Source of the DNA: an uncultured cyanobacterium
Lineage (GTDB): Bacteria > Cyanobacteriota > Cyanobacteriia > CACIAM-69d
NCBI GenBank assembly: GCA_937883785.1
Contig: CALGDE010000167.1
Coordinates: forward strand, 1-64,000
Length of the DNA: 64,000 nucleotides
Direction: 5' to 3'
The position numbers were made by a program, and so were the translations under genes. Position 1 is the stretch's first letter, and every line of letters begins with the position of its first letter. A model generated the notes under the pieces. It was not told the origin of the DNA, ran no database searches, and saw nothing but the letters and a program-made list of their open reading frames with translations. This document shows positions 1 through 64,000 of this stretch, piece after piece.

Positions 1-205
1 GGTGGTGTGCCGTTCAGCGCTTTACTAATATAGGCACACTCCATTACCTTGTCAATACTTTTTTGGGGAAAGTTTCGCAAGGGGCGGGGTACATACTGGA
101 AACGACAGACCGTAAGGGGGGTGGGCTGAAATTCGGAAAGTTAAGCGAATTTATATATGTATACTTTTGCCTGTTGTACGGTTTCATTCTTCGAGGCGGG
201 CAAGC

Positions 206-1159
206 ATGGCTATTTCGATTTCTTCGCCACGTGTAATTATTCATGGCGGAGCTGGTGGGTCTTTGCGTAGTAAGGGGGGGATTGAGGCGGTTCGCTCAAT
301 TCTTCAAGGGATCGTGACGCAGGTGTATGGGTGTGTTGTGGGCGGAGGTAACGCTTCGGAGGCAGTAGTTTTAGGGTGTCGATTGCTGGAGGATGAGCCT
401 CGGTTTAATGCGGGGACGGGGTCGGTGTTGCAGTCCGACGGGCAGGTGCGGATGAGTGCGGCGCTGATGGATGGGGGGGCATTGCGGTTTAGTGGCTTGA
501 TTAATACGTCGGGGTTGAAGAATCCTATCGAGGTGGCGCAGTTTTTGCAGGGGGAGCGCGATCGCGTCTTGTCTGATATAGGGGCGGCAGCGTTGTTGCG
601 AGAGCTTCAGGTGCCGGTGTTTAATCCGCTGACGGATTTGCGATTGAGGGAATGGATGGAGGAGCGTAGGGGGGGATTCGAGCGGACAATGGCCTCTACG
701 TTGGCAGAGCCGAGCGATGGTGAAGCGGGGCGAGGGACTATTGGGGTTGTGGTTTTAGATGGGCAGGGAAATATTGCTGCCGGTACGTCCACAGGCGGTA
801 AAGGGTTTGAAAGGGTTGGGCGAGTTAGTGATTCAGCAATGCCTGCGGGAAATTACGCCAATGGTTTTGCGGGGGTGAGCTGCACGGGAATTGGCGAGGA
901 TATTATTGATGAGTGTTTGGCGGCGAAGATTGTGATCCGTACAACGGATGGGATGTCTTTACGGAAGGCTTTTGATAAGTCCATTGGTGAGTCTACGAAT
1001 AATGGGCGGGATTTGGGGGCTATTGGGCTGGATCAGTCTGGGGCGATCGCTTGGGGAAAGACAAGCGAAGTCCTCGTGGCGGCTTACCACAACGGTGAGA
1101 AAATTGGCGACACTCTCGAACTAGGAGAGGGAATGCAGGTGGGCAGCTGTGGAGGTTAA
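206..1159 (+). CDS. Isoaspartyl peptidase / L-asparaginase (Ntn-hydrolase)
   Basis: About 317 aa. Plant-type (T2) asparaginases cleave isoaspartyl dipeptides and asparagine, and mature by autocleavage before a catalytic Thr. Seen here: the N-terminal IIHGGAGG motif, and a GTIGVV motif whose Thr (about residue 178) would become the N-terminal nucleophile of the beta subunit, followed by GTSTGG. The ATG at 206 is chosen because GAGG lies 9 nt upstream; an in-frame TTG at 167 would add 13 residues with no homology look. The gene faces the RTX gene tail to tail, and bases 1-205 hold nothing I recognise. Family assignment is firm; the preferred substrate is inferred. Confidence 0.9.
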   Translation: MAISISSPRVIIHGGAGGSLRSKGGIEAVRSILQGIVTQVYGCVVGGGNASEAVVLGCRLLEDEPRFNAGTGSVLQSDGQVRMSAALMDGGALRFSGLINTSGLKNPIEVAQFLQGERDRVLSDIGAAALLRELQVPVFNPLTDLRLREWMEERRGGFERTMASTLAEPSDGEAGRGTIGVVVLDGQGNIAAGTSTGGKGFERVGRVSDSAMPAGNYANGFAGVSCTGIGEDIIDECLAAKIVIRTTDGMSLRKAFDKSIGESTNNGRDLGAIGLDQSGAIAWGKTSEVLVAAYHNGEKIGDTLELGEGMQVGSCGG

Positions 1160-1182
1160 TAACGAAAACGTGGCGAGGTACC

Positions 1183-1869
1183 TTATCCAGCGGCTACGTA
1201 GCGATTTAGGGTAAAGTGCTCTACCCGCCCGTTGGGAATGACGGCGAGGGTTTGTCCACTGGCGAGCTGAAGCATCACGCTGGGGGGAGCGCTGGGGGGT
1301 GGAGTCCCTTCCGGCAACCCCTCTGGCGGAATTTCCGGGACGGGCATAGGGACAGCGCGGATTTGATCGGGGGTTAATCCGAATGCTAAGCCGATGCGGT
1401 CCACATTAAAATTCCAGTCGGTGATTAGGTCGCCGGCGGTGTCGTCTAGACGCAGCACAAATACATCAGCACCTTCTCCTCCCGTAAGGGTGTCGGTGCC
1501 CAGGTCGCCCCAAAGGGTGTCGTTGCCTTGACCGCCGATCACTACGTCCTGAGCCTTGCCGCCGTGGATCAGGTCGGAGCCGTCGCTGCCAAGAATTAGG
1601 TCGTTGCCACGATTGCCGAACAGCACGTCATTATCTGCACCGCCATCTAAGGTATCCCAGTTACGTCCGCCAGTAATAACGTCGGGACCGTCGCCGCCGT
1701 TGAGAATGTCGTCGCCTCGGTTGCCACTGATGGTGTCTGCTCCTTGGGAGCCGGTAATAATGTCGTTGCCATCTAGGGCACGCACGCCGTCGGGGGATAT
1801 GGTAATTAAACCAGGAGTAATTTCAAAGGTGTCGTCTTGGTTGGTGAGGTCGAAAAAGGCGTTTGTCAT
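1183..1869 (-). CDS. RTX-type calcium-binding repeat protein
   Basis: About 228 aa from ATG 1869 (TTG at 1914 would give 243 aa). The middle is a run of hemolysin-type nonapeptides of the GGxGxDxLx kind, for example GNRGDDILN, GGADNDVLF and GGQGNDTLW, which form a Ca2+-binding parallel beta-roll. A cap-like segment (DVFVLRLDDTAGDLITDW) follows, then a Pro-rich stretch and a beta-rich tail. There is no N-terminal signal peptide, as usual for type I secreted RTX proteins. No HlyB/HlyD exporter genes lie nearby. It is probably a surface or secreted structural protein; no catalytic domain is visible. Confidence 0.85.
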   Translation of the reverse strand: MTNAFFDLTNQDDTFEITPGLITISPDGVRALDGNDIITGSQGADTISGNRGDDILNGGDGPDVITGGRNWDTLDGGADNDVLFGNRGNDLILGSDGSDLIHGGKAQDVVIGGQGNDTLWGDLGTDTLTGGEGADVFVLRLDDTAGDLITDWNFNVDRIGLAFGLTPDQIRAVPMPVPEIPPEGLPEGTPPPSAPPSVMLQLASGQTLAVIPNGRVEHFTLNRYVAAG

Positions 1870-1970
1870 GGAGGGGGTGGCTGTGACCTGCGGCGCGGTT
1901 TTACGTTGTTTCAACGGTAGCCTAACTTTTTGCGATCGCCGAAAATCCCCCCCTGACCATAATTAGTTTG

Positions 1971-2579
1971 CTAGGCGTTGCTGGTGGCGATCACCTGACC
2001 CAGCCCCGCCCGCAAGGTTTCCACCCGCTGGCGATTGAGCCCCAAATCTGACTGCCCCAACCGGGAAGCGGAACGTACGTGAATCAGGTTTTCTTCACGA
2101 CTCAGGGCAAACTCCACATCGTCCACATAGCCCATTAGGGAAGTTTGGAATTCGGCGTAAAGGTAATCTGCCTCTTCGGTGATTACGGTGGCTCCCTCTT
2201 GGGCTTTGACCACAGTTACCAATGCGGCAAAGGCTTCATCGGCAGATCCGGTGAAGCTCAGGGGGGCAATGGCGTGTTCGGTATCGGTGATGTTGGTTTG
2301 GCTGTTGACGCAGTTGGGGCTATTGGGACAGGGTTGCAGCGTGCCATCGGTGCTGCCTAGGTTATCCGGGCGATTTCCAGCAAATAGTCCGCCGAAAATT
2401 GACCCTAGTAAAAGTCCTGATGAGGGCCCTATAAAGTCGTGGCTGCTGGGGGTAGCTTCGGTGCTAGGGGTGGCGATCGCCGGAGGTGAAAATACTAAGC
2501 CAAAACAAAGAACTCCAACGATTAACAGTGCGCTGCCAAAACGCAAAACGTCTTTAAAACCCGCAATTACATTAGCCAT
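1971..2579 (-). CDS. DUF1499 domain protein with N-terminal membrane anchor
   Basis: 202 aa. A hydrophobic segment near residues 12-36 looks like a signal anchor, followed by a Ser/Thr/Pro-rich linker. The C-terminal domain has the DUF1499 pattern: CPNSPNCVNSQ near the start, then DEAFAALVTVVKAQ, and the ending HVRSASRLGQSDLGLNRQR. The biochemical role of DUF1499 is unknown; it is common in cyanobacteria and plastids. The ATG at 2579 is the only convincing start. The gene is divergent from the hydrolase at 2657 with a 77-bp gap, so both promoters must lie there or further upstream. Confidence 0.85.
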   Translation of the reverse strand: MANVIAGFKDVLRFGSALLIVGVLCFGLVFSPPAIATPSTEATPSSHDFIGPSSGLLLGSIFGGLFAGNRPDNLGSTDGTLQPCPNSPNCVNSQTNITDTEHAIAPLSFTGSADEAFAALVTVVKAQEGATVITEEADYLYAEFQTSLMGYVDDVEFALSREENLIHVRSASRLGQSDLGLNRQRVETLRAGLGQVIATSNA

Positions 2580-2656
2580 TGCTCAATACCCACCTATTAA
2601 CTTAAAGAACAGAGCAAAAAAACAGCGCAAAAATACCGTTGAAGGAATCATACATC

Positions 2657-3568
2657 GTGCCCAGTGTTAAGAAACCTGCTGTTCCTCCGACACCTGAACC
2701 AGCGGCGCACCCACTGTATTCGCCACGGGGTGCCAAGCTTGCCACAAGAGTTTGGAGCAACCACACCAACGGCGACAGTCCACGGGGCATTTGCCTGATC
2801 GTTCCTGGGGGAGGCTGGCACTCTGGCTACTTTGAGCCCCTCGCTTTTTTTCTAGCTCAGAAGGGCTTCGTTTGCTCCAGCTTCGATCCGGTGGGGATGG
2901 GCTATTCTGAGCCCGAACCTGATGCTCCTGAAGGGTGTGTGCATATTGACAAGTTCGATAACTTTGTGGAGGACTTGTTTGCGGCAGTGGCTTGGACCAA
3001 AGAGCAGCTTCAATGGGCGGCAGACGTGCCCTTTTTCCTGATCGGTGAATCGTTTGGTGGTTTTCAGGTACTGGCGGCGGGGCTCGCGAAAGAGAGGGCA
3101 AAGGCCAATGGGGTGAAACTAGCTGGAATTATCACCACGGGGGCAGCCCTCAAAATCAATCCGGCTACGTTGCCTCCCAGGCCAGCCCTCAAGATTTTGG
3201 GCTTTTTATCTCGCTACTACCCCAAGGTAAAAATGCCAGCGGCGGACTTTTCATCCACTTTTGACGAAGCATTTGGCAACAAGGAATGGGCTAAAGTTGC
3301 CCGTCGCGACCTGGGGGTGCAGGTTTCTCCTCGCCCGACGATGGCTGGGGCGATCGCCACCGTGGCAACCAGAGAGAAAATTGCGAAAAATGCTGAAGAC
3401 TTTAAATTACCGTTGCTAGCCATTCACGCCATTCAAGATTGCCGCACAACGTGTGACGCGATGCAGAGGTTTGTGGAGCGATCAGGGTCGTTGGCGGAGG
3501 GATTTTGGATCGAGGGCACCACAGGGCATCAACTGTTGCAGGACCGAGAAGAGGTCACCGTCGAGTGA
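2657..3568 (+). CDS. Alpha/beta hydrolase
   Basis: About 303 aa. Signs of the fold are an oxyanion-loop-like VPGGGWHSGY, the nucleophile elbow GESFGG (Ser nucleophile), a late acidic position in AIHAIQDCRTTCD, and a C-terminal His in TTGHQLL. It resembles the monoacylglycerol-lipase/lysophospholipase-like group, but the substrate is unknown. The GTG at 2657 is preferred over TTG 2639 because GAAGGA sits 10 nt upstream. No signal peptide is visible, so it is probably cytoplasmic. The hairpin at 3639-3679 can end its transcript. Confidence 0.8.
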   Translation: MPSVKKPAVPPTPEPAAHPLYSPRGAKLATRVWSNHTNGDSPRGICLIVPGGGWHSGYFEPLAFFLAQKGFVCSSFDPVGMGYSEPEPDAPEGCVHIDKFDNFVEDLFAAVAWTKEQLQWAADVPFFLIGESFGGFQVLAAGLAKERAKANGVKLAGIITTGAALKINPATLPPRPALKILGFLSRYYPKVKMPAADFSSTFDEAFGNKEWAKVARRDLGVQVSPRPTMAGAIATVATREKIAKNAEDFKLPLLAIHAIQDCRTTCDAMQRFVERSGSLAEGFWIEGTTGHQLLQDREEVTVE

Positions 3569-3638
3569 TGGAAAAATAGGTAGTTGGTTGCTTGAAAGAA
3601 CTTGAGCTGTGGGTGTTCTCAGTCCGCACACCAAAGAC

Positions 3639-3679
3639 AAAAGCACCTGTAGAGCTTTTGCTAGCTTACAGATGCTTTT
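3639..3679. terminator. Bidirectional intrinsic terminator between hydrolase and helicase
   Basis: The arms AAAAGCACCTGTAGAGC and GCTTACAGATGCTTTT are nearly perfect inverted repeats around an 8-base loop. On the minus strand the stem is followed by TTTTGTCTTT, so it fits the end of the helicase gene. It also lies 70 bp after the hydrolase stop. Confidence 0.75.
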
Positions 3680-3719
3680 GCCGTTTATTTAAGGCTTTGG
3701 CTGAGTTAACAGCAGTCTT

Positions 3720-5171
3720 TTAGCGGCGATCGCCCGAAGACGCCAACCGAGGACGAGGACGAGGCGTATTGCGAGGACCACGAGACCGTCCCCCACCGCC
3801 GCGATAGCCGCCAGAGCGACGCTTGTTAGGCTTACGAGGGGCCGGATGATCGTCAATGTAATGGCTTTGGGATTGCCACTTAGGACACTCATTGTCATAA
3901 ACCATTTGCAACGCCGCCGCTGCCACAGCCCGTAGATCGTAGTCCTCACTCATTTGAGCAACCAGAGGCAAGAAAGAGGCCACTCGCTCGCCAGCCAGAG
4001 CATCTCCCACCGTTACCTTCAGCTTTTCAATGCGGTAAGCTTCTACTTCCGCCCGCTTCGGCAAATCTTTGACCTCTACGGTTTGGCGGGTATGGCGTTC
4101 CAGGTGACGCAACCGGTAGCGCTCCATATTGTGCAGTATCGTGATCGCTTTACCGGTACGTCCCGCACGCCCGGTGCGTCCAATGCGGTGAATGTAATTT
4201 TCCAGGTTGTCCGGCAAATCGTAGTTAATAACGTGGGTCAAATGATCCACATCAATACCTCGTGCCGCAATATCCGTCGCCACCACCCAGCGCAAATTCC
4301 CACGCCGGAAACGGCTCAGCAGCCGCTCTCGCTGGGCTTGGTTTAGGTTGCCATGATACTCATCGACGCTAAAACCAGCAGCCTGTAGCTGCATCGTCAT
4401 GTCAGTGGCTGCCTGCTTGGTGCGGACAAAAATAATGGCGGATTCAGGATCTTCCAGCTCCAAAATTGGCTGGAGGGACTGCAGCTTAGAACAGCCTCGA
4501 GGCAGGATATAAGCCACTTGAGCAATGCGTGAAGGAGTCTTTTCCGCCTGCTTAACGGTTACCGTTACCGGATTATTGAGGAAACGAGCCACCAGCTTGC
4601 GAATTTGTGAGCTCATGGTTGCCGAGAAAAAGGTGTTCTGGCGGCTATCAGGTAAGGCGGAAAAAATCCGCTCCACATCCTGGATAAAGCCCATGTTCAA
4701 CATCTCGTCAGCTTCATCAAGCACTGACCAGATAACTTGATCCAGCTTTAGTTCTCGGCGCTCAATCAGGTCGATAACGCGACCGGGAGTGCCGACCACA
4801 ATTTGAGTGCCTCGACGTAGCCGTTGGATTTGGCGATCAATGGACTGTCCTCCGTAAACGGAAGTGACCCACAGGCGGCTGGGACCAATAAAGGTTTCCA
4901 CAGCCTTTGATACCTGCATTGCCAACTCGCGGGTTGGGGTCAAAATAATTGCTTGGACAGCCTTAAGGTTAGGATCCACACGCTCAAGCATGGGCAGAGA
5001 AAACGCTGCGGTTTTTCCTGTACCGGTTTGAGCTTGTCCGACGACGTCACGCCCCTCTAACAACGGAGGGATCGCTTGGACTTGGATAGGTGTCGGAGTC
5101 TCGAACCCAATGCTCTGTAAATGTTTAACGCGTTCTTCCGAAAGACCAATGTTATCGAAGGAAAGGGTCAT
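3720..5171 (-). CDS. crhR: DEAD-box ATP-dependent RNA helicase (CrhR type)
   Basis: 483 aa. It unwinds RNA duplexes using ATP; the Synechocystis homologue CrhR is redox- and cold-regulated and autoregulatory. All helicase motifs are seen in order: the Q motif (PTPIQ), AQTGTGKT (Walker A), PTRELA, GTPGR, DEAD, SAT, IIFVRTKQ, TDIAARGID and HRIGRTGR. After residue 430 the tail is basic and Gly/Arg-rich (RSGGYRGGGGRSRG), an RGG-like RNA-binding tail. The upstream region to 5644 is about 470 bp with an AAACGC repeat array (minus strand), consistent with a long regulated leader. The symbol rests on overall resemblance; deaD is an alternative name. Confidence 0.92.
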   Translation of the reverse strand: MTLSFDNIGLSEERVKHLQSIGFETPTPIQVQAIPPLLEGRDVVGQAQTGTGKTAAFSLPMLERVDPNLKAVQAIILTPTRELAMQVSKAVETFIGPSRLWVTSVYGGQSIDRQIQRLRRGTQIVVGTPGRVIDLIERRELKLDQVIWSVLDEADEMLNMGFIQDVERIFSALPDSRQNTFFSATMSSQIRKLVARFLNNPVTVTVKQAEKTPSRIAQVAYILPRGCSKLQSLQPILELEDPESAIIFVRTKQAATDMTMQLQAAGFSVDEYHGNLNQAQRERLLSRFRRGNLRWVVATDIAARGIDVDHLTHVINYDLPDNLENYIHRIGRTGRAGRTGKAITILHNMERYRLRHLERHTRQTVEVKDLPKRAEVEAYRIEKLKVTVGDALAGERVASFLPLVAQMSEDYDLRAVAAAALQMVYDNECPKWQSQSHYIDDHPAPRKPNKRRSGGYRGGGGRSRGPRNTPRPRPRLASSGDRR

Positions 5172-5291
5172 GCTTTCTTTATTATTTCAGGGTGGTTAAC
5201 AAACCCAAGACCGCTGAGTTTATCCCCTCCTTCAATCGCTAGGTCGTCGCCGTCGTTGGTGGTCTCGATACAAGCGAGCTAACCAGCTTCT

Positions 5292-5348
5292 GCGTTTTTA
5301 TTACGCGTTTGCATCCGCGTTTACTTTCGCGTTTTTACCGTTGCGTTT
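5292..5348 (-). repeat. Five AAACGC direct repeats in helicase leader
   Basis: On the plus strand GCGTTT occurs at 5292, 5305, 5317, 5329 and 5343, spaced 12-14 bp. On the helicase strand this reads as five AAACGC motifs 121-177 nt before the start codon. It may be a binding array for a repressor or RNA-binding protein, or a slippage product like others in this window. Confidence 0.6.
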
Positions 5349-5519
5349 GTATAGCGCCCGTAAAAAAAAGGTTGGGACCGTGCCGTCTGACTAACCCAGT
5401 ACCGTTTCCGGTGTATCGTCGTTAGTCGGCTTCAGTCGGCAATTTTGGGTAAGCAAGCTCAGGTCGCATTTCGCGCCTGCAATACTCGCCAACACTTAAG
5501 ATAACTTAAAAGACGTTTA

Positions 5520-5630
5520 ATGATCGTAAATTTTTTGATCGCGTTTATTCTTATTGTGCTAAAAGGTGATGCGATTATTGCGATCGCCCTTAGCCGTTAC
5601 CTTAATAACCGTCGCTCCAAAGGGGATTAG
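5520..5630 (+). CDS. Candidate 36-aa membrane peptide (uncertain)
   Basis: This ATG-to-TAG frame encodes a short peptide with one hydrophobic span (IVNFLIAFILIVL, then a second hydrophobic stretch) and a basic end (NNRRSKGD). It vaguely resembles the Psb30/Ycf12 pattern (hydrophobic span, Gly, Ile-rich, Arg), but the conserved Gly-Pro is Gly-Asp here. No Shine-Dalgarno sequence is visible, and part of the frame is a HIP1 site, which reads as hydrophobic residues by chance. It is the only plausible content of 5172-5644 apart from the helicase leader. Confidence 0.2.
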   Translation: MIVNFLIAFILIVLKGDAIIAIALSRYLNNRRSKGD

Positions 5631-5644
5631 GAGGGGCGCTGGCT

Positions 5645-5941
5645 CTAGCTCCAGTCCTCCGTATTTTGGTTACGACGGCGCACCGAGTACACATCTCCTC
5701 GGCTATGAATTTCGCGGGTTTTGACGAAAAGCTCCTGTTCGCTAAGATTCCACTGTTTAAGAATTTTGTCTAGATCAGCGCGGACTTGTCTAGCGCCAGG
5801 GAATCCATCGTAGCGAATGCGTAGTCGGGCCAGCTCGACGAGGTTGTAGTCGGTGGGCTCCCCTTGAATTAAGGATGCAACGATGTGTCCGTCGGGGCGT
5901 TCTTGGGGATGGGATTGATCTTTCTGTTCAGTGGTTGCCAT
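5645..5941 (-). CDS. DUF3288 family protein
   Basis: 98 aa, cytoplasmic and strongly charged. It matches the cyanobacterial DUF3288 pattern I recall: KDQSHPQERPD near the start, EPTDYNLVELARLRIRYDGFPGAR in the middle (positions about 28-51), and LDKILKQWNLSEQELFVKTREIH at the end. Function is unknown. It lies 52 bp downstream of nadK on the same strand and may be co-transcribed with it. Confidence 0.85.
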   Translation of the reverse strand: MATTEQKDQSHPQERPDGHIVASLIQGEPTDYNLVELARLRIRYDGFPGARQVRADLDKILKQWNLSEQELFVKTREIHSRGDVYSVRRRNQNTEDWS

Positions 5942-5993
5942 GGATTGTTAATACAGATGACTTCAAAAAATTGAGCTGTGAACGCTGAAACAC

Positions 5994-6944
5994 TTACTCG
6001 CCTATGGACTCAGAGATGAATTTGGGCTTGGCGATATGGGGTAGTCCCCAGCCCAGTTTTTCCCGTAGCAGTTTGAAAAACTCTGGGGATTGGAGACGGA
6101 TAAATTTACTTTGATAGGGCGATCGCTCCAGTCTGACGCGATCATCCGGGCTAACGTAACAGCCTGCGTTACCGTCCACTGTCATCACGATAGGGTTAGG
6201 GGTGGCAGAAAATATGGTGACGGGTTCGCTGTCAGAAAATACTAGGGCACGGGAAGCCAAGGAATGGGGGCAAATGGGAATTAGCTGAAGCACCGGTACG
6301 TCGGGAGTGACAACGGGGCCGCCAGCGGACAGGGCATAGGCGGTGGAGCCAGTAGGAGTGGCAAGGATAATTCCGTCGGCGGCGATATCCACGGCGGCAT
6401 GTTGACCAATTTCAATTTCAAAATGGCACATTCCTGTCAAAGGCTCCCGATGGAGCACCATTTCATTAAGGCATAGGGCTTCCCAAGTCACCTGGTCCTG
6501 CTTCCACACCTGCACCGTCACCATGGTGCGGGTTTCGATGGTGTATTTTCCGGCAAGTACTTGGGCGATCGCTCCCTCCAGTTCCGCTAAATATCCCTCC
6601 GTCAAAAAGCCCAAATGTCCCGTATTAACTGCCAGCACTGGCACATCGAGGGGAGCCACCTGACGCATTGCCGAGAGCACAGTGCCATCTCCCCCCAAAA
6701 CCACCACAAAATCTAAGGATTTATCAAATCCTTCAGGTACTAGCTTTTCAATGGATACAAAGCAACTAGGCTTATCAAATTCTGAGCATCCGAGAATGCC
6801 GCCCCATCCCGTCGCCATTTTCACCGCATGTCCCAGCGCCACTAACTGTGCCTCTAACCGCTGAGCCGTTTGGCCAGCAATGGGTTTGGCATCGTTGTAA
6901 ATCACTCCAATTTGCTGGGGTTGGGAGTGGGGCGCAGTCGGCAT
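5994..6944 (-). CDS. nadK: NAD(+) kinase
   Basis: 316 aa. It phosphorylates NAD to NADP in the cytoplasm, the source of NADP for photosynthesis. Diagnostic motifs are [13 protein letters not shown] (the GGDGT phosphate site), [11 protein letters not shown], the catalytic-loop region [10 protein letters not shown], and [21 protein letters not shown]. Length is typical of the long cyanobacterial form. Start ATG 6944. The 298-bp stretch 6945-7242 upstream holds the terminator of the petM-ycf39 unit, so nadK should have its own promoter there. DUF3288 follows 52 bp downstream. Confidence 0.93.
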
Positions 6945-7023
6945 CTAAGTAAGAGAGAATCGACGGAAACGTGCTTGTTTGCAGAAAAGTGTCAGGGGAT
7001 CGTGGAAAGAATGGGAAAGACCA

Positions 7024-7046
7024 AAAAACACAGAATTGAATCTGTG
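7024..7046 (-). terminator. Intrinsic terminator of petM-ycf39
   Basis: On the minus strand a CACAGA/TCTGTG stem with a six-base loop is followed directly by TTTTTTGG. It lies about 200 nt after the ycf39 stop. The stem is short, so efficiency is uncertain. Confidence 0.55.
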
Positions 7047-7242
7047 GTTGACCGACCACTCCCAAGCTGTACTGACAGATCCGACTAAGCTCAAAACTTG
7101 AAACAACAAAAGCCTTGAAACAAGAAACTCGAGCTTTTCAAGCCTAATTCTTGTTTTTTCGATCATATTCAAGCTTCAAACCACCCAAAGCAGGGGTGCT
7201 TAGCGATAGTAGCCCACAGCGTACCTGCCGGGGCGTCGCTCC

Positions 7243-8223
7243 TTAAAACCGCAAGCTTTTTTTACGCTTATCTTGCTTAGCCTTAATGGTTTTTTCGTAA
7301 TCAATCTCCCGCAACTTCTTCATAATCCGGCTGAAATACTCATCCAGGTATGCCTCAATGGTGGTGATTTCTTCGGGATCAATGCCCAGCACCTTGTAGG
7401 TTTCGTCCATATCGGCAGAAAGCGGGGTGCCGCTGGCAAAAACTTCAGCGAAGGCGAGACGGTCAGCAATATTATTGGTCCACTTAAACCAGCGAGCAGT
7501 TTGTTGGACAAATTTCATAACGGCGATGGGGGTGCGGGTAACCCGGGCATCTCGCTTTGATAGACGCTCACACAAATTGATGATTTCGTCGGCACTCCAG
7601 GCGCGGGAGCCCACTACCGGTAGGGTTTTGCCAATAGAGTCGGGGCTGGTTAGGGACTTCACCGCAAATTTGGCGATGTCCTGGGTGTCCATATAGGCGA
7701 TCGGAGAGTTGCGCTCCGCCACCCATACGTTTTGGTTGTCTAGGACAGGAATGGCAAATTGTCCCACGAGTCCTTGAAGGAAACCGCAAGGGCGCAGGAT
7801 GGTGTAGTCCATTTCCATCTCCGCCAGGTACAGCTCCGTGCAGCGCTTAATATCCATCAAGGTGACGTGGGAGTATTTCTCGCAGTCGAGAATTGAGAAG
7901 AACACGTAGCGCTTAACTCCAGCGGCTTTTGCCGCTTGGATCAAGTTAACTTTCCCCTGCCAGTCCACTTCGCGAACCCCTAGGCTGTCGGTGGCGCGGG
8001 CAGTGGCAGCATCAATAATGGCATCGACAGGTTCGGCAAAGGCGGCGGGAATCGTATCGGGGCGGCAAATATCTGCCCCTACCAGCTCAGCTCCCCATTC
8101 CCGCAAGAAAGAAGCCCGACTGTAACTACGCACTAAACAACGAACTTCCAGTCCCTCATCAAGGGCACGACGGACCACTTGTCTGCCTAGGGTTCCTGTG
8201 CCGCCGACTACTAAGACTTTCAT
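7243..8223 (-). CDS. ycf39: Ycf39, NmrA-like PSII assembly factor
   Basis: 326 aa atypical short-chain dehydrogenase. The Rossmann motif VVGGTGTLGRQVVRRAL is at the N-terminus; VFFSILDCEKY and ILRPCGFLQGLV are typical of Ycf39/HCF244. The family acts with Hlip proteins in delivering chlorophyll to nascent D1 during PSII assembly at the thylakoid. The C-terminus is strongly basic (KAKQDKRKKSLRF). Start ATG 8223. petM lies upstream on the same strand (334-bp gap), a neighbourhood I recall from other cyanobacteria. Psb34 and Psb28, two other PSII assembly factors, also occur in this window but are not adjacent. Confidence 0.92.
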   Translation of the reverse strand: MKVLVVGGTGTLGRQVVRRALDEGLEVRCLVRSYSRASFLREWGAELVGADICRPDTIPAAFAEPVDAIIDAATARATDSLGVREVDWQGKVNLIQAAKAAGVKRYVFFSILDCEKYSHVTLMDIKRCTELYLAEMEMDYTILRPCGFLQGLVGQFAIPVLDNQNVWVAERNSPIAYMDTQDIAKFAVKSLTSPDSIGKTLPVVGSRAWSADEIINLCERLSKRDARVTRTPIAVMKFVQQTARWFKWTNNIADRLAFAEVFASGTPLSADMDETYKVLGIDPEEITTIEAYLDEYFSRIMKKLREIDYEKTIKAKQDKRKKSLRF

Positions 8224-8471
8224 GGGGGATTCGTTAACAATCGTAAACTTTCACTAAGATGCTATCAGAAACTGTTCCTTAACCTGCGCTTTAGTGGAGA
8301 TTCAGTGGATCGTCGTCCCGGGGGTGCCCCGTCCAGATGATGGTGAGCAGTATCCCTGTCCCAGGGATTGACTCAGTGGCGATCACAACACTGAAAGTGT
8401 CACAAAGTGGTTGAAATGAAGAAATTTTTCTAACTCTTGGTCTTTGAAGAGATTATACGGCGAATAGCAAA

Positions 8472-8497
8472 CAGCAGCGACCGGGCGATCACTGCTG
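8472..8497 (-). terminator. Hairpin between petM and ycf39
   Basis: On the minus strand CAGCAGTGA and TCGCTGCTG form a 9-bp stem (one G-U pair) around an 8-base loop, followed by TTTGCTATT. It could be a weak terminator or an mRNA 3'-end stabiliser giving more petM than ycf39 message. Confidence 0.45.
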
Positions 8498-8556
8498 AGA
8501 GAAAAATCGTCGGGGCAATACAAATCGCCCTCACTGAAAACGTTATTAGAGGGGCA

Positions 8557-8661
8557 CTACTCGCCACTGCCTTGCAGGCGAAGCAGCAAGAAGCCGCAGG
8601 ACAATCCAATTAGAACGACGGAAAAGCACAAAAGGGCGGTACTAAAAATTTCGGCAGCCAT
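8557..8661 (-). CDS. petM: Cytochrome b6f complex subunit PetM
   Basis: 34 aa. Translating the minus strand from the ATG at 8661 gives an N-terminal MAAEIFSTAL, a single transmembrane span, then GFLLLRLQGSGE and a TAG stop. The GFLLLxxQG ending and single helix are the hallmarks of PetM (subunit VII), a small peripheral helix of the b6f complex in the thylakoid membrane. An AAGAGA element lies upstream of the ATG. The following gene on the strand is ycf39, supporting the call. The gene is short enough to be missed by automatic ORF callers. Confidence 0.85.
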   Translation of the reverse strand: MAAEIFSTALLCFSVVLIGLSCGFLLLRLQGSGE

Positions 8662-8836
8662 GGGATTTCTCTTAAAGTCGGGTTGTTTACAATGATTGAG
8701 CCATCGACGTAATCTCTACAGACTTTGGCGGTGGCCCAACACTTTGCCGCTATTTTACCAAGGGAGCCCTTGAGAGGCGGAGATGGGGGCGGGCTTGGTA
8801 ACGGAAGTTAAATAAAGTATTGAGGTAAGTAAACAT

Positions 8837-9868
8837 TCAGACAGAAGCTGGAATCCAAAGGAGAGTGTTACGGCGCACTTGAACTATGCCACCACCGGGA
8901 AATGGTGCAGTTTGAGTTCGGTTGGGTGCGATGATTAGGGGAACAACGCTTTCAATCGCCAAGAAGGTAACGGTCTTTTCGCAGTGTTGATTGAGCCATA
9001 GGTAGAGCGATCGCCGCTGAAGGGCCAAGGGCAAGTCTGCCAAAAGCGGGCGGTGGAGCTGATGAGGGGGTGTGCGGCGATCGGCGGCGGCGTCTTGCAG
9101 GATCTTTGCGGCGCATTGGTCTAGATAGTCTGATTCCGCTTGCAGCAGGTCGGCGGTGCGGGCTAGGACGGATTCGGCTTGGGGGTTGAAATGTTGTTTT
9201 AGTAGGGGAATGATTTCGCGACGCATTCGATTGCGGCTGTATCTAAGGTCGCTGTTACTACCATCTTCCCAGGGATGCAGATTTAACTCCTGGCACCCTT
9301 GTGCCGTGTCGGCGCGGGTCCAGTCCAGTATGGGGCGCACCAGCTGTAGTGGGGGGGCGAGGAGCCGTCGGGGCACTAGGGAACCAAGCCCGCGGCTGCC
9401 GCTGCCCCGTACAAGATTAAACAGCAGGGTTTCCGCGCGATCGCTGGCAGTGTGTCCAGTGACTAAGTAAACACAGTTTTCTTGCTGGGCAATTGTTTGA
9501 AGCTGACCGTAGCGCCATTGGCGAGCGGCAGCCTCGGTTTTGGTCGAGGGTTTTCCTGTGGGTTCCGATGCAGAAAATTTGCACACCGTCGCCGGTAGGT
9601 TGTGCGACTCTGCCCAGGTCAAAACAAATTTCGCATTGTCGGCAGAGTCCGCACGCCACTGATGATCGCAGTGAACTAGGTGCAGCCTCCAGTGCCATTT
9701 CGGCTGCAAGTCAAGGAGTAGCTGAGCAAGAAGTAGGGAGTCTTGACCGCCGGAGCAGGCGATCGCAATTCCACTGTCCCGAGGCAAAAGCCCATTTGCC
9801 CGCAAAGCGCCGTGCAGACGCCCGTGCCACTCAGTCCAACGTAGCTTCGGCTTAGGACCGATTTCCAT
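8837..9868 (-). CDS. tilS: tRNA(Ile)-lysidine synthetase
   Basis: 343 aa. It ligates lysine onto C34 of the CAU-anticodon tRNA(Ile) so that it reads AUA. The N-type PP-loop ATPase motif IACSGGQDSLLL is near residue 37. VHCDHQWR, VTGHTASDRAETLLFNLVRGSG and the RYSRNRMRREIIPLL segment are all typical of TilS. The length fits the short cyanobacterial form lacking the large C-terminal domain. Start ATG 9868. It is 63 bp downstream of ccsA on the same strand, with a 14-bp tandem repeat in the gap. Confidence 0.93.
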   Translation of the reverse strand: MEIGPKPKLRWTEWHGRLHGALRANGLLPRDSGIAIACSGGQDSLLLAQLLLDLQPKWHWRLHLVHCDHQWRADSADNAKFVLTWAESHNLPATVCKFSASEPTGKPSTKTEAAARQWRYGQLQTIAQQENCVYLVTGHTASDRAETLLFNLVRGSGSRGLGSLVPRRLLAPPLQLVRPILDWTRADTAQGCQELNLHPWEDGSNSDLRYSRNRMRREIIPLLKQHFNPQAESVLARTADLLQAESDYLDQCAAKILQDAAADRRTPPHQLHRPLLADLPLALQRRSLYLWLNQHCEKTVTFLAIESVVPLIIAPNRTQTAPFPGGGIVQVRRNTLLWIPASV

Positions 9869-9903
9869 AGCTCATCCGATGCTGCGTTTAGTCAACAGTC
9901 AAT

Positions 9904-9931
9904 CTAAACAATTCCACCTAGACAATTCCAC
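9904..9931. repeat. Two 14-bp tandem repeats at the ccsA stop
   Basis: CTAAACAATTCCAC is followed immediately by CTAGACAATTCCAC, and then by CTAT, in which the ccsA stop codon (minus strand TAG) lies. This is a recent-looking tandem duplication at a gene end. Confidence 0.75.
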
Positions 9932-10975
9932 CTATAAAAACCAGCCGTAGGAGTGCAGCCCTTTACCAAGAATATTGACGCCCAAATAACAAATCCAAAC
10001 CACCACAAAGCCGCCTGCCGCCAACAGCGCCGGTTTACGTCCCTGCCAGCCTCGGGTGATGCGAGAGTGAAGATAGGCAGCAAACACCAGCCAGGTAATT
10101 AGCGCCCAGGTTTCTTTAGGATCCCAACTCCAGTAGGAGCCCCATGCTTCGTTTGCCCATACGCCACCAGCAATAATGCCAATGGTTAACAAGGGAAATC
10201 CTAGACCAATAATGCGGTAGCTAACGTTGTCTAAAGTGTCTGCCAGGCTTAGGCGTTGGGGGGATAAATCTACGGCAATATCAGGTTGCTGAAGAACGGC
10301 AACACCAGTGGCATTGCTATCAGCGCTTATTTTCAGTTCCGCTTCACCTGAGGACGTTGTACTTTGCAAGGCTACTTTTTGTAATGCCGTACTTTGCAGC
10401 GCCGTATCCTGCATCTGCGCTACCTTGTCCCGGAAAGAGCCGCTGCCAAAGGAGCTACCCCTCAAGACCACATCTTGACCACGGGTAATCACGAGGAAGG
10501 CGATCGCCATCAAGGATCCCACCATTAGCGTGGCGTAGCTAAGCATCATGACGCTGACATGCATCATCAACCAGTTAGATTTCAGGGCTGGCACCAGGGG
10601 AGCGGAAGCCTGCATGGTATCGGGCAAGGTAAGGGTAGCGAAAGCGGTGATGCCCATTGCCGCAGGGGCAGTAACGGTTCCCACCCAGCGGCTGCGGCTG
10701 GAATATTCCGCAAACAAGTGCACTGCCGTAATGCCCCACGCCAGGAAAAATAAAGATTCGTATAGGTTGCTGAGGGGGAAATAGCCCGCTTCAATCCATC
10801 GTGCTCCCAGCAGGGTCGCCGTGGTGAGGTTAGCGATCGCCATGCCAGTGGTGCCTAGGGACCAAAGGGCAGACCATTGGGGAAACGCTGCGCTGGTCCA
10901 GTAAAGCAGCATTGTGACAAACAGAACTAGAAACGAAACGTTATCTAGCCAACTTTGTAAAAGGACTAAATCCAT
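9932..10975 (-). CDS. ccsA: System II cytochrome c biogenesis protein (CcsA/Ycf5)
   Basis: 347 aa polytopic thylakoid membrane protein that handles heme for covalent attachment to c-type cytochromes, working with Ccs1. It carries the tryptophan-rich heme-handling [18 protein letters not shown] near residue 278 and conserved His residues in membrane loops (for example [14 protein letters not shown]). NCBI families often call the same protein CcsB. Odd feature: a hydrophilic insert near residues 188-205 contains in-frame ALQ repeats ([16 protein letters not shown]), which looks like tandem duplication of 12-15 bp units. Start ATG 10975; tilS follows. Confidence 0.93.
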
Positions 10976-11383
10976 AGTGGGCGTGGGACTGGCAGAAAAT
11001 CTAAATTGTACGGGTTTTATTATTTTGAAGGATTAGTGAACCCCTTGCCAAAGTTAAAGACTGAAACTTTAGATTTAAAAACTTTTGCAACCCTGGAGTG
11101 ATTACAGCAACCGTGATGGATTTGCCGATTAGCAATTCCCATACGCATTACGGCGTGAAGAAAATTGAAGATTCCAAAATCTTATTGTTTTTAATAAGCA
11201 TCCAAGGTTTGATACGCATTGGGCATTTAAGAGCCCTAGCAAGGGCTTCAGCGGGAAGCTATCCGTCAAGCTATTCATTTCGGTCCCTTGAGGCTTGGTC
11301 CACAGACAGTTAAGCTATGAGTCAGGTTCAGCGGAATTGATAAGATCTGTTGACCTTTGTTAATTACGAATTGGGTACGATAT

Positions 11384-11554
11384 ATGCCATACGTCAACGA
11401 AGAAGGTGGACGGCTTAATAATTACGCGAAAGAGCCTGAGGTCTACAAGGCTGAGCCTCCCTCCGGTTCTGAGAAGCGCACCTATTTGATTTTGGGCACT
11501 ATTGGCGGCTTGCTTTTGGTGAGCGTAATGGCGATCGCCGTTGTTGTTTCCTAA
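11384..11554 (+). CDS. psb34: Psb34 / ssl1498-type PSII assembly protein
   Basis: 56 aa. The N-terminus MPYVNEEGGRLNNYAKEP is the signature of the ssl1498/Psb34 family; one C-terminal transmembrane helix follows (LILGTIGGLLLVSVMAIAVVV). Psb34 is a single-helix Hlip-like protein bound to PSII assembly intermediates, with its N-terminal part on the stroma side. ATG 11384 is chosen because family members begin at this motif; an earlier in-frame start at 11357 adds nine unrelated residues. The gap from ccsA (10976-11383) shows no other gene. A strong hairpin follows. Confidence 0.88.
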   Translation: MPYVNEEGGRLNNYAKEPEVYKAEPPSGSEKRTYLILGTIGGLLLVSVMAIAVVVS

Positions 11555-11589
11555 GCCAAGTATTCATATCAACTCAGGCGAAACAAGGG

Positions 11590-11618
11590 ACGAGGTGCAA
11601 TTAAAGATTGCGCCTCGT
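11590..11618. terminator. Terminator hairpin after psb34
   Basis: ACGAGGTGCAAT and ATTGCGCCTCGT pair over 12 positions (one G-U) with a five-base loop, followed by TTCAG. It lies 35 bp after psb34 and 28 bp after the end of the convergent phosphatase gene, so it may serve both. Confidence 0.6.
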
Positions 11619-11646
11619 TTCAGTATTGGGGTGAGATTCGCCACTT

Positions 11647-12840
11647 TCAGGTGAATAGCAGGCGAATTAGTGAAACGTCGTCTTCAAAATAGTAAGCGTC
11701 CTGGATTTCACGCACCGCCTCCAAAACGTTATCCAGCTCATGATGATTAGCATCGACATTCGGCTCCATTCCCCACATAAAGCGTCGCTGTTTTTGCTGT
11801 AAAGATTGTTGGGAACAGGCTTGCAAGGTATCGGTAAAGGCATCTAGCCCCCACAGCTTGCCACCGTAGTTTATTTCGTAAATGCCATCGCTGAAAACGT
11901 ACAGTAGGCTACCTTTGTCTACGCTGTAGGTTTGGTCCACGTAAGTCGCTTCGGGGAACATACCGATGGGTAGCCCTGGGGTGCGCAGCTTTTCCGGGGC
12001 GACTTCTGAGTCTTGTGGGGCGGGACTTAGCAAAATTGCTGGGGGATGCCCGGCGCTAGCATAACTGAGCTGACGTGTTTTAGCGTGGTAAACCCCGTAC
12101 CAAACGGTGAAATATTTATCGTTGCGATCGCTCATTTGGAACGCTTGGTTTAAAGCTCCCAGCACTTGGCTAGGAGCACCGTAATCCAAATTAGGAATGC
12201 TTTGAGAGCGCAACAGATTCAACACCGATAGAGATGGCAAAGCGGCTTTCAGTCCATGCCCCGCTGCATCAACGAGGTACACCACCAGGCGATCGCTATC
12301 GAGCCAGAAATAATCAAAACAATCCCCCCCCAATTTTCGGGAGGGCACAAATCGAGAGTCCACGGCAACGGGTTTATCGAGGGACTCAGGCAGCAGGGAG
12401 GTTACATAGTCGGCGGCTTCGGCTAGCTCATCCTCCAGCAAACGCTTTTGAATATTTAAATCTCGATTCAGTTGGTGAAGGCGGAGTCCAGCCCGCACCC
12501 GCGCCTGCAATTCCGTCATTTCAATAGGCTTGGATAGGAAATCATCAGCTCCAGCGTCTAATCCCTTGACGCGATCGTCCACGGAACCCAAAGACGTCAG
12601 CAAAATAAAAAACGTACTGGATAAGGACGGCTCCTTTTTTACCAGACGGCACACCTCAATGCCGTCCCGGTGGGGCATCATCCAATCGCAAATAATTAGG
12701 TCGGGCTGTTCCGTTTGCGCCTTCTGAAATCCCGCTAGCCCATCCGCCGCCACCAAAGTTTCATACCCACGTTTGCGCAGCGTACGCTCCAGGAGCAGGC
12801 GGATAGCAGGATCGTCATCAATAATCAGAATACGAAACAT
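11647..12840 (-). CDS. Response regulator with PP2C/SpoIIE phosphatase domain
   Basis: 397 aa. Residues 1-120 are a receiver domain: the acidic pocket IIDDD, phospho-acceptor D52 in LIICDWMMP, and Lys in DDFLSKPIE. After a helical linker, residues about 170-397 are an RsbU/SpoIIE-type Ser/Thr phosphatase (LGGDCFDYFWLD, VDAAGHGLKAALPSLS, YASAGHPPAILL, LLYVFSDGIYE, DDVSLIRL). In partner-switching systems such proteins dephosphorylate a STAS antagonist and so control an RsbW-type kinase. An RsbW-like gene lies divergently at 13806, the likely partner; no STAS gene is in the window. Confidence 0.9.
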   Translation of the reverse strand: MFRILIIDDDPAIRLLLERTLRKRGYETLVAADGLAGFQKAQTEQPDLIICDWMMPHRDGIEVCRLVKKEPSLSSTFFILLTSLGSVDDRVKGLDAGADDFLSKPIEMTELQARVRAGLRLHQLNRDLNIQKRLLEDELAEAADYVTSLLPESLDKPVAVDSRFVPSRKLGGDCFDYFWLDSDRLVVYLVDAAGHGLKAALPSLSVLNLLRSQSIPNLDYGAPSQVLGALNQAFQMSDRNDKYFTVWYGVYHAKTRQLSYASAGHPPAILLSPAPQDSEVAPEKLRTPGLPIGMFPEATYVDQTYSVDKGSLLYVFSDGIYEINYGGKLWGLDAFTDTLQACSQQSLQQKQRRFMWGMEPNVDANHHELDNVLEAVREIQDAYYFEDDVSLIRLLFT

Positions 12841-13805
12841 AGTCTAGGGTGAGGTTTGGGGTGGCTGTTGCATCAAGCCAGATGTAACTAGCTGAACGTG
12901 CTTAAGGGCTGTCATTATTTCAATCTCAAAGCCAGTGACTGCAAGGGTTTAGTCCCCTAATATGCTGCGTGTTGAAAGGGTGTGGACTCCCCGTTGTGTA
13001 AGGCTTCTGACACTTGTTGATGACACGCCCTAGCCAGGAACGTAACTTAACCCTGAAGATAGTAGCGTTGGAAGGTTTTTGGTGGGTTGTCGTGAAAATC
13101 CTTTGGAAAATTGGACGTTGTAAGGACAACTTTGAAACACCTCAAGAAAATGGTTTTTAACGGGGCTCCAGAAGTTCTACGCGCTAGGAAGGGATTCGCC
13201 CGTACAGGTAGACAATATGCCCGTAGAAAATGCTCGTAGAAAACAGGTTGAGATTTTTACCATGCCCTAGCCAAGGCTTCGATAACAACATTTTCAGCAG
13301 CAAGGTCAACAAATCTGAGGAACTAGTGGAGTGGACATTGTTATCAATCAAAGTTAAAAAACTTTGCTCCCTAAACCCCATAAAGTTTAGTGCTCCTGAA
13401 TGATCTTTTAAGCGTGGTGTCACGTTTCTTTCGGCAAAAGGTAAAAACCATTGATGATGCGAAGTAGTTGATAACGCCTCTTACACAAGTGGATTTGCCT
13501 CAAGAATTGCGAATGAAGGTGAGTAATTATGCTGCTCTTACAGGGTAACTGCCCGTTCAATTCAAAGGTACGAATTTCACCATTAGAAAGGGTTTGGACT
13601 TTTTAATCTGTGCTCCTGGGACTTATTGTTGTCAAGCTTCAAACTTTACAAGAGTTTGGCAGGGGAAAGGACTGAATTTTGATGCCCCATCCTGGGTGGT
13701 TTTCATAACGGTAGTGAAGCAAAAGGGACTAAGTGGGCAATGTAGACTGGGGGTGTTGTACCGCTTTGTTTGTAGCCTTTTGCCGTTAGGTTTTCGTTGC
13801 CTACT
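12841..13805. other. 965-bp stretch without a recognisable gene
   Basis: Both strands hold only short frames with unlikely compositions. The base composition is more AT-rich than the flanking genes and HIP1 sites are absent or rare. I see no tRNA, terminator pair or inverted repeat ends. It separates the divergent phosphatase and RsbW-like genes and may be their joint regulatory region, a decayed gene (for example a lost STAS gene), or hold an unrecognised RNA. Confidence 0.5.
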
Positions 13806-14264
13806 GTGGATATTTCTTTGCGATCAACGTTGATAGTGCCGAGCCGCCGCGATGCTTTGAGTCGTGTGTTGAGTTGGGCCGAGTGCTTTCGAGGAAAGCC
13901 GCTGGTGGGGGTGTTTTCCTTTGACCCGATTTCCAATGAGGTGTGGCTACGGTATAAGGTGGCGCTGGCGGAAGGATTCACGAATGTGGTGCGCCATGCC
14001 CATGAGGGATTACTGCCGGAGACCCCGGTTGAGCTCCAGATTCAGCTAGAGGCTCAGCGGTTGGCGTTGCAAATTTGGGATTCGGGACCGCCGTTTGACT
14101 TTAAGGGAAAACTGGAAAGGGTTCTGGCGCAGCCTCGACGACCAGCAGCGGGTGGTTTTGGGTTGGTAATTATGTATCGGGCGGCTGATGAGTGGCGTTA
14201 TGAGCGGGGCGAGGACGATCGCAATTGTTTGACGCTAATTTGGAATTTAAAAAATAAGCTTTGA
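13806..14264 (+). CDS. RsbW-like anti-sigma ATPase/kinase
   Basis: About 152 aa from GTG 13806 (TTG 13797 is possible). It is a small HATPase_c_2 protein: the N-box VALAEGFTNVVRHAH, the G1 box IWDSGPPFDFKG and the G2 region AAGGFGLVIMYRAADEW. Such proteins phosphorylate STAS antagonists and bind a sigma factor or another target. The divergent receiver-PP2C protein (11647-12840) is the likely opposing phosphatase; Synechocystis has a comparable icfG-type cluster. Its target is not known from the sequence. The start codon is uncertain because no clear Shine-Dalgarno sequence is seen. Confidence 0.85.
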   Translation: MDISLRSTLIVPSRRDALSRVLSWAECFRGKPLVGVFSFDPISNEVWLRYKVALAEGFTNVVRHAHEGLLPETPVELQIQLEAQRLALQIWDSGPPFDFKGKLERVLAQPRRPAAGGFGLVIMYRAADEWRYERGEDDRNCLTLIWNLKNKL

Positions 14265-14298
14265 TCGTTGGAAGTTTTGAACGTTTAAGAAGGCTGTG

Positions 14299-15129
14299 AT
14301 GATTATGCCGATCGCCCGGGATTTTTCTGCGTTGACGTGGTCGGAGGTGGCGGCGTTGCCAAATCGCGATCATACGGTGTTGATTTTGCCGATTGGGGCG
14401 ATCGAGCAGCATGGGCATCACTTGCCGCTGAAGGTGGATTCGGCGATCGCGTCAGAAATTTTAAATCGCGCCTTAACTTGGCTGGATCCGTCAATTCCTG
14501 CCTATGCTTTGCCCTTGTTGCCTTACGGAAAGTCTAATGAGCATTTAGGGTTTCCGGGAACGATCGCCCTTAGTGCCCAAACGTTGCTGGCAACGGTGAT
14601 GGAAATTGGGGAAAGCGTTTATCGGGCAGGATTTCGGCGGTTGGTGCTGATGAATGGGCATGGGGGGCAGCCCCAGGTTTTGGAGATTGCGGCGACGGAT
14701 TTACGGGTTAAGTTTCCCGATTTTTATACGTTTGCTTGGTTTGTATGGCGTGGCGCTCCGGGGTATAAACGCTTTTTGACGGATCGGGAGGGGCGGGAGG
14801 GGCTGCACGGGGGTGTGGCGGAGACCAGTTTAATGTTGGCGTTGGATGCGGAGGCGGTGCGGTGCGATCGTGCTATGGCGGAATATCCCAAATTGACCGG
14901 CGGTGATGGGCTTATTGGGGTTAAGGGGCCGACAGCCGCCGCTTGGCGCACAGAGGATCTAAGTCGCACTGGGGTGGTGGGAGATGGAACGGCGGCGAGT
15001 TTGGAGATTGGAGAGCAGCTTTTAGAAGAGCTGGTGAGCGGCTGGGTGGAGTTGATTACGGCGGCTCACCGGTTTGAGTTTGTGGGGCACGGGGAAATTT
15101 CTGAGGATCCTAATTTGCAAGGACCCTAA
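14299..15129 (+). CDS. Creatininase family amidohydrolase
   Basis: 276 aa. The family shares a metal-dependent amidohydrolase fold (creatininase, MftE and riboflavin/F420-related amidases). Metal-ligand motifs are seen: IGAIEQHGHHLPLKVDS near residue 30, VLMNGHGGQ near 115, and LHGGVAETS near 170. The substrate is unknown. ATG 14299 is chosen with AAGAAGG about 5 nt upstream. It follows the RsbW-like gene by 34 bp on the same strand, so may be co-transcribed. The stop codon lies in the second copy of a 16-bp tandem repeat, so the C-terminus (EDPNLQGP) is partly repeat-encoded. Confidence 0.88.
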   Translation: MIMPIARDFSALTWSEVAALPNRDHTVLILPIGAIEQHGHHLPLKVDSAIASEILNRALTWLDPSIPAYALPLLPYGKSNEHLGFPGTIALSAQTLLATVMEIGESVYRAGFRRLVLMNGHGGQPQVLEIAATDLRVKFPDFYTFAWFVWRGAPGYKRFLTDREGREGLHGGVAETSLMLALDAEAVRCDRAMAEYPKLTGGDGLIGVKGPTAAAWRTEDLSRTGVVGDGTAASLEIGEQLLEELVSGWVELITAAHRFEFVGHGEISEDPNLQGP

Positions 15130-15185
15130 TTTGTAAGACCCCTAATTTGTAAGACCCCTAATTTGTAAGACCCCTAATTTGTAAG
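15106..15185. repeat. Five 16-bp tandem repeats over the creatininase stop
   Basis: The unit ACCCCTAATTTGTAAG is repeated five times without gaps; the first two copies differ at a few bases and the last three are identical. As 16 is not a multiple of three, each copy shifts frame, and the second copy supplies the TAA stop at 15127-15129. Confidence 0.9.
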
Positions 15186-15225
15186 AATTCTCGAAAGTTT
15201 TCTCTGGCTAAAAGGGGAGGAAAAG

Positions 15226-15792
15226 TTAGGGAGTGTCTCGGCTGGCGATGCGATCAATGATGCGTAGGGATACCAATAAACCGGCGAAGTGGGCCACTAG
15301 GGTGTGGGTGTTGCCGAGGACGACGAAAATATCGAGGGGCTGGACAAATTTGCTTGGGTCGAGGGCGGCTACGTTAATGGCGTTGGGCTGCACCAGGGCT
15401 TTGGCGAGGAGGTTGCCGGTGATGGCTTCGGCTCCTAGCAGAGCGCATCCCAGTCCGCCCATGTTGACCAAAATATTAAACCGCAGCAGCTTTAGGGTGT
15501 CGGCGCGGCTGGGGCGGACGTTTTTCGGAGCGAGTAACCGGCGACCGTAAGCGGTATTGCGGAAGGTTTGGTAGGCGCTGAAGTAAAGGATTCCGACGGC
15601 GATCGCCGCAAACAACAGCCCTGCCCCAGTGCCCGGATTGCTTGCCCCAGGGTTACCCGCTCGAGGCACCACTGCCGCCGCTGAAAACAGGAGGATGATC
15701 GTGGAAATCACGCCCAGCACCACCTGCACCCAAAAGCCAATCCAACTGGTGCGGATCATCATTTTTGAAGCTTCAGCAGCGGGATTCGACAC
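15226..15792 (-). CDS. DUF3611 membrane protein
   Basis: 188 aa with about four transmembrane segments (near residues 15-40, 58-75, 105-125 and 155-175). The sequence matches the cyanobacterial DUF3611 family: RTSWIGFWVQVVLGVIS near the start, YQTFRNTAYGRRLL in the middle, and FVVLGNTHTLVAHFAGLLVSLRII at the end. I recall plant members related to TIC21/PIC1 of the chloroplast inner envelope, which suggests a transport role, but the cyanobacterial function is not settled. Start ATG 15792. The terminator at 15882-15925 separates it from the upstream sigma operon. Confidence 0.82.
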   Translation of the reverse strand: MSNPAAEASKMMIRTSWIGFWVQVVLGVISTIILLFSAAAVVPRAGNPGASNPGTGAGLLFAAIAVGILYFSAYQTFRNTAYGRRLLAPKNVRPSRADTLKLLRFNILVNMGGLGCALLGAEAITGNLLAKALVQPNAINVAALDPSKFVQPLDIFVVLGNTHTLVAHFAGLLVSLRIIDRIASRDTP

Positions 15793-15881
15793 AGTTTACT
15801 CCTGGTGATTTCTGGGCGAGGTGTAGATTCCAATTTACAACGCCCCTTTGATGGTGGCGCTAAAAAATCGTGACGCTAAAA

Positions 15882-15925
15882 AAATTCCTCGAATCACCGA
15901 CCCAAAGCCGGTCACCGAGGAATTT
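15882..15925 (-). terminator. Intrinsic terminator of the sigma/Spy operon
   Basis: AAATTCCTCG and CGAGGAATTT form a 10-bp stem with a smaller ACCG/CGGT pairing inside. On the minus strand the stem runs into TTTTTTT, a textbook Rho-independent signal 54 nt after the last Spy-like gene. Confidence 0.85.
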
Positions 15926-15978
15926 GAGACAAGTTGATACAGAGTTGCGATCAGAATGAAATCAAAACGGAGAGAAAT

Positions 15979-16452
15979 TTATTGTTGGCGCTGCTGACCT
16001 CCCCGACGCTGTTGACGCTGGGCGCGGCGCTCTTCCATAAGCTGCTGTGCCTGTTGGCGCTGGGTTGGGGTTAGGACGGCGAACATCTCCTCCCGCGCCT
16101 CGGATCGTAGCGCTTTCATTTCTTCGCGGATGGCTTGGCGCTGGCTTTCGTCGGCGTTTTGGGCGCGCGATCGCAGTGCCTGGAACTGGGGACGATAGCG
16201 ATCGCGAATGGCTTGGATTTCAGTTTTTTGCGCGTCGCTTAGGTTCAGTTGTTCCGCCCAGCGCTGCCCGCCCCGCCGGCGACCTTGACCACCGCCCCGC
16301 TGGGCTAGGTAGGTGCCGTCGATGGCTTCTGCTTGGGGAGCATTAGAGGTGGTGGCGATCGCCTTCGCGTTCCCCAATAGGGAAAGACCGGAAAGGGCGA
16401 CGCCCACGGAGAGACAACCAGCGGTGATTAGGGAAAATTTACGGCTAGACAT
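15979..16452 (-). CDS. Spy/CpxP-like periplasmic protein, copy 1
   Basis: 157 aa from ATG 16452; a longer frame to 16560 has no supporting start. An N-terminal basic-hydrophobic signal peptide (SSRKFSLITAGCLSVGVALSG) is followed by a Gly/Arg patch and a helical domain with two LTxxQ-type elements: LNLSDAQKTEIQAIRDRY and VLTPTQRQQAQQLMEERR. This is the pattern of Spy/CpxP/CnrX proteins, periplasmic ATP-independent chaperones or stress sensors. The very basic Gln/Arg tail is unusual. It is a paralogue of the next gene upstream (16581-17186) and is last in the ECF sigma operon. Confidence 0.82.
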   Translation of the reverse strand: MSSRKFSLITAGCLSVGVALSGLSLLGNAKAIATTSNAPQAEAIDGTYLAQRGGGQGRRRGGQRWAEQLNLSDAQKTEIQAIRDRYRPQFQALRSRAQNADESQRQAIREEMKALRSEAREEMFAVLTPTQRQQAQQLMEERRAQRQQRRGGQQRQQ

Positions 16453-16500
16453 AATTTTTAGGTGCTTGGAGTTGTTGATTGCTGAGCAGTGGGTCAAACA

Positions 16501-16552
16501 AGTTGATGAGACAAGTTGACGCAGTAAATTGACAAAACGAATTGACGAGATG
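16501..16552. repeat. Four 13-bp degenerate tandem repeats between the spy genes
   Basis: TTGA occurs at 16503, 16516, 16529 and 16542, exactly 13 bp apart, within units such as AGTTGACGCAGTA and AATTGACAAAACG. The array sits in the leader of spy copy 1. Confidence 0.65.
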
Positions 16553-16580
16553 CCCCCCATAAAGGGTTTGGATCGTGAAG

Positions 16581-17186
16581 CTACAAGTTGCCACTCTGAG
16601 GAGCTGCACCGGGACCATCGCCGCGACGTTCGCCACGGGCACGACCGCCGCCGCGTCCCCCTCGGCGTTCTTCGCGCTCCGCCATGCGCTGAGCCATTTG
16701 CTGCCGCTGCTCTGGGGTAAGCACTGTCCGCATTTCCAACATACTTTCAAACCTGAGGTTGCCTTTAGACTGGCGCAGTTGCTGCAATTTTTGGTGCTGG
16801 CTACGCAGTTGGTCGTTGCTGGTGTTGGGGTTAGACATTAGCTGGCGCATTTGATCCTTCGCGGCTTTGCCCTCGGCCCGTTGCTGCTCCATTTGGGGGC
16901 GATATTTTTCCTTGATTGCCTGCATCTGCGTTTGCTGAGCTTCGGTAAGGTTCAGCTCCCGTAGCCAGCCAGGTCCGTTGCCTCGTCGTCCCCGACCGCC
17001 GCGGGCATCTTCAGCGGCAGGATCGCTCTGGGCAAGATACGTGGGCTCAGCAGATTCGATTTGAGCATCGCCAGCGGTGGAGTTGGCGGTGGCATCTAAA
17101 CCGAGTCCCAGGTGGGGAAGGTAAGCCAAGGTGGCTCCGGCGAGCAAGGATCCAGCAGCAATTAGGGGAAATTTGCGATTAAACAT
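16581..17186 (-). CDS. Spy/CpxP-like periplasmic protein, copy 2
   Basis: 201 aa from ATG 17186. It has a signal peptide with the same FNRKFPLIAAGSLLAGA style as its neighbour, an acidic linker, an Arg/Gly patch, then LNLTEAQQTQMQAIKEKYRPQ and, 70 residues later, VLTPEQRQQMAQRMAERE, the two LTxxQ motifs of the Spy/CpxP fold. The C-terminus is Gly/Arg-rich. It lies 80 bp downstream of the anti-sigma gene. Tandem paralogy plus position suggests that both Spy proteins are outputs or sensors of this sigma system. Confidence 0.82.
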   Translation of the reverse strand: MFNRKFPLIAAGSLLAGATLAYLPHLGLGLDATANSTAGDAQIESAEPTYLAQSDPAAEDARGGRGRRGNGPGWLRELNLTEAQQTQMQAIKEKYRPQMEQQRAEGKAAKDQMRQLMSNPNTSNDQLRSQHQKLQQLRQSKGNLRFESMLEMRTVLTPEQRQQMAQRMAEREERRGGRGGGRARGERRGDGPGAAPQSGNL

Positions 17187-17196
17187 GGTGTTTTCT

Positions 17197-17240
17197 CGGT
17201 GAGTATTCGGTAAATATCCGGTGAATGTGAGCAATGCGGT
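17197..17240. repeat. CGGTGA-type direct repeats in the spy copy 2 leader
   Basis: CGGT(G/A)A occurs at 17197, 17208 and 17219 (11-bp period) and again at 17237. The array lies just before the ATG of spy copy 2 (minus strand: repeated TCACCG). Confidence 0.6.
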
Positions 17241-17266
17241 GAATTTGCGTCAGCTTGTTGACCGAT

Positions 17267-17815
17267 TTACATTCCGCTGGTGTCCCAGTAGAACGGGCTG
17301 AAGTCAGACGAGTCGGAAGTGTCGGTGGATGTGGTTTGAGCGATCGCCCCATCCCAGCTATTTTCCAAAAACGTTTCCAGCTCCGTCTCGCGCCCAACGT
17401 TAGCGCCAGAGTTACTGTCAAAGTTGCCGTCAGAATCAGCATCAGCGAACTGGGCTCCCATGCCCGACGGGCTGGTCAAGGCTCCAAAGGTATGCCCCAA
17501 ACCGGCACCCACCACTCCTGCCGCGATCGCCCCAATAATTCGAGGCCAACGCTTTGCTTTTTTCGGGTTATTAACAACAGTGCTAGCGGGAGTGGGCTCC
17601 TGGGCGATCACCCTTATCAAATTCGCCTCAAAATTGGCGGGCTCTGGCGGAGGTTCTGGGCGATATTGGCGCAGAAATGTCACCAGGTCGCGATCGTCTT
17701 GGTGGGTAGTTTTGGCCAAATCAGGCAAATCCTCAAAGCTGCCGAAGGGAAGCGACTCAGAATTACGGTTAGAAATCGACTCATTTTTTTTAGGATTTTG
17801 ATTATCGCGATTCAT
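17267..17815 (-). CDS. Putative membrane anti-sigma factor
   Basis: 182 aa. The cytosolic N-terminal part (1-85) includes DRDLVTFLRQYRPEPPPEPANFEANLIRVI, the kind of helical domain found in cyanobacterial anti-sigma proteins. One hydrophobic segment follows near residues 90-115 (IIGAIAAGVVGAGLGHTFGAL), then a Ser/Asp-rich outer tail. There is no zinc-binding HxxxCxxC. Its start overlaps the sigma gene stop by 4 bp (ATGA), implying translational coupling and a sigma/anti-sigma pair. The function is inferred from position and topology rather than a clear domain. Confidence 0.72.
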   Translation of the reverse strand: MNRDNQNPKKNESISNRNSESLPFGSFEDLPDLAKTTHQDDRDLVTFLRQYRPEPPPEPANFEANLIRVIAQEPTPASTVVNNPKKAKRWPRIIGAIAAGVVGAGLGHTFGALTSPSGMGAQFADADSDGNFDSNSGANVGRETELETFLENSWDGAIAQTTSTDTSDSSDFSPFYWDTSGM

Positions 17816-18465
17816 AACTCAACTCCTTGGCGCTCTAATTCCTTGCGAAGGGCAGCGCGGGCAGAAAACAATCGAGACTTTACGGTTCCCACTGGCACAT
17901 TCAAAATTTGAGCCACATCTTTCTGAGGAATATCTTCCAGGTCACACAGCACAATAACGCTGCGGGCCCCGTCCGATAATGTCCCTAAAGCTTTGCGGAT
18001 CACATCTTGATAATGCAGGGCGGACCACTGTCCCGATGCCCCTTGGGAGGGGTCTGGCAAGGTGGCATCTAAAGGATCAGACACCGTTTGCTCCCGCTGG
18101 CGATCGCGGGCAAATTTTTTCCGCCGATCCATCGCCACATTCCAGGCAATGCGATACAGCCAAGTGGAAAAACTCGCTGATCGCCGAAACTTCGGCAACC
18201 CTCGCCACGCCCGCAGAAACACCTCCTGAACCAAATCGTCCAGCCCCGTTTCCCCACACAATTGATACAACGTTGATCGCACCCGTTGACCGTAGCGGCG
18301 ATATAAGCCCGCAAATGCTGAGCGTTTCCCTGCTAAACATTGGTCAATCAGCGTCAAATCATCCGCCATTTCTAGCGCCATATGCGGCTCGCCTTTCTCC
18401 GAGGTTACTTTCCCCGAATTTGGCATAGCCCCATCTGGCGTCGGCTGTATGGGAACGGTGGTCAC
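17812..18465 (-). CDS. ECF-type RNA polymerase sigma factor
   Basis: 217 aa. Sigma region 2 (about 50-115) has GLDDLVQEVFLRAWRGLPKF and FSTWLYRIAWNVAMDRRKK; region 4 (about 155-210) has LSDGARSVIVLCDLEDIPQKDVAQILNVPVGTVKSRLFSARAAL. There is no region 3, so it is an ECF sigma factor. It is first in a four-gene minus-strand unit: sigma, anti-sigma (4-bp overlap), then two Spy-like genes. Synechocystis SigH has a comparable neighbourhood as I recall, but I do not assign the symbol. ATG 18465 is taken; internal Met codons at residues 14 and 29 are possible starts. Confidence 0.92.
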   Translation of the reverse strand: MTTVPIQPTPDGAMPNSGKVTSEKGEPHMALEMADDLTLIDQCLAGKRSAFAGLYRRYGQRVRSTLYQLCGETGLDDLVQEVFLRAWRGLPKFRRSASFSTWLYRIAWNVAMDRRKKFARDRQREQTVSDPLDATLPDPSQGASGQWSALHYQDVIRKALGTLSDGARSVIVLCDLEDIPQKDVAQILNVPVGTVKSRLFSARAALRKELERQGVEL

Positions 18466-18684
18466 AAAAATCTGTCCCTTTCGCGCAAATTCACCAGTTT
18501 AGACAGCACCCCCCACAAAAAGGTTCAGTGGTTTTGAAAAAAAGTTCTCAAAAACTTTCGGGCGTCCTTGCCCAGGGATTTTCCTTGTCAAAATTCATCA
18601 AAAGAAACGGAAGAAATGGAATCAAGGGCAGGCAGGTCCGTTACCCTGTAAATACTTAAAAATTAATTGAACGACGACGAACCT

Positions 18685-20037
18685 ATGGCGGCAAGCACCC
18701 AGCGATCGCAAACCATGGACGCTCCCAAAGTCGGCCTGCCGGTCACCATCATCACCGGTTTTCTAGGCAGCGGAAAAACCACCCTGCTGAACCATATTCT
18801 CAGCAACCAAGAGGGTCTAAAAACAGCGGTATTGGTGAACGAATTTGGTGAAATCGGCATCGACAATGATCTGATTGTTGATGCCGGCGGCGATGGCACC
18901 ATGGTGGAGCTCAGCAACGGCTGCATTTGCTGCACCATCAACGACGATTTAGTGGACGCTGTTTATCGGGTGTTGGAGCGGGATGATCGTGTGGACTATT
19001 TGGTGGTAGAAACCACTGGTATCGCCGATCCGCTGCCGGTAGCACTGACCTTCCTGGGCACTGAGCTACGGGACATGACCCGCCTCGATTCCATCATTAC
19101 AACGGTGGATTGTGCCAACTTTAGCTTGGACTTGTTCAACAGTGAAGCTGCCTACAGTCAAATTGCTTACGGCGACATTATTTTACTGAACAAAACCGAC
19201 TTAGTGGAAAAGGACGCCGTTGATCGACTGGAGAAACGGGTTAACGAAATCAAGGCAGGTGCTCGCATCCTCCGCACCCAAAATTCCCAAGCGCCTATGC
19301 CTTTGCTGCTGAGCGTTGGCCTGTTTGAGTCAGATAAGTACTTTACTCTTGCTGAAGAGAAGGAAGCCCATAACCACGATCACGGGCATAGTCATGACCA
19401 TGGGCATGACCATAAGCACGATCATGATCATGGAAACGCCCACAACCATGATCACGGGCACGACCACAAACACGATCACGGGCACGATCATGGAAACCCC
19501 CACAACCATGACCATGGGCATGATCACAAACACGATCACGGGCACGATCATGGAAACCCCCACAACCATGATCATGATCATGGGCGCGATCATGGAAGCG
19601 CCCACAACCATGACCATGGGCATGATCATGGAAACACCCACAGCCATGACCATGGGCACGACCATAAACACAATCACGACCATGGGCATGACCATCACGA
19701 TCACGGCCATTCCCACCATTTAGATAACGATGGGTTTGTGTCGATTTCTTTTTCCAGCGATCGCCCTTTCTCCATCAAGAAATTCCAAAAATTCCTCGAC
19801 GATCAGCTACCTACTGACGTGTTTCGCGCCAAGGGAATTCTATGGTTTGAGGAAAGCCCTCAGCGCCATATTTTCCACCTGGCAGGCAAGCGCTTTTCGC
19901 TGGAAGATGAGCAGTGGAAAGATGACAATAGAAGTAACCAGCTTGTACTAATTGGTCAAAATCTAGATCAAGACACATTGCTGCAACAGCTCGACGCGTG
20001 CCTCGCCCAGAAAGAAGCCGTTGGATCTGGACGTTAG
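18685..20037 (+). CDS. COG0523 (CobW/ZNG1-like) metallochaperone GTPase with giant His tract
   Basis: About 450 aa from ATG 18685. G3E-family GTPase with GFLGSGKTTLLN (Walker A), NEFGEIGID, the metal-binding GCICC (CxCC), ETTGIADP and NKTDLV. Between the GTPase and the CobW C-terminal domain lies an exceptional His/Asp/Gly tract of about 115 residues (coded by about 19366-19719). The C-terminal domain (FVSISFSSDRPF to LVLIGQNLDQD) is intact. The family delivers Zn, Co or Ni to client enzymes or acts in zinc homeostasis; the His tract implies high-capacity binding. No Zur box was recognised upstream. A strong terminator follows. Confidence 0.9.
   Translation: MAASTQRSQTMDAPKVGLPVTIITGFLGSGKTTLLNHILSNQEGLKTAVLVNEFGEIGIDNDLIVDAGGDGTMVELSNGCICCTINDDLVDAVYRVLERDDRVDYLVVETTGIADPLPVALTFLGTELRDMTRLDSIITTVDCANFSLDLFNSEAAYSQIAYGDIILLNKTDLVEKDAVDRLEKRVNEIKAGARILRTQNSQAPMPLLLSVGLFESDKYFTLAEEKEAHNHDHGHSHDHGHDHKHDHDHGNAHNHDHGHDHKHDHGHDHGNPHNHDHGHDHKHDHGHDHGNPHNHDHDHGRDHGSAHNHDHGHDHGNTHSHDHGHDHKHNHDHGHDHHDHGHSHHLDNDGFVSISFSSDRPFSIKKFQKFLDDQLPTDVFRAKGILWFEESPQRHIFHLAGKRFSLEDEQWKDDNRSNQLVLIGQNLDQDTLLQQLDACLAQKEAVGSGR
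19366..19719 (+). repeat. Coding His-rich minisatellite
   Basis: Nested in-frame repeats of CATGACCATGGG and CACGATCAT type units make HDHGHDHKHDHGHDHGNPHNH blocks. Two neighbouring blocks near 19440-19560 are nearly identical at DNA level over about 60 bp, showing recent duplication. The length is likely to vary between strains. Confidence 0.9.
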
Positions 20038-20074
20038 CTACTGAGTTGATTCCAACGAATCCAGACTAACTATG

Positions 20075-20115
20075 AAAAAGCCCTTCGCTCTGGGGAAAGG
20101 AGCGAAGGGCTTTTT
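20075..20115. terminator. Strong bidirectional intrinsic terminator
   Basis: AAAAAGCCCTTCGCTC and GAGCGAAGGGCTTTTT form a perfect 16-bp inverted repeat with a nine-base loop and U-tracts on both sides. It serves the COG0523 gene and the convergent DUF928 gene (ending at 20132). Confidence 0.95.
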
Positions 20116-20131
20116 GGCAAATGGTTGAGCT

Positions 20132-21103
20132 CTACCCTTGGGCTGGATCAGTGACTGATGGCTCTGGCGCCGGCGCTTGCTCTGATTGTGGCGGTGCTGA
20201 CAGGGGAGGAACGCTTAGCCCCACCTCTTCCATTGCCGTTGCCCATTGGCTGTAGGCTTCAGGGTAGTTGGCAGCGGCGGCCGCTCGTAGCTCCGTCAAA
20301 TATTCAAACCACAATTCGTGACGGGTCAACACACTTAGGCGATCGCTCCAGTTTTCCTCCGTTGCATCCCCGAGGCGATTCAACGCTAACTGCGCTGCAC
20401 TTTTTGCCTCGGGCTTTACTTTGCGCAGGTCAGCGATCGCCGTGTGGGAATCGGAGCGATCGTCGGCGGCAGATTTCACAAAGCAGGTGGCCGTTACAAA
20501 AAATCGATAGCGATTCCCTGCTTCCAAAGCTGGCGCCGCTTCTGGCAACTGCCACTGATACCAATCTCCGTAGGTTTCCACATCTTGATCTTCCAGCACA
20601 TAGATCAGATTTAAAACCCCGTCGTAGGGACCCCCCTGATCGGGCGCTTCAGGATCAATTTCGGCGATCGCAAACGTAATCACCACTTGTTCATCTTCTG
20701 CCGGCGGCTTTGATTGCACCCGCACCAGCACCGTAGGGCGTTCAGAAGCCGTTTTACCAATTTCCTGGTTGGGTACCGCAATTTGCACCGGCGTGGACGA
20801 CTGCCAAACATTGCTGGGACAGGATCCCCGGCGATCGCCGCTAGATAAACCGCCGCCGGGAATATCGCTAATAAATTTGGTTTGTCCGCTAGGATACACC
20901 CCAGTGAAAGGGTGAATTTTTGATGGAGTCGGCAATGTGGCAATCGCCGAGCTTAAAAATCCGCCCCACGCTAAGGCAGCTCCCGTTGCCCCCCACAGCG
21001 ATCGCCATCGAAAGTTACGTCCCCCACGGGAACGACGAGAATTTGAACGTAAATGCAAACCGTTAGACCTGATTTTGTTTAAGGGAGTCAAGCGCATCTT
21101 CAA
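20132..21103 (-). CDS. DUF928-like exported protein
   Basis: 323 aa. A basic N-terminus (RSNSRRSRGGRNFRWRS) and a hydrophobic segment near residues 35-55 form a signal peptide or anchor. The body has features recalling DUF928: GDRRGSCP, TVLVRVQSKPPAEDEQVVIT, ending with LSVLTRHELWFEYLTELRA. The last 25 residues are Pro-rich. DUF928 proteins are cyanobacterial and of unknown function, often near CHAT or filamentous-haemagglutinin genes, which are absent here. The match is divergent. Confidence 0.6.
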   Translation of the reverse strand: MKMRLTPLNKIRSNGLHLRSNSRRSRGGRNFRWRSLWGATGAALAWGGFLSSAIATLPTPSKIHPFTGVYPSGQTKFISDIPGGGLSSGDRRGSCPSNVWQSSTPVQIAVPNQEIGKTASERPTVLVRVQSKPPAEDEQVVITFAIAEIDPEAPDQGGPYDGVLNLIYVLEDQDVETYGDWYQWQLPEAAPALEAGNRYRFFVTATCFVKSAADDRSDSHTAIADLRKVKPEAKSAAQLALNRLGDATEENWSDRLSVLTRHELWFEYLTELRAAAAANYPEAYSQWATAMEEVGLSVPPLSAPPQSEQAPAPEPSVTDPAQG

Positions 21104-21238
21104 AGGGGATTCAAGGCGTTTAAGAAACTGAATGTAAGGGGACGGGCTGCCGCCTCCGTAATTTTACGGTAACGCGCAGGGTTGAGATCCCAGCGTAAAG
21201 TGTGCCACGCTTGCCACTGACTGGGTTTGTATTGTGTC

Positions 21239-21721
21239 TTATTTTTCGCCGCTGTGAAACAAAGCTGCAACCCCAGGGCTGCACAAATACAGCAAAACCA
21301 GTAGCGATACGCCGGTGGCGATTCCCCACAGAAGAGCCACATCATCGGCAACGGTAGGGTCGCACAGTCGCGCTAAACCGTTAGCAATACCAATGACGCA
21401 AAAAACGATCACAAGGGTCCGACTCCAATCCTGAAGTTTTGAGAGTCCGGTGCTGATGGATAGAAACGAGCTGGCCACCGCAAACACTAACATTGCGATC
21501 GCCAAGGTCTGCGCAGGGCCGTTGTCCGCTGAAGCAAGTCTTAACGTTAAACGTTCAAAAGCACTTTTCAACCCTGGAACAGCGGCGAGGGGGGTAACCA
21601 GTACAATTGCGTTCTGCCCAAGGATCACCACAAAAAGCAGGTAGAGGCCGGCCAGAAAAATCATTACCCCACACAGGTAAAACAGTGCCGCAATAATTGT
21701 GATGCTGATGGGGGCTGCCAT
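21239..21721 (-). CDS. Uncharacterised four-helix membrane protein
   Basis: About 160 aa from ATG 21721 (176 aa if started at 21769). Hydrophobic segments lie near residues 5-35, 72-95, 102-122 and 130-150, so it is a small integral membrane protein. A charged loop (GLKSAFERLTLRLASADNGPAQ) sits between the first and second. I do not recognise a family. It is isolated: DUF928 downstream (135 bp) and the Ser/Thr kinase upstream on the same strand (276 bp). Confidence 0.65.
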   Translation of the reverse strand: MAAPISITIIAALFYLCGVMIFLAGLYLLFVVILGQNAIVLVTPLAAVPGLKSAFERLTLRLASADNGPAQTLAIAMLVFAVASSFLSISTGLSKLQDWSRTLVIVFCVIGIANGLARLCDPTVADDVALLWGIATGVSLLVLLYLCSPGVAALFHSGEK

Positions 21722-21997
21722 GGGTTCTGTGGCGATCGCTATGGCGGTAAATACGCAATGCAGTGACAACGAAATCGATGCAAGTTTCCCCTACCCTCTG
21801 TCCAAAATTTTCCCCTAACTGTAGGAGCCTAACTTTGGAGATGCTGTTCCTAACTTTGAAAGGGTCTGTCGGTGTGCCGATCCTATCTGGAAGTTCAATT
21901 GCTATCCATAGGTTGTGTCGATAGATTCACGTGGGGAGATGTACATCAGCAGATTTACATCGCTTGAATTTAGTGGATGGGTATAACCTCCTGGCGG

Positions 21998-23527
21998 CTA
22001 ACTGGTTTTTGGCACATGGGCTTGTAGCCAGCGTTGAATTTGTTGGGCAGTTTTTTCTAACTCATTTAGGGGCAAGGCGCGTCCCACCAGGTGAATTTCC
22101 GGACGCCCCTTAAATTGCCAAACCCCTTTGGGGGCAATTACGATCGCCAACGCATATTCCGTACTGGAGGTGGAGTCTAGGCGAATCACTTCACAGGATT
22201 GGATTTGATTGAGATAGCCCGATAACCGACGTCCGCTTAGTCCACGAATTTTAAGCAAGTAGTGGTTGGGACTGAGGGCTAACAGGGCGCTGTTGAAGTA
22301 GTTTCCTGGGTAAATTGTGGGCAATAAGATCGCCGCAATCAGTATTAACGGCAAACTAGCCATCAAAGTAGCCACCATGGTGGTTACGATCCTCACGGTG
22401 CTGCCAAGGAGAGCGTAAGGTCCGATCAAAACGACGAAAAATGCTGATAACAGGAGCATTTTCCATAGGTTGCGGGATTTGAACGTTTCCCACCGTGCCT
22501 TGATTTCGGTCGGGTTAATGTTGAAGCTGCCCAATAAACTTTTGACCAATGATTGTCCGTTTCTCACCACCTGGGCCGTGAAGGGGGACGGCATTTCAAT
22601 AAAAAGGCGATCGCCCTCATCGGTAATCACAATGCAGTCTCCGTCGTCAGGCTGCCACACCGATAAAAAGTCTGAGGCGGTGGGTTGAGGCAATCGCTGG
22701 GTCGTGTTTCCGCGGCGGCGATCGCGCTGGAGGGTCAGCAATTCATTCAAAGCGGTGGTGACGGATTGGTAGCGATCGCGCACATCGGGTGCCGTTAGGG
22801 TTTCTAGCCAATGCACCCACTCCTGGGGCAGTTCCTGGGGGAGGCGATCGCGAAATTGCAAACGAAAATTATGCTGGGGCAAATCCATCGGCGCAATCCC
22901 CGTCAGCAAATGCACCAGGGTGGCCCCTAAAGCGTACAAATCGGACGCTGGGGTTGTTTGCCCGCCAAATTGCTCAACGGGAGTGTAGCCATAGGTGCCC
23001 GCCACGGTAAAGGTGGAACCCACTTTGCGCGGCTGGTTTTGTACGGCACCAAAGTCAATGAGGTAAATCTCGCCGTCTTCTCCGCTAATTAAATTGCTGG
23101 GCTTCACGTCCCGATGCAAAATGGGCGGGCGATGGTGGTGCAGGTAATCCAAAATTCCCAGCACTGACCGGGCGATACCTTCGATTTCTTCCAGCTCAAA
23201 TCGGTGGCGCTGTTGGATTTTTTCCTTCAGGGATACGCCGGGAATATAGTCGGTCACCAGGGCAAACCACCCCGCCTGGTCCGGCAAAGTCACATAGTCG
23301 CGAAATTTGGGAAGCTGGGGATGGTCGAGCGATCGCAACGTGTTCGCCTCCCGCTCTAGAAATTTCACATCGTCCCACTGGGTGAGCCCGTTCAGCGCCA
23401 AAATTTTTAGCACCACCAGCTCCCCCGACTCCACCTCTGCCCCCAGCCAGGTTTGCCGCGATTCGTTATCCCCCAATCGTCCCTCTAATCGGTAGCGATC
23501 GCCCACCACCTGTCCCGACTCAAACAT
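21998..23527 (-). CDS. Membrane Ser/Thr protein kinase
   Basis: 509 aa. The Hanks-type kinase domain occupies about residues 10-270: a Gly-rich loop (LEGRLGDNESRQTWLG, degenerate), VVLKIL (Lys of subdomain II), the catalytic loop ILHRDVKPSNLI, DFGAVQ (subdomain VII), and YGYTPVEQFGG. Beyond residue 365 are two transmembrane segments (LLLSAFFVVLIGPYALLG and a long one ending LIPTIYPG-like), then a cytosolic tail. The degenerate glycine loop may lower activity, but the catalytic Asp and Lys are kept. Targets are unknown. It is divergent from mnmA, with about 155 bp between starts. Confidence 0.88.
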   Translation of the reverse strand: MFESGQVVGDRYRLEGRLGDNESRQTWLGAEVESGELVVLKILALNGLTQWDDVKFLEREANTLRSLDHPQLPKFRDYVTLPDQAGWFALVTDYIPGVSLKEKIQQRHRFELEEIEGIARSVLGILDYLHHHRPPILHRDVKPSNLISGEDGEIYLIDFGAVQNQPRKVGSTFTVAGTYGYTPVEQFGGQTTPASDLYALGATLVHLLTGIAPMDLPQHNFRLQFRDRLPQELPQEWVHWLETLTAPDVRDRYQSVTTALNELLTLQRDRRRGNTTQRLPQPTASDFLSVWQPDDGDCIVITDEGDRLFIEMPSPFTAQVVRNGQSLVKSLLGSFNINPTEIKARWETFKSRNLWKMLLLSAFFVVLIGPYALLGSTVRIVTTMVATLMASLPLILIAAILLPTIYPGNYFNSALLALSPNHYLLKIRGLSGRRLSGYLNQIQSCEVIRLDSTSSTEYALAIVIAPKGVWQFKGRPEIHLVGRALPLNELEKTAQQIQRWLQAHVPKTS

Positions 23528-23682
23528 ACGCCCGCCAGCTCGTCCTCAAGTCTGCCGAATATCTCTATGATAGGAAGGGAATTTTTGAACCACCATTGCG
23601 AACTTTTCCTTAAGCACGCCGCCATCAGGACCGATGGCAATCGGTTCACGCCCCGTTGCTTCCCGCTTTCATAGAATGCCCT

Positions 23683-24810
23683 GTGAGTAACCCTGTCCCC
23701 CTATCACCTCCCCATCCCCTTGAAGTCCCTCAGGAAAAGCCCCTGGGAAAAGTGGTGGTGGGAATGTCCGGCGGCGTGGATAGCTCCACGGTGACAGCGA
23801 TGCTTCAGGACCAGGGCTATGACGTGATTGGTATGACCCTGTGGCTCATGAAGGGCAAAGGATCTTGCTGTACCGATGCTTTGGTGGATGCGGCGCAGCT
23901 TTGCGAAGAGCTGGGTATTCCCCACCATGTGGTTGATACCCGCGATATTTTTGAAGAGAATATCGTTAACTATCTGGTAGACGGCTACAGCGACGGCATT
24001 ACGCCCTTGCCCTGTTCCCAGTGCAATAAGGCGGTGAAGTTTGGTCCCATGTTGGATTTTGCCCGCAATGAGTTGGGGGTGAATCTAATTGCGACGGGGC
24101 ACTATGCGCGCATTGGTTATGATTCGGAGCGCGATCGCCATCAGCTAATCCGCGCCGTGGATCGCCGCAAGGATCAAACCTATTTTCTGTATGACCTTAG
24201 CCAGGACGTACTGGGGTCGGTAACGTTTCCCCTGGGCACCTACGAAAAAAGCGAAACGCGACAAATTGCCCACGACCATAATTTGCACGTGGCGGACAAG
24301 CCGGAAAGCCAAGATTTATGCCTGGTGGAAACCCACGGGTCCATGCAGAATTTTCTGGATAAATATATTGACCGCACCACGGGCAATATTGTGAATCGCC
24401 AAGACGGCAAGGTGCTGGGCACCCACACGGGCATTCATCATTACACCATTGGACAGCGCAAAGGGCTGGGGATTTCCGCCCCGGAGCCGTTGTATGTGGT
24501 GGGGTTGGACGCCATGATGAACCGGGTGATTGTGGATACGCGTGATCGCGCCACCAGCCCCGATTGCACCGTCAGCCGCGTCAACTGGGTTTCCATTGCC
24601 AACCCCGGCGAATCTTTTAAAGCCGAGGTGCAAATTCGCTATCGTTCCCCGGCCGTCCCCGCCACCATCACGCCGCTAGATGACACGGGAAGCCGCGTTA
24701 AAATCACCTTTGATGAGCCCCAGTTCAGCATTACCCCAGGACAAGCGGCTGTTTGGTATGACGGTGAGGTGCTTCTGGGGGGCGGCATTATTGATCGCCC
24801 CTCCCCTTAG
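23683..24810 (+). CDS. mnmA: tRNA-specific 2-thiouridylase MnmA
   Basis: About 375 aa from GTG 23683 (TTG 23656 adds 9). It performs the s2U34 thiolation of tRNA Lys, Glu and Gln, using ATP and a sulfur relay. Motifs are the PP-loop [10 protein letters not shown], the catalytic CSQC ([15 protein letters not shown]), the second cysteine region KPESQDLC, and GQRKGLGI. Full length with the C-terminal beta-barrel. The start codon cannot be settled because no clear Shine-Dalgarno sequence is seen. It converges on the TPR gene, whose 3' end is only 13 bp away. Confidence 0.93.
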
Positions 24811-24823
24811 GTTTCCCGTTTTC

Positions 24824-25783
24824 CTAAGTTGCCCCGCCAGATAGTTCTTGGATAGTGCGCCGCAGTCGCCGCAGTTCGTTGTGTTCCAAATGGCGAATCA
24901 TGGGGCGGGGCAGTTGTTCGTGTTTTTCCAGCACTGCCACATAGTCCTGCTCCGCCTGCTGGAGCTGGCTAACATCCCTAGCCGCCGTGCCCAGCTTCGT
25001 TAAAACTTGCCCACGAAAGTGAATCAGATGGGGATTCTCCGGCGCGATCGCGATGGCCTGCTCAATTTCCGCTAGTGCCAAATTGGGCTGATCCAAATAC
25101 CGATTGGCCATCGCTAAACCGTAGTGGCGCAAATAATCGGGCTGGGCTTTTTGCAGCTGGGCGATCGCCCCGTCCAGATTTAAAAACGGCAAATTCCCCG
25201 CCACTAATAAGTCCAAAAATCCCCGCAGCAGATTTAGCTCAGGATCATCGGGGTCGATTTCATTGGCACGATTTAACGCCGCCTGAGCCTGCTGCAACCG
25301 GGAAAATGCCTCCGGTCCCCCCTGTAGCGGACCTCCTCCTCCTTCGGAAATAGCAAAGCCCCCCCACAGAGCATGACCCACCGCCGCATATAAATTTCCC
25401 CGTAGCGGATCTGTGTCCATCAGCGCCGTCGCTGCTGCTTCCGTTGCCGCCGCGGCCGCCTGCAGTCGATCCCAATCTCCATAGACGTAAGCCAACGCCC
25501 CATTTAAGGCGTGGGCTAACGGCTCGCCTGGCTCCTCATCAATGGCCTTGAGAATTGCGTCGTTGGCTGCTGGGTAATTTCCCTCCACAAACAGCGCTTC
25601 AAAGGCCGCTTCGGTGCGATCGCCAATATCATGGGGATCGCTGCTGCGAAACGGATCTCCGGCGATCGCCAAGTTCCCTAAAGAACTTAAAATCGCCACC
25701 AGGGTCGCAGCGGTTCCCCGCACCAAACCCTTAACGAGCATCCCTTGTACCTTGCCAGAAACCTTGCGCGCCTTGGTTTTCAT
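24824..25783 (-). CDS. Exported TPR-repeat protein (Sll0314-like)
   Basis: About 319 aa from ATG 25783 (an ATG at 25816 adds 11). The N-terminus is basic followed by a hydrophobic segment (GTAATLVAILSSLGNLAIAGDPF), so it is probably exported. The rest is helical with TPR-like repeats: AFEALFVEGNYPAANDAILKA, LRGFLDLLVAGNLPFLNLDGAI, ALAEIEQAIAIAPENPHL. It resembles the cyanobacterial Sll0314/Sll1483-adjacent TPR type, function unknown. It is divergent from the ABC ATPase gene, with 79 bp between starts. Confidence 0.75.
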   Translation of the reverse strand: MKTKARKVSGKVQGMLVKGLVRGTAATLVAILSSLGNLAIAGDPFRSSDPHDIGDRTEAAFEALFVEGNYPAANDAILKAIDEEPGEPLAHALNGALAYVYGDWDRLQAAAAATEAAATALMDTDPLRGNLYAAVGHALWGGFAISEGGGGPLQGGPEAFSRLQQAQAALNRANEIDPDDPELNLLRGFLDLLVAGNLPFLNLDGAIAQLQKAQPDYLRHYGLAMANRYLDQPNLALAEIEQAIAIAPENPHLIHFRGQVLTKLGTAARDVSQLQQAEQDYVAVLEKHEQLPRPMIRHLEHNELRRLRRTIQELSGGAT

Positions 25784-25862
25784 TGAGCCCCCGTGCTTTT
25801 CCTGAGCCGTTCTCACTGCTTTCCTGCTATTTTCGCCAAAACATCCACAGCTATCGCTGCCA

Positions 25863-26495
25863 ATGCTGTCGCTAAACCAACTGTCCTATCACCCCCCTGC
25901 CACCCCTCAGCCCATTTTACAGGGGGTGAATTTGACCCTGCCTCCCCAGGAAATGGGACTGATTGTGGGACCCAGCGGTTCCGGAAAAAGTACCCTGCTA
26001 GAAATTATGGCGGGGCTGGCCACCCAAACAGAAGGTACGGTGCAGTGGCGGGATCAGGAGCTGCAGCCGGAGGAATTGCAGCAGTTAGCGGGGCTGGTGT
26101 TTCAGTTTCCCGAGCGCCATTTTTGCTGCGACACCGTTCTGCGGGAGCTGCGTTTTGGGCACCCCGAATTGTCCACTACCCAGCTCGATGAAACCTTAAG
26201 CGCCGTCGGTCTGTCGCAGATTCCCCTCAGCACACCTCCCTATGCTTTAAGCGGCGGTCAACAGCGACGGCTGTCCCTGGCGGTGCAGCTGGTGCGACAG
26301 CCCAGTTTATTACTACTGGATGAACCGACAGCGGGGCTAGACTGGTCCATGCGATCGCAACTGGCTGCCCTCCTCGCCGAACTAAAGCAACACTGGAGTT
26401 TGCTGGTGGTCACCCACGATCCTAGCGATCTGCTGGATATTGCCGATCATCACTGGTCCATTCACCAGGGCACCCTCACCGCCGTCACCGCCTAA
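25863..26495 (+). CDS. Solo ABC transporter ATPase (ECF/CbiO-like)
   Basis: 210 aa, a single nucleotide-binding domain: GPSGSGKST (Walker A, near residue 37), the Q-loop VFQFPERHF typical of energy-coupling-factor ATPases, the signature LSGGQQRR, LLLLDEPTAGLD (Walker B) and the H-loop VTHD. No permease or T-component gene is adjacent, so partners are encoded elsewhere. A plastid homologue exists in plants (ABCI11-type, from memory). The transported substrate cannot be told. Confidence 0.88.
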   Translation: MLSLNQLSYHPPATPQPILQGVNLTLPPQEMGLIVGPSGSGKSTLLEIMAGLATQTEGTVQWRDQELQPEELQQLAGLVFQFPERHFCCDTVLRELRFGHPELSTTQLDETLSAVGLSQIPLSTPPYALSGGQQRRLSLAVQLVRQPSLLLLDEPTAGLDWSMRSQLAALLAELKQHWSLLVVTHDPSDLLDIADHHWSIHQGTLTAVTA

Positions 26496-26525
26496 CCTGC
26501 CAACTCATGGCACAATTTCCAACAC

Positions 26526-26567
26526 TTCGTTTGTCATAGTGCATTCGTCACAGTTCGTTCGTCATAG
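26526..26567. repeat. Three 14-bp tandem repeats
   Basis: TTCGTTTGTCATAG, TGCATTCGTCACAG and TTCGTTCGTCATAG follow each other without gaps in the space between the ABC ATPase and the epimerase gene. Confidence 0.8.
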
Positions 26568-26606
26568 TCTTGACCATCCAAACCCGTTCCATCTACCAAC
26601 AGCACC

Positions 26607-27578
26607 ATGACCGCCTCCGTCCCTTCTCCGCAAAAGCGCATTTTTATCACCGGTGCCAGCGGTTGCATTGGTCATTACATCGTTGAAGCCCTAAGTAAAA
26701 ATCCCAACTACCATTTGGATTTGCTGCTGCGCACCCCGGAAAAGCTCAATCCCAAGCTGGCAGGCCTGCCCAACGTCCATCTTCACCAAGGGGACTTACG
26801 GGAAATCCGTTACCACGCCGACTTGCTGAAACAGGCGGATGTGGCTATTCCCATCGCCACCTGCTGGGGGGGAAGCGACGCTTTTGATATCAATGTGGTG
26901 AAAAATATTGAGCTGATTAATGCCTTGGACCCGGAGCGCTGTGAACAGGTTCTATATTTTTCCACGGCCAGTATTTTGGGCAACGACGATCGCCCCCTGA
27001 AGGAAGCGGGACAAATCGGCACTGAGTATGTGCGCAGTAAATATGATTGTGCCCAGCGGTTGCATAAGCTAAACATGGCACCGAAAATCACTGCCCTGTA
27101 TCCCACCTTCGTGCTGGGGGGCGACGATGAAAAGCCGCGATCGCACCTCACCGGCGGGCTGCCAGACATCATGCGCTACATCAAGCTCATTCGCCATTTA
27201 AAAGCCGACGCCAGTTTTCATTTCATTCACGCCTACGATATCGCCCAGGTGGTGGCCCATTTAGTAGATAATCCCCCAGAGGAAGCCGGCCCACGCCACT
27301 TTGTCCTGGGAGGGGAGCCCACTTTCCTAAATGATGTCATTACCTCCGCCACCGAATACCTGTCTTGCCCCACCCGGTTAAAGATTCCCCTATCCAGCAC
27401 CCTCGCCAACACCATTATCAAGCTGTTCAATATCCAGATGGCCGCCTGGGATCGATTTTGTATGAACTACCGCCACTTCACCTACCCCAACCCAGTGAGC
27501 CCGGCGACATTTAACTTAACGCCTTATTGTCGAACCTTTGAGGACGTCTTACAACAGAGTGGTATTTCCCCCAAGTAA
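26607..27578 (+). CDS. NAD-dependent epimerase/dehydratase family protein
   Basis: 323 aa extended short-chain dehydrogenase. The Rossmann motif is ITGASGCIGHYIVEAL; the active-site YxxxK is in EYVRSKYDCAQRL, preceded by the Ser-bearing YFSTASILG. The substrate is unknown: candidates are sugar-nucleotide epimerases or a dihydroflavonol-reductase-like activity. The C-terminal third contains hydrophobic and aromatic stretches unlike typical sugar epimerases. A lipoprotein gene follows 27 bp later, perhaps in one unit. Confidence 0.85.
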   Translation: MTASVPSPQKRIFITGASGCIGHYIVEALSKNPNYHLDLLLRTPEKLNPKLAGLPNVHLHQGDLREIRYHADLLKQADVAIPIATCWGGSDAFDINVVKNIELINALDPERCEQVLYFSTASILGNDDRPLKEAGQIGTEYVRSKYDCAQRLHKLNMAPKITALYPTFVLGGDDEKPRSHLTGGLPDIMRYIKLIRHLKADASFHFIHAYDIAQVVAHLVDNPPEEAGPRHFVLGGEPTFLNDVITSATEYLSCPTRLKIPLSSTLANTIIKLFNIQMAAWDRFCMNYRHFTYPNPVSPATFNLTPYCRTFEDVLQQSGISPK

Positions 27579-27605
27579 TACCTGCTCTGTTGAGCCCCGT
27601 CTATC

Positions 27606-28784
27606 ATGCACGTGACCCATCGTTCCTCTTTTCACCGTTCTGTGACTCTGTTGACGGCGATCGCCCTGCCCCTGTCTATGGCAGGCTGCGGCGTTGATAC
27701 GGAAGCCTTGTTGCCCATAAGCGCCGCCTGCGATGGGGTGGGCGTTCCCGAAGCGGCCGAATACGACCCCACGGTACCCAATCCTCCGGCGGTGGCAATT
27801 TACAAGGAAGAGAGCACCGCAACGGTGGATAACGGCTATTTGGGCACAGGACCGGAGCAGGCGGCGTCCTTGGATATGGCTCAGGTGGTGGTTTGCATTT
27901 ATCCTGGCGCGTCGGAAGTGGTGGAAACCTGTCGCTATACCGGGACGCGATTAACCAAAATTGAGCGCCTTCAGCAAAGCGCCAACGTGACGGTGGTGTC
28001 TGCAAAAACGGGGCAGCCTTTGGGGGCCGATTCCTTTTCCGCCGAAGCAAGAAATTGCCCGGACACTATCTCTTATCGTCAAGGATCAGAGCCTGAAGAT
28101 CAGGTTTACGACGCTGAGGGGAAGCTACGGTCGGCGATCGCTGATTGGGTGCCCGGGGCGATCGCCAGCGCCCAGCCCATGGATTCAGCGGCCATTAAAG
28201 ACCAGCTCGACAAAAATATCGCCAGCATCGGCAGCTCCGGAGGCTCCGTGTCCACCGCCGGCGGTTCAAACAGCGCCGGCGGCGACACCAGCGCCGCTCC
28301 TCCATCAGGTCCCTCGGGCAACTTAGAAGCCCAGTGTGAAGCCCTTGACGCCGCCACCGACACGGAATTTGGCGATGGTTACGGCGCTAAACTGTCGGCG
28401 GAAAGTGGCACGGTGTACATGAATGAAGGCGACAGCGATATTCGGGTGGCGGTGCGGCTGGGGCTAAAAGGGATGAAAAGGAATCTTGACGAAATTGGAG
28501 AAGCGATCGCCGCCGCCAAGGGAGCAAATTTACAGGAGCCAGAGCTGGTGCAATTGCGTGAGGAATTTCTGGCGGGCTTAACCACCATGGAGGGGCACCT
28601 AAAGCGTTTTCAAGCGCTGAGCCAAGCCGCCGAACCCCACTCCGAGGCTAGACCCCCTGTCCGCGATCCTTTGACGTCGATCGCAGAAGAAATGGCAGCT
28701 CTGTCCAGAACCATTGAGCAACAACATGAAGCTTTGAGAGCGAAAGGGAAACAGATTTTTTCCCGCTGTTTAGAGCTTACTTAA
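27606..28784 (+). CDS. Lipoprotein of unknown function
   Basis: 392 aa. A signal peptide with the lipobox SMAGC (Cys near residue 28) indicates lipid anchoring. Residues 40-150 look like a compact domain with several Cys (AACDGVG, VVVCIYPG, VVETCRYTG) that could form disulfides. The middle is a low-complexity Ser/Gly/Ala linker (about 203-240), and the last 130 residues are helical, likely coiled coil. I do not recognise the family. It lies close behind the epimerase gene and meets rsmD tail to tail. GCTTAC-type short repeats cover its stop. Confidence 0.75.
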   Translation: MHVTHRSSFHRSVTLLTAIALPLSMAGCGVDTEALLPISAACDGVGVPEAAEYDPTVPNPPAVAIYKEESTATVDNGYLGTGPEQAASLDMAQVVVCIYPGASEVVETCRYTGTRLTKIERLQQSANVTVVSAKTGQPLGADSFSAEARNCPDTISYRQGSEPEDQVYDAEGKLRSAIADWVPGAIASAQPMDSAAIKDQLDKNIASIGSSGGSVSTAGGSNSAGGDTSAAPPSGPSGNLEAQCEALDAATDTEFGDGYGAKLSAESGTVYMNEGDSDIRVAVRLGLKGMKRNLDEIGEAIAAAKGANLQEPELVQLREEFLAGLTTMEGHLKRFQALSQAAEPHSEARPPVRDPLTSIAEEMAALSRTIEQQHEALRAKGKQIFSRCLELT

Positions 28785-28798
28785 CGCTTACCTAGGGC

Positions 28799-29383
28799 TT
28801 ATTTGGGGACAGGATCCCTCGTATCGGCGAACTTCCGGTCATGTTTCCAACCATAAAAAGCGATCGCCGTATTGCCGTAGGTTTTATGGCGAATCGGCTC
28901 CAGGCTACCCACCGCCACCGGTGACCATCGCTTCGGATCGTATTCTGCCGCCAGTTCTCCATCAGAGGCGAGAATTTGGCGATCGCTCACATACTGCAAC
29001 GCCCGCTGATACAGCCCTGCGCCATAGGGAGGGTCAAAATAAATGCGCCCAAATTTTTCATTGCGCAGCCGTTTTAGCTGGGTGAACAACTCACCGCGAT
29101 AGAGGCGAAATTTTTGATCCGGGCGGGCGATCGTCCCCCAGTTTTCCCGAATCACCCCGCACGCCCGCGAAGACAATTCAATACCCGTTACCGTCGCCGC
29201 CCCCCGCGCCAGTGCCTCCGCCCCCATGGTGCCCGACCCAGCGCATAAATCCAACCAGTGGCACTCCACCACGCTGCCTTGCCAAATATTAAAAACTGCT
29301 GTTCGCACCCGCGATGATGTGGGGCGCGTCTCCAATCCCGGCAAAGTTTTTAAGGGACGATTGCCGTAAATACGGATGCTCAT
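28799..29383 (-). CDS. rsmD: 16S rRNA (guanine966-N2)-methyltransferase
   Basis: 194 aa Rossmann-fold methyltransferase. RTSSRVRTAVFNIW near residue 22, LDLCAGSGTMGAEALARGA (SAM binding) and the catalytic YFDPPYGAGLY (DPPY, N6/N2-type) are all typical of RsmD. It methylates G966 of 16S rRNA in the small-subunit decoding region. Start ATG 29383. The gap to the divergent Kir gene (about 210 bp) is AT-rich. Confidence 0.9.
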   Translation of the reverse strand: MSIRIYGNRPLKTLPGLETRPTSSRVRTAVFNIWQGSVVECHWLDLCAGSGTMGAEALARGAATVTGIELSSRACGVIRENWGTIARPDQKFRLYRGELFTQLKRLRNEKFGRIYFDPPYGAGLYQRALQYVSDRQILASDGELAAEYDPKRWSPVAVGSLEPIRHKTYGNTAIAFYGWKHDRKFADTRDPVPK

Positions 29384-29594
29384 TGGCGTTGGTAATGGAG
29401 GTGATCGTGGGGCAGCTCTTCAAGATAACTGTTCGGCAAAATATTTTTTAAAACCCAATTTCAGGCTTAAGGAGCCTATCATCGAGACCAAAGCTTTTAT
29501 AAGAAAATGATCGAAATATGATCTAAAAAGACACAAGCTATGGGGCTGAAAAGCTAAACTTCTGTAAATTTAAATTTGTCCTAGTTGCCAGTCT

Positions 29595-30599
29595 ATGACT
29601 CCGTCTTCCCGATCATCTGCACCCAATAGGCGTTTTCATTCTAAAAATCGCCCCGAATCTGATCGCGTTAGTAAAGATCGACAGCATTTAAAGGTAAAGC
29701 GACTGGGCGATCGCACCGGCATTTTGCAAGATCTTTACCATCAAACATTAACGACACCCTTCTATCAATTATTAGCCTGGATAACCCTTTTTTATTTAGC
29801 ATTAAACTGTGTTTTTGCCTGGATTTATATGTTGGATCCCACAGGCATTGAAGGGTCAGATGGAAGCTTTTTATCGTCTTTTTTCTTCAGCGTACAAACC
29901 ATTGCCACCGTTGGTTACGGCGCAATGTATCCCAAAACGCCATTTACCCAAGTTGTGGCTGCCATTGAAGCATTAATTGGTTTGCTGGGGTTGTCGATGG
30001 GAACTGGTTTAATGTTTGCCCATTTTTCCCGTCCCACGTCCCACGTTCTTTTTAGCAGGCCAGTATCTTTATCTACCCACAATGGTCGCAGAACATTAAT
30101 GTTTAGAATGGCTAATCGGCGCAATAGTCATATCATCGAAGCTCAGGTTCAAGTGGCATTAATTCGCGATGAAATCACCCATGAAGGCACTGTAATGCGC
30201 CGTTTTCACAACCTACGTTTGGCGCGATCGCAGTCTCCATTATTCGCCCTAAGCTGGACCGTAATGCACCCAATTACGCCGGAAAGTCCACTGTTTGGGC
30301 TGAGTATGAAAGATATGGAAGACACCGATACGATGCTGGTGATTTCTTTGACTGGAGTGGATGATACCCTAGGTCAAACTATCCATGCCAGACATATTTA
30401 TTTGGTGGGAGACATTGAAGATGGCATGAGATTTTCCGACATTATGTCCGTAGAAAAAGATGGCAGGCGGGTGATCAATTTCTCTTATTTCCACGATCTT
30501 GAACCAGAGAAAAACGCACAGTACCGAGAGCGCAAGGCGATTTCCCGCGCAAAATCCAAGTATTTCCGTAGAGGGAATTTACGGAGACATCGAAAATAG
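29595..30599 (+). CDS. Inward-rectifier K+ channel (KirBac type)
   Basis: 334 aa. After a basic N-terminus come TM1 (LAWITLFYLALNCVFAWIYM), the pore helix and the selectivity filter TVGYGAMYP, and TM2 (ALIGLLGLSMGTGLMFAHF). Residues about 150-310 form the immunoglobulin-like cytoplasmic IRK domain (HNGRRTLMFRMANRRNS). The tail is Arg/Lys-rich. It works as a tetramer in the plasma membrane, passing K+ inward. It stands alone between the divergent rsmD gene and the convergent rbgA gene. Confidence 0.93.
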   Translation: MTPSSRSSAPNRRFHSKNRPESDRVSKDRQHLKVKRLGDRTGILQDLYHQTLTTPFYQLLAWITLFYLALNCVFAWIYMLDPTGIEGSDGSFLSSFFFSVQTIATVGYGAMYPKTPFTQVVAAIEALIGLLGLSMGTGLMFAHFSRPTSHVLFSRPVSLSTHNGRRTLMFRMANRRNSHIIEAQVQVALIRDEITHEGTVMRRFHNLRLARSQSPLFALSWTVMHPITPESPLFGLSMKDMEDTDTMLVISLTGVDDTLGQTIHARHIYLVGDIEDGMRFSDIMSVEKDGRRVINFSYFHDLEPEKNAQYRERKAISRAKSKYFRRGNLRRHRK

Positions 30600-30668
30600 G
30601 TTTTCAGGTAAAAGGTTGGCCGAGATCAAAAAAAATCTGTCGTCGTCTTCCCTACCTTTGAGTTGAAA

Positions 30669-31553
30669 TCAACCCTGATCTATCGGTGGTGTTTCTAAAG
30701 CGATCGCTCCCAAGGTGCCTTTACGAAAATCTTGAAGTAGCGATCGTGCCGACCGTTCCACATCCCCCTGGTATTTATTATCGGCAACGGCAACTAAATA
30801 GGTCTCTCCCTCATAAGAATTGGGACTAACGCCGTATCGTTTTTCCAGGAAACTTTGCCGGTCTTCCCCATCAGACTCCTCAACGTCCGAGTCCAACGCT
30901 TTCACTAAATCGACAAACGCTGATGCCACCCGTTGGTTGTCGTAAGCCGCTTGACCAATGTCGTCACAAATTGCCAATTTTGCCGCTGCATCCTGGTCCG
31001 TTAAGTTGGCGGGCAAAATCCCTGGGGCATCTAACAGCTCCAATTCTTTAGAGATTCGCACCCATCGTAACTGTCGAGTAACGCCGGGCTTCGAGGCACT
31101 TTCTACCACCCTTTTATTAAGCAAGCGGTTAATTAATGCGGACTTTCCCACGTTAGGAAAACCAATCACCGCCGCACGGATAGGGCGAGGTTTCATTCCT
31201 CTCTTCTCGCGCCGTTCATTCACCCGCGATGCTAGCTGAACCGCTGCCTTGGCGATCGCCTTCACCCCTTTTCCCTGGCGAGCATTGGTGAAGTAAGGCA
31301 CCTCGCCGCGATCGCGAAACCATTGGGTCCAAGCTTCTCGCTCTGCTGATGAAATATTGTCGACCCGGTTTAGCACCAAAACCCGGTCCACCGGAGTATT
31401 TGTCTTTGCCAACCACCCCTGAAGTTTAGGGTGATTCGTTGCCAATGGAATACGAGCATCCCGCACTTCAAAAACCACATCTACGCGGTTTAATTGCTCC
31501 ATTAATGCCTTTTCCGCCTTGGCAATATGTCCGGGATACCATTGAATAAGCAT
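30669..31553 (-). CDS. rbgA: Ribosome biogenesis GTPase RbgA/YlqF
   Basis: 294 aa circularly permuted GTPase: the G4 motif NRVD comes first (VLVLNRVDNIS), then G1 (IGFPNVGKSALINRL), then G3 (LLDAPGILP). The N-terminal IQWYPGHIAKA and the VFEVRDARIPLATNHP segment are diagnostic of YlqF, which is needed for late 50S subunit assembly. Start ATG 31553. A repeated ATTGC array sits in the 130-bp gap to pxcA upstream. Confidence 0.93.
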   Translation of the reverse strand: MLIQWYPGHIAKAEKALMEQLNRVDVVFEVRDARIPLATNHPKLQGWLAKTNTPVDRVLVLNRVDNISSAEREAWTQWFRDRGEVPYFTNARQGKGVKAIAKAAVQLASRVNERREKRGMKPRPIRAAVIGFPNVGKSALINRLLNKRVVESASKPGVTRQLRWVRISKELELLDAPGILPANLTDQDAAAKLAICDDIGQAAYDNQRVASAFVDLVKALDSDVEESDGEDRQSFLEKRYGVSPNSYEGETYLVAVADNKYQGDVERSARSLLQDFRKGTLGAIALETPPIDQG

Positions 31554-31604
31554 GTCATTCCAGCCTGGAAAATTAAGCTATCACCGACACCATTACACTA
31601 CAAA

Positions 31605-31648
31605 ATTGCCCTAAAGGAATTGCTCTAAAAGATTGCCCGAAAAATTGC
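31605..31648. repeat. Four ATTGC units at 12-14-bp period
   Basis: ATTGC occurs at 31605, 31619, 31632 and 31644, each followed by CCTAAA, TCTAAAA or CCGAAAA-like sequence. It lies between the end of pxcA and the start of rbgA. Confidence 0.55.
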
Positions 31649-31682
31649 AACAGAACTCACCACAGTTTTCCACTCGTTGGTC

Positions 31683-33143
31683 TCACTCGTTCATATCTTT
31701 GTAGGTGGCAACGGCAGATGGCGAGATTCTGTTGAGGTAACGGAAGATCCAATACTTAATCACGGCATCTAAAATCACCGGAAAAGTGGCAATAAATAGG
31801 AACATAAAATCGCGATTTTCTGGCAGTCCCAAATGTCTAGAAATGCCCCCCACCACTACTTCCCAGCCATGGGTAGAGTGATATCCCACAAAAATATCAG
31901 TGGATAGAATAATAATAAAAGCCTTGGCACTGTCACTTAAGCCGTACATAATTTCATCAACAAACGACTTAAGAATGGCAATCTCTTCTCGACTGTAAAC
32001 AATCACCAACGCAAAGGCGGCAACAGATAGGAAATCAGCGACGATATTTTTAATGGCGTCGGCGCCAGCGTGGATGGATTCTTCGGCAACTTCAATGGCT
32101 TTTACTGCTAATTCTTCCTCAATTTCTGTTTCCGTAAGGTTATGATCCTCCCGGGCCATATTCCTAAATTCCAGCAGATGTCGATAGTGTTCCAGCTCGA
32201 TTAACGCCTCTTCTTCCATATCAGGATTTAGAAAAACGTCTTCAACTTTTGGGTGATAAAGCTGATCAACAACGGGACCCGCTAGAAAGTTTTTGCACAC
32301 CTGTTGGGTCAACAAAGGCACCAAAATCAAAAGCAAAACAAACTTGAGAGAAACGATGGTTCTGGCTTTAGACGTGCGGTAGTTTTCAATAATTTCCGCT
32401 TCAGAGCGATCATCTAAGTCTCGACGCACTCGATCCAAGGTGGTCAGCAGCGATCGCGGCAGGATGCTGGTGCGGCTGGCGATGGGCTTTTGTCCCACCT
32501 TTTGGACCCTTTCCTTAGGACGACTGGAACGGCTATTTTCGACGGGAAAAGCCTTTTCATCAACGCCATTGGTGTCAGTTTTAATCGCCGAATTTTTAAC
32601 GTCTGAGTCAATGGCAGCGGTAGTGGGAGTGGCAAGGTAGGCGGCAAGAGTGCTGCGATCATAGGAATCGCGAATACGATCAATAAATTCGAGCTTTTTA
32701 AACGTAATAAAAAATGGATCGTTATCCTCTGAATTGATGGTTACGTTGCTATCAGAGGAAGCGGCAGCATTAGTGGAATTTTTGCCGTTTAGGGGGCGAT
32801 CGCGAGCGACAGTATTGATAGTGGGAAGAAAGCGATCGCCGCCGTTAGTTACTGTTCCCTTGGGCGATCGCAAAGACTGCCCAAAAAAGCGACGGCTGGC
32901 GCGAAATTCCAGCAGCCGCACATCAATAACTTCTAGATTTTTACTGAGTTCACTGCGAAAATAAGCCTGCAATCCACTGCCATATTTTTTTTGATTGATG
33001 TCAATGAGTTGTCCATCAAAATATTGATTTTCAATCGCCTGAATGGCTAAGGCTGCGTCGTAGGCATAATCGAGCGATCGCCCCGGCGTTGTTTCATACC
33101 AGCGCCCCGCCGAAACCCAAGCTTTACGAATGGCTGAAAACAC
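31683..33143 (-). CDS. pxcA: Proton extrusion protein PxcA (CemA/CotA)
   Basis: About 486 aa from GTG 33143 (TTG 33149 adds 2). PxcA drives light-dependent Na+-linked proton extrusion, related to the plastid CemA envelope protein. The N-terminus (KAWVSAGRWYETTPGRSLDYAYDAALAIQ) and EVIDVRLLEFRASRRFFGQ are conserved in the family. The variable central Ser/Asn-rich section is about residues 120-240. The C-terminal CemA domain has four transmembrane segments from LKFVLLLILVPLLTQQV onward, ending with YHSTHGWEVVVGGI and RHLGLPENRDFMFLF. The gene is divergent from the helicase-like gene. Confidence 0.93.
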   Translation of the reverse strand: MFSAIRKAWVSAGRWYETTPGRSLDYAYDAALAIQAIENQYFDGQLIDINQKKYGSGLQAYFRSELSKNLEVIDVRLLEFRASRRFFGQSLRSPKGTVTNGGDRFLPTINTVARDRPLNGKNSTNAAASSDSNVTINSEDNDPFFITFKKLEFIDRIRDSYDRSTLAAYLATPTTAAIDSDVKNSAIKTDTNGVDEKAFPVENSRSSRPKERVQKVGQKPIASRTSILPRSLLTTLDRVRRDLDDRSEAEIIENYRTSKARTIVSLKFVLLLILVPLLTQQVCKNFLAGPVVDQLYHPKVEDVFLNPDMEEEALIELEHYRHLLEFRNMAREDHNLTETEIEEELAVKAIEVAEESIHAGADAIKNIVADFLSVAAFALVIVYSREEIAILKSFVDEIMYGLSDSAKAFIIILSTDIFVGYHSTHGWEVVVGGISRHLGLPENRDFMFLFIATFPVILDAVIKYWIFRYLNRISPSAVATYKDMNE

Positions 33144-33331
33144 GATCAAATCCCAACGGTGTAGTTAAGCTGATAGCTGGTCGCCTTTTGCTGTTGAGAG
33201 ATTTGCACAGGATAAACCTCGCAAAATATTGGGCGATTATCCTATCGTTTTAGCGCTCTCCATTGGCTTTTGGGGCGTTTTTAAAGCTCAATTTGAAGTT
33301 AAAAATTTGAAGTTAGGCAATAGGACATATT

Positions 33332-35641
33332 GTGACGCAAAAGGCGAGGACAACAGAGTGGCTGTGGATTGAGGGGGCGACGGGGTGTGGGAAGACGACG
33401 CGGGCTTTGAGGGCGTTTGAACAATGGCTGGAGCGGTGCGATCGCCAAACGGGTGAAGCGCGACGGGGAGGGGAACCGGTGCCCTGGGGGCGATCGCTGC
33501 CGTCGGTGTTGGGGTTGGCGTCGAACCGGGAGACGGCCCAGGGGCTGGGGGATCGGCTGATGGGGATCGCCGGGGGGCAGGCATCGGTGGTGTGTTTGAC
33601 GCCGCTGGGATTTATTCAAGATGCGGTGATGGTGTTTTACCCGTTGGTGGTGGAGGCGTTGGGGGTGCCTGCGGGATCGCTGCTACTGTTGCGATCGGAA
33701 AATGAGCAGGGATTGGCCGGGCGGCTGTGGGGACCGATTTTTGATGAGGTGATTGGGGAAGAGCTGGGGCTGGAGATGGACCCGGCGGAAAGTGTGCCGC
33801 GCATCCGACGGGAGCGCTGGGTGCGGCAGTTACTGGATTTGGGGCAGTTGGCGGCGGCGGGGCGGGTGCCGTGGGATCAGGTGTCGGAGCGGCTGGAGAC
33901 GGGCATGGCTGAAGGGGGCGATCGCCTGTGGCAGCGGTTGCAATACCAAGCCAGCGAGTTGCTGGGGCTATGGAAGCGATGGTGTTTGGAGCGGGGATTT
34001 TTAAGCTACGGCATTATGACGGAGCTGTTTGGGCAGGTGTTGTTGAACCACCCTAAGTATCAGCAGCATCTGGCGCAGCGGTTTCATTGCGTGATTGCAG
34101 ACGACACCGATGATTTTCCGGCGGTAATGGCGGATTTGCTGGAGGCTTTGCACGGCGGTATTGATGATTCTGATGGCGATCGCCCCTTTGGCGTGGTGAC
34201 CCACAACCGAGAAAGCGGCTGTTCTCGATTGGGCTTGGGGGCGGACCCGGTAGCTATGGATGAAGTCGCCCAGCATTACCAAGCCATCCAGCTTTCTGCT
34301 GCCAATCTGCCTGACCAAAATCAAACACCACTGGCACCGGTGACTGATCCTATTTTGTCGGCGGTCAACGATCCCGCCCTTTGGTTTACCGCCCCTGCCG
34401 ACGGTCCTTTTCTCTATGGTGACTACGGCGATGCGCCCCATATCGACACCATTGAAACTATTTCGCGGGGACAGCTACTGCGGGAAACGGCAGAGGCGAT
34501 CGCCCAAGTTATTGTCGAGGACAAGGCGAAACCAGAGGACATTGCGGTTATTGGTCCTGGTTTAGATGGCACGGCTCGTTACGCCCTGACCCGAATTTTG
34601 AACGAGCGCGGCATCGAAGTGCATTGCCTTAACGACCAGCGTCCCCTAATTGAACAGCCCCAGGTGCGATCGCTGCTAACTTTGCTAGGGCTTGTGTATG
34701 AAGGATTGTCCGGACTAATTGACCGAGACGGAGTTGCCGAAATGCTGGTGGTGTTGACCCAGTTTTCCCCCGCTGAGCAGTTGAGCTTGTTAACAGAAAT
34801 GTTGCCAGAGATGCCGCCGGATCAGCCAGTGGAGTCGGAGGGCATCGAGCGATCGCCTAACTTGAAATCCCTATCGGCGATCGACCCAGTGCGGGCGGGG
34901 CTGCTTGCAGATTATTGCTTTGACCCGGATCCACCGACCCTAGAGTCCATCGAAAGCTACTCCCGCTGGGATCGGCTGGGGTATCAGGCGACTCAAGCCT
35001 ATGACAAAATTCGCACCTGGGTAACGGCGCGACGGAAGCAACAGCAGCATCTGGGCATGGTGCCGCCGTTGGTGATTCTCGACCAGGCAATTCAGGAATT
35101 TTTGTGGCACGGGGGAGAGTTGCCAGGGGATTCTATTGCCGACTTACGGGAGCTACTGGAAGCGGTGCAGCGCTACTGGGATATCGCCGTACGCCTGGCC
35201 GGTCCCAGCCAACGTCCCAATCCTGCCCAGGTTACCGCCGAACTGATTCAACTTTTACGCACCGGGGCGATCGCTGCCAACCCAACGCCCCTAACCCCGC
35301 TGCAACCCAAGCCCGTTGCTGTTACCCTCGCCACAATCTTCCAGTACCGCACCACCCACCAAACCCACCCGTGGCATTTCTGGCTAGACGCGGGATCAAA
35401 CCTTTGGCCCAAAGGTGGCGCAGCCCAGCTATTTGGCGCATCTCTATTTTTACGCCAGTGGAACGGACAGCCGGAGACTATGGAGCAACAGCTTGAAGCA
35501 GACCGGCGGCGTATGGACCGGTTACTGCAAGATTTACTCACTCGAGCAGGAAATCGCCTAACCCTATGTCACAGCCAGTTAAACACAGCGGGGCAGGACC
35601 ACGACGGTCCCCTAGCGCCCTGGCGACACAATCCAGTGTGA
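33332..35641 (+). CDS. Degenerate UvrD/AddB-like SF1 helicase domain protein
   Basis: 769 aa from GTG 33332 (AGGA about 7 nt upstream). Walker A is clear (GATGCGKTTRALRAF, near residue 15). The Walker B position reads FHCVIADDTDDFPAVMADLL, where UvrD-like helicases have DExQD. A motif-IV-like segment follows (DIAVIGPGLDGTARYALTRILNERGIEVHCLND). The C-terminal half has no visible PD-(D/E)XK nuclease. I read it as a diverged SF1 helicase, perhaps a non-helicase partner like AddB or RecC; cyanobacterial homologues are often just called recombinase family. GC content and HIP1 use match neighbours. Confidence 0.65.
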   Translation: MTQKARTTEWLWIEGATGCGKTTRALRAFEQWLERCDRQTGEARRGGEPVPWGRSLPSVLGLASNRETAQGLGDRLMGIAGGQASVVCLTPLGFIQDAVMVFYPLVVEALGVPAGSLLLLRSENEQGLAGRLWGPIFDEVIGEELGLEMDPAESVPRIRRERWVRQLLDLGQLAAAGRVPWDQVSERLETGMAEGGDRLWQRLQYQASELLGLWKRWCLERGFLSYGIMTELFGQVLLNHPKYQQHLAQRFHCVIADDTDDFPAVMADLLEALHGGIDDSDGDRPFGVVTHNRESGCSRLGLGADPVAMDEVAQHYQAIQLSAANLPDQNQTPLAPVTDPILSAVNDPALWFTAPADGPFLYGDYGDAPHIDTIETISRGQLLRETAEAIAQVIVEDKAKPEDIAVIGPGLDGTARYALTRILNERGIEVHCLNDQRPLIEQPQVRSLLTLLGLVYEGLSGLIDRDGVAEMLVVLTQFSPAEQLSLLTEMLPEMPPDQPVESEGIERSPNLKSLSAIDPVRAGLLADYCFDPDPPTLESIESYSRWDRLGYQATQAYDKIRTWVTARRKQQQHLGMVPPLVILDQAIQEFLWHGGELPGDSIADLRELLEAVQRYWDIAVRLAGPSQRPNPAQVTAELIQLLRTGAIAANPTPLTPLQPKPVAVTLATIFQYRTTHQTHPWHFWLDAGSNLWPKGGAAQLFGASLFLRQWNGQPETMEQQLEADRRRMDRLLQDLLTRAGNRLTLCHSQLNTAGQDHDGPLAPWRHNPV

Positions 35642-35709
35642 CCTTTCTGGGCAGAGCATTTGCAGGTCAGCGTTAGCTGCTAGATACGGTTTTACAGAAT
35701 GTTTCAGTT

Positions 35710-36330
35710 TTACCAGTTCACCACCCAAGGGGAGGGGGACGGGTAACCAATGGGCATCAGGTCAAGATCCTGCCCAAAGGTGGCGATCGCCTGCTGAAAT
35801 TCAACCTGCGCTTCCTCTGGCGGCGTCCCCCTGTAGGGAGGCTCAGAAAATACGTTCTGAAGAAATCGATGCCAATTACTGAGAGCCTGCGGAAGGATAT
35901 CAGGTCTCTCATCGAGCCCATACTCACAGATTGCCTCCATCCGCGCATTCATTCCCTGAAACGCTTCTCCCAAGTCCCCCGCAGAAATTGAGTAAAGGTA
36001 AGCGGACATCATCATGTAAAGGAATGAGTCAAATCTACTCATCTGCCCAGACTCAATAAACTGAATTCCTAGACCATCGAGAGATTCAGAGTCTGCAATC
36101 CAAAGCTGATGGGCCTCCTCAAAACGCCCCATACGCAACAGGATCAAAAGCTTACCTAAGGTCAGCTTAGCCATCAGAAAGGAGTCGATCTCCTTATACT
36201 CATGGCGCATAATTTCCAATATTTTTTGATACCCGTCCCAAGCCTGTTGAAAATGATTAGAGTCACTATCTCTGTCCGCCTGTTCGCCAAGCTCAGCCAG
36301 CCTTGTATCTACTGGATAATTTTTGCCCAT
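35710..36330 (-). CDS. Helical-repeat (TPR-like) protein of unknown function
   Basis: 206 aa from the second ATG at 36330, because GGGGA is 10 nt before it but only 2 nt before the ATG at 36339. It is soluble and mostly helical; paired-helix patterns (HFQQAWDGYQKILEIMRHEY, LILLRMGRFEEAHQLWIADSE) recall TPRs. It ends in a Pro-rich tail. No signal peptide is seen. It sits alone between the helicase-like gene and a GNAT gene (164-bp gap). I do not recognise a family. Confidence 0.65.
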   Translation of the reverse strand: MGKNYPVDTRLAELGEQADRDSDSNHFQQAWDGYQKILEIMRHEYKEIDSFLMAKLTLGKLLILLRMGRFEEAHQLWIADSESLDGLGIQFIESGQMSRFDSFLYMMMSAYLYSISAGDLGEAFQGMNARMEAICEYGLDERPDILPQALSNWHRFLQNVFSEPPYRGTPPEEAQVEFQQAIATFGQDLDLMPIGYPSPSPWVVNW

Positions 36331-36494
36331 GGACCACATTTCCCCTTGCTCGACTTACTTACCCATCCAGAGTAACTTTCCTCACTTGGGCAAATATTTT
36401 CAGCAACGATAATGGCAAGCATAAGCCAGGGACTCACCCCAAGTAATGCAGAAAATGTATCAAGAAAAGGCGTGACCAAGAACAACCTGATAAA

Positions 36495-36989
36495 TTAACG
36501 GGCGTCCATATGGAATACCGTCGCCATCGGTTTAAAGCCAACACCTTCAAAGAAATCGTGGGACTTTTTATTGGTCAATCCTGACTCTAGGAGAAAATAC
36601 TTAACCTTACTGCGTTTGCCCCAATTGACGATCGCCTCAAGCAACTGTTTCCCTAAGCTTTGTCCCTGGTAACTGGGGGAAACTCCCATATCGTTAATCC
36701 AGCATTCCATATGGCCGGCGGGCGCCTCTTCCAGGCTAGCCATAATAAATCCAACAATTTCACCCTTGCTGGTCGCCACAAAATTACCGGCAGGGGACTC
36801 GGTCAAGATCTCGATCAAGTCATCTTGGAAGATGTCCATGGCCTCTTCCGAAACCTGCCCTGGCGCTTCGGCTAAACCAGCGGCAAGCTCACTGAAGCTA
36901 ATGTAATCAGCGCTATAAACCTGGGCGTAAAGTTCAACAACTTGGTCCACGTCGCCCAAACTCATTGCCCGCAAGCTAAGTTTTCCCAT
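36495..36989 (-). CDS. GNAT family N-acetyltransferase
   Basis: 164 aa. The acetyl-CoA-binding motif A is seen as WINDMGVSPSYQGQSLGKQLLEAI (R/Q-x-x-G-x-G/A form, here QGQSLG), preceded by beta strands FVATSKGEIVGFIMAS, and ending with ESGLTNKKSHDFFEGVGFKPM. The acceptor substrate is unknown. Start ATG 36989. Three CTCTCTAAAC-type repeats lie just upstream (36998-37029). Confidence 0.85.
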   Translation of the reverse strand: MGKLSLRAMSLGDVDQVVELYAQVYSADYISFSELAAGLAEAPGQVSEEAMDIFQDDLIEILTESPAGNFVATSKGEIVGFIMASLEEAPAGHMECWINDMGVSPSYQGQSLGKQLLEAIVNWGKRSKVKYFLLESGLTNKKSHDFFEGVGFKPMATVFHMDAR

Positions 36990-37101
36990 TGTTAACCCTC
37001 TCTAAACCTCTCTCTAAACCGCTCTAAACATTGCTTTAGTGGATGATTATCCAGCCATGGTCGCAACCGGTGCGATCGGGATAATACGCTAGAAAGAGCC
37101 C

Positions 37102-37833
37102 CTAGGGAACATCTGTTTGGGAAGTGTCCTTGGGAAGGGCGTTGGAGGAGGGCACGGAGCGCGACGACTCGGGGCGATCGCCAGAGTCACCATCGGCAGG
37201 ATTTTCATCGCCGTTTCCGTAGGGCATATCGTAACTTTCACCGTATTCCCCGCCGTAATTTCCATCGTAATTTTTGTCGTAATCGTCCCTATAATCGCCG
37301 CCATCGTAACTGCCGTCGTCGTAATCGTAGGACTGGTCGTAGTTTTGAGGGGGGGGTGAGGGGGAATTTTGGGTGCTCCGCGACGCGTCTAAGTATCGAC
37401 TGTCCCCATGGCGACTGTCATCGTAGGGTGCGCCTTTTGTTGGTAGTCTTTCGGGCGATCGCCGTTTTTTGCTGCGGGTGAGCGATCGCCATGCGGCCCG
37501 CATTCCTGCCGCTGTGCGACGGGATAACAACCCAGCTCGGCGCACCTGCTGTCGTGCCCCGTCGAAGCTGCGATCCACCTTCTCCACCACCTGGCCCGCC
37601 TGCTGGACACCGCTGGTCATATCATCGGTCAGGTCGCTAATTTCCAAACCCGTCAACCGAATCGCTTCCAGGGTGGGCGGCAGCTCTCGAGTTAGCGTGT
37701 CAAATAATTTTTCCGCACTGCGCGCCGCCCGACTTAACTCTTGCAGCGCCGGTATTGCAATGGCGATCGCCACCGCTAAACTGACGCACACCAGCAACAA
37801 AGATATTGAAAGCCAAAAAACCGGGTCACCCAT
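37102..37833 (-). CDS. DUF948-like single-pass membrane protein with Tyr/Asp-rich tail
   Basis: 243 aa. One N-terminal transmembrane segment (FWLSISLLLVCVSLAVAIAIAIP), then an amphipathic helical region typical of DUF948 (LFDTLTRELPPTLEAIRLTGLEISDLTDDM and QQAGQVVEKVDRSF). The C-terminal half is disordered and very rich in Tyr, Asp and Gly (YDYDDGSYDGGDY). Function is unknown. It is the last of a run of small minus-strand membrane protein genes from 39855 down to here, separated by gaps of 230-270 bp except where noted. Confidence 0.75.
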   Translation of the reverse strand: MGDPVFWLSISLLLVCVSLAVAIAIAIPALQELSRAARSAEKLFDTLTRELPPTLEAIRLTGLEISDLTDDMTSGVQQAGQVVEKVDRSFDGARQQVRRAGLLSRRTAAGMRAAWRSLTRSKKRRSPERLPTKGAPYDDSRHGDSRYLDASRSTQNSPSPPPQNYDQSYDYDDGSYDGGDYRDDYDKNYDGNYGGEYGESYDMPYGNGDENPADGDSGDRPESSRSVPSSNALPKDTSQTDVP

Positions 37834-38092
37834 CGTTGCTACTTGCGCGTCCTAATACGCTTTACGTTATGCCTCAAAACCTGAGCCTGCCTGCTCTATA
37901 GTCTCAGATTTACCAGGATTCGCTTCAATTAGTCTTTTAAGTTGGTATTTTTGTCGCGTTGCTTGCTGATTTTTTACCAACAGTTTTTACGCTAACTAAA
38001 GTTGCGTCAGGATATTGGCATGTTTAAGTTTTGTCTGAAATTCTCACCGTGATCCCACGTGATCCCTCTCTGGAATTCCTGGGGGCGATCGC

Positions 38093-38602
38093 CTATCGCT
38101 TTTGCAGTTTCTTCGTTGCGATCGACTTTCCGTTCAACGCCCCATTGGGTGGCAGTACGTCAGTAGAGCTTCGGGTATATCGAATAGTTGCCCGCTTATT
38201 TGCCCGCTTATTTGCCCGCTGTGATCGGCGGCTCCTATCTGCCCACTCGCCGTCGTCCCACTCTGAATCCTCTGACTCCGCTGATGGATTGTCCGATGCC
38301 TGGGCGATCGCCTGACTCGCGGCAATTCCAGCGGACGCCGCCACCCGAAGCTGCTCTAAAGTTTCCACAAGCCGCTCCGCTGCTGCCGCCGAAATCTTCC
38401 CTGCCTGAGCCTGAGCCGTGCTGGCTGCCCCTTCCGCTATTTCAGGTAAGGCGTTAACGGATTTCTTCACCGACTTCTTAATCACTCGCCGAGTTTCCCG
38501 ACCGCTCCGGGGAGCAAACAGCAACCCCGCCGCGGCCCCAAATGTCGCCCCCGCCAGCAATCCACCGGCAAACGCCCCCAACCCTGATTTCTTGCGTGCC
38601 AT
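38093..38602 (-). CDS. YtxH domain-containing protein
   Basis: 169 aa. The N-terminus FAGGLLAGATFGAAAGLLFAPRSGRETR is the YtxH signature (Gly-rich transmembrane span then APRSGxETR). A helical stretch follows and the tail is basic. An in-frame 12-bp triplication (38190-38220) codes RANKRANKRA. YtxH proteins are small, stress-linked membrane proteins of unknown function. The start ATG 38602 is clear. Confidence 0.82.
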   Translation of the reverse strand: MARKKSGLGAFAGGLLAGATFGAAAGLLFAPRSGRETRRVIKKSVKKSVNALPEIAEGAASTAQAQAGKISAAAAERLVETLEQLRVAASAGIAASQAIAQASDNPSAESEDSEWDDGEWADRSRRSQRANKRANKRATIRYTRSSTDVLPPNGALNGKSIATKKLQKR

Positions 38603-38872
38603 AGCTCCCCCAAAAACGCCTTATTTACAGAATGACATTAATAAACGCTGATGACACCGCAGGACACGTGGACCAATAAAAGATTATTGATACAAGCTAG
38701 GGGCAAGAACCTTGATGGGCAAAGTATCTAGTGTGCAGTGATCCAGTATGAAAATAAGCGGAAAGCTGTGGCGCTGAAAATAGCGCGTTTTCGTTTTAGT
38801 TATTTTTGGGGTTATGTTTCCGTCCTGTTTAAGTTCCATCCCTTTTAAGAAGCGGTCAACGGTGAATCGCCC

Positions 38873-39226
38873 CTACTTCCTCAAAGACGCTCCCTTAATC
38901 AGCCCTTTTCGAGTACGCGATAGGCGACTGGTAATCCAAATTAGTAATGTTAAAACCTGCTGCAATCGGGCGATCGCCGGTCCCACCTGCTGACCTTGCT
39001 CTTGCATCGCCTGCCGCATCCAAGCCACTCCTTCTTGCCCGGTCATCACCCCTTCCGGTGCATTGCCCAAGACGTTGTGGGTTGCCCGTTCCGCAATATC
39101 TAGCGCCCGCACGGTGTCTCTCAAAGCCACGCGCAGTTGCCAACAAAAAAATGCCACCCCTAACAGGACGATCGCCAGCAAAATATTAACTGTGATTACC
39201 GCGATCGCCACTGCATTCTCTCCCAA
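38873..39226 (-). CDS. Small single-pass membrane protein
   Basis: 117 aa. One N-terminal transmembrane segment (VAIAVITVNILLAIVLLGVAFFCWQL) followed by an amphipathic region (ALRDTVRALDIAERATHNVLGNAPEGVMTGQEG) and a basic C-terminus. It recalls short DUF948-like proteins, in keeping with its neighbours YtxH and the DUF948-like gene. Function is unknown. It lies 26 bp downstream of the next gene (39253-39630), probably one transcript. Confidence 0.72.
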   Translation of the reverse strand: MGENAVAIAVITVNILLAIVLLGVAFFCWQLRVALRDTVRALDIAERATHNVLGNAPEGVMTGQEGVAWMRQAMQEQGQQVGPAIARLQQVLTLLIWITSRLSRTRKGLIKGASLRK

Positions 39227-39252
39227 AACAACGCGTTCAAAGCGTCAGTATT

Positions 39253-39630
39253 TTAAATTTCACCCGCGGCCCGAGCCTTGCGAGCATCAATAAAACTTTT
39301 GACGTAAAAGAACAACGCAACCGCCGTCGTTGTCATCATTAACACCACCCGAACAACCTTCAGGCTATCTCCCTGGCTCGCCACCATGGTCAGGGGAGCA
39401 AACAATGTGGCTAAGGTAACCAAAGCCAGCAAGGCAACAATGTGAGCCACCGCTTTGTTGTAGGTTTTAACACCGGGAGATAGGGCTAAAAATCCTGCGC
39501 CGAATCCGACGGGAATTAGAGCCATGGGGGAACTGTCGCCGCTTAAATAGGCCCACAACCCCATCGTGATTAGGGTGACTCCATTAATAATGGTGGACCG
39601 AAATGGCATCGGGCTAAACGCTGCGGACAT
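39253..39630 (-). CDS. Small four-helix membrane protein
   Basis: 125 aa, almost wholly hydrophobic, with segments near residues 12-30, 35-52, 62-84 and 92-112 and short charged loops. The arrangement recalls Tmem14/YgaP-size membrane proteins, but I do not recognise a family. It is first of two closely spaced genes with 38873-39226. Confidence 0.7.
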   Translation of the reverse strand: MSAAFSPMPFRSTIINGVTLITMGLWAYLSGDSSPMALIPVGFGAGFLALSPGVKTYNKAVAHIVALLALVTLATLFAPLTMVASQGDSLKVVRVVLMMTTTAVALFFYVKSFIDARKARAAGEI

Positions 39631-39747
39631 AATTCAATGCTCCGTTTATTGTTGATTTTTGTTTTTTAATAAGGGCTTAATTGCAATTAATTTATTGACG
39701 ATGAGGCTTTTGCTTTGGTTAGGCTTTTGCCAGGGCAAAATTATCCC

Positions 39748-39855
39748 TTAATCGTCTTTGTTCATTTCACGGATGCCACTGGCGAGCATAAATAGTCCCC
39801 CCAGCACGATGGCGATCGCGACGCCTCCCAGCAATAGGTCCATTGATTCTGTCAT
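39748..39855 (-). CDS. 35-aa membrane peptide translationally coupled to DUF2237 gene
   Basis: The minus-strand ATG at 39855 overlaps the DUF2237 stop (ATGA), with GGTGA 5 nt before it as a ribosome site. The peptide is MTESMDLLLGG, a single hydrophobic helix (VAIAIVLGGLFMLASG), then IREMNKDD and TAA. The size, clean single-pass topology and stop-start overlap favour a real gene. Similar small peptides are common in cyanobacterial thylakoid complexes, but I cannot match it to a named subunit. Confidence 0.6.
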   Translation of the reverse strand: MTESMDLLLGGVAIAIVLGGLFMLASGIREMNKDD

Positions 39856-40241
39856 GGTTTCACCGCGTATTCTTTCAAGTTATTTAAACTGACGCTTTTC
39901 AAGGCTGCCTCATGGGTTGATGCCAACACCACCGGCGGTGCCACCCCCGCTTCCATGGCTTCCCGCCAGCGCGACGCACATAAACACCAGCGATCGCCCG
40001 GCTTTAGCCCGGGAAATCCATAAACCGGCATCGGCGTGCTGAGATCATTGCCCTGGGCTTTGGTGTACTCCAAAAATTCCGCCGTCACCTGGGCACACAC
40101 CACGTGTCGCCCCGTATCCATCGGTCCCGTCTCGCAGCAGCCATCCCGAAAAAATCCCGTCATGGGATCCGTTCCACACACCTGTAGGGGCTCGCCCAAA
40201 ACATTTTTCGAGCTTGAGGTGCTCATTCCGTTGGTGTCCAT
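39852..40241 (-). CDS. DUF2237 family protein
   Basis: About 129 aa from ATG 40241. It carries the complete DUF2237 signature: NVLGEPLQVCGTDPMTGFFRDGCCETG, HVVCAQVTAEFLEYTKAQGNDLSTP, and FPGLKPGDRWCLCASRWREA. Many conserved Cys (about five) suggest metal binding, but the function is unknown. A frame open to 40358 exists, but the xseA promoter lies inside that extension, so the inner start is preferred. Confidence 0.88.
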   Translation of the reverse strand: MDTNGMSTSSSKNVLGEPLQVCGTDPMTGFFRDGCCETGPMDTGRHVVCAQVTAEFLEYTKAQGNDLSTPMPVYGFPGLKPGDRWCLCASRWREAMEAGVAPPVVLASTHEAALKSVSLNNLKEYAVKP

Positions 40242-40308
40242 AATCAAAATCTGCCTGCGACTCCAAACCCGTCCCACTAATCCTAGCTGCCAGTCAGGGG
40301 TGCCGTGA

Positions 40309-40336
40309 TTGAGCCATCGGGCAATCTTGCTATAAT
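40309..40336 (+). promoter_or_regulatory. Sigma70-type promoter of xseA
   Basis: TTGAGC at 40309 and a perfect TATAAT at 40331 are separated by 16 bp, 40 bp before the xseA ATG. It also overlaps the region upstream of the divergent DUF2237 gene. Confidence 0.6.
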
Positions 40337-40375
40337 TTGAATTACGGACTTTAATCATAAGAGTTGCTAAAAAAT

Positions 40376-41656
40376 ATGGCAGAATCCAGGCAATTGGCGA
40401 ATGCGGACGAGGACTGGAGCGATCGCCTGGAGGAGTCGGAGCTGGTTGACGCGTTCGAAGATGGAGTCGTCACCGTCGGGGGGCTGACGGACTATTTAAC
40501 GATGCTGATTGAGGACAATCTTCAGCTGCAAAAAATTTGGGTGGAGGGGGAAGTTAGCTCCTGCAAAGACCATCGCGTGGGATTATTTATTACCCTGTCG
40601 GACCCGGATAATCCCAAGCAAACCCTGTCCTGCACCGTATGGCGATCGCAGGTGCCCAAGCTGAACTACATCCCGAAGCAAGGGGACCGGGTGGTGGCCC
40701 TGGGGAAGGTGGGTATCTATCCCGGCTACAGCCAGTATCGAATGCAAATCTGGCAAATTTCGCCGGAGGGGGCGGGGCTACAGGCACTACGGCTGAAGCA
40801 ACTGTGCGATTCCCTGGAAAAAGAGGGATTATTTGACGATGATCGCAAGCGTCCGCTACCGGAAAACCCCAATATAATCGCGGTAATCACCTCGGATACG
40901 GCAGCGGCTTGGGGTGATATTCAGCGCACTTTAAATCAACGCGCTCCCGGTTTGCAGGTGTTATTTTCTCCGGCGACGGTGCAGGGCGATCGCGCCCCCG
41001 CCAGCATCATCGCTGCTTTGGAGCGGGTGGTGGCAGACGGTCGGGCAGAGGTGATTATTGTGGCGCGGGGGGGCGGCTCCTCGGAAGATCTGGGCTGCTT
41101 TAACGACGAAGGGCTGGTGCGATCGCTGGCAAACTGCCCCGTTCCAATTCTCACCGGCATTGGACACCAGCGAGATCAGTCCCTTGCCGACTGGGTAGCC
41201 GACGCAGCAGCCCACACCCCAACGGCGGCAGCGGAATTGGTGGTGCCCGCCTTGGACGACTGGATTGAGGATCATCAAGAGCGACGGCGATCGCTGCTGT
41301 ACACCTGGGCAATACGGGTAGAACAGGAGCGCCAGGCTTTGGAGCGTCAGCGTCAACGACTAGACCAACTTCGTCCAGACCGAAAAATTAAGCAGGAGCG
41401 ACAACGGTGGCAGTGGTTGCGATCGCGACTTATCCGAGCCATTGAAACCCGCCAGGAAATCGCCGAGCAGGGTCACAACGCTCTGCAAAAACAGCTAGAG
41501 GCATTGAATCCAGGCAACGTGTTACAGCGGGGATTTGCAGTGGTGCGCGATGGAGATGGGGCGATCGTGCGGGATGGCGACGCCGTGCAGCCGGGAGATG
41601 TGTTGGAAATCCAGCTACGATCCGGCTCTATTCAAGTGCAGGTGATTGAGGATTAA
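40376..41656 (+). CDS. xseA: Exonuclease VII large subunit
   Basis: About 426 aa from ATG 40376. N-terminal OB fold (LTDYLTMLIEDNLQLQKIWVEGEVSSCKDH and KQGDRVVALGKVGIYPGYSQYRMQI), then the catalytic region with VARGGGSSEDLGCFNDEGLVRSL and ILTGIGHQRDQSLADWVADAAAHTPTAAAE, and a C-terminal coiled coil and LNPGNVLQRGFAVVRD repeat. It degrades single-stranded DNA from both ends together with XseB. No xseB gene follows, so the small subunit is encoded elsewhere. Confidence 0.95.
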   Translation: MAESRQLANADEDWSDRLEESELVDAFEDGVVTVGGLTDYLTMLIEDNLQLQKIWVEGEVSSCKDHRVGLFITLSDPDNPKQTLSCTVWRSQVPKLNYIPKQGDRVVALGKVGIYPGYSQYRMQIWQISPEGAGLQALRLKQLCDSLEKEGLFDDDRKRPLPENPNIIAVITSDTAAAWGDIQRTLNQRAPGLQVLFSPATVQGDRAPASIIAALERVVADGRAEVIIVARGGGSSEDLGCFNDEGLVRSLANCPVPILTGIGHQRDQSLADWVADAAAHTPTAAAELVVPALDDWIEDHQERRRSLLYTWAIRVEQERQALERQRQRLDQLRPDRKIKQERQRWQWLRSRLIRAIETRQEIAEQGHNALQKQLEALNPGNVLQRGFAVVRDGDGAIVRDGDAVQPGDVLEIQLRSGSIQVQVIED

Positions 41657-41763
41657 CCAAAGCAGCCTTTCGTTTTTCTAAAACTAGCCCCCTAAAATCC
41701 GCCCTAAAATTGATAAAGGCAATACTGTTTTCAGGCAAGTTTTAGACAAGAGGGCGCTTAAAG

Positions 41764-43041
41764 ATGACTCATTTTGGTCTGATTTGTCCGGCTTCACCAG
41801 GGCATCTCAATACGATGCTGCCCCTAGGAAAAGAACTGCAACGGCGGGGACATCGAGTCACCATGGTCAGCCTTCTTGATGCGAGGGAAAAAGCGTTGGG
41901 CGCAGGGTTAGAGTTTCGGGGAATCAATGAAGAGAAGTATCCCCTGGGATCATCAGCTGAACTATTGGAAACCCTGGGAAAGCTTAGCGGAATGGAGGCA
42001 GTTAAGTTTACTACAAAGCTAATTGGAGAAGGAGCAGAGGCTTTATTGCGTCAACTGCCTCAGGCTCTAAAAGAGTTAGGAGTCGAAGCCCTACTGGTGG
42101 ACCAGGCTTCCCCTGGCGCTGGCACCGTTGCGGACTTTTTAGGCATTCCATTTGTTTCTATTTGCAGCGCCGTTATTCTCAATGCAGAAGCAAAGGTTCC
42201 CCCGTCATTCACCACTTGGACGTATAGCAATAATTGGTGGGCAAAGTGGCGAAACATTTTCACCTATTTAGCCTTTAAAAGGATTATTCAGCCCATTCAA
42301 ACGATCACTAACGAATATCGAAAAAAGTGGGATTTACCCCTCTATTCAACCTTTAATGACTCATTTTCATCCCTAGCGCAAATTAGCCAACAGCCCGCCG
42401 AGCTAGAGTTTCCTCGGGAAAAATTGCCTAAATTTTTGCACTTTGTGGGACCGTTCCATAGCTCTGCTGGTAGGGGGGGGGCTGATTTTCCGTTCGATCA
42501 ATTAACCGGTCAGCCGCTGATGTATGCCTCCATGGGCACCATTCAAAATCGACTGTTGGATACCTTTTATAAAATCGCTGAAGCCTGTGCCGATTTGGAT
42601 GCGCAACTGGTTATTTCCCTCGGCGGTTCCGCATCCCCCGATGTGCTGCCGAATCTTCCCGGCTCGCCTATTGTTGTGGGTTATGCACCCCAGTTAGAAC
42701 TACTAAAAAAAGCCACCTTAACCATTACCCACGCCGGAATGAATACCACCCTAGAATCCTTAAACCAAGGCGTACCCATGGTGGCAATTCCTGTTACCAA
42801 CGATCAGCCGGGAGTGGCGGCTAGGATTGTTTGGGCGGGGGCGGGGGAAATGATTCCGGTGAAAGAATTAACCTCAGAAAAGCTTAGGAAGGCAATTGAT
42901 TTGGTGCTTACGGACCCGTCCTATAAGGCGGCGGCTGAACGGTTGCAGGGAGCGATCGCCCGCGCCGGAGGAGTCACTCGAGCCGCCGACATTATTGAAC
43001 AGGCAGTATCCACGAAGAAACCCGTTTTAGCTGGGCAATAA
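41764..43041 (+). CDS. GT1-family glycosyltransferase (MGT/CrtX-like)
   Basis: 425 aa GT-B glycosyltransferase. The N-terminal acceptor domain begins FGLICPASPGHLNTMLPLGKELQRRGHRVTMVS; the C-terminal nucleotide-sugar domain has YASMGTIQNR, VGYAPQLELLKKATLTITHAGMNTTLESLNQGVPMVAIPVTNDQPGVAARI, the UGT signature. Substrates could be a carotenoid, sterol or macrolide-like compound; zeaxanthin glucosyltransferase CrtX belongs here, but I cannot choose. Its stop codon is part of an exact 15-bp tandem duplication. Confidence 0.88.
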   Translation: MTHFGLICPASPGHLNTMLPLGKELQRRGHRVTMVSLLDAREKALGAGLEFRGINEEKYPLGSSAELLETLGKLSGMEAVKFTTKLIGEGAEALLRQLPQALKELGVEALLVDQASPGAGTVADFLGIPFVSICSAVILNAEAKVPPSFTTWTYSNNWWAKWRNIFTYLAFKRIIQPIQTITNEYRKKWDLPLYSTFNDSFSSLAQISQQPAELEFPREKLPKFLHFVGPFHSSAGRGGADFPFDQLTGQPLMYASMGTIQNRLLDTFYKIAEACADLDAQLVISLGGSASPDVLPNLPGSPIVVGYAPQLELLKKATLTITHAGMNTTLESLNQGVPMVAIPVTNDQPGVAARIVWAGAGEMIPVKELTSEKLRKAIDLVLTDPSYKAAAERLQGAIARAGGVTRAADIIEQAVSTKKPVLAGQ

Positions 43042-43056
43042 TTAGCTGGGCAATAA
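43027..43056. repeat. Exact 15-bp tandem duplication at a stop codon
   Basis: TTAGCTGGGCAATAA occurs twice back to back; the first copy ends with the glycosyltransferase stop TAA, and the second copy repeats the stop in frame just behind it. Confidence 0.9.
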
Positions 43057-43082
43057 TATGTCATTTGCTTAGTGGAATTTGC

Positions 43083-43715
43083 TTAAGGTTCTGATGGATA
43101 TTCGGCGATCGCCCCGGTTCCATAAATCACTTTCCACGCTTCAACGGTGCCCGCGCCAATTTCGCTATCAATAATTTCGCCGGTGTCGCTAACTAACCGA
43201 ATGGGAATGATTGCTTCTGGAGCATTTTTCAGGGCGATCGCTACCGACTCACTAACAGGAAAAATGCTGCCCTGTCGTTCAAGGGTTAAGATTTCGCCGT
43301 TTATTTTTATCAGTAGCTGAGTAATATTTTTCGGATTACTAAACTCAGAACAGCCCGGGGATAGGATTCTTCCTATGGGGGCACTGGCACAATCGATATC
43401 ACGAATCGTCGATAGTACGCGAATAAAATCCTGGGTCCAAAGGCTTTGCACTTCCACCCGAACCGTTGTGTTGAGCAAACGCTTTGAGAAAAAGTGACGA
43501 TCAAAAACCCCAACGAAATCCCCTTCAAAAGGATCATTGATCTGAACTGGCTCTGACCACGGCAGGTCGCTATCAGTGCCCAGCACCGCCGATTCCACTG
43601 GGTCTAAATCTGGATCAATTTCTGCAGCGACTGGCATCGTAGCTACACCTAAAAATAAAAGCGACAGGGCACTTAATTCAGCTATTTTTAGCTTGGCGAT
43701 AAGTTGTTTCAACAT
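43083..43715 (-). CDS. Exported protein of unknown function
   Basis: 210 aa. A cleavable signal peptide (LSLLFLGVATMPVAAEIDP, cleavage likely after AAE or VAA) is followed by a 185-residue periplasmic domain rich in beta-strand patterns and with two Cys (DIDCASAP, SPGCSEF) that may pair. No family is recognised. It lies 133 bp downstream of the PfkB kinase gene on the same strand and may share its transcript. Confidence 0.7.
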   Translation of the reverse strand: MLKQLIAKLKIAELSALSLLFLGVATMPVAAEIDPDLDPVESAVLGTDSDLPWSEPVQINDPFEGDFVGVFDRHFFSKRLLNTTVRVEVQSLWTQDFIRVLSTIRDIDCASAPIGRILSPGCSEFSNPKNITQLLIKINGEILTLERQGSIFPVSESVAIALKNAPEAIIPIRLVSDTGEIIDSEIGAGTVEAWKVIYGTGAIAEYPSEP

Positions 43716-43848
43716 GGCAAAAGGTCCTTAAAAACTCAGCATAAAAACCACATCGACTCTTGGGAAAAACCAGTTTAAAAACCACGGGGAATTTTGCGAA
43801 AGTCGTGTGTAAACTTCTGGAGGATTTGAAGAGCAAGGAGCCGGAAGA

Positions 43849-44991
43849 TCACCCTTCCTTATTAACATCTTCAATGCCTTTGCCCGCATCCACGGTGCCC
43901 ACTTTTAACAGGCGCCGTAATGCCTGCTTCATCTCGTCCACGGTAGTCGTCGCCGTTCCCACGTGGCGCACCACTAAGCTGGCGGCTAAATTGCCCAAAA
44001 TTGCCGCCTCCCAGGGGCTAGCGCCTTGAGTTAAGGCTAAAGTTAACGCGGCAACTACTGTATCTCCTGCGCCCGTCACGTCGAAAACCTCAGCGCGATT
44101 GAACGCTGGAATATGGTGGACGCGATCGCCCAAATCGTCAGACTCGGCTTTAAATCCCCGCTCAAATAAGCTCATCCCTTCATCGCCGCGGGTAATCAAA
44201 ATAAACTCCGCCTGGGTCTTCTCCAGCAAATCCTGCCCCGCCTGACGCAGCGCTGTTTCAGTTTTGACGCTGTAGCCTACCGCCTGTTCCGCCTCAGGCA
44301 AATTAGGCGTAAACCATGTGGCTCCCCCAAAGCGCGGCAGTCCCCCCTGGGCATCCACCACCACTGTCTCGCCCTTAAGCGCCGATTGAATCACCGACGG
44401 CGTGAACACCCCGTCCCCATAATCAGAACACACCACCACATCCACTGCCGAATCGCCCGCCGAATTATCCGCCGAATTACCAAGGTGGCTGCCGAGGCAT
44501 GCGCCAATGCGCTGGGCTAGAGAATCGCTAATAGTCTCCTGGGGAAGCTCATCTGATTTACGATCCACGCGCACAATTTGCTGGGTTACGGACTGACGAG
44601 CGTGCCCAGAAATGCGAGTTTTGGTCACTGTGGGGCGATCGCCCTCCACCAAAATTCCTGTGGTGTCAATGCCCCGCTGCTCAAAAATTTCCCGCAGTGC
44701 CACCCCCTGGGAATCGTCCCCCACCAGCCCCACTGCTTGTACTTTCCCCCCCAAAGTGGCCAAATTGTAAATGGCATTGGCACCGCCGCCAGGCACCTGC
44801 CGCGTTCCCTCATGGCGAATAATCAGCACCGGTGCTTCCCGCGACACCCGCTCCACCCGACCGGTCAAAAACTCGTCTAACGTTAAATCTCCCACCACCA
44901 GAACCTGTCCTTGATGAAACCGATCCAGCAACTCCACAAGACGAGGAGCCGCTTTCTGTAATTGGCTTGCAAAGGAAGGCAGGTTGGTCAT
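43849..44991 (-). CDS. PfkB-family kinase, RfaE1/HldE-like
   Basis: 380 aa ribokinase-fold sugar kinase. N-terminal VVGDLTLDEFLTGRVERVSREAPVLI and the PGGGANAIYNLATLG loop match the RfaE1 (heptose-7-phosphate kinase) subgroup; the C-terminal DVTGAGDTVVAAL is the PfkB signature 2 with the catalytic Asp. There is no fused adenylyltransferase domain. An in-frame 12-bp triplicated segment (44446-44481) codes the loop SADNSAGDSA, a slippage-type insertion. The role is probably LPS or nucleotide-sugar synthesis, inferred. Confidence 0.85.
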   Translation of the reverse strand: MTNLPSFASQLQKAAPRLVELLDRFHQGQVLVVGDLTLDEFLTGRVERVSREAPVLIIRHEGTRQVPGGGANAIYNLATLGGKVQAVGLVGDDSQGVALREIFEQRGIDTTGILVEGDRPTVTKTRISGHARQSVTQQIVRVDRKSDELPQETISDSLAQRIGACLGSHLGNSADNSAGDSAVDVVVCSDYGDGVFTPSVIQSALKGETVVVDAQGGLPRFGGATWFTPNLPEAEQAVGYSVKTETALRQAGQDLLEKTQAEFILITRGDEGMSLFERGFKAESDDLGDRVHHIPAFNRAEVFDVTGAGDTVVAALTLALTQGASPWEAAILGNLAASLVVRHVGTATTTVDEMKQALRRLLKVGTVDAGKGIEDVNKEG

Positions 44992-45521
44992 TGGCTCGTA
45001 AATAGAAGAAAGGAAAATTGGCTAAGAAACAATAGCAGAATAAATCGAAAATCAAGCCTAATAAAATTCAGAGTGCTCCATGGAAAGCCAGCGGAAAGAT
45101 CAGCGCAAAATCCCATAGACATTCAACGTTGGGCTTCATTTTCGGTTGACCGTGGGGACTCGTAACCATTGGAAATAATTTATAGAAACAGTTGACAGAG
45201 GCGTTACTTTTCTATTGCTCAATCTGTCAGCATTGCGTGATTATATTGCGGGCTTATATCAATCGTCGTGGCTGAGCGTTTTGCCACGTTATTCCACGGG
45301 TTCCGATGGAGATTGGGGCAGGGGGGTAGTGGTCAGATTAAATACCTTCACTGGCTAGCTTGCAACGGCGGGTGAATTCCGATACTACTGAGGCTACGAT
45401 GGAGCAGGTTTAGGCGGCAATATGTCGCGCTGTCCATAGTGGCTATGGTGCTAGAACGGCGACGGGTTGCTTTCGTCGGGGCGGTTCTGAGCCATCTTTA
45501 CTTTTAAATGGAGACGCTTTA
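44992..45521. other. 530-bp intergenic stretch without a clear gene
   Basis: No credible frame or tRNA is seen. A TTGACA at 45192 followed by TATTGC 15 bp later is a weak promoter possibility for transcription toward the lipoprotein gene at 45522. Composition is ordinary. Confidence 0.5.
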
Positions 45522-46004
45522 ATGGTTTGGGGAGTTAAGTCGATTACGGGACCCGTCGCTATTGCGGTGGCGATCGCCCTCGTAGGATGCGAAAGCAAGG
45601 TTGCCCAATGCAACAAGCTGATTGAGGTGGTTAACCAAGGTCAAACGATTAGCCAGAATATCCAAGGCACCGATGCTGCCACGATGGAAAAGCTGTCGAC
45701 GGATTTGCAGGGGCTATCTGAGCAAATCCAGGCTGTTGAGCTGGAAGACGAAACCTTGGTGGGCTTCCGCGATCGCTTTGTGAAGATTTATCAGGATCTT
45801 GGGGGCGCAGCTCAGAAAGTGGGCGGTGCTTTGGCGTCGTTGAACGACATTAAGCCCAATGAAGAGGGGGTCGAGAAGGCTAAGCAGTTACAAACGGACG
45901 TGGAGGAAGCCAGCAAAGTGGGCGACCAAGCCGCTAAGGATGAGGACACATTGGTTAAGGAAGTGAATAACTACTGTGGCGGCACCGCTCCTGAAGGTGG
46001 CTAA
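45522..46004 (+). CDS. Small lipoprotein of unknown function
   Basis: 160 aa. A hydrophobic segment with the lipobox LVGC (Cys about residue 23) indicates a lipid-anchored periplasmic protein. The rest is helical: QCNKLIEVVNQGQTISQNIQ, FRDRFVKIYQDLGGAAQKVGGAL, ending EVNNYCGGT. A second Cys near the start (AQCNK) and one near the end (NNYC) may pair. It is a conserved-looking cyanobacterial type, but its function is unknown. A strong terminator follows. Confidence 0.75.
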   Translation: MVWGVKSITGPVAIAVAIALVGCESKVAQCNKLIEVVNQGQTISQNIQGTDAATMEKLSTDLQGLSEQIQAVELEDETLVGFRDRFVKIYQDLGGAAQKVGGALASLNDIKPNEEGVEKAKQLQTDVEEASKVGDQAAKDEDTLVKEVNNYCGGTAPEGG

Positions 46005-46035
46005 CGTTAACAAGTTGACGGGGCAATAAGCCAAC

Positions 46036-46088
46036 AAAAATAACCGACAGTGAATGCCCTTGCCTTGAAACACTGTCGGTTATTTTTT
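46036..46088 (+). terminator. Intrinsic terminator after small lipoprotein gene
   Basis: AAAAATAACCGACAGTG and CACTGTCGGTTATTTTTT are perfectly complementary over about 17 bp with an 18-base loop, ending in a T-run. Confidence 0.93.
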
Positions 46089-46141
46089 AAAGGGAAGAAC
46101 GTTAAGACAGGATCGACGATTTGGCAGATTTCGGAGATTCG

Positions 46142-46984
46142 GTGGATCGTAACTTGGGCGATCGCCCCAAAAGTCTTTGGTCCCTAAACCAAAGTCAACT
46201 GAATATGCTGAGCCGTTGTCCTCGCCAGTTTCAAGATCAATTTTTAGAGCAGCGATCCCTTCCCGCAAGTCCACAGTTCCATGAGGCAATGGAATGGGGG
46301 CAACGGTTTCATCGCCTTATGGAACGGCATATTCTAGGGTTGCCAATTGAGCCGTGGTTGGCGGGCGATCGCGAGTTGGGTGTGTGTTTCAATGCCTTGC
46401 AACGGTCTTTGGCAAAAACATTTCCCTCCTTTGAAACTTTAACTGGAACCAAGCTTTGTGAACATCGCCGTAGCTTACACATGGGCGATTATTTATTAAC
46501 GGCGATTTATGACGTGCTAATTTTAGAGGAAGAAAGGGGACTAATTATTGATTGGAAAACGGCAGCCTTTCCCCGAAGTCGCACTGACTTAGAAAACGAT
46601 TGGCAAACCAAACTTTACTTGTATTTGCTAGCAGAAACTAGCGTTCAGCCAGTGGAGTCATTGACGATGGTTTATTGGTTTGTGCGCAGCAAAGAATCGT
46701 CGAAGATAATCCCCTCCATGGTGCAGTTTAACTACACTGAAAGCTGGCACCATAAGATTCAAAAAGAACTAGTAAACGTTTTAGAGCACCTAACCCAGTG
46801 GCGTGAAGCTTTCTTAGAAAATAATGTGCCCTTTCCGCAGGACGCTCAAAATAGTGGCTACGGAGACATCCGCGCTAGTGCCCGCAATAAGCCCCTAAAA
46901 GATCTTCCGTCAAGCAATAGTAGACCATCGCTTGAGGTTCCGGCGTGGGACACAATTCCAGCCATTAAGCCTGATAGTTTGTGA
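46142..46984 (+). CDS. Stand-alone RecB-like PD-(D/E)XK nuclease
   Basis: About 280 aa from GTG 46142, which has GGAG 6 nt upstream (TTG 46121 is also possible). The N-terminal LNQSQLNMLSRCPRQFQDQFLEQ is typical of RecB/Cas4-type nucleases. WGQRFHRLMERHILG carries the His motif, and LIIDWKTAAFP with QTKLYLYLLAE gives the D-x-K and QxxxY active-site elements. No four-Cys cluster is present for Cas4-type Fe-S, and no cas genes are near. It may act in recombination or repair with a partner encoded elsewhere. Confidence 0.8.
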   Translation: MDRNLGDRPKSLWSLNQSQLNMLSRCPRQFQDQFLEQRSLPASPQFHEAMEWGQRFHRLMERHILGLPIEPWLAGDRELGVCFNALQRSLAKTFPSFETLTGTKLCEHRRSLHMGDYLLTAIYDVLILEEERGLIIDWKTAAFPRSRTDLENDWQTKLYLYLLAETSVQPVESLTMVYWFVRSKESSKIIPSMVQFNYTESWHHKIQKELVNVLEHLTQWREAFLENNVPFPQDAQNSGYGDIRASARNKPLKDLPSSNSRPSLEVPAWDTIPAIKPDSL

Positions 46985-47022
46985 CGTTAAAATAGTTCTG
47001 AAATTTGTGGATTAGGATGCCG

Positions 47023-47313
47023 ATGAATCTACAAGATGACTCCTTAGATTTAGTCTCAAATTTTTTTAAAATTTTGTCCGATCCAATTCGTCTCAAGATT
47101 CTGTGTGCCTTAGGATCTGAGCCTAAAACGGCGATCGCCCTTAGCTCATCCCTAGGGCTAAAGCCGGCGGAGATTACCCAGCAGCTCAATATCATGGCTC
47201 AGGTTGGAATCGTAAACCGCGATAAATCCGGCAGCAGTATTCACTACGCCATTACTGATAGTAACGTCCTATTCCTTTGCGATATGGTCAGTGATCTTCT
47301 CGTGAATTCCTAA
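47023..47313 (+). CDS. ArsR-family winged-helix regulator
   Basis: 96 aa from ATG 47023, with AGGA 5 nt upstream (an upstream ATG at 47017 is also in frame). The winged helix-turn-helix is visible in FKILSDPIRLKILCALGSEPKTAIALSSSLGLKPAEITQQLNIM. No metal-binding CxC motif occurs in the recognition helix; only two Cys are present (LCAL, FLCDM), so the effector may not be a metal. The pirin gene is convergent. Its DNA target was not found. Confidence 0.85.
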   Translation: MNLQDDSLDLVSNFFKILSDPIRLKILCALGSEPKTAIALSSSLGLKPAEITQQLNIMAQVGIVNRDKSGSSIHYAITDSNVLFLCDMVSDLLVNS

Positions 47314-47347
47314 TGTGAATTAGACAGATTTAGGTTGACCACAAGAA

Positions 47348-47372
47348 AGCTCCCCACCGGAAGAAGGGAGCT
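47348..47372. terminator. Hairpin between the ArsR and pirin genes
   Basis: AGCTCCC and GGGAGCT form a 7-bp stem with an 11-base loop. It is followed by GATACTTTT on the plus strand and TTCTTGT on the minus strand, so it may stop both converging transcripts. Confidence 0.55.
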
Positions 47373-47421
47373 GATACTTTTATCTGGATTGTCAGCGTTA
47401 GTTTTGCTGTATTGCTGTGGG

Positions 47422-48183
47422 CTACATCGCCAGATCGAATAGCAAAATTTCGCTGTCGGACTCTTGAGCAACAATGTCCAACCTGCGGTCAGCGGCTCCA
47501 GGCATTGCGATCGCTGCTCCGTCTCCAACAGCCAACGGCACTAGCTCAGAGGTGTCGGGAGTCTTGATGGCGATCGCCCCCTTGGCCACCTGAAGCCACA
47601 CCTGGCGCGAATCATTAACGGAATAATCCACCGTCTCACCGGCATCGAGCAGCCCGGCATAAAGGCGCACATCTTGGTGAACGGTGATGGGCGGGTTGTC
47701 TCCATCGTCACCGGATACATCACCGGATATGTCGTTGGATGCAATGAGCCGAAGCTTGCCCTGACGCTCCGACCGGGGGAAATAGCGTTCTTCGTAGCTG
47801 GGAGGCAGCGATCGCTGGTTAGGCTGGATCCAAATTTGCAGGAAGTGCACCGGATCCTCAGCGCTGGCGTTGAATTCGCTGTGCAAAATGCCGGTACCAG
47901 CGGACATCCGCTGCACATCCCCAGGGCGCAAAATAGAGCCGTTACCTAGGGTGTCTTTATGCTCCAAAGAACCAGAAAGCACGTAGGTAATGATTTCCAT
48001 GTCCCGATGTCCGTGGGTGTCAAAGCCAGCTCCACCTTGTACCTGGTCTTCATTAATCACCCGCAAACTGCCGTAGCCCATATGGGCAGGGTCGTAGTAG
48101 TGACCAAAGGAAAAACTGTGACGGCTTTGGAGCCAGCCGAAGTTAGCGGAACCGCGATCGCCACCTTTGCGAATCTGAATCAT
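47422..48183 (-). CDS. Pirin family bicupin (YhhW-type)
   Basis: 253 aa. The metal-binding cupin shows FDTHGHRDMEIITYVLSGSLEHKD (H57, H59) and GTGILHSEFN (H101, E103). Such proteins bind Fe or another metal and can have quercetinase activity. The family is usually about 230 aa; the extra length here includes a loop with an in-frame 12-bp duplication (47709-47732; residues SGDVSGD). Start ATG 48183. A TTACTGGGG tandem repeat lies just upstream (48204-48227). Confidence 0.9.
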   Translation of the reverse strand: MIQIRKGGDRGSANFGWLQSRHSFSFGHYYDPAHMGYGSLRVINEDQVQGGAGFDTHGHRDMEIITYVLSGSLEHKDTLGNGSILRPGDVQRMSAGTGILHSEFNASAEDPVHFLQIWIQPNQRSLPPSYEERYFPRSERQGKLRLIASNDISGDVSGDDGDNPPITVHQDVRLYAGLLDAGETVDYSVNDSRQVWLQVAKGAIAIKTPDTSELVPLAVGDGAAIAMPGAADRRLDIVAQESDSEILLFDLAM

Positions 48184-48379
48184 AACTAACCTCTGCCCTT
48201 GATTTACTGGGGCACTTACTGGGGTTTGTTGCTTAAGAAAATTATGATTCAGTTCAATAAAAAAGACAATATATCAATAAAGAGCCTAAGTGTATTCAAT
48301 TTAGAGACAATAAATCTGCCGCGGTAAATTCTTTGAATAGGCTTCACAGCGATCAGAGTTTTTCCAAGCAGAGTTTTGC

Positions 48380-49984
48380 CTAGGAATCGCCAGGGCTTAG
48401 ATTAAATAGAACCACCTGGTGGGTCCAGGCAGGTTCGTTCAAGCTGGTACCTGGAGGGGGGCTGGGGCTGGCGATCACTTCTAAACGACGACGATCAACG
48501 CCGAGATCTTCCAAATAAGACCGAACCGCGATCGCCCGTTGGGATGCTAAAGGACTTTCTGGGCTAGTGCCTTCATTGGGGTGTTGATGACCAATGATTT
48601 CTAGCTGCCACTGGGGATGGGCTTTAAGCTGGTCTGCAATGGGACGCAGTTTATAGGTGAGGTCAGCGGGGAGCACTTCGGCGGATTTTACGTAGAAATA
48701 AATGCGCGTGGCGATCGCCCGAGGCTGTCGTTTTAGCTGATCTTGAACGCCAACTACACCGGGAATTTGCCTAAGCTGCGCCACCAAACGATCCGCAATA
48801 ACGTCCGACTCAACGGTGCCTTCCAAGGTGATACTTTGATTGTCCACAGTGGCACGACTGCGTAAGGCTGCCCCCTCATTGGCGATCGCTAAAAGCTGAT
48901 CCACCTGTTGCTGAATCGCCTGGTCATTGGGAGGCAACTGCACCACCGTCACTTCGTTACGAATGGCGTAGTTGGGGGCAAATTGTTGGGCGACGGTAAA
49001 GGCAGAGGTTTGCAGCGCTGCCGTGGGGACCCGCCCTGACAAAATCACCTCACCATTTTCCACGCGGGATCGCACTCGGTACACCGACAATTCGGGATCC
49101 GTATCCAAGGCGCTGGATAATCGCTGCTGCACCTGGCGATCGCCCCCCGTTACCCAGTGGTGAATCCCCAGCGCCCCTAAAGCAATTACCAAAACAATAA
49201 TTGCCAGCTTAAATTTTGACCATATGCCATCTACTAAAGGAGGCACTTTGGGAGGGGACTGAGGCGGTGGAGCTGCGGGCGCCAGGGCTTCGGGGCGATC
49301 GCCGGTTACCTGTTGTAGCTTTAGCAACGTATTCAGCACCCTTAGCTGAAGGTGCAGCAGTCGTTCAGTGGTATTGCTGACCTTTGAATGGTCAGTGGCG
49401 CTGCGGGCAATAAGGGATCGCGATCGTTGGTAAGACGGCGGTGGTGGTTTTGGTAGCTTTGGCTTTGGCGTTAGCGCCCCTTTTGCCTGGTTACTCACCA
49501 CAACAGAAAGCTGCGGCTGTTCTTCCAGCCATTTGATTTCTAGCTTTTCGGTTTTTGATTGACTTGGTGGAGCGGGAGGAACAGTGTGGGATCCCACTTC
49601 AGATATCTTCGGCGGCGTGTCCTGTGGCGCCCTTTGTAGGGCATTCGGTAAAGTACCCGGTGGAGCATTCGGCGGCGCTGGTGGGGCAAGCGCGGTTTTT
49701 GGCGGTGCTGGAGGCAACTTGGGCGAAGATTTCCCAGGAAGCTTGGGTACGTCAATGGGAGCAGCACTTTTCAAAGGCTGGGACGATTTCTGAGAAGAAC
49801 GCAAATAGCCCTCTGCCGGTACGTCCAAGGCATCAGACAATGCCTGTGAATCCTCCACCTGATCCAAATTCTCAGCCAACAAATCCACCAAATTCGACAG
49901 CAGGTTCATATCTTCAGGAGGAGAGTCACCTGAACTGCCATGATTTAAGGACTGATCGAAAAATTGAGATGAAGAATCTGCCAT
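48380..49984 (-). CDS. BON-BON-OmpA protein with Pro-rich N-terminus
   Basis: 534 aa. Residues 1-190 are Pro/Ala/Ser-rich and likely disordered. A single transmembrane segment lies near 258-275 (FKLAIIVLVIALGALGIHH). Two BON-type domains follow (QVQQRLSSALDTDPELSVYRVRSRVENGEVILSGRV and QQQVDQLLAIANEGAALRSRATVDNQSITLEGTV), then an OmpA-like peptidoglycan-binding domain (residues about 425-525) with IYFYVKSAEV, LEIIGHQHPNEG, SQRAIAVRSYLEDLGVDRRRLEV. It would bridge the plasma membrane and cell wall. It heads the cluster with coiled-coil proteins and an MscS channel. Confidence 0.85.
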   Translation of the reverse strand: MADSSSQFFDQSLNHGSSGDSPPEDMNLLSNLVDLLAENLDQVEDSQALSDALDVPAEGYLRSSQKSSQPLKSAAPIDVPKLPGKSSPKLPPAPPKTALAPPAPPNAPPGTLPNALQRAPQDTPPKISEVGSHTVPPAPPSQSKTEKLEIKWLEEQPQLSVVVSNQAKGALTPKPKLPKPPPPSYQRSRSLIARSATDHSKVSNTTERLLHLQLRVLNTLLKLQQVTGDRPEALAPAAPPPQSPPKVPPLVDGIWSKFKLAIIVLVIALGALGIHHWVTGGDRQVQQRLSSALDTDPELSVYRVRSRVENGEVILSGRVPTAALQTSAFTVAQQFAPNYAIRNEVTVVQLPPNDQAIQQQVDQLLAIANEGAALRSRATVDNQSITLEGTVESDVIADRLVAQLRQIPGVVGVQDQLKRQPRAIATRIYFYVKSAEVLPADLTYKLRPIADQLKAHPQWQLEIIGHQHPNEGTSPESPLASQRAIAVRSYLEDLGVDRRRLEVIASPSPPPGTSLNEPAWTHQVVLFNLSPGDS

Positions 49985-50005
49985 ACACAGAACCGAAATT
50001 TCGGT

Positions 50006-50064
50006 CTACTTGACCTATTGCTACTTGCCCTATCGCTATAGGACCTACTTCTATGTGACCTCTG
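50006..50064. repeat. Four 15-bp degenerate tandem repeats in the OmpA leader
   Basis: CTACTTGACCTATTG, CTACTTGCCCTATCG, CTATAGGACCTACTT and CTATGTGACCTCTG follow one another directly, 22 bp upstream of the BON-OmpA start on its transcript side. The rest of 50065-50443 shows no gene. Confidence 0.75.
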
Positions 50065-50443
50065 TTTAAGGGCATGTCACCAATGGAGAGCCAGATCCCT
50101 GGCGTAAACGGGGTAAACCCCTCGCTAAAACAAAAGAGAGCTGAAACCCTTGCAGCGATCCCCCCTGAAATTCAAATAATGACAGTCCCTATGGATCCTC
50201 AATGGGTCTGCAGTGGAAACTTTACGGAAGGTATTCAACACTCACCTAACAATTCATGAATCTCTATCGCCAATGTATTTACGATTGCGCCTTAGTAACG
50301 TTAATAAATTAATGCTTAGCAGTGCTTTTACGAACAAAAGATAGGGATAGAAAGGGGCTTAAGATCGCCCCTAACATCAGCATAAATAGGAAGGAAAAAT
50401 CCGCTGAATTAGCAACACTAACAACCAGCGCTGGCGATTAACA

Positions 50444-51175
50444 CTAACTGCCGGATAACAGCTTCTCGTCACCATCACCCATATCCTTTAAGGACGGCAC
50501 AAAATCAGTGCCTTTCAGACGCAAGCCCAGCTCGAACAGCATTTCTGCCATATCATCTCGAGCCAATTTCGAATCAGTCATCGACGACATGCGCTTGTCC
50601 AACTCATTAATTAGCGTAGACCGCAGCTCATTCAAATCACCTTGCAGCTTATTTCGCCCTGCCAACATATCGTCTCGCAACGTCGTTGTTTGACGGTCTA
50701 AAGAGTCGTTCAGATTACTTAAATTACCGTTCAGTCGGTTACCTAAAGCATTAATTTGCTCACCAATTTCAGCCCGTTCCCGTTCTTCCTTTTGGGCTAG
50801 GGTCAAAATTTTCTTGTCTGTGGATTCCACAACGCCCTTAACTTCAGCGTAGAAAAGCTGTTTCAAAGCCTCCTCACTGCCGGACAACTTCTTCATCAGA
50901 GCGCTGAGCTGCTGCTGAAGATCCTCGCGATTTTCCTCGTCCTTAGACGCCAGCGCTTTGTTCTTCTTATCGATCGCCTCAAGGGCCGCCTGAAGCTCGC
51001 TGGTGAGCACTTGCTGCACTTCGTCAATGCGACTGCGAGTTTCCTGCTGAAACACCGTTAGGTTGGACTCGAGCTGCCCCATTCGTTCCTGGAGATCCCG
51101 TATCTGAGGTCCCACCAGCACGTCACGAATTTGCTCAATATTGCCCAAGCGATCCTGCAAATTACCAGTTGTCAT
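50444..51175 (-). CDS. Cytoplasmic coiled-coil protein (shared DxLVxP motif)
   Basis: 243 aa, almost wholly helical and charged with heptad patterns (SELQAALEAIDKKNKALASKDEENREDLQQQLSALMKKL and onwards), so a long coiled coil without a transmembrane span. At residues 10-36 is LGNIEQIRDVLVGPQIRDLQERMGQLE, which aligns with residues 183-209 of the larger coiled-coil protein at 53628. The C-terminus DMAEMLFELGLRLKGTDF forms a separate small domain. No known family is recognised. The gap to BON-OmpA is 459 bp and to MscS 261 bp. Confidence 0.75.
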   Translation of the reverse strand: MTTGNLQDRLGNIEQIRDVLVGPQIRDLQERMGQLESNLTVFQQETRSRIDEVQQVLTSELQAALEAIDKKNKALASKDEENREDLQQQLSALMKKLSGSEEALKQLFYAEVKGVVESTDKKILTLAQKEERERAEIGEQINALGNRLNGNLSNLNDSLDRQTTTLRDDMLAGRNKLQGDLNELRSTLINELDKRMSSMTDSKLARDDMAEMLFELGLRLKGTDFVPSLKDMGDGDEKLLSGS

Positions 51176-51436
51176 TTAATTCCTCCTACTTCACCGTGCC
51201 AGTGTAGTTTATTCGGTTCGACTATTTAAACCTTAGATTAACCGCTCAAAATTAGCGGCTTTATTATGGAAATAATGGTCAGGAAAACTTAAATAAATTG
51301 CTTAGCGAGCTACCGTAAAACCAAGTTAATTGACCTGGATTAACGATAGCTTTTGGGACACAGTATCGATTGCCTTTGGACACTTTTAGAAACCTTGTGT
51401 CATGGTGCTGTGTCCTCCAGCTTCAATTTTTCAATA

Positions 51437-53407
51437 TTACGACCCTTTATTTTGGGGCGGTGAGTTATGGCTGGAAGGCTGGTTGGGGCGCTGCACGGAG
51501 AAGGAGGGGGATGGGTTGGACTGAGTGTTGGCCGGCGGGGGAGACGGGGCGACGCGACGAGAGTTGGGACGACCTTGGCGGGGGGACCGACTTTGGCGGG
51601 GCGTAGGCTGGCGCGTGTGTAGGTCCACCTGGAATAGGTTGCCCAGGGGATTGAGCTGGAAGCCAGGGGCAGTGTAATTTTCGGGCAGGTAGCTTTCGGG
51701 GAGGGTGCTGGTGTTGCCGTCCCGTACAGCGGAATAGGTGGGGGAGAGGATTTCGATGCCGGCGACGTTGCATTGGTCTTGAATATTTTGGTGCAGGTCC
51801 GATAGAATCCGCTCCATTTCGTTGGGATGGTTCGTAAAAACCTTCACCTCGTACGCCACAGAAAAGTCCCCTAACCCCACCTGAAAAATTACCGGTGCTG
51901 GATTGCTAATTACGTAATTAGTGGCGATCGCCGCTTTACCGAGTACCTGGTTCACCTCTCGCCAAGGCACGTCATAGCCAAGGGTGATCTGGGTGGCGAA
52001 GGACACGGGCTGTTGAGTTTCGCGAATGGAGGCGCTGTAGTTAATAATGTTGCCGCTAAGGAGGGCAGCGTTGGGGATGGTGATAATGACGTTGTCGAAG
52101 GTGCGCAGCCGGGTTACCAGCAACAGCTTTTCCTCCACGTCCCCCAGCAAGTCACCAAAAGCCACGCGATCGCCCACCTGGAAAGAGCGGGTATAAATCA
52201 AAATAATCCCGGCGACGGCATTGGACATGGCTCCCGTTGATCCCAAGGACACCACCACACCAATCACCAATGACACCCCCTGGAATGCGTCGGAGCCAAA
52301 GCCTGGAAGTAGGGGAAAGCCTAACACCGTGGCTAGGGCAATCAGGAAAAACGCCACCAAACGATAGGTGGGTTTTGCCCATTCTCGATAAAAACCAGGC
52401 AGCTTAATGGCACCGTCGTGCAGCTGCATAAACAGCGGATGTACGGTTTTAAGGGCATAGTGGCACAGGGCAACGATTAGGCAAATGCCAAAAAAGTTGG
52501 GCAGGTACGCAATGGCGGCTTCCCCCGCCTGTTGCAGGGTGCCAGACAGCTGGGACGCTACCACCTGCCGCAGTCCGCGGGTAAAGGGAAACAGCCCTAG
52601 GGCATAGATACCGTAGGCAATAACAGCGGCGGCAAATAGAATGCGCCGCAGCCATTGGAGGGATTGCATGGCGAGGGCGCTGGCTTGGGCCGCCGGCAGC
52701 AGTTGGAGCCCCATCACGGTGAGGGAGGGCAAAAACGGTCCCTTTTCCGGCGGGAATCGTCGATTAACCCGTCTCATTGCTGCTTTCAGCAACAGCCGCA
52801 ACCCCAACAGCAGCAGGGTGGCAATAATCAAACGGGCGATCGCCCAAGCCACATAGCCAAAACTATTTTCCTGACGGTAAATGATCACGCCATTGCGAAT
52901 GGCTTCTAAATACTGGTTGGAAAGGCGATCCAACGTGGTGTTGGTGGCCGTGGCATCCGCCTCCGTCACCACCATTACCGGCAGATCTCCAGCGCGAATG
53001 TAAATCACCTCCCCCTCCCGGGCAGGGGTCAGGCTGTCCACGCTGACTTCCTGGGACTGGGCAAGGGCTTCGATGTTTCGGGTAACCGTTGCGGTGCGAT
53101 CTGGAATGGACTGCACCCCGTATTCCGAAGTAATGAAAAACAATGGCTCGCCGTTTAAACTGACGGGCAAACGGCTAACTTCTGCCGACTCAGTCACCTC
53201 TTCCGTGGTGTCTGAGGGGGTGTCCTGGGCAGAGTCAGCGTCTTGGGCCCAACTGGGAACCGTTGAGGTTAGCAGGCTCCATAGGGCAATGGTGCACGCC
53301 ACGACCCCAAACCACCGAAATCGCCGTCGCCAAAGGGTAACGGAAAGCCCTTTGAGTCCTTTAAGCCCTCGGAACTTTACAAAAGGGGACTGCTGCCACC
53401 AAATCAT
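51437..53407 (-). CDS. MscS-family mechanosensitive channel
   Basis: About 656 aa from ATG 53407, with GGGGGTG 5 nt upstream. A signal peptide (WFGVVACTIALWSLLTSTVPSWAQ) leads to a periplasmic domain (residues about 40-190), then several transmembrane segments. The pore-lining TM3 is Gly/Ala-rich (VSLVIGVVVSLGSTGAMSNAVAGIILIYTRSFQVGDRVAFGDLLGDVEE), and the MscS beta domain and cytosolic vestibule follow. The last 100 residues are Pro/Ser/Asn-rich. It releases solutes on hypo-osmotic shock. The neighbours suggest a cell-envelope cluster. Confidence 0.9.
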   Translation of the reverse strand: MIWWQQSPFVKFRGLKGLKGLSVTLWRRRFRWFGVVACTIALWSLLTSTVPSWAQDADSAQDTPSDTTEEVTESAEVSRLPVSLNGEPLFFITSEYGVQSIPDRTATVTRNIEALAQSQEVSVDSLTPAREGEVIYIRAGDLPVMVVTEADATATNTTLDRLSNQYLEAIRNGVIIYRQENSFGYVAWAIARLIIATLLLLGLRLLLKAAMRRVNRRFPPEKGPFLPSLTVMGLQLLPAAQASALAMQSLQWLRRILFAAAVIAYGIYALGLFPFTRGLRQVVASQLSGTLQQAGEAAIAYLPNFFGICLIVALCHYALKTVHPLFMQLHDGAIKLPGFYREWAKPTYRLVAFFLIALATVLGFPLLPGFGSDAFQGVSLVIGVVVSLGSTGAMSNAVAGIILIYTRSFQVGDRVAFGDLLGDVEEKLLLVTRLRTFDNVIITIPNAALLSGNIINYSASIRETQQPVSFATQITLGYDVPWREVNQVLGKAAIATNYVISNPAPVIFQVGLGDFSVAYEVKVFTNHPNEMERILSDLHQNIQDQCNVAGIEILSPTYSAVRDGNTSTLPESYLPENYTAPGFQLNPLGNLFQVDLHTRQPTPRQSRSPRQGRPNSRRVAPSPPPANTQSNPSPSFSVQRPNQPSSHNSPPQNKGS

Positions 53408-53627
53408 GAAACACCCCCGTAACATAGAATACGGCCACAAAAAAATTATAGTCTCGGAATTCGAAAGTCCAGAAACGGCTTCAACAATGAGCTTCAGGAA
53501 ACAAGCCGCAGGAGTCGGGGCAGACGCCGACTGGTCAATTGCGTTTAGGCTTAAGGAAGCTTAGGAAAGCTCCAGAAAAATTTGGTTTTTGCTTTCTCCA
53601 TGCTCGCCCGTCTATCCAACGTCGTTT

Positions 53628-55259
53628 ATGTCAGACCCTAATGCTAAACCCTCCAATGATGAAGGGGGCACGCAGCCTAGTGGTTCCCCGCCAAATTTCC
53701 CACAAACCTCCTCCACCGGGAGCAATATCGGGAACAGTACAAACCCATCCCTGAGCCACGCCCAAAGCCCTGGGAACTCCGATTCATCGTCGGGGGGAAA
53801 TGTGGAGAATACGGATGCGGTTCTTAGTAGTGCCGGGGATTCCTCCAGTGCTTCGGAGCAGCTGGCCCAGCTCTTGGGGCTCCACATTCCCATTCCTAGC
53901 TATACCCCTCCTGATGGTCCGCCGGAGGAGTTGGAGTTCAAGCCGAGCTCAAAGGTGGAGATTGAGGCGTTTCAACTGCCTCAGCGATCGCCCCCGCCAG
54001 ACAACGAGTCCTTAACAGAAATTTACCAGCGGCAAGTGGCTCAGCGTCCCCCTCAGTCCGAGTCGGAAGTTGATTTTCGTCCAGCGCCTCGCCCCACACC
54101 GGTGCCCGCCCCCACCCAAATTCCCGCCAGCCTGTCAGAGCTAGCGGAGACCCAGCTTCCTAAGAAGGGCTTGGGAGATTCCGTGAATGTGCTTCAGGAT
54201 ATTTTGGTACGCCCGGAGCTAAAGGAATTTCGGGGACGTTTGGAGAGTCTGGAGGACCACACTGCCAAGCTGGATTCTGCCCAGAAAAATCTGGGGGCGC
54301 AAATGGGAGACCTGCGCCAGGAAATCGACCAGGCGATCGCCCAGGTGATTAATCAGCTAGTAGATGAACGGTTTGCCCAGCTGGAAACGGACTGGCGATC
54401 GCGCATTGACCTGTATTTCCAAGAATCGTTTCAGGGGCTGTTTACGGAATATTTTGAACGTCACATTGAACAAAGGTGGCCCAAGCTGGTGGGGCGTTTA
54501 GCCCAGCAGCTAGCGGGTCAAATGAACCGCATCAACGGGCGTTTAGATCTATTGGAATCCCGCGTTCAGGAGATGTCCACCACCCTAGACACCACCGTAC
54601 GTAGCCTGCGAGATATTTCGCCAGATTTTGAGGCGGGGGTACGCATTGGAGAAGTGGAAAAACGCCTTAAGGGGTTAACGCAAAATTTAGCGTCGTTGGC
54701 TGGGGGGCTGGGAGCAGATTCTTTGGCGGCTTACTCTGAGCTGCAAAAAATGATGGCGGAGGACGGAATCACCGAAGAGACGAACCAGTTGTCGGAACCC
54801 GTTTCCCCGGAAGAAACCATGGTGCAGCTTGAGGAAGTGGAGCATAACCTAGGACAGTTGGGGAACGGTATCCAGGAGTTAAATGAGGAGATTGATCGCC
54901 ACGAAGAGCCTTTGCCGGATTCTATGGGGGCAGGAAATCGCCTGAAGAAAATAGAGGAGCGACTCAAGCAGCTCACCTTTGCCCTGGTGGCGATCGTGCA
55001 AATTTTGCAGCAGCGCCCGGAACAATGGGCGCAGGATCCTGAACTGGGCGATCGCCTGAGATTTGTGGAGCAGGAACTAGGAATGCTATCCGATCAGGTA
55101 ACCTACCTGTCTCAGAGTTTGCCTGAAGCGCCTGAGGAGCCGGAGATGGTTAGCAGCAGCCTATCAATTCGCGTTAAAGGGGTGGATCCTCGATGGAATG
55201 CTTCCCAACAGTGGGGTGACGAGGAGGATGCAGTCTTGGAGGAGGACAATGTTGAATAG
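53628..55259 (+). CDS. Large coiled-coil protein (shared DxLVxP motif)
   Basis: 543 aa from ATG 53628; a longer frame to 53589 is unsupported. Residues 1-170 are Ser/Pro/Gly-rich and disordered. At about 186-209 VNVLQDILVRPELKEFRGRLESLE matches the motif of the smaller coiled-coil protein (50444-51175). Long coiled coils follow (HTAKLDSAQKNLGAQMGDLRQEIDQAIAQ, FAQLETDWRSRIDLYFQESFQGLF, and more through residue 500). No transmembrane span is seen. It is divergent from the MscS gene; the pair flanks a 220-bp control region. Function is unknown; it may be a scaffold. Confidence 0.72.
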   Translation: MSDPNAKPSNDEGGTQPSGSPPNFPQTSSTGSNIGNSTNPSLSHAQSPGNSDSSSGGNVENTDAVLSSAGDSSSASEQLAQLLGLHIPIPSYTPPDGPPEELEFKPSSKVEIEAFQLPQRSPPPDNESLTEIYQRQVAQRPPQSESEVDFRPAPRPTPVPAPTQIPASLSELAETQLPKKGLGDSVNVLQDILVRPELKEFRGRLESLEDHTAKLDSAQKNLGAQMGDLRQEIDQAIAQVINQLVDERFAQLETDWRSRIDLYFQESFQGLFTEYFERHIEQRWPKLVGRLAQQLAGQMNRINGRLDLLESRVQEMSTTLDTTVRSLRDISPDFEAGVRIGEVEKRLKGLTQNLASLAGGLGADSLAAYSELQKMMAEDGITEETNQLSEPVSPEETMVQLEEVEHNLGQLGNGIQELNEEIDRHEEPLPDSMGAGNRLKKIEERLKQLTFALVAIVQILQQRPEQWAQDPELGDRLRFVEQELGMLSDQVTYLSQSLPEAPEEPEMVSSSLSIRVKGVDPRWNASQQWGDEEDAVLEEDNVE

Positions 55260-55444
55260 GGCGTGTCATCACCTAAGGGGCAGAAGCCTTATACAGTGCG
55301 GAGTCTACGCCCTTTCAAAATAAGACCGATGGGGGGCTGCCCCCTCTGTAGTTACTGGCTTTGAGATTTAAATGATGACAGCCCTTAGCATCATGGCAAA
55401 TAGCATCATGATGAAAACAGCGAAGATGAGGCGGAGGCACTAGC

Positions 55445-57145
55445 GTGAGTCAGGTTCAGCTTGAGAAACAGCCCCAAAGGCAGCCCCAAGGTCATGCGGC
55501 GCTAGTGGGGGCTGGACCAGGACATAGTCAATATTTGACGGCTCAGGCTCACCAGGCGATCGCCCAGGCGGAGGTGCTGATTTACGATGCTCTGGTGGAC
55601 CCTCGACTGCTGGAGCTAATTCCACCCCACTGCGAAACCATCGACGTGGGCAAGCGCGGGGGACAGCGATCTGCCCGCCAGGATGATATTAATCGGCTTC
55701 TAGTGCACCATTGCCAGTTGGGGCAGCGGGTGGTGCGCTTAAAAAGTGGCGACCCGTTTATTTTTGGGCGCAGCGGCTCGGAAATTCAGGCGCTGGTGGA
55801 TGCAAGCTGCTCTTTTGAGGTGATCCCTGGATTGTCCAGCGCCATCGCTGGTCCCCTATTTGCGGGCATTCCTTTAACGGACCCAGTGCTCAGTCGTGGC
55901 TTTGCCATTTACAGCGCCCATGATTTGGATGCATTGAACTGGGAAGCGTTAGGCACCTTGGAAACCTTGGTGTTTTTAATGGGCGGGCGAGCTTTGACGG
56001 GCATTATTGAACGGCTTATCCAGCGAGGTCGATCTCCCCACACCCCCGTCGCGATCATCCGAGCGGCAGGACAGGCGGATCAGGAGATTTGGAGTGCCAC
56101 CTTGGACACCATTGCCGTTCAAACCGCCGGCATTCGCCTGTCCCCGTGCATTATCGTCATCGGTGCCGTGGTGGAGCTGCGTCACTGCTGGGGTAATTGG
56201 CAAAATTCCGCAATGGGCGATCGCCTGCCACCGTTCACCAAAATTGACCGTCCCAGTGGGGATTCCAGCGGCACTGGCGATCGCCACCCACCCACCTTGG
56301 CCACCCCACCGGACTCCCGCCCCCTCGCCGGACGCACCATTTTGGTCACCCGCGCCGCTGGTCAAGCCGGACCTTTTACCGCCCAGCTTGCGGAATTGGG
56401 AGCCACGGCGTTGGAATTACCTGCCCTAGAAATCGGTGCCCCATCTAGCTGGGATCCCTTTGACAATGCCCTGCAAAATTTAGGCAAAACTCATTGGCTG
56501 ATTTTGACCTCCGCCAACGGTGTGGAGGCCTTGTTTCAGCGGCTGCGCCACTTGGGACTGGACGGGCGATCGCTGGCGGGAATCAAAATCGCCGTGGTGG
56601 GAAAAAAAACCGCCAAAGTGCTTGAAAGCTATGGCATCGTTCCGGATTTTACCCCCACCAACTTTATTGCCGATGCCCTAATTGCAGAATTTCCCGACGA
56701 TCCTGCCCACCAAACCATTCTGTTCCCCCGCGTCGAAACGGGCGGTCGCGACGCCCTAAGCAAGTATTTTCGAGAACGGGGCGCAAATTTGGTTGAAGTT
56801 TCCGCCTACGAATCCCGCTGTCCCGACACGATTGACCCCACTGCTTGGCAAGCGCTGAAAGATCACCATGTGGACGCCATTACCTTTGCCAGTTCCAAAA
56901 CTGTGATCAATTTTTGTCGACTGGTGGAAGGGGCGATCGCCGCCGATCAAATCCCCATCAATGGCAAAGATCCTATCAGCGCCTTATTGCAAGGAATCTG
57001 CATCGCATCCATTGGTCCCCAAACCTCTGAAACCTGCCAAAAATATCTGCATCGATTTGATATGGAGGCGAACCCCTATACCCTGGATGGCCTAGCCCAA
57101 AGCTTGGTGAGTTGGTTTGTGCGCGATGGTATCCCTGGAATTTAG
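55445..57145 (+). CDS. cobA-hemD: Fused uroporphyrin-III methyltransferase / uroporphyrinogen-III synthase
   Basis: 566 aa from GTG 55445. Residues 1-250 are SUMT: [54 protein letters not shown], and [13 protein letters not shown]. After a linker, residues about 305-560 are HemD: [57 protein letters not shown]. The fusion couples uroporphyrinogen III formation with its methylation toward siroheme/cobalamin. Odd: the first motif has His where most SUMTs have Asp (VGAGPGD). No other tetrapyrrole gene is adjacent. Confidence 0.9.
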   Translation: [566 protein letters not shown]

Positions 57146-57343
57146 CTGAACTCAATTGCCCCTATCGGCGGCAGCAGAACTCCCCCGCACTTGCCCCAAA
57201 ACGGTACGACTTCCAGGGGCGTTTGCTTAAAGTTTTCACCCAGCGATCAGCTTTTGGCAGCCCTCTGTAACAAGGGACATTTTTAATTGAAAAATTTGTG
57301 GCATGATAAGCCAGTCCTAAGTGTTAAATAAAAATTTAAGAAT

Positions 57344-57682
57344 ATGGCATCCATTCAATTCATCCTCGGTCGCGATGAGCCCATCATTCCCGACGTCAAG
57401 TTGTTCCGATCCAAGGATGGATCTAGTGGTCAAGCCAAGTTCTTTTTCGAGAAGGCTCAGTCCTTGATTGATATGGCCGCTGGCGACGAAATCTTGGGCA
57501 TGTATTTGATTGACGAAGAAGGGGAAATCACCACCCGCTCTGTCAATGCCAAGTTTATTAACGGTCAGCCGGCTGGATTGGAAGCGGTGTGTAAGCTCAA
57601 CAGCCCCGCCGATTGGGATCGGTTTATGCGGTTTATGGAGCGTTACGCTGAGCAAAATGGTCTGGGCTTTGCCAAGTCTTAA
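57344..57682 (+). CDS. psb28: Photosystem II assembly factor Psb28
   Basis: 112 aa, the usual size. The sequence [36 protein letters not shown] is diagnostic of Psb28, with [27 protein letters not shown] and [20 protein letters not shown] downstream. It binds the cytosolic face of the PSII assembly intermediate RC47 and is soluble. It is preceded by an AT-rich 200-bp gap, so probably has its own promoter. Confidence 0.95.
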
Positions 57683-57871
57683 CTTCAATGCCAAAGCTTG
57701 ACCAAGGGTTAGCTCGACGGCAAAAGCGACAAGTAAAGTTCAGCTTTTTTCCCTCAATCACGGGGAATCGATGAGCAGCTTCATGCTGTGTCTCTGTGGC
57801 AAATCTTCCTTGGTAAAGTGGCTGTTGGCAAAGTTGCTGGCTGAAGTTTTTACCCTCAAAAGATTCCCTCT

Positions 57872-57895
57872 CCCCCCTGAATAAGGGGGGCTTTT
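57872..57895 (+). terminator. Intrinsic terminator after psb28
   Basis: CCCCCC and GGGGGG pair around TGAATAA, followed by CTTTTTATT. It lies 190 bp after psb28 and just before moaB. Confidence 0.7.
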
Positions 57896-57911
57896 TATTC
57901 GGATAACGTGT

Positions 57912-58427
57912 ATGGCAACTCAACCCCATCCCGATCGCCTCGACTCAACATTAACGGTCCTACACTGCGCCATTTTGACCGTTAGCGACACTCGTACCCC
58001 TGAAACGGACAAAAGCGGCGCCCTTGCAAAAGCAAAATTAGACGGCGATGGACACATAATCGCCCATTACCAGATTCTCCCGGACGAGCCCGACCGCATT
58101 GCCCCGGTGGTAAGCGCCTGGGCTGCTGATTCCGCCGTTGATGTGGTTATTCTTAGCGGCGGCACGGGCATTGCCCCTCGAGACACCACCTATGAAGCGA
58201 TCGCCACACTGCTGCATAAAATCATCCCTGGCTTTGGAGAACTGTTTCGCCAATTGAGCTACCAGGAAATCGGATCCCGAGCCATGACCTCCCGGGCGAT
58301 CGCCGGCAGCATTAACAGCACCCTGATTTTTTCCCTGCCTGGCTCCAGCAATGCCGTTCGCCTCGCCCTCGATGCCTTGATTTTGCCCGAGCTACGCCAC
58401 CTCCACCGCCTGCTTAATCCCCAATAG
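57912..58427 (+). CDS. moaB: Molybdenum cofactor biosynthesis protein MoaB
   Basis: 171 aa. MogA/MoaB fold: AILTVSDTRTPETDKSGA, VVILSGGTGIAPRDTTYEAI, GFGELFRQLSYQEIGSRAMTSRAIAGSIN and IFSLPGSSNAVRLALD, the molybdopterin adenylyl-transfer family motifs. In cyanobacteria MoaB substitutes for MogA in Moco synthesis, needed for nitrate reductase. No other moa or moe gene is adjacent. Start ATG 57912; the frame starts 17 bp after a strong terminator. Confidence 0.92.
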   Translation: MATQPHPDRLDSTLTVLHCAILTVSDTRTPETDKSGALAKAKLDGDGHIIAHYQILPDEPDRIAPVVSAWAADSAVDVVILSGGTGIAPRDTTYEAIATLLHKIIPGFGELFRQLSYQEIGSRAMTSRAIAGSINSTLIFSLPGSSNAVRLALDALILPELRHLHRLLNPQ

Positions 58428-58481
58428 GTTTAAACTCGTTGGGTCCAAAGCGTCGATAGCTACTGGCTTTAAAATTGGGAC

Positions 58482-59558
58482 CTAGCTAGGGCGACGGAAG
58501 ATCACTTCGCTGCGGGTAATGGTCACATCGTAGGCACCAAAGAAATTTTGTCCCAATAGGCCCACTTCCATGGTGGGGGCGATCGCTGCTCGAAGATTCT
58601 TCGCCTCCAAATTGCCCACTTTTATCTGCCCTAATCGAGCCACCTGAAACACCACCCCCTGTTGGCTAGGGGTGTTGGCGCGGACGGACCCCACCGGCTC
58701 CAGCCCCAGCATATTTGCCATTGCCTGTGTGACTACCGTGGTGCTGGCCCCCGTGTCCACCATCATCGGAAATCCCTGCCCATTAATTTGCACCACGATA
58801 ATGGGAATCCCACCAAAGCGCTTGCGGATGGGCACCTTAGTCACGGTGCTACTGCTTTGGGTGGCTTGGGTGGCTTGGGTCGCCGATGACGATGCGGAGC
58901 CTCGGGGGGCAGCAGGAGGGGCAGGGGCTGCACTTCGGGTGGCGCTTCTAGCTGGGGATCCGGCGGCTGCGGATGCAGTTCGTGCCGGTGCCTGTTGAAT
59001 ACGAATGGGCGTAGGCGCCTGGGGAATCTGAGACGCTCGCTGTTGGGCGTAGGCTAGATTTTTGCTGTACTCGGCGATTTTTTTGGATGCCCGCTCATCA
59101 GAACCCTCAATGGTCTTCAGTAAATTAATCGCCTCTTGCCATCGAGACACCACAAATTCCCAGTCAGACATTGCCCGCGCCGACTGGGATAGTTTTGCTG
59201 CGCTGTAGGCTTTGTTTAAAGCGAATTTATAAGTGTCTCCCGTTTCATTGCCAGCGTTCGGCAATGCCTGAGCCGGGACCTCTTTGGGCGCTGGTTGCGG
59301 GGGCTGGTTGGGGGATTGGCTGGCAGCGGTTGAAGCTTGAACTGGCGTAGCGGAAGGGACAGCTTTTGAACTTTCTGCTTGCTCCGGTTGTGTTTCTACT
59401 GCCGACTGTGGCGAAGATTCCGACGACAGGGGAGGCACACAACCCGCTAAGGCTAAGGCTAAGACCGCTGCTGGCATTGATATCACTGCCGACGCCTTTA
59501 CCGATTTCGAGGATCTTTTTGAAACGTTTCCTAAATATCGCAACGAAGAGAAAACCAT
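58482..59558 (-). CDS. Retropepsin-like aspartic protease lipoprotein
   Basis: 358 aa. A signal peptide with lipobox LALAGC (Cys near residue 40) indicates a lipoprotein. Residues 45-100 are Ser/Pro/Gln-rich, then a helical region (KFALNKAYSAAKLSQSARAMSDWEFVVSRWQEAI) of a type seen beside such protease domains. A low-complexity linker follows, and residues about 245-355 are a single retropepsin domain with the active-site DTGAS (D268) and GLLGQNFF. Dimerisation would complete the active site. A 9-bp triplicate (58858-58884) codes TQATQATQ in the linker. Substrate is unknown. Confidence 0.85.
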   Translation of the reverse strand: MVFSSLRYLGNVSKRSSKSVKASAVISMPAAVLALALAGCVPPLSSESSPQSAVETQPEQAESSKAVPSATPVQASTAASQSPNQPPQPAPKEVPAQALPNAGNETGDTYKFALNKAYSAAKLSQSARAMSDWEFVVSRWQEAINLLKTIEGSDERASKKIAEYSKNLAYAQQRASQIPQAPTPIRIQQAPARTASAAAGSPARSATRSAAPAPPAAPRGSASSSATQATQATQSSSTVTKVPIRKRFGGIPIIVVQINGQGFPMMVDTGASTTVVTQAMANMLGLEPVGSVRANTPSQQGVVFQVARLGQIKVGNLEAKNLRAAIAPTMEVGLLGQNFFGAYDVTITRSEVIFRRPS

Positions 59559-59684
59559 TGTTGAGCCAGATCCTTACGGCGTAAATTACTCGGGCAGTAG
59601 ATTGCTTTTTGTAGATCCCTACTTACAGCGTAGCTATTTTGTTGAACCAAGAGCTGTGGTCACTGAATATTTTGTATGGGCAGG

Positions 59685-59765
59685 ACTTACGCAAAACATG
59701 CTGTTTAAGTCCAAAAATAAACGTTGCATCAGCTTCCCCCCTTGCTAAGGAGGCTTTGCGTAAGT
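59685..59765. mobile_element. 81-bp MITE-like inverted repeat element
   Basis: ACTTACGCAAA at 59685 and TTTGCGTAAGT at 59755 are perfect 11-bp inverted ends around an inner CCTTGCTAAGG-type palindrome. No transposase is seen. ACTTACGCAAA-type ends recur in other cyanobacterial genomes as I recall, so it may be a miniature element remnant; confirmation is lacking. Confidence 0.4.
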
Positions 59766-60434
59766 TTTGATGAGAACGTCTGGAATAACTCCTTACCCGT
59801 CTCCTAAATCTCTTCTCGATGCTCGGAAGGATGCTCGGAAGTTGGCTCTCAAAGATTTGCGACGTGCAGAAAAGTACGATTCCCGCAGAAGGTACATACA
59901 TTTCACAGTCAGCGATTTTAAGGAGTTTAACGGCGTTGTTGCATTAATAGACCTGAGTTTCCGTCTTTTTGCGTGCATTCTTAATGGGTTTACGTGTCAA
60001 AAGCTGTAAAAATAGAAGATTTTCCGGGCTCTCACTTTCTGAAACCCTTGATATGACTGGATTTATTTATGCAACAACGCCGAGTTTAACCCTTAACTTT
60101 TCCACTTTGAAGGAGGTGAAATCCTAGCTGAGTAGGGCTTTTGAAAATTAATCGGCGACATACCCGAAAGTGGGCTGGGAGCTGATATTGCGATCGGAAT
60201 GCGTTTTCTCGGGGAAAGTAAGTCAAGGACCAGCAACTTATTGCGTCGTGAGGCTATTCAATAGAAGCCATCAATGGTTGTATTAATAGAGCTAACGCAC
60301 AGAGCTTAGTAAAGCCCCAAAGCCAAATCAAGCTCCCATTAAGTTAGCGTTTTGAGCCAGCATTTTATTTGGCGGCTCGGTTTCAAGTCAGCGCCCAAAG
60401 ATCCCTTTTGAGTATCCCTTAATTTTTCGAGCTT
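59766..60434. other. Non-coding stretch before carA
   Basis: No credible gene is seen in 59766-60434. Frames present have unusual composition. It contains a 12-bp tandem duplication (GATGCTCGGAAG at 59818 and 59830) and an AAGGAGGT at about 60110 without a following frame. The promoter of carA must lie in the right part. Confidence 0.45.
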
Positions 60435-61610
60435 ATGTCACCCGCTACTGCTCAACCCGCCCTACTGGTTCTTGCCGACGGCACTGTTTACCAAGGCTAT
60501 AGCTTTGGTGCATTGGGCACTACCATCGGCGAAGTGGTGTTTAACACCGGTATGACGGGCTATCAAGAGGTGCTGACGGACCCAAGCTATTGCGGTCAGA
60601 TTGTCCTATTTACCTACCCAGAGCTGGGCAATGTGGGGGTCAATCCTGAGGATGAAGAGTCCAGCCGTCCCTACGCATCCGGGGCGATCGCCCGCACTAT
60701 TTCCCCTCGCCCCAGCAATTGGCGCTCTGCGGAATCGTTACCCAGCTACCTAAAGCGTCATCAGATTCCCGGCATTTACGGTGTCGATACCCGGGCGATC
60801 GTGCGTCATATTCGTTCCCAGGGGGCTATGAACGGCGGCATTTCTACGGAGATTTTGGACCCTGCGGAACTGCTGCAACAGGTGCAGGAAGCCAAGCCCA
60901 TGGCCGGTCAAAACCTAGCTAAGGCTGTAAGCACCGAAGACATTTACGAATGGACCGAGCCTACTCCTGATATATGGGAATTTAACCCGGCGACGGAAAA
61001 TATCCGCGCCAAAATGGGCGATAAAACGTTGACCGTGGTGGCGATCGACTTCGGTGTTAAGCGCAATATCCTTCGCCGTCTGGCTAGCTTTGGCTGCAAA
61101 GTTGTTGTCGTTCCCGTGGGCACCGGCATAAACACAATCATGTCCTACAAGCCCGACGGCATTTTTCTATCCAATGGTCCTGGAGATCCCGCCGCCGTTA
61201 CCGAAGGCGTTGAAACGGTGCAGGCGCTAACTCAACAGGACAGCCCCATCTTCGGCATTTGCATGGGACACCAAATTTTGGGGCAAGCCTTGGGAGCAGA
61301 CACCTTTAAGCTTAAATTTGGGCATCGGGGGCTAAACCAGCCCGCCGGTCTAACGGGAAAAGTGGAGATTACCAGCCAAAACCACAGCTTTGCATTGACC
61401 GAAACCTCCCTCGCCGACGAAACCCTGGAGGTGACGCATCTAAACCTAAACGATCGCACCATCGCCGGTTTACGCCACCGAGATTTGCCGTTTTTCTCCG
61501 TGCAATACCACCCAGAAGCCAGCCCCGGTCCCCACGACGCGGATTATTTATTTGAAAACTTTATTCGCGCCATGCAAAGCCATCGCCAAAAGGTTGCAAG
61601 TCAGTCTTAG
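60435..61610 (+). CDS. carA: Carbamoyl-phosphate synthase small subunit
   Basis: 391 aa. The N-terminal domain has [32 protein letters not shown]; the class I glutaminase has [11 protein letters not shown], the nucleophile Cys276 in FGICMGHQ, and the His359-Glu361 pair in YHPEASPGP. It supplies ammonia from glutamine to CarB for arginine and pyrimidine synthesis. Start ATG 60435. carB is not adjacent. A glycosyltransferase gene follows 32 bp later. Confidence 0.96.
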
Positions 61611-61642
61611 CCGCCTAAGGGTTGGGCGAGAGGACATAAACC

Positions 61643-63220
61643 ATGACCCTGTTTGAGCCCCGAGCTCCCGCTATTCCGCCATTGCCCAGTGATGTCAACA
61701 GACCGCAATGGTCTGTGATGATTCCGGTGTATGAGCCGGGTCCTTTTCTGGAGGTGGCGATCGCGTCAGTTTTGGCGCAGAAAATTGACGCCCAGCAAAT
61801 GCAAATCGTGGTGGTGGATGATGCCTCCCCCACCGTTGATGTGGCGTCTCTGGTGACCAAGTTTGGCGACAGGGTTGAATACTATCGAAACCCAAATAAC
61901 TTAGGCCCCATTGATAACTGGAATCACTGCCTAAAATTAGCCACAGGACATTGGGTCCACCTGCTCCATCAAGATGACTTTATTCAGCCTAAATTTTACG
62001 GAAAATTAGGCGGAGGGTTAGCGGCGTCAAAGGATGTGGGCGCTGCGTTTTGCAGACATTTATACGTGGATGATAGTGGCGAGACTACAGATGTTTCAAT
62101 TTTAGAAAGCAACGTTCCAGGGATTCTACATCGATGGCAAGAACGCATTGCTGAAATCCAGCGTGTTCAGTTTGTTTCGATTGTGGTGCGACGGTCCGTT
62201 TATGAAGTTTTAGGGGGATTTTCTCCGACGGCTGCGTCAGCAACAGATTGGGAAATGTGGCAAAGGATTTCGGGATTTTATCCCCTTTGGTATGAGCCTG
62301 CGCCCCTATCGTCATTTCGGCTCCATAAACGGTCGGAAACTTCTCAGCTATTGCGCCAAGGAGGAAATATTGTTGATAGTAATTTGGCGATCGCCGCCTG
62401 TGGGCATTATTTGGTTCCGCCAATGCGTGCAGCATTAGCGGAGGCAGCCAGGAAAAACTATGGCTTATCAGCAATGGAAACTGCCGGAAATTTCCTAAAC
62501 TCGGGCGACACAAAAGCGGCCTTAGCTCAGATTCGCGCTGGATTAGATTGCTCACGATCTCCAGTCGTTATCGAAAAGTTGTGCCAGATTTTAGACGACT
62601 GGAAGGCACCTAAATACAGGTCCAACTTTTCCCAAACCTCAGCTTCGCAGAATCAAGAGTGTAACAATGATGACTCGCGATCGCTGTCAGAAAAGAAATG
62701 GGAAAACTTCTTTAACTCAATTGAAACTTTCAAGACCCGGCTAAAAACCGGCGAACCTTTCACCTTTAGAGCTATTCGAATAAAAATATTGCAAGTTTGG
62801 TTACATACCGAAAAAGATGAATTACAGTCGTTTTGGGATAAAGACTTTGGAAATATATTTAAACATCTAATCAACCATGGTTCTTCTAAACTAGAGCCTA
62901 ATGAAGTGGAAACCCGCTGGATTCAATATATTCAAGATCGTCTGTTTAAATTGAAAGAGAAGCCGTCAACGGAAGATAAAATGACAAGAAACGATGGGAT
63001 TTCTTTTTTGATTTTGCCATTGCTTCTCTATAAAGACTTAAGCTTTATTCAAAGTTTAGTCTCAGACAAGCCTTTGAAAGACATGCCTGACTACTTAGCT
63101 GATGCTGTTAGTGAAATAGCACTAGGAGGTTTGGACTTTCAAGGTAATCAGGGTGTCAACACTGAAGCTTTAAACTCTAACAAGCATTTATCAAAAGATA
63201 GTCCGACTTTTATATTCTGA
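61643..63220 (+). CDS. Family 2 glycosyltransferase with C-terminal extension
   Basis: 525 aa. The GT-A domain occupies residues 20-240: SVMIPVYEPGPFLEVAIASVLAQ, IVVVDDASPT (first DxD-like), WVHLLHQDDFIQPKF (catalytic-region Asp), and ATDWEMWQRISGF. A helical region (240-320) follows, then about 200 more residues rich in Asn, Ser and Lys with no known domain. The AT content is higher in this last part than in neighbours. It opens a surface-glycan cluster with the next gene. The sugar donor and acceptor are unknown. Confidence 0.85.
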   Translation: MTLFEPRAPAIPPLPSDVNRPQWSVMIPVYEPGPFLEVAIASVLAQKIDAQQMQIVVVDDASPTVDVASLVTKFGDRVEYYRNPNNLGPIDNWNHCLKLATGHWVHLLHQDDFIQPKFYGKLGGGLAASKDVGAAFCRHLYVDDSGETTDVSILESNVPGILHRWQERIAEIQRVQFVSIVVRRSVYEVLGGFSPTAASATDWEMWQRISGFYPLWYEPAPLSSFRLHKRSETSQLLRQGGNIVDSNLAIAACGHYLVPPMRAALAEAARKNYGLSAMETAGNFLNSGDTKAALAQIRAGLDCSRSPVVIEKLCQILDDWKAPKYRSNFSQTSASQNQECNNDDSRSLSEKKWENFFNSIETFKTRLKTGEPFTFRAIRIKILQVWLHTEKDELQSFWDKDFGNIFKHLINHGSSKLEPNEVETRWIQYIQDRLFKLKEKPSTEDKMTRNDGISFLILPLLLYKDLSFIQSLVSDKPLKDMPDYLADAVSEIALGGLDFQGNQGVNTEALNSNKHLSKDSPTFIF

Positions 63221-63336
63221 GTGCATAGAAATATTAGTGCATATAAATGTTCAGGTATTGTTGGGTAAGGATTACTGGATTAGCTTGAACTAGTTTCGCT
63301 GGATATGGCAGGCTAGCTCGCCTGCGCTCTTTTCGT

Positions 63337-64000
63337 ATGCTTGAAACCGCCTTATTTTTCTTTCCCCATTGCTTTTACCCTCCCAGGACCGGCGCCCATG
63401 CTCGTTCTGTCACCACAATCAATGCGCTTAAATCCCTTGGATACAAAGTATTAGTTGTAAGCATTGCCCATGATGCTAAGTGGAATGGTTTCTATCTCTG
63501 GACACAGGACTCCTGTAATCAGATGGCGACAGACTTGGGCGTGGACGTTGTGGTTATTCCCGATGAAGCTGACGATTTAAATCAGATTTATCGCAATCCA
63601 GTAAATGCGGGTCCAGTGGTCGTCAATCCTCCTCTCCATTTACTAGAGAAATTCAAATCGCTGATTCTTCAAGTTAAGCCAACTATTATTTTTAATAACT
63701 ACACACGATGGCATCGGTTAGTTAATCCGCTGGAATTGATAGACGAAGATTTGTTTAATAAAGGCGCTTTGCCGAAGCCAGTTAGCATTCTTGAAATGCA
63801 CGATTTAATTACGGTAAATCATTGGCTACAAAGCCAAGTAAATGCCTTGATTGGTTCGCCGCCATATGATCGAGCATTGCCAGACAACGCTTTCTTAAGC
63901 TTTACCCAAGGCACCCAGAGCCAAGAACATATAGGGGGAGTAAGTGGTGAGTGTGAAATTTATGATTCATACGATATAACTGTGGCAATTTCCCGAAAGG
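63337..64000 (+). CDS. GT4-type glycosyltransferase, N-terminal part (runs off window)
   Basis: An open frame from ATG 63337 continues to the window end without a stop (221 codons visible). It begins with a GT-B-like ALFFFPHCFYPPRTGAHARSVTTINALKSLGYKVLVVS, carries a strand-turn pattern KPTIIFNNYTRWHRL, and SILEMHDLITVNH, and ends SYDITVAISRK, the acceptor-domain end of GT4 proteins. The C-terminal donor domain lies beyond the window. It follows the GT2 gene by 116 bp in the same direction. Confidence 0.75.
   Translation, partial: MLETALFFFPHCFYPPRTGAHARSVTTINALKSLGYKVLVVSIAHDAKWNGFYLWTQDSCNQMATDLGVDVVVIPDEADDLNQIYRNPVNAGPVVVNPPLHLLEKFKSLILQVKPTIIFNNYTRWHRLVNPLELIDEDLFNKGALPKPVSILEMHDLITVNHWLQSQVNALIGSPPYDRALPDNAFLSFTQGTQSQEHIGGVSGECEIYDSYDITVAISRK

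Follow-up and report, generated by a model that had tools for sequence, protein, structure and literature searches.

Does a Spy-like protein encoded beside an ECF sigma factor sense envelope stress, or does it only serve as the output of that sigma factor? The question is raised by an operon on the minus strand of contig CALGDE010000167.1 (GCA_937883785.1) from an uncultured cyanobacterium (CACIAM-69d), of which a stretch of 64,000 nt (the window) was analysed, and the duplication of the Spy gene in this genus provides a natural experiment on it. The operon encodes, in order, an ECF sigma factor, a membrane anti-sigma factor overlapping it by 4 nt, two Spy/CpxP-family proteins (Spy1, the operon's first Spy, and Spy2, the second) and a strong terminator, confirming the gene set of the original prediction. 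The features are as follows.

18499..18527, minus strand: ECF promoter TGAACC-N17-GTCTAA, lying about 33 nt upstream of the sigma gene's GTG start
17812..18465, minus strand: ECF sigma factor with a GTG start, most likely of the SigH type (NF009171, Pfam)
17267..17815, minus strand: membrane anti-sigma factor without a zinc motif, starting within the sigma stop codon (ATGA)
17600..17707, minus strand: putative cytosolic sigma-binding part of the anti-sigma factor, two short helices and a Pro-rich linker, motif FLRQHRPxxPP..LE
17339..17398, minus strand: predicted periplasmic helix of the anti-sigma factor, LExFLExxWxG, with the near-invariant Trp154
17187..17226, minus strand: 11-bp repeat array of ATTCACCGGAT-like units in the Spy1 leader (TRF period 11)
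16581..17186, minus strand: Spy1, an operonic Spy/CpxP-family protein keeping the operon-specific residues (PF07813, AF2, tree, signature)
16728..16751, minus strand: Spy1 signature within residues 146-153 (F146, L150, R153), from counts in operonic versus stand-alone Spys
16488..16546, minus strand: 13-bp repeat array of GTCAACTTGTCTC-like units in the Spy2 leader
15979..16452, minus strand: Spy2, the duplicated copy, signature lost (PF07813, 29.2 bits)
15882..15925, minus strand: intrinsic terminator at the end of the operon (folding energy -24.4 kcal/mol, z -5.2; terminator-like scan 15907-15887)

Judging from sequence, we consider it probable (about 0.72) that the locus is a self-contained, sigma-driven envelope-stress module with Spy chaperones as its output. 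In the proposed mechanism, the two-helix cytosolic segment of the anti-sigma factor would hold the ECF sigma factor at the inner membrane, and misfolding of envelope proteins, the presumed activating signal, would cause its release. The freed sigma factor would then recognise TGAACC-N17-GTCTAA before its own gene, sigma, anti-sigma, Spy1 and Spy2 would be transcribed as a single unit, and the exported Spys, acting as ATP-independent chaperones, would relieve the stress and close the loop.

The sigma factor scored 251 bits with NCBIfam NF009171 (cut-off 208) and has the ECF architecture, with Pfam sigma-70 r2 and r4_2 present and region 3 absent; its dN/dS is 0.12 against G001, the same-genus relative used as comparison. 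It is most likely SigH-type, an assignment by elimination: S. elongatus gave no sigma match at E <= 1e-45, the threshold at which presence was called in 388 cyanobacterial genomes, and a table of PMC2758279 gives this species SigG, SigI and SigJ without SigH. Section 31 of the same review calls Synechocystis PsigH-73 RpoE-like and states that target genes of SigH-type sigma factors were not known in 2009; in our literature search, for which subscription papers were mostly outside full text, no title or abstract was found describing either a regulon of SigH or an operon that joins a sigma gene to Spy in cyanobacteria. Separately, sigH fell to 0.30-fold on copper stress in Synechocystis (PMC4182526) and also fell at raised CO2 in Microcystis (PMC4419860), observations that count against the module reading if the sigma factor is indeed SigH.

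TGAACC-N17-GTCTAA matches once in the window and never in 100 shuffles, the copy at 18499-18527 being the only exact one in the 4.84-Mb genome, and the same block is present in G001. Upstream of orthologous sigma genes it was found in 26/42 loci in a strict form allowing spacers of 16-18 nt and in 32 in a relaxed form, against 1/42 for the reverse-strand control; the spacer was 17 nt in 40/41 cases, a figure biased toward 17 because the scan scored departures from this length down. A 14-letter form gave 119 sites in the 388 genomes versus 8 for the reversed control, located before the sigma operon (39), stand-alone Spy-like genes (28), HlyD-type adaptors (10), group-2 sigma genes (10), small secreted proteins (5), S41 proteases (3) and ExbB-like genes (2), while 22 have another target or none and fit no target group. 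Of the 58 non-self sites assigned to a group, 51 are in sigma-carrying genomes, a test that treats related genomes as independent, the sigma factor being carried by 159/388; both ExbB-like sites sit in genomes without it. This distribution suggests that Spy, which appears to be the chief conserved output, is the main target of the (most likely SigH-type) sigma factor, and we infer that the promoter is used by the operon's own sigma factor. Additional targets in this genome are unsupported because the relaxed motif is no commoner than its control (4 sites vs 10 for the reversed motif, and 22 vs 49 with up to two mismatches).

Spy was found downstream of the sigma gene in 62/70 cyanobacterial genomes with a listed sigma position, a count that draws on the positions listed (for sigma, 152 of the 159 carrying genomes; for Spy, 150 rows), omits 6 sigma-carrying genomes among the first 145 and may miss Spys; of the eight exceptions, seven are one family and one is a contig end. 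Among aligned loci, Spy was downstream in 39/42 from cyanobacteria versus 0/56 non-cyanobacterial loci of more distant sigma factors. Conservation with the sigma gene, on which the original prediction depended, thus holds for a single Spy, while the pair is no general feature: two copies occur in only 3/70 genomes listed and in one named Oscillatoria locus, and the tree resolves the two-copy loci as separate lineage-specific duplications. A self-switching stress operon appears, from these comparisons, to be common to many cyanobacterial lineages. The exceptional family (seven genomes) keeps sigma and anti-sigma without an operonic Spy, and the promoter persists in both loci read from it (L013 and L082); a Spy elsewhere in L050, of this family, has no such promoter nearby on the coding strand. 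Since sigma, anti-sigma and promoter persist without it, Spy is not an obligatory sensor everywhere.

The anti-sigma factor matched no Pfam family at E <= 0.1, and the class I zinc motif HxxxCxxC was found in 0/42 orthologues, the window's own included, which bears out the earlier description of it as lacking that motif; about 44% of class I anti-sigma domains also lack HxxxCxxC (PMC7406223). The AF2 model is weak overall (pLDDT 63, pTM 0.29) and places helices at residues 37-50, 62-72, 93-110 and 140-159, with pLDDT of 89-92 for blocks 41-70 and about 53-71 for the last helix. Class II (CnrY-like) anti-sigma factors wrap the sigma factor with two helices; two cytosolic helices are predicted here, without a sequence match to CnrY: searching the profile against the PDB up to E 10 returned six unrelated matches and no CnrY. 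F47 and P56 of the cytosolic part are invariant in 42 sequences, and W154 is present in at least 90% of them, L016 being one that lacks it. Two candidate couplings between the anti-sigma factor and Spy fared poorly. A link between a shortened anti-sigma tail and Spy loss, suggested by L013 and L082, was dropped because the Spy-bearing loci L010 and L062 are also short-tailed, and a pairing of W154 with the Spy signature was weakened because the L016 Spy keeps F, L and R while its anti-sigma factor is without WxG.

Both Spys exceed the curated PF07813 cut-off (24.3 bits) and carry LTxxQ motifs, placing them in the family. Spy1 scored 49.8 bits with PF07813 and 46.9 bits with PF13801 (Metal_resist), and its AF2 model, whose helical domain exceeds a pLDDT of 90, matches the folds of CpxP, Spy, ZraP and CnrX. 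Foldseek ranked CpxP first (E 8e-3, probability 1.00; no match at E <= 0.001), and the VIA Z scores were 10.6 for CpxP and about 10.9 for CnrX, each over 108 residues, helical bundles being permissive and Z 10-11 being the range in which they match by arrangement alone. The family profile retrieved E. coli Spy from the PDB (E 2e-12). Only L78, L80, Q84 and Q160 are invariant columns in 42 operonic Spys. The signature residues F146 (40/41), L150 (39/41) and R153 (41/41) characterise operonic Spys, each occurring in 0/28 stand-alone Spys, which are split from the operonic clade by a 100/100 branch yet share the promoter. Relative to Spy1, Spy2 lacks about 20 residues in its central part and carries S/E/F where Spy1 has F/L/R, there resembling the stand-alone Spys; it is under purifying selection (dN/dS 0.16), and its mature part contains no His or Cys. 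In the phylogeny of the pair, which the original prediction had called for, Spy2 is sister to the same-genus Spy1, and on this tree the pair is a genus-level duplication.

We infer that Spy acts as a chaperone in this operon. By analogy with CnrX and CpxP, a sensor role for Spy1 is plausible in addition, and the proposed division into a regulatory and an effector Spy gains indirect support at the residue level, in that Spy1 keeps the operon-specific residues that Spy2 has lost. Tentatively, and with clearly less than an even chance, Spy1 may also be an input, docked against the anti-sigma factor's outer helix as CnrX/CpxP-type proteins are, leaving Spy2 as a freed effector. The more explicit version is rather unlikely: the F146/L150/R153 face of the operonic Spy would cap the outer helix, misfolded envelope proteins would pull Spy off and free the sigma factor, and in this genus Spy1 would be the dedicated gauge and Spy2 the dedicated chaperone. 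Such a chaperone-titration switch on an ECF sigma factor, if true, would give cyanobacteria their own equivalent of CpxP and CnrX.

The strongest alternative, to which we give slightly less than even odds, is that Spy is output only, with the signal passing through regulated proteolysis of the anti-sigma periplasmic helix as with RseA, neither Spy touching the anti-sigma factor and the conserved residues of Spy1 forming a chaperone surface. F146 aligns with Met97 of E. coli Spy (numbered by our own count), which lies in the client cradle and is required for the chaperone to work (PMC12503329); the stand-alone Spys lie under the same promoter with neither an adjoining anti-sigma gene nor the signature, and the Spy-less family also fits. 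However, the signature is near-invariant in operonic Spys, whereas stand-alone Spys do not have it and Spy2 has lost it, though all three should need a client surface, and the operonic clade stays beside the sigma gene across the class.

A metal-sensing system of the CnrYXH type, in which Spy1 would bind metal and switch the anti-sigma factor, is improbable. The fold match to CnrX, the Metal_resist match, the two-helix anti-sigma segment and the divergent His-rich CobW-type GTPase gene adjoining the operon are consistent with it, but none of the invariant residues of the 42 operonic Spys is a His, Cys or Met, mature Spy2 lacks His and Cys altogether, efflux genes do not follow the operon, the gene order is unlike cnrYXH, and HlyD-type adaptors are the only target group able to serve efflux.

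The distinct arrays reported before the two Spy genes are real, each being reached by 0/500 dinucleotide shuffles, and TRF lists the 11-bp but not the 13-bp array. The former is partly kept in G001; the latter is not recognisable there and is therefore no conserved part of the mechanism. RNA structure was rejected for both leaders, whose folds are no more stable than those of shuffled sequences (z 0.02 and -0.48). Also improbable is that the Spy genes are transcribed as units of their own, merely behind the sigma pair, with the repeats marking their own regulation: leaders of 80 and 128 nt with non-random repeats do precede them, but the gap from anti-sigma to Spy is short (median 38 nt over 39 loci, at most 120 nt in 34/39) and holds the relaxed ECF promoter form in 0/39, and Spy2 is followed by the only strong terminator that was found downstream of the sigma start on the minus strand (hairpin 15925-15882, 0/200 shuffles equally stable), a simple terminator scan across the region by itself not exceeding chance (5 found vs 5.2 expected). 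Overall, the sequence evidence supports the original prediction of one envelope-stress unit.

Among known systems, E. coli Spy, a stress-induced chaperone, and CpxP, a feedback regulator, share the PF07813 LTxxQ family with the operonic Spys; spy and cpxP are both driven by two-component systems in E. coli, whereas the drive predicted here is the ECF sigma factor of the same operon. CnrYXH of Cupriavidus metallidurans combines an ECF sigma factor, a small membrane anti-sigma factor with two cytosolic helices, a periplasmic Spy-fold protein and autoregulation (PMC4803752, PMC4598750, PMC7406223), all of which have predicted parallels here. It differs in that the cyanobacterial order is sigma-anti-sigma-Spy, the predicted outputs are chaperones, the Spys have no conserved metal ligands, and a PDB search with the anti-sigma factor to E <= 10 found no match to CnrY. 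Cyanobacterial sigG-sapG likewise joins a conserved ECF sigma factor to a cotranscribed, interacting downstream gene (PMC2758279), although the sigma type is another and the passage on sigG-sapG does not name Spy. The closest relatives are probably the SigH-type sigma factors (Synechocystis Sll0856, Thermosynechococcus Tlr0317), which are equally class-wide and missing from S. elongatus; what distinguishes the present case is the Spy operon and regulon described here from sequence, and the promoter makes the question of SigH targets directly testable, since it allows the start site, the operon and Spy as the chief target to be predicted for laboratory strains.

An ECF sigma gene, an anti-sigma gene and two Spy-like genes, Spy1 and the shorter Spy2, follow one another on the minus strand and end in a hairpin:

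18465-17812, minus: ECF sigma gene, passing NCBIfam model NF009171
17815-17267, minus: anti-sigma gene, starting inside the sigma stop codon
17186-16581, minus: Spy1, passing PF07813
16452-15979, minus: Spy2, passing PF07813
15925-15882, minus: strong hairpin with a T run, behind Spy2

Spy1 and Spy2 are the only PF07813 matches in the 4.84 Mb genome, and the anti-sigma of the window matched no Pfam family. Forty-two anti-sigma orthologues share a cytosolic F-L-(R/K)-(Q)-(H/Y)-R-P..PP..LE pattern, a membrane segment and a W154-bearing outer helix; the AlphaFold2 model gave good local confidence for two cytosolic helices and was poor elsewhere.

A conserved ECF-type promoter, TGAACC-N17-GTCTAA, was found upstream of the sigma genes, in the strict form (spacer 16-18) at 26 of 42 loci and in the relaxed form at 32, with one match in the reverse-strand control. 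It occurs once in the window, and the exact form has a single copy in the whole genome, ahead of the sigma-Spy operon. In the same-genus relative G001 the block around the -35/-10 elements is base-for-base identical, and the DNA upstream of it is not conserved. The promoter shares one roughly 200-nt region with a divergent CobW-type GTPase gene (18667-20037, plus), a candidate metal chaperone whose His/Asp-rich repeat (HDHGHDH) is very long; a CobW-like start lies upstream in G001 too.

The sigma scored over cut-off in 20 of 30 relatives, 19 of which carry a PF07813 match close downstream (two listings read together). Across 145 genomes of the class it was found in 76 (E <= 1e-45), and among the 70 whose sigma place was listed, a Spy follows on the same strand, no more than 1.8 kb downstream, in 62; the other eight comprise seven genomes of one family, f17, and one contig end. 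An own-built Spy profile matched 39 of 42 non-redundant cyanobacterial loci (absent: L013, L082 and the contig-end L072), with a median anti-sigma-to-Spy gap of 38 nt in the 39, and none of 56 loci from other phyla, whose sigmas are more distant. Family f17 (L013, L082; G021, G039, G052, G065, G085, G095, G105), of which L082 bears the name Gloeomargaritales, keeps sigma and anti-sigma with no downstream Spy, and also the promoter in both loci read.

The 16-letter promoter form gave 10 matches in the 145 genomes, against 0 for its reversed control; the 14-letter form gave 119 among 388 genomes, 89 of which had at least one, against 8 for the reversed control. All 119 were read: 39 precede the sigma gene itself and 28 a Spy-like gene (own-built profile, E <= 1e-3, within 350 nt). 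The remaining 52, with group representatives named by Pfam and NCBIfam, precede 10 HlyD/RND-type adaptors (L154, L185, L199, L201, L203, L227, L229, L230, L234, L252), 10 group-2 sigma genes, three S41 C-terminal proteases, five small secreted proteins and two ExbB-like genes, or are singletons or sites without a gene start behind (22, five of them a single intragenic site in one family). Sigma-bearing genomes hold 51 of the 58 grouped non-self sites, the sigma being present in 159 of 388 genomes overall, although related genomes are not independent. The SigB/SigD-like group-2 genes lie 77-186 nt behind the promoter in 10 genomes (L165, L166, L170, L171, L173, L174, L183, L186, L193, L246), a pattern that suggests, for those lineages, a cascade from the ECF sigma to a group-2 sigma. 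The small secreted proteins, at 18-110 nt, form two groups (L247, L261, L262; L257, L258), neither with a Pfam family over cut-off, the first showing a repeated GxLTxxEYxxLQxR pattern. The two ExbB/TolQ-like sites (L148, L194), exact promoter-like sequences, come from genomes that have no copy of the sigma; they are probably part of something else, with chance or a different ECF sigma as candidate readings.

Gene order, promoter and class-wide targets point most likely to a self-activating sigma that would be held silent at the membrane, be freed by envelope stress and then activate, from the one promoter, the operon that encodes it, the Spy chaperones so made ending the stress. Spy may also feed back on the anti-sigma. 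Such feedback is favoured by a private, nearly invariant face of operon-bound Spy (F146 in 40/41, L150 in 39/41, R153 in 41/41), of which no residue is present in 28 stand-alone, output-only Spys. However, one family lives without operonic Spy, and this face overlaps the chaperone cradle: F146 aligns, by our count, with Met97 of E. coli Spy, a cradle residue described as crucial for function in a passage of PMC12503329.

Spy2 of both species has S, E and F at positions 146/150/153 and lacks about 20 residues mid-protein. A tree of 71 Spys gathers the pairs of the window and G001 into one group (100/86) that splits into a Spy1 and a Spy2 pair, placing the duplication, on tree evidence, in the window's genus after its split from the family. 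The pairs of Leptolyngbyaceae clean351 (G019; L003 2446-3420) and Oscillatoria SIO1A7 (L063 5132-6811), independent operonic doublings, are likewise sisters, so doubling occurred at least three times. The unit TCAACTTGTCTC of a 13-bp array (16508-16519, minus) is found again behind Spy2, immediately ahead of the terminator (15925-15938, minus); the array thus flanks the duplicated gene, possibly as a trace of duplication. Comparison of the two species shows purifying selection on each of the four operon genes (dN/dS: sigma 0.12, anti-sigma 0.27, Spy1 0.19, Spy2 0.16).

By elimination, the sigma is most likely of the SigH type, for which the review PMC2758279 (section 31) states that no controlled genes were known. 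The components of the unit are already known; what we rate as new is their predicted combination into a Spy-centred envelope response that an ECF sigma drives from a defined promoter.

Follow-up and report, generated by a model that had tools for sequence, protein, structure and literature searches.

The gene cluster was examined within the whole 64-kb stretch of DNA analysed (the window), and its four open reading frames were found at the coordinates given by the first-pass annotation. P0001 (48380–49984, minus strand) encodes a BON-OmpA protein of 534 residues, assigned using Pfam and homologues. P0002 (50444–51175, minus strand) encodes a coiled coil of 243 residues, which family alignments and 80 named relatives assign to the coiled-coil family (CC) of the Group 1 Rup system, and P0003 (51437–53440, minus strand) encodes a channel of the MscS family. 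P0004 (53628–55259, plus strand) encodes a 543-residue protein in which profile searches indicated a stand-alone N-terminal segment of RupM together with a long coiled coil, RupM being the name given here to the OmpA membrane protein that partners Rup. The likely start of P0004 is the ATG at 53628, translation from the TTG at 53589 giving 556 residues, and P0003 possibly starts at the ATG at 53425 or 53407. A genome search revealed one copy each of P0002 and P0004 in the genome of the window. The intergenic gaps of 261 and 459 bp, and the divergent transcription of P0004 from the channel gene, do not suggest a single tight transcript, and scans for promoters and terminators at the cluster gave results at chance level. 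No rup GTPase gene was present in the neighbourhood of P0002, and no GGDEF/EAL, histidine kinase or similar output module was recognised on reading the flanking open reading frames from 43849 to 59558. Further away in the window, an inward-rectifier-like potassium channel and a CemA/PxcA-like protein were noted by eye (29595–30599 and 31683–33149), possibly marking an ion-homeostasis neighbourhood.

P0003 was identified as an MscS-family channel, for which gating by tension is predicted, from the Pfam entries MS_channel_2nd and MS_channel_3rd and a five-member subtype alignment; the MscS beta-domain matched at 5.5e-20 (71.7 bits) and the MscS C-terminal domain at 2.1e-11 (44.5 bits). With the threshold applied, MscS homologues were widespread, occurring in 110 of the 390 genomes, and six channels were set apart by scores of 731–1000 bits compared to 715 bits or less for the rest. 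These were the channels of the window and of genomes G319, G008, G002, G032 and G097. The profile contained five of these six genomes, G097 being found by the profile; G002, G032 and G008 had been picked by channel similarity, and the G319 locus (L075) had entered through its coiled coil. A P0004-like gene adjoined the channel gene in all six genomes, divergently in five, and none was present in the 1.5 kb flanks of the next 25 or so MscS homologues (715 bits or less). Comparison of the GNLxxxDL pattern revealed a subtype-specific cytoplasmic tail in P0003 (LNPLGNLFQVDL, 51620–51655, minus strand), which was found in 6/6 of the P0004-associated channels and in 0 of about 28 other homologues among the matches listed.

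Neither P0002 nor P0004 matched a Pfam family above cut-off. The weak matches of these two coiled coils to apolipoprotein, ZorA, Rad50 and other Pfam and NCBIfam entries were far below the cut-offs and were rejected as coiled-coil noise. A set of 32 relatives, both Rup-type and orphan, could be aligned with P0002 over its full length, and by this homology P0002 is the coiled coil of the Rup system. Systems of Group 1 Rup small GTPases, predicted and uncharacterised, have been described with a gene neighbourhood made up of rup, a coiled-coil protein of the cytoplasm, a protein combining a conserved unknown domain, a transmembrane helix and an OmpA domain, and an output module (GGDEF/EAL or histidine kinase) (Wuichet and Sogaard-Andersen, 2014; PMC4316618). 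In the literature searched these systems were named in that paper alone. The gene order coiled coil, RupM, Rup was present in 66 of the 80 fetched loci of named P0002 relatives, the remaining loci being mostly contig ends, orphans or the MscS-linked variant. Relatives of P0002 and P0001 adjoined one another in several sampled relatives, with a Ras-like small GTPase next in most. The earlier statement that no named system has this composition was therefore revised, as P0002 and P0001 correspond to both of the uncharacterised Group 1 Rup partners; a literature search for a published system combining MscS, OmpA, BON and coiled-coil proteins found none.

The AlphaFold2 model of P0002 was a single continuous helix of approximately 200 residues (residues 3–201). 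In the coiled-coil tree the window and L075 copies fell within a supported clade (100/99) that contained no Rup-linked members, its other five members being orphans. The orphan coiled coils of this clade (L050:9145, L051:9249, L215:8649, L073:9992 and L074:4932) were longer than P0002, at 249–315 residues, and had no Rup, OmpA or MscS gene nearby.

The N-terminus of P0001 is proline-rich and cytoplasmic and is followed by one transmembrane-like segment at approximately residues 257–275, a BON domain (282–348), a second BON-like domain (354–419) and an OmpA-like domain (429–505). The Pfam matches were 3.4e-16 for BON and 1.3e-8 for OmpA, the latter with 35.6 bits against a cut-off of 27.2, and the RupM-domain profile gave no match to P0001. 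By its domain content P0001 is thus the C-terminal TM-BON-BON-OmpA half of RupM without the longin-like domain described below. In known OmpA/Pal proteins, a conserved aspartate (GH-x-D) and an arginine bind diaminopimelate. The OmpA domain of P0001 retains the arginine and has GHQH in place of GH-x-D; the aspartate was missing in all MscS-linked copies and present in 26 of the 41 family members counted. The MscS-linked OmpA domains may therefore not have peptidoglycan as their periplasmic ligand in the customary manner, and the description of this protein as peptidoglycan-bound in the first-pass annotation became doubtful.

The segment of P0004 homologous to the RupM N-terminus, with the shared motif included, lies at 54177–54410 on the plus strand. 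A profile built from RupM N-termini only matched the P0004-like proteins of L075 (5.5e-14), G097 (1.2e-9), G008 (7.8e-9) and G032 (1.9e-8) and did not reach the window protein (E approximately 0.2), which is too divergent, so that its link to RupM goes through its P0004-like relatives. With a profile of five P0004-like proteins from which the window was left out, E-values were 1e-9 for the window P0004 and as low as 1.6e-19 for RupM N-termini; the best reversed sequence in the same search scored 2.5e-6 and was beaten by 95 of 110 RupM open reading frames. When the P0004-family profile was used in a six-frame search of the 390 genomes, the matches following its own family were mostly RupM N-termini. 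The P0004 family was present in exactly seven of these genomes, namely the six with this MscS subtype and a congener of the window organism. A conserved C-terminal tail of the type LSIRVxGV, identified from alignments and the G097 copy, is common to all the P0004-like proteins and reads LSIRVKGV in P0004 (55161–55184, plus strand). On these profile matches P0004 is regarded as homologous to the cytoplasmic N-terminal segment of RupM, encoded here as a protein of its own.

The motif shared by P0002 and P0004 was located by translation at the positions first reported, residues 18–36 of P0002 (DVLVGPQIRDLQERMGQLE, 51068–51124, minus strand), where it coincides with conserved alignment columns, and residues 191–209 of P0004 counted from the ATG at 53628 (DILVRPELKEFRGRLESLE, 54198–54254, plus strand). 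Direct comparison of the two proteins by BLASTP was uninformative due to the coiled-coil background. Comparison of 40-column blocks of the two families using hhalign gave E=1.9e-6, a score equalled by 0 of 200 column-permuted controls; as the blocks had been cut by pattern around the motif this test is somewhat biased, and the argument rests instead on the uncut profile searches with P0004-like proteins and RupM N-termini given above. A profile of the P0002 family only ranked P0004-like proteins and RupM at the top among non-members. Judged by these searches, the motif is truly homologous in the two families and more than a chance resemblance; it is the core of the RupM N-terminal segment and recurs at the N-terminal end of P0002. 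The original view of two coiled coils with one docking motif was thus upheld for the existence of the motif and amended for P0004, approximately 90 residues of which are homologous to the RupM N-terminus.

The cytoplasmic domain of RupM was examined using L082:11331–12050 and homologues in L077–L152. It was covered by no Pfam family, and a PDB sequence search gave nothing convincing. The AlphaFold2 model obtained from 31 sequences had a mean pLDDT of 68 and the order b-b-a-b-b-b-a, the strands and last helices being better modelled and the loops and N-terminal helices poor. Foldseek comparison of this model with the PDB was led by longin/roadblock-type structures, including Sec22b (2.6e-4), Mon1-Ccz1 (7.6e-4) and MglB (1.1e-2), with further matches to AP sigma subunits, TRAPP, Ykt6 and Ragulator. 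The longin/roadblock fold is the usual platform for Ras-like GTPases. The RupM domain is accordingly modelled, at low sequence similarity and moderate model confidence, as a plausible longin/roadblock-like GTPase platform, plausibly for Rup.

The genome of the window contains a sole Rup homologue (G000:C142:57726; L059:10664–11257), with no coiled coil or OmpA gene adjoining, and a complete RupM, a BON-OmpA protein of 698 residues (G000:C151) encoded beside an adenylate/guanylate cyclase. The Rup system of this genome is scattered, with the PAS-cyclase and RupM on C151 (L041:4556–8873), Rup on C142 and the coiled coil in the window. PAS-type proteins with an adenylate/guanylate cyclase domain were found beside RupM at L041:4556, L042:9541, L043:4712 and L052:4588, the domain being tested with Pfam in L041 and similar by eye in the other three. 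This type of output was not named in the 2014 description of Rup. A second, divergent type of Rup locus, consisting of coiled coil, RupM, Rup and a short output-like protein, was observed in G246 and G106 (L217:6444–9821 and L218:3794–7212).

The MscS-linked variant was rare, being found in 6 of 390 genomes, and an order-wide extension of the search gave no further members. The full layout of the window, P0004-like protein, MscS, coiled coil and short BON-OmpA protein, was repeated in L075 of Oscillatoriales cyanobacterium M59_W2019_021 (G319), and the complete four-gene set on one contig occurred in the window and L075 only. G008 contained the P0004-like protein, MscS, coiled coil and OmpA across two contigs meeting inside the coiled-coil gene. 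G097 contained the P0004-like protein, MscS and BON-OmpA, and G002 the P0004-like protein and MscS with the OmpA gene not beside the channel. In G032 the P0004-like protein and MscS were accompanied by a RupM-type OmpA protein keeping the longin-like domain, its OmpA copy being interrupted by a stop; this arrangement is an intermediate form. The BON-OmpA genes lay within approximately 8 kb of the channel in the window, G319, G032 and G097. The coiled coil was not beside the channel in G002, G032 and G097, and was far away in G002 and G097. Several of these assemblies are fragmentary, and for some family models the sequences used in building were among the members later counted, leave-out or independent searches being used where possible. 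In the MscS locus of G008 the neighbour of the P0004-like gene is a GGDEF/EAL-like protein (L049:1984–4455), whose N-terminal membrane segment by eye resembles a voltage sensor. The neighbourhoods of relatives showed that the co-location first seen in the window is kept in other genomes, and the suspicion of a linked assembly was strengthened, the four genes representing a conserved association.

As P0001 lacks the RupM domain and P0004 corresponds to the N-terminal half of RupM, the cluster holds a split RupM minus the GTPase platform. The locus is best read as encoding a coiled-coil scaffold in the cytoplasm that is connected both to a trans-envelope protein of the BON-OmpA type and to an MscS channel. 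The homology and identity of the parts are held with high confidence. The fuller account, that the locus carries a rare new form of the known but uncharacterised Group 1 Rup scaffold, with the MscS channel replacing the GTPase branch and the parts working as set out here, is given a little less than even confidence. P0002 would form a long cytoplasmic rod, and P0004 would lie alongside it, docked by way of the shared N-terminal helical motif; this motif may also join the coiled coil to RupM in the Rup system. The LSIRVxGV tail of P0004 would bind the GNLxxxDL cytoplasmic tail of the channel, P0001 would tie the assembly to the periplasm, and the scaffold could thereby position the channel or influence its gating in response to envelope strain. 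The formation of a physical complex by the cluster proteins appears slightly favoured, and a modulating effect of the scaffold on channel gating may be proposed tentatively. A more specific form, considered unlikely as a whole, is a tethered MscS channel whose cytoplasmic tail is held by a coiled-coil scaffold fixed to the envelope through BON-OmpA, so that wall or envelope strain, beyond bilayer tension alone, would set its gating, with a Ras-like GTPase driving the same scaffold elsewhere.

The absence of the coiled coil from the vicinity of the channel in G002 and G097 and the divergent orientation of P0004 would also be consistent with co-regulation only, the channel and scaffold sharing a locus through an osmotic or envelope stress response without forming a complex and the scaffold acting as in Rup systems. 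This appears rather unlikely given how tightly this channel subtype is linked to a P0004-like protein (6/6), each having its private conserved C-terminal tail. Filament-forming coiled-coil-rich proteins are known in cyanobacteria (PMC7002697), and in view of this literature P0002 and P0004 could be intermediate-filament-like organisers of the envelope, the channel being one of several clients. The predicted single helix of P0002 and the orphan coiled coils of its clade without channel or OmpA neighbours are in keeping with such a cytoskeletal landmark, which is nevertheless judged distinctly unlikely. It is very unlikely that the cluster is the decay product of a Rup locus that lost Rup, the longin domain and the output module, leaving relic genes beside an unrelated MscS gene: these parts are indeed missing, the G032 OmpA copy is interrupted and the genome of the window still carries Rup and a full RupM at other places, but the intact reading frames, the repetition of the layout in distant families (window, L075 and G097) and the conservation of the motif and of the tails speak for selection.

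The Rup-variant reading suggests that one envelope scaffold can be connected to a molecular switch, Rup, in some genomes and to a membrane channel in others. The MscS variant gives the Rup scaffold a concrete membrane client, which suggests a general scaffold role of holding or reporting envelope strain. If the coupling is true, it would be an example in bacteria of a mechanosensitive channel held by a tether, one that is testable with four genes. The longin/roadblock-like fold indicated for the RupM domain makes the Rup system itself testable.

When the locus was compared with Group 1 Rup systems, it shared the coiled-coil family, the C-terminal part of the OmpA membrane protein and the RupM N-terminal segment homologous to P0004. 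It differs in having no rup gene, output enzyme or longin-like domain, in the splitting of RupM into P0004 and P0001 and in the addition of an MscS channel. The likeness to MglA/MglB and other longin/roadblock GTPase platforms is confined to the predicted fold of the RupM cytoplasmic domain, and as this domain is absent from the window the variant would not work like an MglA/MglB switch. Compared to the peptidoglycan-binding OmpA/Pal proteins, the OmpA domain of P0001 is above the Pfam cut-off but lacks the diaminopimelate-binding aspartate. P0003 shares the beta and C-terminal domains of the MscS family, and its periplasmic N-terminal domain is common in cyanobacterial MscS homologues, whereas the GNLxxxDL cytoplasmic tail and the constant P0004-like neighbour are additions of its own subtype.
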